Virus record (IMG/VR): IMGVR_UViG_3300028610_000182
Location: 1 to 28,292 of that record
Length of the DNA stretch: 28,292 bases
Direction: 5' to 3' (one strand)
Source of the DNA: a virus
The translations under genes and the position numbers were made by a program. Below are positions 1-28,292 of this stretch, one piece after another (the stretch's first letter is position 1; every line of letters starts with the position of its first letter). A model generated the notes under the pieces. That model had not been told where the DNA came from and did no database searches. It saw only the letters and a list, made by a program, of their open reading frames with translations.

Positions 1-396
1 CGCTCGGGGTTCGAGGAACGAATAGCGAAGGAGCTAGACGATGCTAAGGTTAAGTACACGTACGAGACCAAATCATTTACCTATGTGGAGCCACTCCGTA
101 AGAACTTGGCGCACTGCGGCGCTTGTGGCAGCACAGACCTGCGCAGAACAGGACGTTATACTCCAGATTTTGTGCTACGATCCGGTCTTATTATTGAGGC
201 GAAGGGTAGGTTTACAGCTGGTGATCGTCGCAAGATGAAGGCCATGAAGAAGCAGCACCCCGATGTGAAGATCGTGATGCTGTTCATGAGGGACAACGCA
301 CTGAGTCGCAAGAGCAAGACGTTCTACTCCGACTGGTGCATGGAGAACGACTACGATTTCTCAATCGGTACACTCAAGCAGGAGTGGTTGAAATGA
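1..396 (+). CDS. T7 endonuclease I-like Holliday junction resolvase (5' end cut off)
   Basis: The reading frame is open from base 1, so the N-terminus is missing; 131 residues are visible. The sequence matches phage T7 endonuclease I (gp3), which resolves branched DNA and Holliday junctions during replication, recombination and packaging. Visible catalytic landmarks, numbered from the window start, are RSGFE (Glu5), YTPDF (Asp56) and IEAKG (Glu66, Lys68), equal to Glu20, Asp55, Glu65 and Lys67 of T7. The Glu-to-Asp spacing is 51 residues against 35 in T7. The extra stretch carries an HCGACG knuckle (Cys39, Cys42), which suggests a metal-binding insertion. The stop overlaps the ATG of the next gene (ATGA). 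The family call is firm; the role of the knuckle is inference. Confidence 0.92.
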   Translation, partial: RSGFEERIAKELDDAKVKYTYETKSFTYVEPLRKNLAHCGACGSTDLRRTGRYTPDFVLRSGLIIEAKGRFTAGDRRKMKAMKKQHPDVKIVMLFMRDNALSRKSKTFYSDWCMENDYDFSIGTLKQEWLK

Positions 397-638
397 AACG
401 GAAAGATATACACAGACGGATATGGTTGGCACCGAAGGACCCAGATTCACTGGCCTATGCGTCGTACCACATAGACGAATGGACTCGGGACGGTGACATG
501 GAGATTGTACTCAGTGACTGTACCCGTATCATCAACTTAACCCTGAACAACAAGCAGGACCAACGGAAGATCGAACGTCTGATTGCCTTCCTTCAAGAGG
601 CAGTGGACGTTCATGTGCAGGAGCGCAACAAGCCATGA
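393..638 (+). CDS. hypothetical protein, 81 aa
   Basis: I do not recognise this small charged protein. It begins MKRKDIHRRIW at an ATG that overlaps the resolvase stop (ATGA), with a GGAG ribosome-binding site at about 381-384. Its own stop overlaps the ATG of the exonuclease gene, so it sits in a translationally coupled series of nucleic-acid enzymes. The middle (residues 20-50, rich in Asp, Ile and Thr) looks like alternating beta strands, and the C-terminal third (QRKIERLIAFLQEAVDVH) looks like an amphipathic helix. There is no signal peptide or membrane segment. A role in DNA metabolism is suggested only by position. Confidence 0.8.
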   Translation: MKRKDIHRRIWLAPKDPDSLAYASYHIDEWTRDGDMEIVLSDCTRIINLTLNNKQDQRKIERLIAFLQEAVDVHVQERNKP

Positions 639-1399
639 GAAAGAAACACGGAATGAGGATACTGCACTTGGACATTGAGACGATGTACGCCATCGTTAAG
701 ACATGGAGTCTATGGCCCAAGTTCATATCCCCCAAGGATGTAATCGAGGTAGGCTATACCCTGTGCTGGGCGGCCAAGTGGGAGTTCGAGCGTGAAGTTA
801 TGTTCGGACGTATGGACAGTCCCGAGGGGCTGGCCCACATCTACGATCTGCTTGATGAAGCAGACGCAGTGGTCACCTACAATGGGATCAGCTTTGACAT
901 GAAGCACCTGAACAAGGACTTCGCATTGGCAGGGCTACCGCCCCCGTCATCGTACCACGACATTGACCTGTATCAGACAGTGAAGAAGCAGTTTAAGTTT
1001 CAATCCAACAAGCTGGACCACGTCGCCCCCCAATTTGGATTGGGTGGCAAGGTCAAGCACCCCGGTATGGAGCTATGGGACAGAGTCAGGGCAGGTGATG
1101 AGAAGGCGTGGGCACTGATGGAGAGGTACAATAAGCAGGACGTACGCTTGACACAGAAGCTGTACCATCGCATACTACCATGGATACACAACCATCCCAA
1201 CGTGGGACTATGGGTGGTCAATGGTGACAACCCTGTGTGTACCAACTGTGGTTCGACGAGCTTACATAGCTGTGGTACACAGTACAACACCAAGGTAGCC
1301 AGCTATAAGCGGTACCGGTGTAAAGGATGCGGCACACCTCTACGTGGTAGGTTCACGACTCGACCAAGAGACCGGACGATTCTGAGCCGCACACCGTGA
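635..1399 (+). CDS. DEDD-type 3'-5' exonuclease (RNase H-like fold) with C-terminal zinc ribbon
   Basis: This 254-residue protein has the motifs of the DnaQ/YprB-like RNase H-fold exonucleases: LDIET (Asp13, Glu15), YNGISFD (Asp88), HDID (Asp111) and YNKQDV (Tyr165, Asp169), the last giving a DEDDy-type site. Such enzymes remove nucleotides from 3' ends with two metal ions. The C-terminus, roughly residues 200-240, adds a zinc ribbon with CTNC (Cys202, Cys205), Cys213 and CKGC (Cys229, Cys232), likely for nucleic-acid binding. The ATG at 635 overlaps the upstream stop; a second ATG at 653 lies just before LDIET and cannot be excluded. The role is probably recombination, replication or host DNA breakdown. 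The family is confident; substrate and polarity are inferred. Confidence 0.85.
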   Translation: MRKKHGMRILHLDIETMYAIVKTWSLWPKFISPKDVIEVGYTLCWAAKWEFEREVMFGRMDSPEGLAHIYDLLDEADAVVTYNGISFDMKHLNKDFALAGLPPPSSYHDIDLYQTVKKQFKFQSNKLDHVAPQFGLGGKVKHPGMELWDRVRAGDEKAWALMERYNKQDVRLTQKLYHRILPWIHNHPNVGLWVVNGDNPVCTNCGSTSLHSCGTQYNTKVASYKRYRCKGCGTPLRGRFTTRPRDRTILSRTP

Positions 1400-1569
1400 G
1401 CGCCATGTTCACATCGTTCGTCGAGGAACGATTGGACATGCTCACCCATTGGGAGCCGGACGCTATTGTCTCGGCTCTCGATATCACCAGTGAGGAGCTG
1501 CTTGAGGTACCTGCATTCCGCAAGCGTGCGGAGCAGTACATTGAGGACAACTTCGAGGAAGGCACATGA
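1396..1569 (+). CDS. small conserved-type phage protein, 57 aa
   Basis: This short gene starts at GTG 1396, overlapping the exonuclease stop, or at ATG 1405 inside the same frame. It ends in a TGA that overlaps the ATG of the next gene. The product is acidic and helical: it opens with FTSFVEERLDML, has a central ALDITSEELLEVP and ends in EQYIEDNFEEG. Small podovirus proteins with this FVEERLDxL...ITxEELL pattern are familiar from T7-like phages, but I know no function for them. The ITSEELLEVPAFRKRAEQYI part resembles a helix-turn-helix-like or UBA-like bundle, which is inference. The tight overlaps on both sides and sensible codon use support it as real. Confidence 0.8.
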   Translation: MSAMFTSFVEERLDMLTHWEPDAIVSALDITSEELLEVPAFRKRAEQYIEDNFEEGT

Positions 1570-1835
1570 GTAAGGGATTCCCCGCACACCATGCCGGTGG
1601 TCCACGTCGTGAGAAGGTAGTGAACATAGACTTCACGACCGTCCTACCTGACCACATTCAGCAGAGGGGGCCACCCTCGGCACAGCAGGCGCACCTCATG
1701 TCGATGGCAGTAGACGCCCTCGTCCGTGAGATATTGGAAACAGATGGGGCCTTTGAGATATTCACTGAACGCGACGTAGCAACACAATGCACACGCGTCC
1801 TACACAGGGTGCGGCTAGTAGTCAAGGAGAAATGA
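1566..1835 (+). CDS. hypothetical protein, 89 aa
   Basis: This protein is not recognised. It starts at an ATG overlapping the upstream stop, with the strong site GAGGAAGG at about 1555-1562. The N-terminal 35 residues (SKGFPAHHAGGPRREKVV, then a DFTTVLPDHI stretch) look extended and basic. Residues 40-85 look helical (QQAHLMSMAVDALVREI, then QCTRVLHRVRLVVKEK). There is no membrane segment. It sits inside the coupled plus-strand operon just before a membrane protein gene. Confidence 0.75.
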   Translation: MSKGFPAHHAGGPRREKVVNIDFTTVLPDHIQQRGPPSAQQAHLMSMAVDALVREILETDGAFEIFTERDVATQCTRVLHRVRLVVKEK

Positions 1836-1836
1836 C

Positions 1837-2097
1837 ATGGCACAAAGTAAAGTAGCGTCGGGGCTGGAAGCCTCGGCTAATACACTCAGCGGGTACTTCA
1901 TATCACTCGCCTTATGGCTCTACGTAGCCGGACCTATGTTCGGGTATGAGGTCAACGTAGAGAAAGGGATCGGCCTCACCCTACTGTTCACCGTCACGTC
2001 ACTCATACGTTCGTACGTATGGCGACGGTGGTTCACCAAATCAATCAATGAATGGTTGAATGCGACGTTCCCCGGCACCGACGATGCCAACGTATGA
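1837..2097 (+). CDS. small membrane protein of the phage DUF7220 type
   Basis: The protein has 86 residues and two predicted membrane segments, about 20-40 (YFISLALWLYVAGPMFG) and 45-62 (IGLTLLFTVTSLIRSYV), followed by a basic end RSYVWRRWF. The pattern AxxSxxEAxxN...FTVxSxxRSYxxRRxF is typical of a small phage and prophage family that I recall as DUF7220. No function is established for it to my knowledge. The AGGAG at 1825-1829 is well spaced from the ATG. The 3' end overlaps the start of the zinc-ribbon gene by 14 bases. The family name is from memory and should be read as probable. Confidence 0.78.
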   Translation: MAQSKVASGLEASANTLSGYFISLALWLYVAGPMFGYEVNVEKGIGLTLLFTVTSLIRSYVWRRWFTKSINEWLNATFPGTDDANV

Positions 2098-2329
2098 CCG
2101 TCGTTGTAAGGACTGTGGTCATACTGAAGAGGAAGTTCGCAAATGGGACGCCCCGAGTGGCGACTGCTCCGTTTGCGGTGGCAGGACTAGGACAGTTTGG
2201 ACAAAGGTCCCGGTCTTGGACAAAGCTAAAGACCCGTACGATTTGCTTGACGGGCCAATACCCGCCTCTCGTAAAATCAAATCGTTCGCTCACGATAGGC
2301 GGAAGGGCGGTAAGGACACTTGCGGATGA
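2084..2329 (+). CDS. FmdB-like small zinc-ribbon protein
   Basis: The start ATG at 2084 gives MPTYDRRCKDCGHTEEE, the hallmark opening of FmdB/CxxC-type regulatory zinc ribbons. The first knuckle is CKDC (Cys8, Cys11) and the second is CSVC, near residues 27-30, so the whole ribbon lies in the first 35 residues. The remainder is basic (SRKIKSFAHDRRKGGKD). The product is 81 residues. Upstream in-frame codons exist, but this start fits the family. The ribosome-binding site is weak, which suggests coupling to the overlapping upstream gene. The other reading frame stays open after this stop and runs into the sigma gene (see findings), so the true C-terminus may be longer. DNA or protein binding is likely; the exact role is unknown. 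Confidence 0.78.
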   Translation: MPTYDRRCKDCGHTEEEVRKWDAPSGDCSVCGGRTRTVWTKVPVLDKAKDPYDLLDGPIPASRKIKSFAHDRRKGGKDTCG

Positions 2330-2376
2330 AGAGATTGCCCAATCAGTAGCAGACAATGACCCCATTGACTGGGGAT

Positions 2377-2381
2377 GGGAG
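2377..2381 (+). promoter_or_regulatory. ribosome-binding site deciding the sigma gene start
   Basis: GGGAG lies seven bases before GTG 2389 and favours that codon over the upstream in-frame ATG at 2356, which lacks such a site. Confidence 0.5.
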
Positions 2382-2388
2382 AATCAAG

Positions 2389-2883
2389 GTGGATAGATAT
2401 GAACGACTGGTCATGCCTCATCAGACGTACCTGACCAAGTACGCAAAGAAGCTGGAGAAGGACCCCGGCTTAGTTGAGGACTTGGTGCAAGAGACCCTAT
2501 GTAAGGCAGCCGAGAGGCTGTCCCTTCTGGCTGATGACAAAGCAGTGAAGGGCTGGCTACGTAAGATCATGTACAATGCCTGCGTGGACAGCTACCGCAA
2601 AGAGAAGGGGTACACCTTCATCAGTCTTGACAAGTTCAACCTCGATGATCTGCCCGACGACATAGCAAAGCACTTGACTGCAAGTCTGCCCGATGAACAG
2701 CGGGAGACTCTATGGGAGCTGTCCCTCTTGTTGCCCGCAATGGACCGCAGCATCCTCAGAGCGAGGTGCATCTTCGGCTTCTCATTTGAGGAGATAGCGT
2801 GGAACCTCGGCGTCCCACCTGACACCGCACGCAAGCGATACGAGCGTGCCACTGAACGATTGAAGGAGATATGCAATGAGTAA
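2389..2883 (+). CDS. ECF-like RNA polymerase sigma factor
   Basis: From GTG 2389 the product has 164 residues and the two-domain build of an extracytoplasmic-function sigma factor. Region 2 lies at residues 27-73, with VEDLVQETLCKAAERL (core binding) followed by WLRKIMYNACVDSYRKEK (-10 recognition helix type). A linker follows, and region 4 covers residues 110-162 with LLPAMDRSILRARCIFGFSF, then EEIAWNLGVPPDTARKRYERA as the helix-turn-helix that would contact the -35 element. An alternative start at ATG 2356 would add 11 residues of little resemblance to the family. The protein probably redirects host RNA polymerase to phage promoters, perhaps those of the minus-strand late block; that target is inference. 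The stop overlaps the next start. Confidence 0.85.
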   Translation: MDRYERLVMPHQTYLTKYAKKLEKDPGLVEDLVQETLCKAAERLSLLADDKAVKGWLRKIMYNACVDSYRKEKGYTFISLDKFNLDDLPDDIAKHLTASLPDEQRETLWELSLLLPAMDRSILRARCIFGFSFEEIAWNLGVPPDTARKRYERATERLKEICNE

Positions 2884-3034
2884 GGAAGAGAAGCCCATTA
2901 AGCAGAGCAGGTGGGTGAGGAAGTCCAACGTGGACAGGTATGACAAGCGCACGCTTGAGTTCTTCGGCCACCACTATGTGGAGCCAATGGGCTGGCACAA
3001 GGGTGCAAAGATTCAACGACTTAAATCCAAATAG
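2876..3034 (+). CDS. small basic hypothetical protein, 52 aa
   Basis: ATG 2876 overlaps the end of the sigma gene and is preceded by a strong AAGGAG at 2863-2868. The 52-residue product is rich in Lys and Arg (KQSRWVRKSNVDRYDKRT) and has aromatic and glycine-rich centre residues (FFGHHYVEPMGWHKG). I do not recognise it. Its size, charge and position directly after a sigma factor would suit a small nucleic-acid- or polymerase-binding protein, but nothing in the sequence proves that. Coding is supported by the ribosome-binding site and by the tight packing with both neighbours. Confidence 0.75.
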   Translation: MSKEEKPIKQSRWVRKSNVDRYDKRTLEFFGHHYVEPMGWHKGAKIQRLKSK

Positions 3035-3043
3035 GAGATTCAA

Positions 3044-3148
3044 ATGGGCACTTTGTCAATCTGGGGCATGATTGCCCTCGGAGTGGTGGTAGGTGCGCTT
3101 CTTATCGTCATCGTGGTCATTCTCGGTGAAGAGACACCAAGATTTTAA
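3044..3148 (+). CDS. tiny single-pass membrane protein, 34 aa
   Basis: ATG 3044 has an AGGAG at 3033-3037 that overlaps the upstream stop codon. The product is MGTLSIWGMIALGVVVGALL followed by IVIVVILGEETPRF. One hydrophobic segment spans about residues 6-27 and a short charged tail follows. Such peptides are common in phage operons and often act on the host membrane or as lysis or exclusion factors. No specific role can be assigned. The strong ribosome-binding site and clean membrane profile argue that it is real. Confidence 0.7.
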   Translation: MGTLSIWGMIALGVVVGALLIVIVVILGEETPRF

Positions 3149-3149
3149 T

Positions 3150-3166
3150 ACCCCTGCATTGGGGGT
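3150..3166 (+). other. short hairpin in the gap between two small genes
   Basis: ACCCC (3150-3154) can pair with GGGGT (3162-3166) around a seven-base loop. No U tract follows on either strand, so it is not a convincing terminator. It lies in the only plus-strand gap of any size (3149-3190) and could act on mRNA stability or attenuation. Confidence 0.3.
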
Positions 3167-3190
3167 GGCATTATAACTGGAGTAAAATCA

Positions 3191-3397
3191 ATGAGTAACG
3201 ACACGAAAAACCTCGCCCTCTTGGGGGCATTGTTTGTAAGTTCAGTGGCTGAGGCGTCCTTGCCTGACGCCATTCGTAAGGTGGTCGTCAAAGCTAAACA
3301 CGAGATCACTAGCACGATGGACGACAAGCAATTCAAACTCTACGAGGCAGCTGGTAGTCACGACATCGTTGTGAACACCAACATAGACGATGGGTAG
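3191..3397 (+). CDS. hypothetical protein, 68 aa
   Basis: ATG 3191 follows GGAG at 3179-3182. The product begins MSNDTKNLALLGALFVSSVA and has a moderately hydrophobic stretch at residues 8-22 ending in AEAS, which could be a weak signal peptide with cleavage near VAEA. It could equally be a buried helix, because the N-terminus is not basic. The rest (DAIRKVVVKAKHEITSTMDD and so on) is charged and probably helical. I recognise no family. The 3' end overlaps the next start by eight bases. Confidence 0.7.
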   Translation: MSNDTKNLALLGALFVSSVAEASLPDAIRKVVVKAKHEITSTMDDKQFKLYEAAGSHDIVVNTNIDDG

Positions 3398-3593
3398 TCG
3401 CACCGGCAAGAGCAAGGACCAACGGCAGTACATCAGGAACCTTGAGGGGCAGATCGCCTCACTCAGGGCTATCATTGCAGGTCTCAATACCGAAAAGGCG
3501 CAAGCCAAAGCTGACGCCGATTGGGCACTGCATCAGAAGCGATGCACACCAGAACAAGAAGCAGCCATTGAGGCTGCCATTGAGTCACCATAA
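3390..3593 (+). CDS. hypothetical coiled-coil protein, 67 aa
   Basis: ATG 3390 lies inside the end of the previous gene (ATGGGTAG overlap). After a basic N-terminus (GSRTGKSKDQRQYIRN) the protein is almost entirely helical with heptad character (LEGQIASLRAIIAGLNTEKA, then a second helix rich in Ala, Glu and Lys). A short coiled-coil dimer is likely. No family was recognised. It is the last plus-strand gene and is followed directly by the hairpin that separates the two convergent transcription units. Confidence 0.72.
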   Translation: MGSRTGKSKDQRQYIRNLEGQIASLRAIIAGLNTEKAQAKADADWALHQKRCTPEQEAAIEAAIESP

Positions 3594-3618
3594 AAAAAGG
3601 CCCCTTCATAGAGGGGCC
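3592..3618 (-). terminator. Rho-independent terminator at the end of the minus-strand late block
   Basis: GGCCCCT (3599-3605) pairs with AGGGGCC (3612-3618) around a six-base loop. On the minus strand the hairpin is followed by a run of seven U (complement of 3592-3598), so it is a strong terminator for the leftward late transcript. On the plus strand no U tract follows, so rightward termination there would be weak or Rho-dependent. Confidence 0.88.
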
Positions 3619-3648
3619 AAGCAAGAAGATAGGGAAGTGAGACCCTAC

Positions 3649-4179
3649 CTATAATTCTCCGAATATCTTGTAGGCGTCCGCCTGCACGATACTCTGGAAC
3701 TTAAAAGTCGATACAGTGACACCCCATTTACGGGCCTGCTGCTGTATCGACTTCTTTATATCCCTTCGACACTCAGGCGTGCGTATGTACGCCCAATCTT
3801 GTGTCTCAATCACATCTTGTACGATGCCTATCGCTATCTGTTCGAGCGTTTCGCGCACATCCTCTACATCTAGGGTCGCCTTCTTAATATCGAAGATGCT
3901 CCACATGAGGACACCCTTCACGACGATATCCTTATCGTTGCCAGTGGTCAGTGCCATGTCAGGCAATTCCATTGCCGTTGGCCGGACGTTCATCACATGA
4001 AACTCATCAATGTTGAATGGTCTATGTAACCACCATCCCCCCTTGACACACCGTTTGAACTTCCCCATGCGTACCTGTACGCCTTCTTCCCATGGGTCTA
4101 GTACCGTGAGTACCTCACACCATCCCCATACTTCCTTCAATATCTCCCAGAATCCTGAGACGAAATTAGCTGCGCCCAC
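3649..4179 (-). CDS. SPFH (Band 7, stomatin/prohibitin-like) domain protein
   Basis: The start is set at GTG 4179, which follows AAGGAG (4186-4191) and lies just past the stop of the upstream gene; an ATG at 4215 would overlap that gene and lacks a site. The 176-residue product resembles the Band 7 fold: EEGVQVRMGKF (31-41), GGWWLHRPFNIDEF (47-60), LTTGNDKDIVVKGVLMWSI (78-96), a helical stretch with LEQIAIGIVQDVI (112-124), and WGVTVSTFKFQSI at 152-164, typical of the region where SPFH proteins have WGV/Ixxxxxxi. No clear N-terminal membrane anchor is seen, so it may bind membranes peripherally. Host SPFH proteins (HflKC, stomatins) scaffold membrane microdomains and modulate FtsH. Here it ends the lysis module. 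Possible roles are lysis timing, superinfection control or protease inhibition (inference). Confidence 0.75.
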   Translation of the reverse strand: MGAANFVSGFWEILKEVWGWCEVLTVLDPWEEGVQVRMGKFKRCVKGGWWLHRPFNIDEFHVMNVRPTAMELPDMALTTGNDKDIVVKGVLMWSIFDIKKATLDVEDVRETLEQIAIGIVQDVIETQDWAYIRTPECRRDIKKSIQQQARKWGVTVSTFKFQSIVQADAYKIFGEL

Positions 4180-4180
4180 T

Positions 4181-4462
4181 TTATTCTCCTTCGCAAGTAG
4201 CCTCGAACTGTTCATTGTGCGATACGGTTAGCTCTATCATCAAGCTGATGTAGTCCTTCAGCACCTTGTCGTTGATCCCTATTCGGGCCAACAGGTGCGG
4301 ATTTATTGCTTTGATCTGTCGTTGTTCTTCTAATGTGATGTCGTATAGCGTCGGCTTAATGGGGTAGCATAATGGCTCGACCAAATCATTGGCCGCACAC
4401 CCCCAGCTACTTCCCCCAATCGCTAGAATCAGACAGGTTATCAATACCCTTGAACTCGTCAT
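4181..4462 (-). CDS. o-spanin candidate (Rz1-like outer-membrane lipoprotein)
   Basis: From ATG 4462 the product has 93 residues, with a signal-like opening MTSSRVLITCLILAIGGSSW followed by Gly-Cys (Cys22), a plausible but imperfect lipobox. The mature part is Pro-containing at first (EPLCYPIKPTLYD) and then helical. The gene begins 56 bases inside the i-spanin gene in another frame, after GGAG seven bases upstream, which is the classic nested Rz/Rz1 arrangement. The protein would be lipidated and anchored in the outer membrane and would fuse the two membranes with the i-spanin at the last step of lysis. It is longer than many Rz1 proteins. The call rests on architecture more than on sequence likeness. 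Confidence 0.68.
   Translation of the reverse strand: MTSSRVLITCLILAIGGSSWGCAANDLVEPLCYPIKPTLYDITLEEQRQIKAINPHLLARIGINDKVLKDYISLMIELTVSHNEQFEATCEGE
4186..4191 (-). promoter_or_regulatory. ribosome-binding site deciding the SPFH gene start
   Basis: AAGGAG on the minus strand stands six bases before GTG 4179, inside the end of the o-spanin gene. It decides the GTG as start. Confidence 0.6.
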
Positions 4463-4691
4463 CGTCTTTCTCCACTTCCTTCTTGATTTCCTCGACAGCA
4501 TCTCTCGTCATCTCCTCGGCCTTCCGTCGAGCGATCTCCGCCTTCCTCTTCGCGCCCAAGGTACTGCGTAGCGTATCGCGTGCTCTACGCGCACGATCCC
4601 GTTGTCCTTTCAGGACCTTCGCGCTAATCACGAGTCCCGCGAGCACAGCCGCCAGCGCGGCGGCTCCCCACAGTTTCAACTGGCTAAACAT
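4407..4691 (-). CDS. i-spanin candidate (Rz-like inner-membrane protein)
   Basis: This 94-residue protein has a single N-terminal membrane segment (WGAAALAAVLAGLVISA, about residues 8-24) followed by a long, highly charged helix (KVLKGQRDRARRARDTLRST to VEEIKKEVEKDDDE), which fits the periplasmic coiled coil of inner-membrane spanins. The start ATG overlaps the stop of the holin candidate (ATGTTTAG), and the o-spanin candidate is nested at its 3' end in another frame. Spanins disrupt the outer membrane after endolysin action in Gram-negative hosts, so this pair is good evidence for the host type. Confidence 0.75.
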   Translation of the reverse strand: MFSQLKLWGAAALAAVLAGLVISAKVLKGQRDRARRARDTLRSTLGAKRKAEIARRKAEEMTRDAVEEIKKEVEKDDDEFKGIDNLSDSSDWGK

Positions 4692-4923
4692 CGTCGAGGT
4701 CCCTCTCCTGAGCCTGTGCTTCCGTCCAATCTATCGGCCCTGTCGTAATGGTACGTAGCACCATGTTGACAACACCTACTCCGAACATGATCCAAGGGAA
4801 AATGTGCGGAGCTATTACGGAACTCAACGTGGGTATGAGACCCATCGTTGCGTCCAGTAGCGCGCCCCCGATTGTCAGGATATTGAACCAGACTGTCTTG
4901 GATTTATACCAAGGCTTCTGCAT
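4684..4923 (-). CDS. holin candidate, 79 aa membrane protein
   Basis: The N-terminus QKPWYKSKTVWFNILTIGG is followed by two hydrophobic stretches, about residues 11-30 and 38-60 (APHIFPWIMFGVGVVNMVLR), then a short TTGPIDWTEAQ tail. The opening WYKSKTVWxN and the late VPW...NxxLR pattern are common in small phage membrane proteins annotated as putative holins. It sits immediately before the spanin pair and shares a TAATG junction with the upstream gene, as expected in a lysis cassette. A holin sets lysis time by permeabilising the inner membrane. A second candidate lies at 7540-7773; which one forms the hole cannot be told from sequence. Confidence 0.62.
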   Translation of the reverse strand: MQKPWYKSKTVWFNILTIGGALLDATMGLIPTLSSVIAPHIFPWIMFGVGVVNMVLRTITTGPIDWTEAQAQERDLDDV

Positions 4924-5168
4924 TAGTCTGCAATCAAACCGTGTAGACGCAGAACTGCAAGGATCGCATTGATCTTGCCTGCGTTCGAGCCCACTGCGGC
5001 CTCTAATTCATCGACAGTCGGAGTAGCACTGGTAGTCAGTGTGTCCCCGGTGAAGGTCGCCCCGTTAAGTGCGTCTACCAAAGTAACGATAGCTGCGGCT
5101 TGCTCCCCTATCTGGGGGTTGTCTACCTTATCGATTAACTTAGCGTCTGCTTCTGATGGTTGTGTCAT
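4923..5168 (-). CDS. small head-fibre-like virion protein, 81 aa
   Basis: The C-terminus INAILAVLRLHGLI matches the helical trimer-forming end of phage head-fibre proteins (phi29 gp8.5 type, Phage_fiber_2 family), and TVDELEAAVGSNAGKINA is the usual lead-in. The N-terminus IDKVDNPQIGEQAAAI resembles the start region of a second protein in this window (23086-23547), which ends in a similar helix. At 81 residues it could be only a trimerisation unit or a capsid-bound stub. AGGAG in the gap 5169-5176 precedes the ATG, and the gene follows the tailspike gene directly. An alternative is a tailspike-associated small protein or chaperone. Confidence 0.6.
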   Translation of the reverse strand: MTQPSEADAKLIDKVDNPQIGEQAAAIVTLVDALNGATFTGDTLTTSATPTVDELEAAVGSNAGKINAILAVLRLHGLIAD

Positions 5169-5176
5169 GGTATCTC

Positions 5177-7030
5177 CTATAAGATGGTGATGTCGGCGTC
5201 GTAATCGACGTTGGTTTCTTCAAGGTTGGTGCTCATGAGTTCAGCTTTCCAAGCACAGAACATCTCATTGGTCCCGGCGGGTGCCACGGTCAAGAAGCCT
5301 ACTGTAACCTTCATGCTATTGGCTGCGGTACCCGCTGCCAGCGTGTAGTTGAAGTCAAAGATGCGAGTGTCAGCAAACGAGGTACTGACCTGTGATATGA
5401 TGTTGCCTTCCTTGGTACTGGCTCCTTCGATCCAACAAGCGTACAGTATCTCGCCCATCTGCACAGTGGATATGGCGTCAGCCTTACCACTGTACATCAG
5501 CTTGATCAGGAACCCGGCTGCACCCGGCCCGATGTTGTCGATCACAAAGAGGTCCTTCTGGGTACTCTCTGCTACATCACGGGCGTTACCTGAGATGACC
5601 TTCCATGAGAGGGAGCCGAGGGTAGACCCTGTGTCATCGTCCAATGGCCTGATCATGAAGTCATGGAAATGGACGGGACGGTCTGTGTAGTCCTTCATTG
5701 CAATGTCACAGTTGATTCTGTTGGGACCAATGTCCAGTTCAGTGGTGCCCCCGAGCTTGCCGAAGCCAGCCGGGTAGGTACCGAACATATGGAACTCGTT
5801 GTTGCCTGAAGTGTTCGCGCCTGTGCTGTTGCCAGCCGAGAACGTCATCACCGTGATGACCTGATCCGTGTTGTTGTGGACCTCAATGAAGCCATTGAAG
5901 TAGTTGTCCTGCGCAGCACCAATCGGGTAAGCAAGGTCAGTATCTGTCTCTTGCCCCTCATTCATCTGACCACATCGGATAGCCGCACGTGTCGGCGACC
6001 CGGTTACAACCACTCCCTTCTCAATTTTGAGAGCGGTGTACTGGTTACCATACGAGGCATTCATCTGAATGGCACAGGTGTTGAAGTCAAGGATCGTGAT
6101 GCCTACGAGTGAGTTGGCATTTGCGTCAGTACTATGCTCGATGCCGACATCACACTGGGTGATGCCAATATCCGAGAGGCTGTTGTAATATGTCGTGTCA
6201 CCAAGGAAGTTGCCACGTTTACGGCCAGCACTATGGATGTAGATACCCGGTGATCCATCACCTACAATGGTCTTCTGGTGACCAATGATCCGTAGTGCAG
6301 TGATGACGTTGTTCTGTGTGGATACGCCATGATCTGCATCAGTGTAAGCACCGGTCGGACTTGGTCCGAGCAATAGTATGCCGTTGGTGTACGTATGAGT
6401 CTTATGGGCTAGTTGCCCCATCTTGCCGTTGAAGTAGTTGAAGAGGCCCCAGACTTGGACCATTGGGATGTCCACATCTGTGTATCTCTGCAATCTCAAG
6501 GCAGGGTTGAGTGTCAGGACCTTAGCGGTACCCGTACCGGCGTTGCCGCCCAAGGCGATGGTGCCTTCAATAGCTGCGTTACCCGCCATGTTACAAAAGG
6601 CAGGCCAGCCTGAGTCCACGGCGCTGTTGAACGCTGCCGTATCATCGGTACTGCCATCAATCTTGGCATCGTACCGCATCACGTCACCATAGTAGAACTC
6701 AAGGTTCACTGCTGTGATGCTCCTCGCAGTCTCAACGGCATGTTGAGGCCAGAGAACAGCACCTACGGTATCCTGTGTGAGGGCGTTGGTGACGCCTGCA
6801 ATGAGAGCAGCCTGTGCTAGTGTGACTGGCTCTTGGTTGTTGACTGCGTCCACCAGATTGACCAGCCTACCTGTGCTGTTCATGTCAATGTTGGCGTTCA
6901 TGACGTTGGGGGTCGTGCCATCCCTTGACAGAGTGTTCTCCATCGCAGCCTCAGTCAATGTGTTGTTCGCATTGATTGCAGCTGCTGATAGATAACCTCC
7001 AGCGAGGTTGGTGAGTGTGAGTTTAGCCAT
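5177..7030 (-). CDS. tailspike / tail fibre protein with pectate-lyase-like beta helix
   Basis: This 617-residue protein opens with a tail-fibre N-terminus: LTNLAGGYLSAAAINANNTL, then ENTLSRDGTTPNVMNANIDM, a virion-anchoring pattern seen in many podovirus tailspikes. At residues 120-134 comes YDAKIDGSTDDTAAF, the start motif of pectate-lyase-superfamily beta-helix domains of tailspikes and depolymerases. Residues 230-450 have repeated short beta segments with Asn, Gly and Asp turns. The last 150 residues look like a C-terminal receptor-binding or trimerisation region (RPVHFHDFMIRPLDDDTGS onward). It should form the trimeric receptor-recognition and possibly glycan-cleaving organelle. The ATG overlaps the upstream stop (TAATG). 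The substrate is unknown. Confidence 0.85.
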   Translation of the reverse strand: MAKLTLTNLAGGYLSAAAINANNTLTEAAMENTLSRDGTTPNVMNANIDMNSTGRLVNLVDAVNNQEPVTLAQAALIAGVTNALTQDTVGAVLWPQHAVETARSITAVNLEFYYGDVMRYDAKIDGSTDDTAAFNSAVDSGWPAFCNMAGNAAIEGTIALGGNAGTGTAKVLTLNPALRLQRYTDVDIPMVQVWGLFNYFNGKMGQLAHKTHTYTNGILLLGPSPTGAYTDADHGVSTQNNVITALRIIGHQKTIVGDGSPGIYIHSAGRKRGNFLGDTTYYNSLSDIGITQCDVGIEHSTDANANSLVGITILDFNTCAIQMNASYGNQYTALKIEKGVVVTGSPTRAAIRCGQMNEGQETDTDLAYPIGAAQDNYFNGFIEVHNNTDQVITVMTFSAGNSTGANTSGNNEFHMFGTYPAGFGKLGGTTELDIGPNRINCDIAMKDYTDRPVHFHDFMIRPLDDDTGSTLGSLSWKVISGNARDVAESTQKDLFVIDNIGPGAAGFLIKLMYSGKADAISTVQMGEILYACWIEGASTKEGNIISQVSTSFADTRIFDFNYTLAAGTAANSMKVTVGFLTVAPAGTNEMFCAWKAELMSTNLEETNVDYDADITIL

Positions 7031-7536
7031 TAGTGCATGATCCTATCTGGTTTTCCGGGTTCGCATTTATAAAGCTCTCGCCACACCCCTACGGTGCGGA
7101 GAAAGAACAACGGGACTTCGAGTTCCATCCCGTATGTGTTCGTTAATTCCATTGCCTCACGTTCGATGAGACAATCATTCAATTTGCTGTAGCCTTCCAC
7201 GTCCACGTAGTTCAAGCCTTGGATGTAATGTATCTGCTCGTGGAATGTGGTCAGCCATAGGCGTGTGCCCTTGAGGGTGGTGTCCACCCAAATGACATCT
7301 GACCCCATCCAATAGAGGCCGTACGCTTCGGCCATCTCCCCCACAATAGGGGATCGACGAAGTGCTGGTCCCGTCTTGGGACACGTTTCGTAATGGGACA
7401 GCCGACAGGCTGCCTTCCATGTCTTGTATGCTATGCGTTGATCTGCATCGTACGAGTCTGTCTGTGCATATGGGTCGTGGAACACAGCGAACAGGGCGAT
7501 GAGTGCAAACGCTATCAGGAAGCGGTAGCGTGGCAT
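7030..7536 (-). CDS. secreted HExxH putative metallopeptidase, 168 aa
   Basis: A signal peptide is clear: MPRYRFLIAFALIALFAVF with likely cleavage after DPYA near residue 24. The mature part contains four or more Cys (CRLSHYETC, DCLIE, KCEPG), consistent with disulfides in the periplasm. The motif TTFHEQIHYIQG gives HExxH (His99, Glu100, His103), and a candidate third zinc ligand lies in CLIEREAMEL (Glu125, Glu127 or Glu130), a gluzincin-like layout. I recognise no named family. It lies between the holin-like gene and the tailspike, so a role at lysis, in cell-wall attack or in processing a surface protein is possible. AAGGAG precedes the ATG. Confidence 0.7.
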   Translation of the reverse strand: MPRYRFLIAFALIALFAVFHDPYAQTDSYDADQRIAYKTWKAACRLSHYETCPKTGPALRRSPIVGEMAEAYGLYWMGSDVIWVDTTLKGTRLWLTTFHEQIHYIQGLNYVDVEGYSKLNDCLIEREAMELTNTYGMELEVPLFFLRTVGVWRELYKCEPGKPDRIMH

Positions 7537-7539
7537 ACC

Positions 7540-7773
7540 CTACTCCTTGATCTTGTTGTCGATCAGTAGGTCAACTTTGGCCTCCAATGTGGCCAATGAG
7601 CGCACGATAGTGCGGCTGTCGTCGTGGTACTTGGTAACATGGGTATCCAGCTTTGTGGACACCACGTTCAACTGCTTCTTCTGCCCATTAAGGCCAGCTC
7701 TGACCCCACCATAGGCCACACCCCCGGCTATGAGCCAAGGGCCAAATAATTTAAGTATCGCTAAGTATTCCAT
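7540..7773 (-). CDS. XhlA/holin-like membrane protein, 77 aa
   Basis: The N-terminus MEYLAILKLFGPWLIAGGVA forms one membrane segment, about residues 4-25. It is followed by a charged helix with heptad spacing (KKQLNVVSTKLDTHVTKY to LATLEAKVDLLID). One membrane segment plus a coiled coil resembles XhlA-type haemolysin/holin accessory proteins and some phage holins. The start shares TAATG with the stop of the endolysin gene, so the two are translationally coupled; this supports a lysis role as holin or holin partner. Confidence 0.62.
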   Translation of the reverse strand: MEYLAILKLFGPWLIAGGVAYGGVRAGLNGQKKQLNVVSTKLDTHVTKYHDDSRTIVRSLATLEAKVDLLIDNKIKE

Positions 7774-8150
7774 TACAGTTTATCCTCTAATTCAAAGTGC
7801 GCAAGGTCTCGAAGTGTCCGCCAGTGTCCGCCCCAGACGAGACGTACACCAAGTTTTGAGGCGGCACGCAGTATATGAGTGGCGAGTATGTAAAACTCGC
7901 CGTCGTTAGCCTTAAATCCCGCAGGCCAAGGGACCACATCGAACGCCCGAGATGGTATCTTATTGTGCATTGAGTGGGGCCATCGGAGTTGCGAGTGGCC
8001 GTTTTCAAACGCAGATGTTTGGGCCTCATGGTCACGGTGCCCCCAAATGACGCTAAAATCATAATGCTTGATCGCTTCATTGAGTATATCAATGAGATGG
8101 CTTTCGCATTCATCTCTTCTGCGGCTGCTTGTCCGTCCCAAGGTTGGCAT
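7773..8150 (-). CDS. M15-family peptidoglycan peptidase (endolysin)
   Basis: This 125-residue enzyme has the zinc-peptidase signature of the M15 family (VanY, T5 endolysin): FSVIWGHRDHEAQ at about 32-44, then PHSMHNKIPSRAFDVVPW with His62 and Asp71, and DLAHFEL with Asp115 and His118. These give the His/Asp/His zinc site and the acidic catalytic residue. M15 phage endolysins cleave the L-Ala-D-Glu or related bond of peptidoglycan peptides. There is no signal peptide, so release through a holin is expected. GAGAGG stands upstream of the ATG, and the gene is coupled to the next by TAATG. It occupies the lysis position just after the virion ejection-protein genes. Confidence 0.88.
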   Translation of the reverse strand: MPTLGRTSSRRRDECESHLIDILNEAIKHYDFSVIWGHRDHEAQTSAFENGHSQLRWPHSMHNKIPSRAFDVVPWPAGFKANDGEFYILATHILRAASKLGVRLVWGGHWRTLRDLAHFELEDKL

Positions 8151-8159
8151 CGTCCTCTC

Positions 8160-9785
8160 TTAAGCTCCATCTCTGGCTAAGTCTCCAGTTATCTGACTGG
8201 CCTCGGGTACCTCAGGTGAGGTTGGCCGTACGCCCAGCTCCCGTAGATTATCGATCTCTGTCTGTGTCCTGTTCCTGTTGATCTGTGTCAACCGGGCCTC
8301 TACCTCGCCTGCTTGACGATTGTACCGTTCACGGGCAAGCCATCTTGCTTGTCCAGCGTTGAGTCCCTCGGCGAGCGCCTCTGCTAGTTCTATCTGCGCG
8401 TCTTCAGGCATCCCTACGGATACCTCTTCGACCATGAAGCGGAGGTCACGCATGGTGCGCCGTGCCTCTGCACCTGCGACTATGACAGCATCCTCTATGT
8501 CCACGTTACTGCGCATGAACTGTTCCAAGGTGTCTTCCACATTGTCTATGTGGACCTTGGTCTTGTCGGAGACCTCTCGCACATACTTGGCGTACGCTGC
8601 TTCGTCAGCGAAGCGTTCTGCTACGCCTGATGCGAGGTCACTGGTGATGACCTTGTCCAGCTCTGACTGTTTGACATCAAAGATTCTGGTCATGAACCTC
8701 TTCACACTAGCACCTTGGTCAAACCCCTCTATCTCTTGAACGAGGTGCTGTATCTCATGCAGTATAGTACTGCGCCCAAGGTCATCGTCGAGATCAGTGA
8801 GGATATCGACAGTCTTGCCCCTGCGTGTGGTCCTTGTTTGGCCCATCAATCCTGAGTCCTCTGCGACCTTATTGAAAACTCTGTAGTTACTGGCACCATC
8901 CACGGTATCCTCAATACGATTGACATTGAAGGTAATGGGGACATTCCGCAACTGCGGGTATGCCTCGAATAGCGTGGGATGAGTGAACAACTCATCCAAT
9001 GTACCTCGGATAACGCCACTGTCACCCTTCTTTATTCCTTGTGCTCGGGCGAGCGCCGTGAGCTTCTCACTGTTCACCACGCTGTCTGCGTCACTGAGGA
9101 CGTACTTGTAGATGTCCGCCCCCGCCTTGTCCTGTTTCCCTGTCTTCCACCAGCCAGTCTCTTGCCACACATCAATGTCGCTCTTGCCTACCTTGGACAT
9201 GCCTTTGGCCGTGTCCAGTGTACCAGTGAGCGCCCTCGTGGCTACTCTGCCACCCACAACCATGGACTTAACGGCTGCTACGCCTGCTGCCACCTTGGGG
9301 ATCGTTCCTAGTCCCTTGACTACGCCACCGGGAGAGAATAGACTGCCTACGATGAAGCCGGGACTATGTACGTCAGCCTTGAACACGGTCTCACCAATAG
9401 AATCGGTGCCACCGGGCACGTCCATGACATCTGTCCACCTGAAGGGGTCCTTGCCCCGAGTCTTCATCCATCTGAAGCCTTCGTACCCTACCATCTCAGC
9501 CATGGCCAAGAGGTCCACGGCAGTGCCGAGGTTACCAGATATGAAGCCTTTGCCTACACCCACTGTGTTGTTCTTCAGGTCCTCAAGAACCAACCCAGCC
9601 TCTTCCCAGTTACTGGGACCGGTCGGCTTCGGCGACGGGGCTAGTACTTCCTCATTGGTTTTGTTGAACGTCTGAGTATCACGATCAAGTTTAGTACCCA
9701 GTTGGCTCTCATTGAGCACTGGTGCTGACGGCTGTAACGCTGCGTCGAACGCTGCATCACGTTGCTGTTGTCCTTGATCTGACAC
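8160..9785 (-). CDS. putative ejected virion protein with zincin-like (HExxH) polyvalent domain
   Basis: The start is GTG 9785, overlapping the upstream stop (TAGTG). The 541-residue product has a disordered N-terminus (1-60), a Gly/Ala/Val-rich stretch (75-200) that could touch membranes, and a region at about 207-360 resembling domains of large polyvalent phage and conjugative-element proteins: WWKTGKQDKAGADIYKYVLS, then LFTHPTLFEAYPQLRNV, then STILHEIQHLVQEIEGF with His343, Glu344 and His347. A second motif, RERYNRQAGEVEAR (486-498), includes Glu494/Glu496 as a likely third zinc ligand. This HEIQHxxQxxEGF...AGEVEAR pair marks zincin-like domains believed to be injected with DNA. Position after the ejection proteins supports that. 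Confidence 0.72.
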   Translation of the reverse strand: MSDQGQQQRDAAFDAALQPSAPVLNESQLGTKLDRDTQTFNKTNEEVLAPSPKPTGPSNWEEAGLVLEDLKNNTVGVGKGFISGNLGTAVDLLAMAEMVGYEGFRWMKTRGKDPFRWTDVMDVPGGTDSIGETVFKADVHSPGFIVGSLFSPGGVVKGLGTIPKVAAGVAAVKSMVVGGRVATRALTGTLDTAKGMSKVGKSDIDVWQETGWWKTGKQDKAGADIYKYVLSDADSVVNSEKLTALARAQGIKKGDSGVIRGTLDELFTHPTLFEAYPQLRNVPITFNVNRIEDTVDGASNYRVFNKVAEDSGLMGQTRTTRRGKTVDILTDLDDDLGRSTILHEIQHLVQEIEGFDQGASVKRFMTRIFDVKQSELDKVITSDLASGVAERFADEAAYAKYVREVSDKTKVHIDNVEDTLEQFMRSNVDIEDAVIVAGAEARRTMRDLRFMVEEVSVGMPEDAQIELAEALAEGLNAGQARWLARERYNRQAGEVEARLTQINRNRTQTEIDNLRELGVRPTSPEVPEASQITGDLARDGA

Positions 9786-11923
9786 TACTCTAGCTCCACT
9801 CCGAACAGTCTCTCAAGACTGTTTGTCTCGCCGCCCTGTACAAGGGAGGCTATGTAATTCTTCGTGCTGTTGGGCCTACCGACCCAGTTGTAAAATGTAT
9901 CAATCTGAATGAACTGCGTTGATTTCCTGCCCAATTCGGTAGCAATACCCACCAGTTCATCATACGCTGCATTGGCCAGTGCGTTGGCCATGATTGCATC
10001 TTGGTCCACCCTACCGGTGAACTGTGCGTCCTCTGCTCCAAACGCAGTGAAGACTCTCGCTCGGTTGACGGTGAGACTGATCTCACCATCTGACTTCAGG
10101 TTCTCCGTATTGGGGTCCATGAAGCGAACAGCTGCCATGCCTTGACGGCCTATCCCGGTCTGTGCCAGCTCCTGTATCTCTTCGGAGAAGTTTGTGCGGC
10201 TGTCGCCTCGCTTATTGTTGGTCCAGTACTTCTGCTTGGACAGGGCATACGCTTGGACAAGCGTGCTGTTCCTGCCGTCGGGCATTTCCTCAACCACATC
10301 ATATAGCGCCGGGTTGGCGTCCATCCCTCGGACCTGCTCCCTGTCCTCAGGGTGCTGCATGGTGTCGTTGTCCAGTATGTTGCCTGTCATCCATATGTCG
10401 TTATTCAGGTACGATTGGGACCTGTCCTGACTCATGGTAGCAGGGTTGGTGGCTGAATTAAATGCTGCGAGCGTCCGAACACCGAAGGTCACCCCCGCTG
10501 CTGTGGCAGCCTTGGGGTCTCGGGCATCCAGTAGGTTCCCGCTCATCGAGGGGCTGTTCCGCCTGTTCTGGTCCTGTCGATCCAAGTAGTCCTGCGGACT
10601 ACCGCTCTGGTCGCCGCTGGCGTCCATGTGGAAGTACCCACCTCGTTCCAGTACCCCATTCAGCTCCTGTGCAAGACCCTCCCCTCTCAGGTAGTTGTCA
10701 ATCTCAGTGGTGAAGTGCTGGCCTAGCCCGAACTTCTCCATGTTGTTGACGAAGTTGGGTCGTGTCTGGGCAAGGTCGGCTATTGTCTGTAATCCGGGGC
10801 TCTGTTGGAGGTTCCGCGCTATCCGCAGGAACGCTGCGTTCCGTAGAATGGCGGTCACATCAGGGTTGTCCTTCTCAATCAGCTCTACGAGCGTATCGAG
10901 ACCGGCCAGCTCATCTAAGAGCATCTGCCGGGACCGTTCGTGTAGTGCATCACCTGAGGGGACGTTTAATGAGCCCGCTGTAGTGCCCCATACGGCACTA
11001 TGCCTGCGTATTGCTTCAGCTCTGCCCTCATTCAGCCTGATCAGGAGATTAGGCTTAATGGAGGTGTTGAATAACTCTTCGGCCTCGCCCAGCGCAGTGG
11101 CTGTTTGGGCCGAGCTGTCACCCAGCTTGATTGAGTCACGTAAGGACTGCACCTGCTTGTATCCATCCAGCACGGCGTCGTGCAGACGGGCTATACCGCC
11201 CTCTGGGCCACGGAGACTACGCTCCGAGATTCTGAACTGCTCTCTGGCTGACCGTCTGTCCTGTGCAAGGAGCACCCTCTCGGACTGCTCCAGCTCAATG
11301 GCCTGATTAAGGATACCAGCCTTCCGCTGGTACTCGGTGGCAAACTCGATAGTACCGAACTGGTACACACCGGGGTCCATACCAAGGTCAAGGTCTCCGT
11401 CGCCGAAAGCCTTGCCCATGATCAGGTCAATCTCTGTCTGTGCCACGCCTGCTTTGCCCTTACCGGCTCTGTTTTGAGCGTCAGATAGGCCCAGCTCGGC
11501 CAGCTCAGGGCTCGCACCCATAAACTGTGCGGCCTCACGGTCCAATTCGTCCCGTAGCCACCCATATTTGTTCTTGGCGTCCGCTAGGGTCTTCTGCATC
11601 TGCAACTGTGCCCGTGTGCGGGACTGAGAGTCTTGAGCTTGGAGAGCTGTCGCTGATAACCGGCGCATACTGTTCGTGAACCCGATTATGGGTGTGTCAC
11701 CCGGCAACCTGTCAAATTCCAGAGGCTGAGATTCGTTAGACAGACTGAGAGCCTCCTCAGCGTCTTCTTGAAGGTCACCCCTTAGGTCTCCCTCGGCTGC
11801 TTCTGTAACAATTTTCTCCGTCAAATTAAGTGCCCCCCTGACGGCGTTTACGCCCGCTGTTCGGTCCACTGGAACGATGCCTGAGGCTACGTTCTGTTGT
11901 TTGATGCTTCCTAAGTCTGCCAT
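9785..11923 (-). CDS. putative internal virion (ejection) protein, 712 aa
   Basis: The protein is long, highly helical and rich in Gln, Ala, Asp and Arg, with no signal peptide or membrane segment. It opens DLGSIKQQNVASGIVPVDR. This composition and size are like T7 gp15 (747 residues), a core protein of the internal ejection complex. The gene lies between the giant gp16-like gene and the zincin gene. The order here (gp14-like, giant, 712-residue) differs from the T7 order 14-15-16, so a one-to-one match is uncertain. Its ATG follows the upstream stop by one base. The call rests on position, size and composition. Confidence 0.65.
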   Translation of the reverse strand: MADLGSIKQQNVASGIVPVDRTAGVNAVRGALNLTEKIVTEAAEGDLRGDLQEDAEEALSLSNESQPLEFDRLPGDTPIIGFTNSMRRLSATALQAQDSQSRTRAQLQMQKTLADAKNKYGWLRDELDREAAQFMGASPELAELGLSDAQNRAGKGKAGVAQTEIDLIMGKAFGDGDLDLGMDPGVYQFGTIEFATEYQRKAGILNQAIELEQSERVLLAQDRRSAREQFRISERSLRGPEGGIARLHDAVLDGYKQVQSLRDSIKLGDSSAQTATALGEAEELFNTSIKPNLLIRLNEGRAEAIRRHSAVWGTTAGSLNVPSGDALHERSRQMLLDELAGLDTLVELIEKDNPDVTAILRNAAFLRIARNLQQSPGLQTIADLAQTRPNFVNNMEKFGLGQHFTTEIDNYLRGEGLAQELNGVLERGGYFHMDASGDQSGSPQDYLDRQDQNRRNSPSMSGNLLDARDPKAATAAGVTFGVRTLAAFNSATNPATMSQDRSQSYLNNDIWMTGNILDNDTMQHPEDREQVRGMDANPALYDVVEEMPDGRNSTLVQAYALSKQKYWTNNKRGDSRTNFSEEIQELAQTGIGRQGMAAVRFMDPNTENLKSDGEISLTVNRARVFTAFGAEDAQFTGRVDQDAIMANALANAAYDELVGIATELGRKSTQFIQIDTFYNWVGRPNSTKNYIASLVQGGETNSLERLFGVELE

Positions 11924-11924
11924 G

Positions 11925-14900
11925 TTAGTCTCTTCGCTTGGTATCTTCTAAGATTAGCTGTCGCATTTCCTCTTCACTGAGGACTCGGTCATCGATGACC
12001 TCCTCGACAAATGCTTTGAATTGCTCGCGCTCCTCCGGTGTGGCACCGGGGAGAATGTCGGCTAAGGACAGCATGACGCCCTTATCGACCTGTCCATTGA
12101 TTGCTGCCTTCACCAGCTGGGCGAATGGCATGTCCTGTGGCTTGTCTTCGTCGAAGTAGCCCAGCATAGTGCCCTCGATCACCTCTTGCATCCGTCCGTC
12201 GGGTGCCCGAGAGGCGAGGTTGGCTGTCATACGGAATACGGCTACCATATCCTCTTTGGTTATGGCTCCGTCTCGGTAGTACAGGTTCAGCTGCTGTGTA
12301 ATCAGCTTGCGATGGGCCTTGATCATGCTGGCCACTGTCGCGTCACTGTCGTAGATACGGTCATGCAGCCGCCAAGCTGCGGCCTCCTCCATGGTACGGA
12401 TGCCAAAGGCTGTCCGTAGGAGGAGTCCCATGTTGTCAGGTGTAAAGCTGATATGTTCACCGGATGCCCGGTAAAGTTTCCCCGTCTCATATGCCATCCA
12501 CGTAGAGGCGATATCGTCGTACTGTGGGAGTAGCCTACGCGTTGCCATATCAGCCATACTGGTGAGAGAGGCTACAGGATCGTCATCGAAGGTACCTGCA
12601 TACCCGGAAAGGGTAATGAACTGCGCAGCATCCACGGCGGCGGACACCCGGCTGCCGAAGGCACCCGTAGCGGTGGCTGCTATGATAGCAAGCGGGTTCT
12701 TGAGGTTGTGGTCGAAGTGCATCTCCCATAGCTGCTTGTACTGTGCGATGGGGGTCACATTCTCCATATTGGGGGAGTCCTTACCGAGGCTCTTGAAGAC
12801 CTTGTTCGTGATGGTCTGCAACAGCCCTGCTGATATGAACTCAACCACGGTCGCGCCGTGGGTGCCCGGTACTGCGGCGTCGATCCACTTGTCGAAGCCT
12901 TGATTGAACATCAGCTCGCTGGCCTCATCCCTCATGCCTACCGAATTGGCCCCGAATAGGGTACCTGCCCCTATCCATAGGCGTAGGACCTCAACCTTAT
13001 TGAGGGCTGGGTTCTGGCCCAGCATGGTCAAGGACAGCTTGTGTGTAAAACTGAGGAACTGGGTCATTACACGGGTGGCACCCTGTGAGTAGCCACCTGC
13101 ATTAGGCTTGGTCATGGCTAACGCCATGTTGTCGGCGTTCTCCGCCACCTTGCGCCAGTCGTCATCAGTCAGATCGGTGAATTTACTGTAGCCCTTCCGC
13201 TTCTTGAGGAGCCTCATCTGGTAGTCCCATGACACCAGCTTGTTGGTCTGCTCACCTGAGTTGAATCCCTTGTTTGTCAAGAAATTGTCAACCCGGTTAC
13301 CCACGGCTCTACTCCCGTGGACAGCACGGGACGTGAGTCCGGCGTCGTCCTTGGGCAGGGCCATTCGTTGGAATGACTTGCTTCCTCCTGAGAACGCATG
13401 AGCGTCAACGATATCGACGATCCCACTCTTCTCTAAATTGTCAAGTACAACCTTGTACTCCTCGTCACTCATGCCCAGCGTCTTCTGGAGGAACTTACGA
13501 GAGTAGCCCATATCAGAGAAAGCTGAGTTGGTCAGCTTCATGAAGCCCACCTTCAGGTAGTGCGCGTTGATGAACCCGCGCCCACTGAGGAAGTACACCG
13601 GGTCGAGACCCGAATACATCAGGGGCTGGACTGACTGGAGCAGTCGCTGGCGTAATGGACGCCATGCGAGGAATAGCTTGAACGGTATCTTGGTCGCGGC
13701 AGCCACCGGGCTCATGGTCTGGGCGAAACGCTCCACACCACGACCAAACTTGGTCGCTTTAACCCATTTGAAGTTGTTGCCTGAAACGAACCGGTCGAGA
13801 GCGGTCGCTGTATCCAGCATCCTCTTCTTGAAGAACGGTATGACGGCACTATCGAAGCCGTCCATCATTCTGATGTACTTGGCTCTCTCAATGGCTAGAT
13901 TCACACGCTTGAGTGCGTCCTTGTCCACCGTGTTGTTCCTCACGGTTTTCAAATCGTCAACCACCTGCCTGATGCCCTTATTCTTGATGTCTTGGTCGTT
14001 GATCAGACGGTGGGGACCCTGTGAGTACTCTTCATTGAAGGCATTCTTAATGGCCCGCATCGTGTCCTCTTCTGAATTGACCTTATTGGCCAGCCGGGAG
14101 CCCCGTTCGAGGGCTACCACGAAGTCAGTGAGAGGGGTGACGTTGCCATTCACGTCAGGGAGGGCATCTCGCTCTCTCTGGTCATACTGAAAGCGGCCTT
14201 CTTTCTGGAAGGACTGCTTCTGAGCCAGTACGAAGTCCTGCTGGTCCATATCTTTGGCCAGCGTGAAGTTGTATTCGGTGACTCCATCCTTCTTATCGAT
14301 CCAGCGCCACACGCCGGGGGAGACCTCGACCTTATTGGCTATACGGCCAAGGAAGGACTCGGCCTCGCGGGCGGAGCCCGCTGTCTTGAAGGCGTCATCT
14401 ATGGGGTTCACCTGCTTTACGCCATCAATCGTGGCGTTGCGGGTGACCTTGTTGACGAAGTACGGGTTCTCGTACATTCTGTATCTGAATCCGGGGTAGA
14501 ACTCAAGAGGGTGGTCGCTCAGTCTGCCTACTGTATAGGCGTCCCCGTCCATTAGGACGTAGGTAGTCTTAACTAGCCCCTTGGTGCCCTCCACGTCGAT
14601 AGGGACATCGACCTTCATGATCCCACCACCACCATTGTAGGCAGCCTCGACCTCAACAGCTGTCAATCGCTTGCCTTTCTTGGTGACAGGGTCTATGACC
14701 ATCCGGCCCAGCTTGACCTCAGCTCGATCCAGCACCTTACCATGGTATCTGGGCAGCTCTGGGTCCAGTGGGCGGGCTGTCTTGAACTGCTGTCCAGCAA
14801 AGTCTTCCCAGACTCTGCGATCAGCCAGCTCATACAGGGTGTCGTACCCCTTACGTAAAGCAACCAGACCTGCCGCCTGCTTGGGCGTCATGTTTGGGAA

Positions 14901-16862
14901 CTCTGCATAGAAGTCTGTCAAGGTGGGGGACTTGCCCGTCTCCTTGCCGAAGTGCTCGGACCACTCATACATGTTGGCCACTTGTTTCTTGTCCGCTGTC
15001 CCTAGATTGTAGAACGGAGTGAACATTGTGTCCGTCAATCTATTCTGCACAGCGGTACGGTGATGTGACAGACGGGTAGCCCCGTATATATCATCACTCT
15101 GACGTACGTTGGGCGTGAGGAACCACTTGGGTACCCACGTAGACCTTATGCCTGCTGCATCTCCGAGCAACATCTTGTCCATGGGGTGGTACTGTCTGAA
15201 CTGGTCAAATTCAAGGAAAAACTCCCCTTGCCCAGCGAACTTTATATCACTGGTGCCCGTGGCGACCTTCGCAAACATCTCAGCATCCATTGGGATGTAG
15301 TGGAGCAGGCCGTCATCCATGACCTGCATTATCTTGACGTTCTCCAGCCTCGGGTCGATCAACAGGAGGTCAGGGACCAGTTCATCGAACGTCCTCCAAC
15401 CCTCTTCGCCTGACTTGGCAATGACCTGTTGTACCCGAATGCCATTGTCCAGCTCCTCAACGATGCTCATGGAGGGTACCACGACAGCATTGTCGCCTAG
15501 CTGGAGGTTTGCCATCAGCTTACTGGCCGTGTTGGCGCGGCCTTCCTCGCCGAGGACGTGAAATAGGCTACGGTCTGCATTCTGGTGCATCCGTGAAGCG
15601 ACTCGCTCGGCGCGTTCGGATGCTTCTACCACTCCGGGTAGGTGAACCTCTCGTGTATCCACGAACTCTTTGTTCTTGGGTGCGTCAAGCGCAGTATCAA
15701 GGGCCGTTGGGTCCACGCCCTGATGCTCGGCCACCTTACCTCGGATGGCCTTGTTGATCTTGGTCTGTGCCCTGCGGGCGCGGGTCTCGCGGGCCACGCG
15801 GGCTGCCGTAGAGGCTTGGTTGGGTGAGCTGAACACAGCACGCCAGCCTCCAGACCTGTAGGACTTGATGCCGGTCTTGAGAATCCATGCTCCCCATATG
15901 GCTTCGGCTGCTGTCTCCAGCTGGCCAATCCAGAAGTTCATGGCGGTGTTGCCCATCTTCCCCCTGATAACGTCAGGGGTGAGCAGCATCTCGAAGTTCT
16001 CGTATACGCCGAACTGGCGCAGGTACTTGCCCCAGAGGGGGTCGGCTTGGAGCTTCCGGGTCTCGGCTATTAGCTCACCGACGGCATCTACACGCTCGGA
16101 GTCGGACAGATTGACCAACCACGTTGCGATCTCCTTCCGCATAGAGCCAAGCCACACCTCGGAGGTGTCCTTGTGGGGCATCTTCAGGATATCCTGCCAG
16201 CGTTGGAGCAGGAAGTTCTTCGACGCTATGTTGTATATGGGTATCAGCTCTTGGGCCGCTGCATCCACCACGGCAAGGCCGTAGTTCTCGATGCCTTGAC
16301 TGGCAATGAACTCATCTACCTGTCGTTGGTTCTCGTCACGGTAGGTAGAGCGGTAGCCTTCACGCCACTCCTGCCATTCAGCAATAGTCAGGCCCTGTGC
16401 CTCATCCTTGATGGTGCCCTCGGGCAGCTCACCACCGTCGGCCATGTAGATAGCCACTGCGGCCATGTTGAGCTGGGACATCTCCATGAAGTCTGCCTTC
16501 TTCAAGGCATTCTCAATGATCAGCTTCTTCTTCTCGTCGTCAGCTGCATCCAATAGGTCAAGTCCGATGTCATCCTTGATGATACCGGCTCCCAGCTGGG
16601 TGCGTAGCATCCCAATGACGGTATCCTCGACCGTGCCTGTCGGCTGGTCGAAGGCTCCCACCCCTTGGGCATTGTTCTCAGTGCGGACATCCAGTGACTT
16701 GGTCTGTCCCTCCAGCAAACTCTCCGTTATGCCGTAATCCAGTGCTGTATCGTCAGCACGGGGCTTAAGCGGAGGTGGCCGGGACAGGGGACTGTCCTCC
16801 AACTGGCGCAATGACCCCTCTTCGGGGATCGTGCCACTAAGTGGTGTCGTGATTTCTGCCAT
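11925..16862 (-). CDS. giant internal virion (ejection) protein, 1645 aa
   Basis: This is the largest gene of the window. By size and position it is the counterpart of T7 gp16, the ejected protein that spans the envelope and helps pull DNA into the cell. The sequence is mostly helical and charged. I see no lytic transglycosylase signature of the T7 gp16 N-terminus (no clear ES...Q motif), so muralytic activity may be missing or moved elsewhere. Residues around 1180-1330 (DNFLTNKGFNSGEQTNKLVS, then MALAMTKPNAGGYSQGATRV, then FLSFTHKLSLTMLGQNP) resemble the C-terminal domains of large polyvalent phage proteins (LPD38-like, from memory). The ATG overlaps the gp14-like stop (TAATG). Confidence 0.75.
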   Translation of the reverse strand: MAEITTPLSGTIPEEGSLRQLEDSPLSRPPPLKPRADDTALDYGITESLLEGQTKSLDVRTENNAQGVGAFDQPTGTVEDTVIGMLRTQLGAGIIKDDIGLDLLDAADDEKKKLIIENALKKADFMEMSQLNMAAVAIYMADGGELPEGTIKDEAQGLTIAEWQEWREGYRSTYRDENQRQVDEFIASQGIENYGLAVVDAAAQELIPIYNIASKNFLLQRWQDILKMPHKDTSEVWLGSMRKEIATWLVNLSDSERVDAVGELIAETRKLQADPLWGKYLRQFGVYENFEMLLTPDVIRGKMGNTAMNFWIGQLETAAEAIWGAWILKTGIKSYRSGGWRAVFSSPNQASTAARVARETRARRAQTKINKAIRGKVAEHQGVDPTALDTALDAPKNKEFVDTREVHLPGVVEASERAERVASRMHQNADRSLFHVLGEEGRANTASKLMANLQLGDNAVVVPSMSIVEELDNGIRVQQVIAKSGEEGWRTFDELVPDLLLIDPRLENVKIMQVMDDGLLHYIPMDAEMFAKVATGTSDIKFAGQGEFFLEFDQFRQYHPMDKMLLGDAAGIRSTWVPKWFLTPNVRQSDDIYGATRLSHHRTAVQNRLTDTMFTPFYNLGTADKKQVANMYEWSEHFGKETGKSPTLTDFYAEFPNMTPKQAAGLVALRKGYDTLYELADRRVWEDFAGQQFKTARPLDPELPRYHGKVLDRAEVKLGRMVIDPVTKKGKRLTAVEVEAAYNGGGGIMKVDVPIDVEGTKGLVKTTYVLMDGDAYTVGRLSDHPLEFYPGFRYRMYENPYFVNKVTRNATIDGVKQVNPIDDAFKTAGSAREAESFLGRIANKVEVSPGVWRWIDKKDGVTEYNFTLAKDMDQQDFVLAQKQSFQKEGRFQYDQRERDALPDVNGNVTPLTDFVVALERGSRLANKVNSEEDTMRAIKNAFNEEYSQGPHRLINDQDIKNKGIRQVVDDLKTVRNNTVDKDALKRVNLAIERAKYIRMMDGFDSAVIPFFKKRMLDTATALDRFVSGNNFKWVKATKFGRGVERFAQTMSPVAAATKIPFKLFLAWRPLRQRLLQSVQPLMYSGLDPVYFLSGRGFINAHYLKVGFMKLTNSAFSDMGYSRKFLQKTLGMSDEEYKVVLDNLEKSGIVDIVDAHAFSGGSKSFQRMALPKDDAGLTSRAVHGSRAVGNRVDNFLTNKGFNSGEQTNKLVSWDYQMRLLKKRKGYSKFTDLTDDDWRKVAENADNMALAMTKPNAGGYSQGATRVMTQFLSFTHKLSLTMLGQNPALNKVEVLRLWIGAGTLFGANSVGMRDEASELMFNQGFDKWIDAAVPGTHGATVVEFISAGLLQTITNKVFKSLGKDSPNMENVTPIAQYKQLWEMHFDHNLKNPLAIIAATATGAFGSRVSAAVDAAQFITLSGYAGTFDDDPVASLTSMADMATRRLLPQYDDIASTWMAYETGKLYRASGEHISFTPDNMGLLLRTAFGIRTMEEAAAWRLHDRIYDSDATVASMIKAHRKLITQQLNLYYRDGAITKEDMVAVFRMTANLASRAPDGRMQEVIEGTMLGYFDEDKPQDMPFAQLVKAAINGQVDKGVMLSLADILPGATPEEREQFKAFVEEVIDDRVLSEEEMRQLILEDTKRRD

Positions 16863-17350
16863 TAGGTGGGACTCTGGCTAGGTGGTGCTGTGTTGGTACC
16901 AACTTTCTGCTTCGGTGTCTTGGGCGTGCCACCTCCGAAGGAGATGAATTTGGAGGCGAAGCTCGATACTGCGCCGAACACCGCTGCTTGGGCATTGGCG
17001 CTTGCTTGCCTGTTACGCTGGGCGCTTACCTCTGCCCCCAGCTCGTCGAATTGTTTGAACTCAGCCAGTGCTGTGGCCGCTTGTGTACTGAAGCTGGCCG
17101 CTTGGCCTGCCACAGTGGAACTCTCCAACCCCACACCCGAAGCGATGCCTGCTGTCAGGTTGGCAGCCTGTGCCTGCCTGAACTTACGCATGAACTCACG
17201 TTTGGCTTGTGCGTTCTTGAGCCTTGTGGCCTTGAGTTGGGCTGCATTCGCAGCCTTCCCTGCCTTAACGCCCTTCCTAGCCTGACGAGCAGCGCCAACC
17301 GTACTGGTTACTGCGGCTACGCCTGCTACAATGGAGGTGATGACTCCCAT
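16862..17350 (-). CDS. gp14-like internal virion protein, 162 aa
   Basis: The N-terminus GVITSIVAGVAAVTSTVGAA is hydrophobic and is followed by an Ala/Lys/Gln-rich helix (RKGVKAGKAANAAQLKATRL), then more Ala/Gln helices and a Pro/Thr-rich end. Small, Ala-rich proteins with a hydrophobic start are typical of T7 gp14, which forms the outer-membrane channel of the ejection apparatus. It lies directly before the giant ejection protein and after the gp13-like acetyltransferase, matching T7 gene order. Both junctions are TAATG overlaps. Assignment is by position and composition. Confidence 0.72.
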   Translation of the reverse strand: MGVITSIVAGVAAVTSTVGAARQARKGVKAGKAANAAQLKATRLKNAQAKREFMRKFRQAQAANLTAGIASGVGLESSTVAGQAASFSTQAATALAEFKQFDELGAEVSAQRNRQASANAQAAVFGAVSSFASKFISFGGGTPKTPKQKVGTNTAPPSQSPT

Positions 17351-17787
17351 TAGAGTACCTTTGTGTACGTCCGTTCCGTGAGGGTGAACCCACGGTCGGT
17401 GTAGAATTTGTCCATGTCAGTGCCTGACGACATGTCGCCGAAGCCGACCACATCCACCTTGTCTTCAAGGTAGATATCAGCCTCTTCGCGCAAGTTCTCT
17501 GCTATGCCCCTGTCCCGATGTTCGGGTTGGACATAGAAGAAGATTTCCACAGCCTGTGTGTAGTCCGGGTTGAACAACACCGGGCCGAGGAGCATCCCCA
17601 AGAAGCCCACTATGTCACCGTCGCGGGTAGCAACGAGTAGGTAGTGGTCATCTATCATTTGAGTGAGGAGGTTCTGCACTGCATTTGGATTATAGCCGAT
17701 CCTATCAGCAAATGGCGACATTTGCCAGAAGATAGCGCCTTGGTGTACCAGTGGGATCACGTCAGTGATCTCTGCTTCTCTTATCAT
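17350..17787 (-). CDS. GNAT-family N-acetyltransferase at the T7 gp13 position
   Basis: The product has 145 residues and the GNAT fold pattern: an MIREAEITDVIPLV opening (beta 1, alpha 1), DGDIVGFLGMLL (beta 3), AVEIFFYVQPEHRDRGIAENL with the acetyl-CoA loop HRDRGIAENL (about residues 92-101), then MDKFYTDRGFTLTERTYTK at the end, the usual FYxxxGF motif. T7 gp13 is an acyltransferase-like protein in the same slot between gp12 and gp14 and is needed for virion assembly. The reaction and target here are unknown; acetylation of a virion protein or a purely structural role are both possible. The ATG overlaps the gp12-like stop (ATGA). Confidence 0.82.
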   Translation of the reverse strand: MIREAEITDVIPLVHQGAIFWQMSPFADRIGYNPNAVQNLLTQMIDDHYLLVATRDGDIVGFLGMLLGPVLFNPDYTQAVEIFFYVQPEHRDRGIAENLREEADIYLEDKVDVVGFGDMSSGTDMDKFYTDRGFTLTERTYTKVL

Positions 17788-20276
17788 TTCTTTTTACTCA
17801 CTTTGTAGTTGGTGTGCCAGCCGATGATATGGCTGTCTTTAGTCGCAGTTCCGTCAAAACGAAGTTGAAGTACGCGTCCACGTCCCCGGACCTTATTCCG
17901 GGTGACGACAACAGGGTATCCATCCACATCCCCCGCAGCCACAGGGATAAAGTTTCGAGGATGACGGTACACTTCGGATTGAACACCGATTTTCCCTGAT
18001 ACACCGTAGTTACCAGCCGTGCCCGTAAAAGCACGCTGGGTTGCTGGGGTTGCTGGGTCATTCCACTCTATTGCCTCTGTCCAATCCCATAGGGCTGTCA
18101 TCTTCGTCGATGACGGGTTATCTGCATCCCAGCCTCCACCACCGTTGGCGGTGAAACCCGTCTCAGTCCTGCGACTGAATACAGTGATGATAGGTGTCTG
18201 TCGCCGACGTTGGAAGTCGCCGATGTTGTCGTATCCTGTGACTAGGAACGGCAGTGGGGACTCCACTCCATCAAAGTCGAGGTAGTCAGTCTGCTGGAAG
18301 TCAGCGATCTGCACCGTGGTGGTGCTGGCCTGATACAGGCACTTGATCTTCTGGTTCTCTGAGCTGTCGTCAGCGTCAGAGATAGCCACGATGGACAGCA
18401 GCCCGAAGTTGGTGGCTGAGTTATCGGTGAATGTGTAGATGTACCACGCAGACTGCTTGGTATCAAAGACCAGCATCTCCGTGTGCTTGTTTGATGCAGC
18501 GGTAGCCCCAATGAGGAAGTACAGCCGCAGCTTCGCGTCGTCATAGACGACCTGCACACGCTCCTGCTGTGCTGTGGTGTACTGGTTCCACTTGGTCTGG
18601 ATCGTGTCAACGATCATGTTCTTGCCTTCAAGGAGACCGGTGAACTGGTTGGCTCCGAAGATGTAGATACCGGAGGGACCGGTGGCTATGCCCCCGTCCT
18701 CCAGTCTGATCGTGCCTGTGGCACTGTTGAGATTGGCCATGGACAGCTGCTTGACCTTGAAGGTAGTGGCTGTGAATATGTTCCCTCTGCCACCTGATAT
18801 CTCCCAAGCACCCTCGGTGCCTACGAGTACGAGGCTGTTGCCTACGACCATCATGTCCACGATGCCGTTCATACCGGGCACCACAAGGACACCACCATCA
18901 GCTGGTGTCAGCTCATTGAACTCCTCATCGGTCGGGTCCTGCCGTTGATGGCACTCCCCATACGCTGCGGGTGTCGCAGCAATGCGAGAGAAGAATACGT
19001 GGTCAGCAAACTGGCCGTCGGCCATGCCTGCGTACCAGATTCGACCGGCGTAGAAGCCGATAGCTCGGAAACCTTTCTCGACGTTGGAGCCGTCGCTCTT
19101 GGTTAGAGCTACCGTGGTCCCGAGCTGTCCCAGTGTTAGGTCTTTAGTAGTCCAAGAAACCCAGTTGTATGGTGCAACTACTGTGATCTCAAAGGTGTTG
19201 GCGGTCTTGTTGGCTATTGCATACGTGCCATCGAAAGACCAACCGAGTATCACAGGACCCCATGGGCCTCCCATTACGTACGTAGATGATTGTCCTGAGA
19301 CGGTAACTGAGTTGCCATCTGAGTATCCATGGCCTGTGACTGTGATCACCACCGTGGTCGCAGGCGGAGCCAACGTCCAACTTTCAATGGGCTGTGCTAC
19401 GCCGCTGCCTGAGACATCGGTCGCAAAGGTAGTATCAAAAGGATCAAGGAACAGCGCACCCTGTGGGGCTGTGCTGTTTCCAAATACTTCAGCGGCATAC
19501 TTGGTTTCGTTTAGTGCGCGTGTCCCGACCTTCTCAACGGCAGTCGAGGTGCTCTCGTCCACGGTACGTTCGTAAGCCGTATGCCATATGCCATTCTTAG
19601 CCGGGGACTTAGCTGCGTCCGCAATGATGGACGTGATGTCCGCATCATTCCATCCTCTGTTCCGCAGGTTGTACCTGTGGTCGTCGAGTATGGGATCATC
19701 TGCGGGCTCTGTGGTCACACTTATGCCATCGTCGATCCCCTCAAAGTCTCGATAACTGACCTTGATCCTTGTTGCAGTGAACACATCCGTCACTGAGTTG
19801 TACGAAACGTAGAAAGGCTTGAGGTAAGGACCAGACCCCATTAGATGACCTCTGCCCTGTGTGAATCGGACGTGCTCATCTCGAATGTTAGCCGCAGTGG
19901 GTGTGTCCTCTGCCGCAAAGGCTTCAACATCAACGATATTGCCATGCCACGAGTCACTTGGAATCGTGTCATCATCGGTAAAGTACAGTCTCTGTCCTAT
20001 CTGGTGTACGATGAAAGACTTGTCGGGGTCGCCCCCGACATTCTTCCACTTGTACATCTGATGTGCCTGTGTGGCTACCATCGTGGGGATGGTGTGCGCA
20101 ACGCCCGCGCTCGTCTCGACCGCAAGCCCTCTGCGTCTCTTACGGGTGCCATCAGCGAGCAGCTCGTAGTTAGCCTCGTCGGTCGTGAAACCGTCGGGCC
20201 AATTTACTTCGCTGATCTCTGTGTTCAGGCCACCTGAAAGGTCAAAGGTAGACTTCTCGGTCTGTTGTTCGGGCAT
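17784..20276 (-). CDS. tail tubular protein B (T7 gp12-like nozzle)
   Basis: The 830-residue protein opens STFDLSGGLNTEISEVNWPD, then DEANYELLADGTRKRRRGL, a hallmark of T7 gp12-type nozzle proteins, which form the end of the short tail. Later landmarks are FYAGRIWYAGM and the VGTEGAWEISGG region of the beta-propeller-like part. Residues about 307-367 hold an inserted beta unit with GHGYSDGNSVTVSG and TANTFEIT, a type of Ig-like or adhesion-like repeat found in phage structural proteins; it may decorate the tail surface. The gene starts one base after the stop of the 132-residue gene and is followed by the acetyltransferase. Confidence 0.92.
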   Translation of the reverse strand: MPEQQTEKSTFDLSGGLNTEISEVNWPDGFTTDEANYELLADGTRKRRRGLAVETSAGVAHTIPTMVATQAHQMYKWKNVGGDPDKSFIVHQIGQRLYFTDDDTIPSDSWHGNIVDVEAFAAEDTPTAANIRDEHVRFTQGRGHLMGSGPYLKPFYVSYNSVTDVFTATRIKVSYRDFEGIDDGISVTTEPADDPILDDHRYNLRNRGWNDADITSIIADAAKSPAKNGIWHTAYERTVDESTSTAVEKVGTRALNETKYAAEVFGNSTAPQGALFLDPFDTTFATDVSGSGVAQPIESWTLAPPATTVVITVTGHGYSDGNSVTVSGQSSTYVMGGPWGPVILGWSFDGTYAIANKTANTFEITVVAPYNWVSWTTKDLTLGQLGTTVALTKSDGSNVEKGFRAIGFYAGRIWYAGMADGQFADHVFFSRIAATPAAYGECHQRQDPTDEEFNELTPADGGVLVVPGMNGIVDMMVVGNSLVLVGTEGAWEISGGRGNIFTATTFKVKQLSMANLNSATGTIRLEDGGIATGPSGIYIFGANQFTGLLEGKNMIVDTIQTKWNQYTTAQQERVQVVYDDAKLRLYFLIGATAASNKHTEMLVFDTKQSAWYIYTFTDNSATNFGLLSIVAISDADDSSENQKIKCLYQASTTTVQIADFQQTDYLDFDGVESPLPFLVTGYDNIGDFQRRRQTPIITVFSRRTETGFTANGGGGWDADNPSSTKMTALWDWTEAIEWNDPATPATQRAFTGTAGNYGVSGKIGVQSEVYRHPRNFIPVAAGDVDGYPVVVTRNKVRGRGRVLQLRFDGTATKDSHIIGWHTNYKVSKKK

Positions 20277-20675
20277 TTACGCTTCCTTGGCTTCCGCTAT
20301 TGCTGCGTTCTCCGCCGCGACGGCGCGCAGAATGGCGGCTTCTTTATCCTCAGTCGTCATATCCTCAGCCACATCGGGGACTTCAGTGGCGACTTCAGTG
20401 GCGGCTTGGTTGCTGCGTGCGTTCCTCTTGGCGACGAGTTCGGACTCGTCCCAATTACGTGTGACGTAGAGGGTGATCTTCTCTTGAAGCAGCTGCCTGT
20501 TGGTCCATTGACCTACCAGTAGCTCGGGTATGATCGCATCACTGCGGTCGGGGTTCGGACGTGCGAAGTACATTGGGTGTCCTCGCGTTTGAAATATCTC
20601 CCACTTTTTGCCAGCGGCATCTATGTTGTTAGTGATATTGGTCTCTCGGTCAAGATTGAATACTTTTTCGGTCAT
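20277..20675 (-). CDS. hypothetical protein between tail tube genes, 132 aa
   Basis: The N-terminal half (KVFNLDRETNITNNIDAAGK, then WEIFQTRGHPMYFARPNPDR) looks folded and ends around WTNRQLLQEKITLYVTRNWD. The C-terminal 45 residues are a low-complexity Ala/Glu-rich tail (EVATEVPDVAEDMTTEDKEA and AAENAAIAEAKEA). Proteins of this size often sit between gp11- and gp12-like genes in marine podoviruses, but I know no function. AGGAGT just upstream, overlapping the gp11 stop, gives a good start. The adjoining stop and start with gp12 suggest coupled expression and perhaps a role in tail assembly. Confidence 0.75.
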   Translation of the reverse strand: MTEKVFNLDRETNITNNIDAAGKKWEIFQTRGHPMYFARPNPDRSDAIIPELLVGQWTNRQLLQEKITLYVTRNWDESELVAKRNARSNQAATEVATEVPDVAEDMTTEDKEAAILRAVAAENAAIAEAKEA

Positions 20676-20685
20676 GGTCTGACTC

Positions 20686-21444
20686 CTATTTTCTGCCGTA
20701 GTTCGGCCTGTTGTCGTTGTCGGTGTTTTTGATTATACGTCTTTGGCGATTGGCTCTAACTTCAGCCCGTCGCCGGGTTCGATCTACCTCTGCTGTCAGC
20801 CCATCCTTGAACAGGTCAAAGTACATGGCACGACTCTCCCGCTTCAGCAGCACCATTAGGTGTTGCGGAAGGTTGGGACTGGTTGCGTCAGCGAGGGAGA
20901 GCGTCGGCTTGGATACGCCGTACGCGAGGGATTTGGAACTCTGGAGGTTGGTCTCCAGCGCACTGTCGTAGGCATCGAAGACGAGGTCATCGTAGCCATC
21001 GAGGACAGTGTAGTAGCGGGGTGCCTGATCGTTCTTGATCAGCACCACATGTGAGGAATCGGGCAAGGTCATGGCCTCAGTGGTCGAGTCACTGAGTGTG
21101 CGTCTCGACGTGCGATCCATAAACTCCTTGGGGTCCACGTAGTTGAGGTCCTCGTACTTCTGGTCACCTGCTGCGGTGACCTTGCTGTCGTACTTGACCC
21201 ACTGAACGGCATGGAAGCCTTCAGGGCGCTGCATGATCGTGGGTGTCGTGGACGACGTGGCCGTCAGGCGGATAGTCGTCTCGTGAAGGTGCAGGTCGTA
21301 TCCATCTACGATCTGATCGAAGACATCCTTGAGTACGTCTGCGCACTGCAAGGACTCAACCGTATCGGATATGGAGTTGACGCTATCACCGTCAGCATCA
21401 CTCAGGATGTTCTGCACGATTGAAAGGACTGTATCTTTAGCCAT
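20686..21444 (-). CDS. tail tubular protein A (T7 gp11-like adaptor)
   Basis: The 252-residue protein matches the build of T7 gp11, the gatekeeper ring between portal and nozzle: an N-terminal helical part (SIVQNILSDADGDSVNSISD, then ESLQCADVLKDVFDQIV), a middle beta domain (DLHLHETTIRLTATSSTTPT, then PEGFHAVQWVKYD, then YYTVLDGYDDLVFDAYDSAL), and C-terminal helices (LPQHLMVLLKRESRAMYFDL, then EVDRTRRRAEVRANRQRRI). The PEGxxxxxxVxYD and DGYDDLVFD patterns are characteristic. Its start overlaps the end of the sulfotransferase-like gene, so the unusual cassette is inserted directly upstream of it. Confidence 0.9.
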   Translation of the reverse strand: MAKDTVLSIVQNILSDADGDSVNSISDTVESLQCADVLKDVFDQIVDGYDLHLHETTIRLTATSSTTPTIMQRPEGFHAVQWVKYDSKVTAAGDQKYEDLNYVDPKEFMDRTSRRTLSDSTTEAMTLPDSSHVVLIKNDQAPRYYTVLDGYDDLVFDAYDSALETNLQSSKSLAYGVSKPTLSLADATSPNLPQHLMVLLKRESRAMYFDLFKDGLTAEVDRTRRRAEVRANRQRRIIKNTDNDNRPNYGRK

Positions 21445-22069
21445 TGTACCACCAAAAGTCGTAGCCTAACTGGTCCCTGTAGAGGGGTGCCAAGTTGGCG
21501 CTGTGTTCTGTTATAAACCATTGCCAGAGCGTACCATAGTAAATGATATCAGCAATGGCGTCCATATCCCGGTTGTCTATCGCTGCTCGTAGTGGCGTAG
21601 GGCCACCGGTATGCGAATAGCTACCTTCATTGAGTTCTACTCCCGCCCAATTACCAAGAGACCGGATCGGGTCCTCCACCCTATGGATGTAGGGGTCATG
21701 GTGATCGATGTGGTACTGTTGGATACACCGGTATAAATCCAAACTGTTACCGATGTTCCTCAGTGCCTGTGGCTCATCGTTGGGCAGGTTCGGGAGCTGT
21801 GTCCTGTAATGCGTACAGAAGTTGTGCAGCGGATCGCGTACCACCAAGAAGTGTCGCGTGGTTGGCCACGTTTCCGTTATCTTCGCCGACCAGTTCTCAT
21901 GGCCGAGTGTACAGTGCCCCCATATGAGGTCACTCTTCTCGTCGATATGATTCTTCGTCCTACGCGTGCTTTGCGCGTGGAACCCTGCGTCAATAAAGGA
22001 GTCACGTACGTACCGTGTACCGCTATGCGGTGTGGTTGACATGCTCCAGCGTGGTGCGTACTTTTGCAT
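21437..22069 (-). CDS. sulfotransferase-like protein, 210 aa
   Basis: The first strand and loop RWSMSTTPHSGTRYVRDSFI contain a sulfotransferase-type phosphosulfate-binding loop (TPHSGTRY, residues 13-20). The second landmark is FLVVRDPLHNFCTHY (75-88), the usual RDP...S/T region that contacts the 3'-phosphate of PAPS. The middle is helical with several His and Tyr. It is shorter than typical cellular sulfotransferases (about 250-300 residues) but keeps both cofactor sites. The start could also be ATG 22042, but that would trim the first beta strand. It overlaps the 3' end of the pyruvyl-transferase-like gene by 47 bases and the gp11 start at the other end. It probably sulfates a glycan or protein; the acceptor is unknown. 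Confidence 0.7.
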   Translation of the reverse strand: MQKYAPRWSMSTTPHSGTRYVRDSFIDAGFHAQSTRRTKNHIDEKSDLIWGHCTLGHENWSAKITETWPTTRHFLVVRDPLHNFCTHYRTQLPNLPNDEPQALRNIGNSLDLYRCIQQYHIDHHDPYIHRVEDPIRSLGNWAGVELNEGSYSHTGGPTPLRAAIDNRDMDAIADIIYYGTLWQWFITEHSANLAPLYRDQLGYDFWWYNG

Positions 22070-22658
22070 CGAATCTCACATTCGCCTCTCGGCATTCGTC
22101 TAGTGTTGCGTCTTCTATCTGGTAGAACTTGGCATGATCAGTTCTTTTTCCGGGTCTGAGTATGATCTTTCTGCCAAGCAGCATGGCCCAATACGCACCG
22201 TGGTACGAGTCTGTAACCACTGTCTCGCCTGAGCCTATCTGGCGTAACGCTTCATCTAACGTACCGATGTTGTGTATGCCACAATAGTAGGGGACTGCGG
22301 CCCCGGTAATCGGGTATTCCTCGTCGAACAAGGGAGACATGCAGCTTACACATGGCACCCAATCGGTGCCCGGTACTTCCCTGTCTCTGGTCCCGATCAA
22401 CGCAAAGTCTTTGAGTTGTTCTCTGCGGTGTGTCATGCCTAGTCCCCAAGCTATCTGGACACCGGGCAGCGGGTACCGCATGGTCCGGGGTGAGCCGCCA
22501 CCACCTACGATGTAAACATCTGCTGGGGGTGGTGCTTCCACCATTGTCCTCTTGATGTCAAAGAACTCGACAGGACAGTAGTCGAAATACTGAATGGGCG
22601 AGCAGCTCAGATCGCCGACGTTAGCTGTCTCAAACTGGTATAGATTTATAATCTTCAT
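22023..22658 (-). CDS. polysaccharide pyruvyl transferase-like protein, 211 aa
   Basis: Landmarks of the PF04230 type (polysaccharide pyruvyl transferases, GT-B-like) are NVGDLSCSPIQYF near the start (NVGD at 13-16), VYIVGGGGSP (48-57), FALIGTRDREV (85-95) and TVVTDSYHGAYWAMLLGRKI (146-165), the last equal to the family's ISxRxHGxxxAxxxGxPxI motif. Family members transfer pyruvate ketal, or in some branches sugars, onto cell-surface glycans. It is short for the family (often 300 or more residues), lacking part of the middle. It overlaps the ParB-like gene at its start and the sulfotransferase-like gene at its end. Acceptor and donor are unknown. Confidence 0.75.
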   Translation of the reverse strand: MKIINLYQFETANVGDLSCSPIQYFDYCPVEFFDIKRTMVEAPPPADVYIVGGGGSPRTMRYPLPGVQIAWGLGMTHRREQLKDFALIGTRDREVPGTDWVPCVSCMSPLFDEEYPITGAAVPYYCGIHNIGTLDEALRQIGSGETVVTDSYHGAYWAMLLGRKIILRPGKRTDHAKFYQIEDATLDECREANVRFDAKVRTTLEHVNHTA

Positions 22659-23082
22659 GCAGATATTGTCCTTTGGTCTTAGGATATTGGTAGGTCTCTG
22701 GTAAGACTACGTTGGCTATGTGTGGCCGGTAGAAGGTGGTGTCACCTCCTCGGTATGTAACGATTCCATCAGGGAAATACGGTGGGAGATTGTCCCATTG
22801 TACCCGCTTCTTGGGGTCGAACTCACACTCTCCTGTAACAATACATGGAACAGTACTCCATCCAAGCATCTTGCACGCTTCCAAGCGATTGATGCCTTGC
22901 ATGACGTGATGGTCTATGTACTTCTTCGGTCGGTGGTTCAATACTATGATAGGATTGACAAGACCGTTCTCGCGGATGTTCTCCGCGAGCGCGGCTTGTA
23001 CTATCTTTCGTTTAGTCCTGTCCTTCACCGACAGCCTGATGGCGTCGATGGGGTAGTTCGGGCAGAACCAAATGTCAAACAT
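22630..23082 (-). CDS. ParB-like nuclease-domain protein, 150 aa
   Basis: Residues 34-82 show the ParB N-terminal fold: ENIRENGLVNPIIVL, then HHVMQGINRLEACKMLGWST followed by VPCIV. The GINRLEA box corresponds to the phosphate-binding GxRRxxA box, with Asn in place of the usual Arg/Glu/His. No DNA-binding helix-turn-helix follows, so this is a stand-alone catalytic-type domain (ParB/sulfiredoxin superfamily, members of which bind or hydrolyse NTPs or act as nucleases or kinases). The C-terminal half (DNLPPYFPDGIVTYRGGDTT onward) is not recognised. It heads a three-gene cassette with two predicted glycan-modifying enzymes, overlapping the second gene by 29 bases. Confidence 0.72.
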   Translation of the reverse strand: MFDIWFCPNYPIDAIRLSVKDRTKRKIVQAALAENIRENGLVNPIIVLNHRPKKYIDHHVMQGINRLEACKMLGWSTVPCIVTGECEFDPKKRVQWDNLPPYFPDGIVTYRGGDTTFYRPHIANVVLPETYQYPKTKGQYLHEDYKSIPV

Positions 23083-23085
23083 TGC

Positions 23086-23547
23086 TTACGATGCGGTCAT
23101 CAGGCCATGCTCTTCCAAGACATCCAGTGCGCTATTGACAGCGGCCCTGTTTTGTGTGATGTCCGTAATGAAGGTAGCATGATCAGCGATTAGCTCGGCG
23201 TTCAGTGTAACCTGAGTGGCATGGTCAGCCGCCAACTCTGTTAGCATTGTCACGATGTCAGCAAGCGTGCCTTCGATCTCGTCGAAAGTTTGACAAGTTT
23301 CTAAGCCTGTCGGCGCATCGCCATCTGCTATCGTCTGAGCACCATCCGGTGAAATACCCGGATCATCTGTCGTGTACGTAAGAGTGACACGCGTCGGCGT
23401 TGTAGCCGTGATCGTGGCAATATTACCTGCCGTCAGGGTAGCCGTTAGGGTACTGGCCGGATCAGCAATGTTGGCTTGTCGGTCTCCAATCTGCGGATTC
23501 TGTGAGGAATCTGCTAGTTTGGATTTGCTTTTGATCAAAGCAGCCAT
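23086..23547 (-). CDS. head-fibre-like virion protein, 153 aa
   Basis: The N-terminus KLADSSQNPQIGDRQANI carries the same NPQIG box as the 81-residue protein at 4923-5168. Residues 30-80 are a Thr-rich beta segment (LTATLTAGNIATITATTPTR) suited to a small Ig-like domain. The last 75 residues are helical and end NSALDVLEEHGLM, the trimer-forming end typical of phage head-fibre proteins. AAGGAG precedes the ATG. Position after capsid and decoration genes fits a capsid-surface fibre or a minor head protein. Confidence 0.65.
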   Translation of the reverse strand: MAALIKSKSKLADSSQNPQIGDRQANIADPASTLTATLTAGNIATITATTPTRVTLTYTTDDPGISPDGAQTIADGDAPTGLETCQTFDEIEGTLADIVTMLTELAADHATQVTLNAELIADHATFITDITQNRAAVNSALDVLEEHGLMTAS

Positions 23548-23568
23548 ACATTTTCTCCTTGTTAAAGA

Positions 23569-23586
23569 GTGGGGCTCTCACCCCAC
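23569..23586 (-). terminator. hairpin after the second duplicated decoration gene
   Basis: GTGGGG (23569-23574 read on the other strand) pairs with CCCCAC around a six-base loop, and UCUUU follows on the minus strand. It is a weak to moderate terminator or a mRNA 3'-end stabiliser between the decoration gene and the head-fibre gene. CACTAGGGTT next to it (23586-23595, plus strand) recurs at 24195-24204. Confidence 0.55.
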
Positions 23587-23594
23587 ACTAGGGT

Positions 23595-24155
23595 TTATAC
23601 TGCTAGGGCTCTGCCCATCGAACCAGTCGGGGGGCGGTAGGTAACGCTAACGCGAAGTTTGCCAGCCGTGAAAGCTGTATCAAACTCGCCAGTGATGATC
23701 ACGTCGGAGTTCGACGTGGCACCGGCCACTGCTAGGTTCGAGTCAGCTGCATCAGCGATCAACGCTCCGTCAAGGAGTGAAGTATCACCGATGTTAGCGA
23801 ACTCTGCCAGAAGCAGCGCATCAACTAAACCATTGGCATCGTCAACAATCTCGGTAGCTAGGCCGCGAGACCAAGTACCTAAATTGAAGTCGCCACCAGC
23901 GCCAGTCAAGGCAACCACACACTGTACTTCACCCCGCAAGAAGACGGAACCCCGAGGGATTACATGCGACTGCGGTGCGCCGGGATAACTTACACCCGTG
24001 GCAGTGGTCAGTAAGCTGAGAGGCTCTATCTCCAGTACGACGGTAACTTCACCGTTGGCACCGGGATAGACACCAGCTACTTGGTTGTCTACTGTATGCT
24101 TTTGAAACCCTACTACTAGACCGTCTGAATTGGTCCATGTATTGCCTCTACTCAT
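23595..24155 (-). CDS. putative capsid decoration protein, second tandem copy, 186 aa
   Basis: The start is ATG 24155, giving MSRGNTWTNSDGLVVGF, with GGAG (24163-24166) seven bases upstream; an earlier in-frame ATG at 24197 would run through the intergenic hairpin. The product is clearly paralogous to the neighbour at 24203-24766: both share MSRxNTWTNxDGLxVGF, PGANGEVT/QGANGEVT, HVIPRGS, the exact 18-residue block GTWSRGLATEIVDD plus flanks, LIADAADS and TYRPPTGSMGR. The strand-rich build and location after the major capsid gene suggest a capsid-surface or minor head protein. No family was recognised. Confidence 0.8.
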   Translation of the reverse strand: MSRGNTWTNSDGLVVGFQKHTVDNQVAGVYPGANGEVTVVLEIEPLSLLTTATGVSYPGAPQSHVIPRGSVFLRGEVQCVVALTGAGGDFNLGTWSRGLATEIVDDANGLVDALLLAEFANIGDTSLLDGALIADAADSNLAVAGATSNSDVIITGEFDTAFTAGKLRVSVTYRPPTGSMGRALAV

Positions 24156-24176
24156 TGTATTTCTCCAGTAGAAGAA

Positions 24177-24194
24177 GTAGCCCCGAAGGGCTAC
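24177..24194 (-). terminator. UUCG-loop hairpin between the duplicated decoration genes
   Basis: A perfect seven-base-pair stem (GTAGCCC/GGGCTAC, 24177-24183 with 24188-24194) carries a UUCG tetraloop on the minus strand and is followed by UUCUUCU. It may attenuate transcription after the capsid and first decoration gene, or protect the mRNA 3' end, so that those two proteins are made in greater amount. Confidence 0.6.
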
Positions 24195-24202
24195 CACTAG
24201 GG

Positions 24203-24766
24203 TTATGCCGCTATTACGCGACCCATTGAGCCAGTCGGTGGACGATATGTCACTGTCAGCCGGACTTTACCAGCGGTGAATACAGCGGTACCCCACGATG
24301 CGGTGATGACAACATCTGAATCAGATATTGCACCCGCAACTGCAAGGCCACTGTCCGCAGCGTCGGCAATCAAGTCGCCGTCTGCGATGTTCACGTCGCC
24401 AATATTAGCCAGCGTAGAGTCAGTGGATGTTGCCGCTTTCACGATACCATCCATGTCATCTACGATTTCAGTTGCCAGCCCACGAGACCACGTACCGATG
24501 TCAAGACCAGACGTTGTGCCAGAGGTGGCAGCAACGATGGTTTGAACGTCAGCGCGCAGGATGATTGATCCACGGGGGATCACATGCGCCTGTGCGCCAG
24601 CGATATCAGCAGCGGTGTCAACCAGACCAGCTAGTGTGATCTCTTGGCTGAACGTGACCTCTCCGTTAGCGCCTTGAAAAACTGCGCCAACATCGTTGTC
24701 TTCCGTGTGCAGACCAAAGCCGACGATTAAGCCGTCCTTGTTGGTCCATGTGTTTGCTCTACTCAT
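24203..24766 (-). CDS. putative capsid decoration protein, first tandem copy, 187 aa
   Basis: The protein starts MSRANTWTNKDGLIVGFGLH at an ATG with AAGGAG upstream, directly after the major capsid gene. It has alternating strand-like segments and the conserved blocks GTWSRGLATEIVDD, LIADAADSGLAVAGA and VTYRPPTGSMGR, shared with the next gene. About half or more of the positions agree between the two copies by eye. The strand-rich build and the slot next to the capsid gene fit a virion surface protein made in large amounts. I do not recognise a named family. Confidence 0.8.
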   Translation of the reverse strand: MSRANTWTNKDGLIVGFGLHTEDNDVGAVFQGANGEVTFSQEITLAGLVDTAADIAGAQAHVIPRGSIILRADVQTIVAATSGTTSGLDIGTWSRGLATEIVDDMDGIVKAATSTDSTLANIGDVNIADGDLIADAADSGLAVAGAISDSDVVITASWGTAVFTAGKVRLTVTYRPPTGSMGRVIAA

Positions 24767-24777
24767 GATTGTTCTCC

Positions 24778-25734
24778 TTAGACTTGGTCGTCGTCAGTTA
24801 GAACGCAGACGAGGTTTTCGGGACGGTACACCTTAAGACCGTAACGAGCAGTCGTAACATACTCTTCACGCTGCTTGTTGATGTTGTACTGACCATCAAC
24901 CTTAGGCATCTGACGGAATGCGCCCATGAATGGGAGCACGTCAGGCACTGCGGCAGAGAAAAAGATGTTCGCCTTACCACTCGCAGTTGTGACACTGGAG
25001 ATGGCTTCGTTCGCGGTAGGTAGGTAGTTCGAGACGTAGAAGTCGAAGCCGAAGATGTTCTTGATGAACCTCATGCCGCTGCCGATTCCTGTTTCGATGA
25101 TGCCTTCCCAACGAGGGTTGTTGCTGATATTGACAATGTTCGTCAGAGTATTGAGTTCATACTCGACGGACGGGTCAACGATAGCGATCAAGCTAGTGCT
25201 CTGGACGTTGGCCTTTTTAAGGGCGAACAGAGCCTTAGCTGCGTCTGCTACGGCGAATGTTTCGTTCGTGCCTGTACCAACGAAGCGATGCTCTGCTCCA
25301 TTGATGCTATTGGTGTTCGCGGCGGTTTGACCACCTGAAGCACCACCAGCAGCGAGAGCCAGAACGTCCGTCTCAACCTTTTCCGCTAGGGCGCGGGCCT
25401 GATATGGGACGAACTTGGCTTCCAACTGTGAGGCGTAGAACAAATCTTGCCGAGCTTTTTCCGTGATGTAGTGTCCACTGGACAGATACTCAGAGATAGT
25501 GAAGGCGAACTCACCCGTGTCAAGCGCATCGAATACAACTTCTGTATCTTCAACGTAGTCACGAACGGTACTCTCACCAATCGACGGGATAGTGAACTGG
25601 TCACCATCTGGAAATTCACTCAGCCAGTTTACCCAGCCTTGCGCTTCCAAGTCGTCTTGGAGGACTTCTTTCAAAGAAGAACTCCAAACCTCTGAGCGTC
25701 TTAGGACACCAGTATTACCTGTGTTCATAGACAT
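24778..25734 (-). CDS. major capsid protein
   Basis: The 318-residue protein lies directly after the scaffold gene and opens with VLRRSEVWSSSLKEVLQDDL, then DGDQFTIPSIGESTVRDYVE, a podovirus coat N-arm followed by the strand region of the HK97 fold. Later segments include FTISEYLSSGHYITEKARQD, a long spine-like helix (SQLEAKFVPYQARALAEKVE), SLIAIVDPSVEYELNTL and the C-terminal REEYVTTARYGLKVYRPENL, typical of late capsid strands near the 5-fold. Length and gene order fit a T7- or N4-type coat protein. AAGGAA stands upstream of the ATG. The two genes downstream probably decorate this shell. Confidence 0.88.
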   Translation of the reverse strand: MSMNTGNTGVLRRSEVWSSSLKEVLQDDLEAQGWVNWLSEFPDGDQFTIPSIGESTVRDYVEDTEVVFDALDTGEFAFTISEYLSSGHYITEKARQDLFYASQLEAKFVPYQARALAEKVETDVLALAAGGASGGQTAANTNSINGAEHRFVGTGTNETFAVADAAKALFALKKANVQSTSLIAIVDPSVEYELNTLTNIVNISNNPRWEGIIETGIGSGMRFIKNIFGFDFYVSNYLPTANEAISSVTTASGKANIFFSAAVPDVLPFMGAFRQMPKVDGQYNINKQREEYVTTARYGLKVYRPENLVCVLTDDDQV

Positions 25735-25753
25735 AGGTTGATTTCCTTATTAC

Positions 25754-26500
25754 TCAGTTTTGGGATTTGAACTTGTCCCCGAGTTCCATCTGGTCCTTGT
25801 ACATCTGACCCTGAATCTTCGGATCACTCCAGAACTTCCGTACGCCAACCTCTTTCTTGAGCTTGTCGTAGTAGACCTTCGTGTGGTGTCCGTCGATTAC
25901 CTCGTCCGCGCCCGAAGGCGTGACTTGGGTGTTGATGCCAGCAAGACTTGAGATGGCAGGTTGGGGACTCTTGGTTGTTGGACCAATGTTCATCAGCTCA
26001 GTAAAGGCTTCGGGACTCTTCTCTCCAAGTTCGGTTAATTGAGCTACCGTTAGGTTAAGCTCTTTCGCACGCCCTTCCAGATAAGCGCGGGCCGCATCTG
26101 CGTCCCCTTCGACCTTATCTAGTACGGTTTGATTAGCCTGCTCACGATTGGACAAGCGGGTCTGCTCATCGGTCTCGCCTTGCATGATGTTCTTGATCTT
26201 TTCTGCGAGAGCTTCCTCGGAGATTGGTTTGTCTCCTGCGGGTGCTCCCTCTGGGTTACTGCGAACTGCTTTTATCAAATCAGCCACCGTAGCTGATTGA
26301 TCGCTGGCTCCTTCCAGCTCGGCTACCTTTTCACGGGCAACCTTGTTCTCTCCTTCGAGCTGTTCAACATGCTGGTCACTCTTCAGTTTACCAGCGGCAA
26401 GGTCTTCAATAGTCTTGAACTTCTTGCCTTCACCCACGAGCTGGTCCAGTGCGGACCCGCCCTCGTTACTAACGGTCGTAGCATCGAATACATCGGACAT
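25754..26500 (-). CDS. capsid scaffolding protein
   Basis: The 248-residue protein is acidic and almost wholly helical, with KFKTIEDLAAGKLKSDQHVE, then QLEGENKVAREKVAELEGAS as a coiled coil at residues 28-65, low-complexity linkers rich in Ala, Pro and Glu, and a basic-acidic C-terminus (YYDKLKKEVGVRKFWSDPKI) that would bind the coat protein. This build, plus the position directly before the major capsid gene, identifies a scaffold of the T7 gp9 type. The strongest ribosome-binding site of the window (AAAGGAGG) precedes it, in line with the need for many copies. Confidence 0.88.
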   Translation of the reverse strand: MSDVFDATTVSNEGGSALDQLVGEGKKFKTIEDLAAGKLKSDQHVEQLEGENKVAREKVAELEGASDQSATVADLIKAVRSNPEGAPAGDKPISEEALAEKIKNIMQGETDEQTRLSNREQANQTVLDKVEGDADAARAYLEGRAKELNLTVAQLTELGEKSPEAFTELMNIGPTTKSPQPAISSLAGINTQVTPSGADEVIDGHHTKVYYDKLKKEVGVRKFWSDPKIQGQMYKDQMELGDKFKSQN

Positions 26501-26507
26501 GGTCTGT

Positions 26508-26515
26508 CCTCCTTT
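26508..26515 (-). promoter_or_regulatory. very strong ribosome-binding site of the scaffold gene
   Basis: AAAGGAGG on the minus strand, seven bases before ATG 26500, is a near-perfect Shine-Dalgarno sequence and overlaps the stop of the upstream gene. Confidence 0.75.
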
Positions 26516-26765
26516 ACGGTAATAGTTTGATTATTTCCTTAAGCGTTCTCCTACGCTCGAACAGCTTGGCAACTTTACGTTCCCAACCCTCTCCTTCGTA
26601 GGCTTCCTCGGAAGTGTAGGTCTTCTCGACCTCCTCTTCCAGAATGGATGTGAGACGCCGACTCATCAGCGTCGAGGCTTCCAGAGCTTTCTCGCTCTTG
26701 GCCTTAGCCTCGTCCCGCTCGGAGCGGGGCAGGGCTCTGTCTTCTTTGAACCATCGGCTGTCCAT
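26514..26765 (-). CDS. small charged helical protein, 83 aa
   Basis: The product opens MDSRWFKEDRALPRSERDEA and is rich in Glu, Lys and Arg throughout, with two predicted helices (EAKAKSEKALEASTLMSRRL and WERKVAKLFERRRTLKEIIK). Small genes of this kind often stand between portal and scaffold genes of podoviruses; I know no function. Its ATG overlaps the stop of the 32-residue gene (TAATG) and it runs into the scaffold ribosome-binding site. It may take part in head assembly, which is inferred from place only. Confidence 0.75.
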   Translation of the reverse strand: MDSRWFKEDRALPRSERDEAKAKSEKALEASTLMSRRLTSILEEEVEKTYTSEEAYEGEGWERKVAKLFERRRTLKEIIKLLP

Positions 26766-26863
26766 TAGAGGATCACCGATAGGGCAGAGACTGCCAGTAC
26801 TATCCCCAGCGCAAAGCCGAGGGCGACTGGTAGTATCCGTTGTCTAAGCCACCAGTTTTTCAT
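26765..26863 (-). CDS. tiny membrane protein, 32 aa
   Basis: This very short gene lies exactly between two coupled genes: its ATG shares TAATG with the stop of the 254-residue gene and its stop shares TAATG with the next ATG. The product MKNWWLRQRILPVALGFALG, then IVLAVSALSVIL, has a basic, Trp-rich N-terminus and one membrane segment (about residues 10-31). The double TAATG coupling strongly suggests that it is real. The role is unknown; it could assist membrane contact during head assembly or act in lysis. Confidence 0.75.
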   Translation of the reverse strand: MKNWWLRQRILPVALGFALGIVLAVSALSVIL

Positions 26864-27627
26864 TAGTTGTCAACCAGTATCAGGTCGAAGCCACCTGAGA
26901 CATCAGCGGCTGCGCCTACTGTGACTGCTTCTAAGATGATGTCCGATTGTGCGACGAATGCCTTGTACGGTTTGAACTCACGCTTGAAGTCAATGCCACC
27001 ATCGGGGTCAAGGCCAAAGCCATCGACCGTATGAACGATGTAGGGACTCGCGTTGTTCACCACCTTGAGGAGGATATCCAAGTCGGTGGGCTCTCCGCCG
27101 CCGAGGTTCTTGATCGCCCAATAGTTGGTCATGTACGCCGTCTTGCCAGAGGGCACTGTGTAGAACGCTTGATGCGCCTCGTCGTCCCCGACAAGTATGA
27201 TCGCGTAGTCTTGGTTCTCGGCTGTGTTATGTAGCCGGACAGTGGAGTCAATGGCCACACTCGATTCCATGCTGAAGGAATTGACTCGCTGAAGTGCGGT
27301 GCCAAGGGTCACCTTGGTGGTTGTATCCGTGGCGTTAAGGAGAGCGGTCTGATTGACCACATCGAAGTTCGCATCAAGTCCGATGACCCGAACCGTCTTG
27401 CCTCTGCTGGCTACTTGGTCGGTGGTCTGACTGATGGTCGTCATCAGGGCAGTGGCTGGGCGAACGGCAGCTGCGGATAGCGAGCTGATCTCTTCTGCGC
27501 CACCACTGGTGACGGCGCGATTGCGTCCGTACTTGTTGACGGATGCAACACCCGGATAAACTCCGAGGGCGATCTTCAGGTTGTCATCCGCTAGGTTCTG
27601 TGCTAGGTACGGGGCGATCTTGGCCAT
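26863..27627 (-). CDS. putative virion protein between portal and scaffold, 254 aa
   Basis: The protein opens MAKIAPYLAQNLADDNLKIA. Beta-rich parts follow: GKTVRVIGLDANFDVVNQTA, TTTKVTLGTALQRVNSFSME, DYAIILVGDDEAHQAFYTVP and SGKTAYMTNYWAIKNLGGGE. The last third (TDLDILLKVVNNASPYIVHT, then FKREFKPYKAFVAQSDIILE) continues strand-like, ending GGFDLILVDN. The pattern resembles jelly-roll or decoration-type virion proteins, but I recognise no family. It is coupled to the portal gene (TAATG) and to the 32-residue gene, so it is likely a structural or assembly protein of the head. Confidence 0.75.
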   Translation of the reverse strand: MAKIAPYLAQNLADDNLKIALGVYPGVASVNKYGRNRAVTSGGAEEISSLSAAAVRPATALMTTISQTTDQVASRGKTVRVIGLDANFDVVNQTALLNATDTTTKVTLGTALQRVNSFSMESSVAIDSTVRLHNTAENQDYAIILVGDDEAHQAFYTVPSGKTAYMTNYWAIKNLGGGEPTDLDILLKVVNNASPYIVHTVDGFGLDPDGGIDFKREFKPYKAFVAQSDIILEAVTVGAAADVSGGFDLILVDN

Positions 27628-28292
27628 TATACTTCCTCTTCAGTGGGAACGTCCTGCGCTGACCGGTCTGCGATCTCGCCGACGACGTTCTCCTGTGCTT
27701 GCGTTGCTAGTCCTTGGGACTGTTGACTCTCCGCGATGCGGATGTTATCCTGTACCAGATCAAACTTATCGAGTCCAAGGAACTCCTCGAATAGCTCGGC
27801 GATCCTGCGTCCACTGATGTGGGTAGCAACTGCCGGGTCTGAGTAGGCTGGGCTGGTCACGAACCCGATAAGGTTCTGGATGACCTGCGCTTGCTTGGCA
27901 AAGTGCCGTGCCCCAATGGGGTACAGCTTGCCCTTTTGATTCAAGTCCTTCGGCGTGATGGTCAGGAACTGTTGGACTGCGAAGTCATCATCCAGTACCT
28001 TGACTGTCTCGGCGGGACCTATGTTCCGTCGGGCTACCTCCAGCATCTGATTCAACAGAGGCTCGACGAACTGCTCCTCGAACTTCTGAATCTTCTGTTG
28101 GAAGATTCGGCCAGCTGCATTCTCCAACGCCTGCACTTCAAATGCAGTTTTCTCTCCGGGTGTTCTCACACCCATCGCTTGTTTAGGAGCCCCGGCCAAT
28201 TCTTCCATGTTCTGCATGAGAGTGGCGATCTCGAAGTTGGCATTCAATGCCGTAGCATCTGGTGCGAGTATTTCGACATCGGCCTCTTGGTC
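27627..28292 (-). CDS. portal (head-to-tail connector) protein, C-terminal part
   Basis: The frame is open at the right edge, so the N-terminal part lies outside the window; 221 residues are visible. NMEELAGAPKQAMGVRTPGE followed by KTAFEVQALE is a hallmark of podovirus connector proteins (T7 gp8 type), followed by a long helix (IFQQKIQKFEEQFVEPLLNQ, then MLEVARRNI) that lines the channel. The final 60 residues are helical and acidic-polar (GLDKFDLVQDNIRIAESQQS onward). It forms the dodecameric DNA gate at the capsid vertex and binds the gp11-like adaptor. Its stop overlaps the next ATG (TAATG). Confidence 0.9.
   Translation of the reverse strand, partial: DQEADVEILAPDATALNANFEIATLMQNMEELAGAPKQAMGVRTPGEKTAFEVQALENAAGRIFQQKIQKFEEQFVEPLLNQMLEVARRNIGPAETVKVLDDDFAVQQFLTITPKDLNQKGKLYPIGARHFAKQAQVIQNLIGFVTSPAYSDPAVATHISGRRIAELFEEFLGLDKFDLVQDNIRIAESQQSQGLATQAQENVVGEIADRSAQDVPTEEEV

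Follow-up and report, generated by a model that had tools for sequence, protein, structure and literature searches.

We describe a set of three overlapping genes, real, conserved and modular, that lies among the virion genes of an uncultured T7-like podovirus and whose products probably add negative charge to the virion or to the surface of the host. The window, by which we mean the whole stretch of DNA that was analysed, is an IMG/VR virus contig of 28,292 bases (IMGVR_UViG_3300028610_000182) and constitutes a fragment of a T7-like podovirus genome. The evidence comprises the genes themselves, two predicted folds, motif conservation, co-occurrence in other phages, the slot in which the genes lie and purifying selection. 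A preliminary description of this DNA had proposed that a ParB-type domain, a polysaccharide pyruvyl transferase-like protein and a sulfotransferase-like protein are kept together and modify the virion or the host surface; of this, the sulfotransferase fold, the kinship of the middle protein to PF04230 by profile and motif, and the conserved co-occurrence are upheld, but the trio as a fixed unit is not. The cassette, its borders and the other virion genes of the record are as follows.

20686-21444, minus strand: tail tube/head-tail adaptor, 3' border of the slot (phrog_7592 'tail protein', E=1.2e-54)
21437-22069, minus strand: predicted sulfotransferase-fold protein (ST), 210 aa (AF2 model, pLDDT 82.8, pTM 0.83)
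22023-22658, minus strand: compact PF04230-type (polysaccharide pyruvyl transferase-like) protein, 211 aa (PF04230, E=1.1e-4)
22630-23082, minus strand: one-domain ParB/sulfiredoxin-fold protein, 150 aa, the constant first gene of the cassette (PF02195 ParB_N, E=6.4e-7, above the cut-off)
23086-23547, minus strand: small conserved gene, 153 aa, 5' border of the slot (paralogue at 4923-5168)
Elsewhere, minus strand: head-tail adaptor/connector, incomplete (phrog_332)
Elsewhere, minus strand: major head protein, MCP (phrog_267)
Elsewhere, minus strand: tail appendage (phrog_8094)
Elsewhere, minus strand: internal virion protein

Gene layout, expression and selection

The three reading frames between 21437 and 23082 are open and intact on the minus strand, and they overlap by 29 and 47 nt, just as first described. 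A further overlap, of 8 nt, joins the ST gene to the adaptor gene, and only 3 nt separate the small gene at 23086-23547 from the start of the ParB-like gene. No sigma-70-like promoter was found within 20000-26600, and terminator-like matches are at chance level, so the simplest view is that the late virion genes and the cassette are read together. In GC content (0.48-0.53) the cassette is close to its neighbours. The adaptor gene matches adaptor and tubular-protein annotations in phage records in addition to its PHROG family, at no more than ~35% protein identity to the adaptors in those records, including those of roseophages and OM43 phages, and no DNA-level similarity of the record to phage records was found. 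The gene on the other side had been labelled head-fibre-like, a name that we drop: it has no significant family match and is instead a small gene that related phages keep here, with homologues in the same position in L013, L014, L016, L017, L093, L095, L096 and L097.

Pairwise comparison gave dN 0.25/dS 0.89 for the ParB-like gene and dN 0.43/dS 1.8 for the PF04230-type gene (window versus L016), and dN 0.52/dS 2.0 for the ST gene (window versus L015), with dN 0.13/dS 1.5 for the capsid control; dS is near saturation in several pairs, so that the ratios are rough. Judged from these alignments, all three genes are constrained as proteins, synonymous change clearly exceeding replacement change. 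Conservation is lower in the cassette proteins than in the capsid: identity to the window is 39-64% for the ParB-like and PF04230-type proteins and 24-47% for ST, and 78-85% for the capsids of related podoviruses. Chance reading frames are ruled out by this conservation, by the dN/dS values and by the recurrence of the three families together in other phages.

The sulfotransferase-fold protein

The 210-residue protein is assigned by its predicted structure to the PAPS-sulfotransferase fold, as had been suggested from its motifs, most of which are in place. With the AF2 model, built like the alignment from a shallow set of six sequences, the first 37 PDB matches in Foldseek were all sulfotransferases, the first kinase appearing at rank 38, and sulfotransferases occupied all 50 rows in VIA (Z 12.0-10.6, over 170-193 residues). 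The PHSG (PHSGT) and RDP motifs noted earlier are present, as a P14-H-S-G-T-R19 loop and as R78-D-P-x5-T86-H87, together with an invariant H52. The P-x-S-G-T loop sits on the N-terminal strand-loop-helix of the model; compared with the 5'-phosphosulfate loop pattern P-[KR]-x-G-T, His replaces Lys/Arg in 6/6 members, and the Gly and the Thr vary in one of the six. R78 and T/S86 (Arg-x7-Ser/Thr) are found in all six members, and their separation by 8 positions equals the distance that we take to lie between the Arg and the Ser that bind the 3'-phosphate in sulfotransferases. On the model, the P-H-S-G-T-R loop, H52 and R78-x7-T/S86 fit a putative PAPS site, in which the loop His is unusual.

Neither Pfam, PHROG, NCBIfam nor PDB sequences gave a match for the ST gene; none of the six members matched the Pfam sulfotransferase models, PF00685 is absent from the record at E<=10, and single-sequence searches of phage records and IMG/VR returned no relatives, the family having come to light solely by way of the middle-gene profile. 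Matches to KRas among PDB sequences were chance only, and the family profile found nothing of value in the PDB. ST shares the predicted fold and the Arg-x7-(S/T) pair with known PAPS sulfotransferases (tyrosylprotein sulfotransferase, SULT, NDST, StaL/Teg12 and the curacin sulfotransferase), resembles them in its P-x-S-G-T loop, and differs from them in its length of about 210 aa, in the loop His in place of Lys/Arg and in lying beyond Pfam detection. It represents a predicted sulfotransferase-fold subfamily missed by the sequence models used.

The PF04230-type protein

The GGGG and DSYHGAYWAM motifs attributed to the middle gene are present, and the profile and motif evidence places its product near PF04230. 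The score of the window protein (22.6 bits) is just under the cut-off of 25.3; all members tested match the model, L004 (37.0) and L019 (28.3) above the cut-off and eight others below it. The protein carries N13-x-G15-D16, R91-D92 and T149-D-S-Y-H153-G, and the family profile finds WbbZ (PDB 6x1l) at E=2.8e-6, in register at either end. By these sequence criteria the 211-residue protein is a divergent, distant member of PF04230.

WbbZ is a proven PEP-dependent pyruvyltransferase, of which a phage copy is also active, and N-x-G-D, R-x3-(S/T) and H226 have been named as its motifs (PMC10629545). The N-x-G-D motif and the active-site His (WbbZ N29/G31/D32 and H226) are invariant in our family (15/15) and are positions that proven pyruvyltransferases conserve (PMC10629545). 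At the position of WbbZ R121 an Arg is present in 15/15, and a Ser/Thr four residues on in 0/15, with gaps that make the register uncertain. The window protein therefore has in common with WbbZ, Caudovirales WbbZ and other PF04230 enzymes the N-x-G-D motif, an Arg that precedes the second half and a His equivalent to H226. In contrast to WbbZ, a chain of 272 residues, it is about 60 residues shorter, does not keep R-x3-(S/T), bears a T-x-S-Y-H-G-x-Y-W-A signature, and is encoded in a virion operon with no polymerase partner in the record.

The ParB-like protein

The stand-alone ParB-type domain seen at the outset is borne out by the PF02195 match, by the AF2 model (pLDDT 80.8, from a shallow alignment of 11 members) and by Foldseek matches to Noc, ParB, Srx and SbnI. 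The VIA Z scores (sulfiredoxin 8.6, SbnI 8.2, the free serine kinase SerK and ParB 7.9), lying at about 7-8.6, make the ParB/Srx superfamily clear and the closest branch not. The GxxR P motif (Box II) corresponds to G63-x-N-R66, with G63 in 11/11 and R66 in 10/11 members (Lys in L100), and N43, N49, H50 and N65 are invariants specific to the family. The ParB match ends near residue 85 of 150, and no HTH or ParB C-terminal/dimerisation domain was matched. A chromosome-partition ParB was rejected, there being no HTH and no GERR Glu at position 64, a position occupied in this family by I/L/T/Q/N/Y; sulfiredoxin activity was likewise rejected, the catalytic Cys of G-C-H-R being absent (0/11 at position 64).

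A single-sequence search of IMG/VR with the ParB-like gene found no relatives, which here too came by way of the middle-gene profile, and the family, compared with bacterial and archaeal genomes, gave no clear subfamily relative; the matches covered just part of the protein (roughly 50-70 residues), as ordinary ParB/Noc would. Very short, one-domain phage ParB folds were described in a 2025 survey, according to which ParB-fold proteins may bind CTP, ATP or GTP, the GxxR Arg is needed for nucleotide binding, and the nucleotide used is not predictable from sequence (PMC12704722). With this superfamily (orphan short phage ParB folds, sulfiredoxin, SbnI and SerK) the window protein shares the single domain, the GxxR Box II and a Box I-like helix and loop (PMC12704722); unlike ParB and sulfiredoxin it lacks the GERR Glu and the Cys at position 64, and it is linked to transferases rather than to ParA, an HTH or a DNA methylase. 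The DdrB-like ParB domains of phage polyvalent proteins also have a ParB fold, are encoded by late genes near virion structural proteins and sometimes stand alone (PMC5512222), whereas the window protein lacks the polyvalent fusion.

The cassette in other phages

A profile scan of IMG/VR with the middle protein returned 250 relatives, of which 80 loci were kept, and the cassette was found in three of these 80 (L015, L016 and L017). A scan with the ParB-like family added further arrangements, and all are listed here in gene order.

L015: ParB-like, PF04230, ST, in a record without a match to the window MCP
L016: small gene, ParB-like, PF04230, ST, second ST
L017: small gene, ParB-like, PF04230, then adaptor
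L096 (ParB-like family scan): small gene, ParB-like, ST, adaptor
L097 (ParB-like family scan): small gene, ParB-like, ST
L093 (ParB-like family scan): small gene, ParB-like, glycosyltransferase of phrog_1962
L095 (ParB-like family scan): small gene, ParB-like, fibre-like gene
L098 and L099 (ParB-like family scan): ParB-like upstream of terminase-like genes
L100 (ParB-like family scan): three tandem ParB-like genes

Every record returned by the ST-family scan has a ParB-like gene beside ST or one gene away, which amounts to 5/5 records of the family (the window, L015, L016 with two ST genes, L096 and L097); L096 and L097 have no PF04230 gene at the locus. Part of this co-occurrence was found by inspecting the neighbours of known members, yet the ParB-like scan, run without any information on ST, also found ST neighbours in L096 and L097. 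The earlier claim that the genes are kept together holds insofar as the set is conserved and the same families recur; it fails for a fixed unit, in that the ParB-like gene takes different partners (PF04230, ST, glycosyltransferase, fibre).

The arrangements lie mostly in the same slot, between the small conserved gene and the tail adaptor. In L013 and L014, whose major capsid proteins are 82-85% identical to that of the window, the cassette is absent, and the slot contains an endonuclease VII-type HNH gene in L013 and is empty in L014. These variants, together with the swapped partners, lead us to view the slot as a cargo site in which the ParB-like gene is the constant element and its partners are mostly glycan-type enzymes. 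A homing element was considered and rejected for the window, whose slot, unlike that of L013, holds no nuclease. Among 50 records (PF04230-type relatives or the same phage group) the ParB-like family occurs only in the three cassette records, with one more weak match inside a longer frame, so the middle enzyme is also used without the ParB-like protein.

Proposed function and alternatives

The reading that we put first, tentatively and at somewhat less than even likelihood, is that of a modular tailoring cassette, read late within a T7-like virion operon and acting on virion glycans or proteins, with the ParB-like protein as a nucleotide-binding helper. Once inserted in the late operon and read with it, the cassette would supply an ST-fold protein that sulfates an acceptor with PAPS from the host, and a PF04230-type protein that may transfer a pyruvate ketal (with PEP as the donor) or a related group onto a sugar; both donors are inferred, as are the helper role and the virion acceptor. 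The ParB-fold protein would bind a nucleotide and might be the shared helper, either a small kinase or an NTP-dependent regulatory or scaffolding subunit, of whichever transferase is present; conceivably, as the preliminary description supposed, it might supply an activated donor. Since the cassette sits within the virion genes and overlaps them, a surface protein of the particle (fibre or decoration) would most likely provide the acceptor, either a glycan or a residue; such tailoring could alter charge, adsorption or receptor range. In keeping with a tailoring role, PF04230-type relatives elsewhere adjoin glycosyltransferase, FkbM-methyltransferase and nucleotidyltransferase genes or, in L002, a major capsid gene. 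Across the 28-kb record, itself a fragment, neither of the two families searched for record-wide, GT family 2 and APS kinase, was found. A phage-made glycan acceptor is therefore not in evidence; either the host or genes outside this fragment would have to provide the glycan and PAPS, or else a protein side chain would be what is modified. The ST fold is also that of the tyrosylprotein sulfotransferases. Counted against virion tailoring are, besides the lack of these two families, the loop His of ST, the PF04230-type protein without the S/T of R-x3-(S/T) and with its shorter chain, the nucleotide use of ParB folds, which sequence does not predict (PMC12704722), and the setting of L015, where no recognisable virion genes adjoin the cassette and the window MCP has no match.

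A stronger version, in which the interchangeable tailoring enzymes cannot work without the single-domain ParB fold as their nucleotide-dependent partner and the virion surface is sulfated and/or pyruvylated during assembly, we regard as speculative and rather unlikely. If it were true, this would be, to our knowledge, the first sulfated or pyruvylated phage particle.

Less probable than not, but the most serious of the alternatives, is that the late-infection target of the enzymes is polysaccharide on the host surface (O-antigen or capsule), so that progeny do not stick to the debris of lysed cells or superinfecting phages are excluded. Precedents exist in the Caudovirales wbbYZ locus, which in E. 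coli gives rise to pyruvylated O1 antigen (PMC10629545), and in the surface-glycan clusters of large cyanophages (PMC7824862), and in other phages the PF04230-type relatives are found among glycosyltransferase, FkbM-methyltransferase and nucleotidyltransferase genes. The window genes, however, are embedded in and overlap a virion operon rather than accompanying early or lysogeny genes, and GT family 2 is absent from the record. By position and overlap we therefore prefer the virion as target, a preference that we hold with some reserve.

That the genes are loosely linked selfish or neutral cargo without a common pathway, in a slot that tolerates insertions, seems improbable: the slots of L013 (HNH) and L014 (nothing) and the varying partners among relatives would agree with it, but the genes are under purifying selection, their partners are chemically related, and the same families are paired repeatedly in divergent phages, including L015 with no matching MCP. 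Least probable is an action of the trio on nucleotides or nucleic acid (DNA hypermodification or anti-restriction), against which stand the sulfotransferases filling PDB ranks 1-37 and all 50 VIA rows, an ST loop without the Walker lysine, a PADLOC search that found no defence system and gave only a weak match of the ParB domain to a methyltransferase model, and the fact that we know of no nucleic-acid role for PF04230. Its appeal lies in the ParB folds, which often bind nucleotides or resemble nucleases and which, in phages and elsewhere, occur joined to methyltransferases and restriction-type domains (PMC12704722, PMC5512222), in the P-loop kinase architecture shared by sulfotransferases, and in the guanylate kinases and 5-hmdU DNA kinase lower in the fold lists.

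Relation to known phage systems

Tailoring of the virion by phage-encoded enzymes, as proposed here, has a parallel in mycobacteriophage Che8 and its relatives, whose own enzymes are thought to glycosylate capsid proteins (Freeman 2023, cited in PMC11256854). The enzymes of Che8 are glycosyltransferases, whereas those of the window are pyruvyltransferase- and sulfotransferase-like. In the open-access literature we found no report of a phage that combines a polysaccharide pyruvyl transferase with a sulfotransferase, nor of one that has ParB, a glycosyltransferase and a sulfotransferase. Phage cargo for glycan modification is already known as a kind, and the window cassette is a variant of it; what the locus offers is a recurrent place beside virion genes with interchangeable partners, which makes the questions testable. 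Should the virion be the target, charged tailoring would join the short list of virion glycosylations and the cassette would provide a simple genetic handle on adsorption. In one further phage locus, L002, a PF04230-type relative lies directly after the major capsid gene.

Gene content of the cassette slot in related phages

Two small genes of the window are related to each other, and homologues of them flank, in related phages, the slot between small gene and tail adaptor gene in which the window carries the cassette:

window 4923-5168, minus strand: small gene adjoining the large fibre-like gene 5177-7030
window 23086-23547, minus strand: small gene adjoining the cassette

In the cassette-less locus L013, the corresponding slot is occupied by an HNH gene. 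This gene, and arrangements at three loci that carry members of the cassette families, are as follows:

L013 5658-6008: endonuclease VII-type HNH gene (PF02945, E=3.6e-25)
L016 3012-4165: sulfotransferase-fold gene in two tandem copies, 33% identical
L100 1-1955: three tandem ParB-like genes of the cassette's family, followed by a 272-aa gene
L015 5338-6476: three adjacent small ORFs upstream of the cassette

The N-terminal stretches of the L015 ORFs appear to resemble twin-arginine signals.

Between capsid and slot, the window carries a tandem paralogous pair, whereas the cassette-less loci L013 and L014, the ParB-like/PF04230 locus L017 and the ParB-like IMG/VR loci L095 and L096 each have a single copy:

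window 23595-24197 and 24203-24766, minus strand: paralogues of 200 and 187 aa

The position of the pair is decoration-protein-like.

Other genes of the window

window 2356-2883, plus strand: 175-aa protein with sigma-70 regions 2 and 4 (PF04542, E=1.5e-11; PF08281, E=1.8e-7)
window 3649-4215, minus strand: protein with an SPFH/Band 7 domain (PF01145, E=1.6e-12)
window 8160-9785, minus strand: 541-aa late protein carrying LPD23, a domain of phage polyvalent proteins (PF18838, E=1.4e-6)
window 27526-27615, plus strand: tRNA-Phe called by ARAGORN, antisense to a coding gene

The tRNA-Phe match is probably spurious. The SPFH/Band 7 protein seems unusual for a podovirus. The protein encoded at 2356-2883, ECF-like in size, is by sequence-based prediction a sigma factor encoded by this T7-like podovirus.
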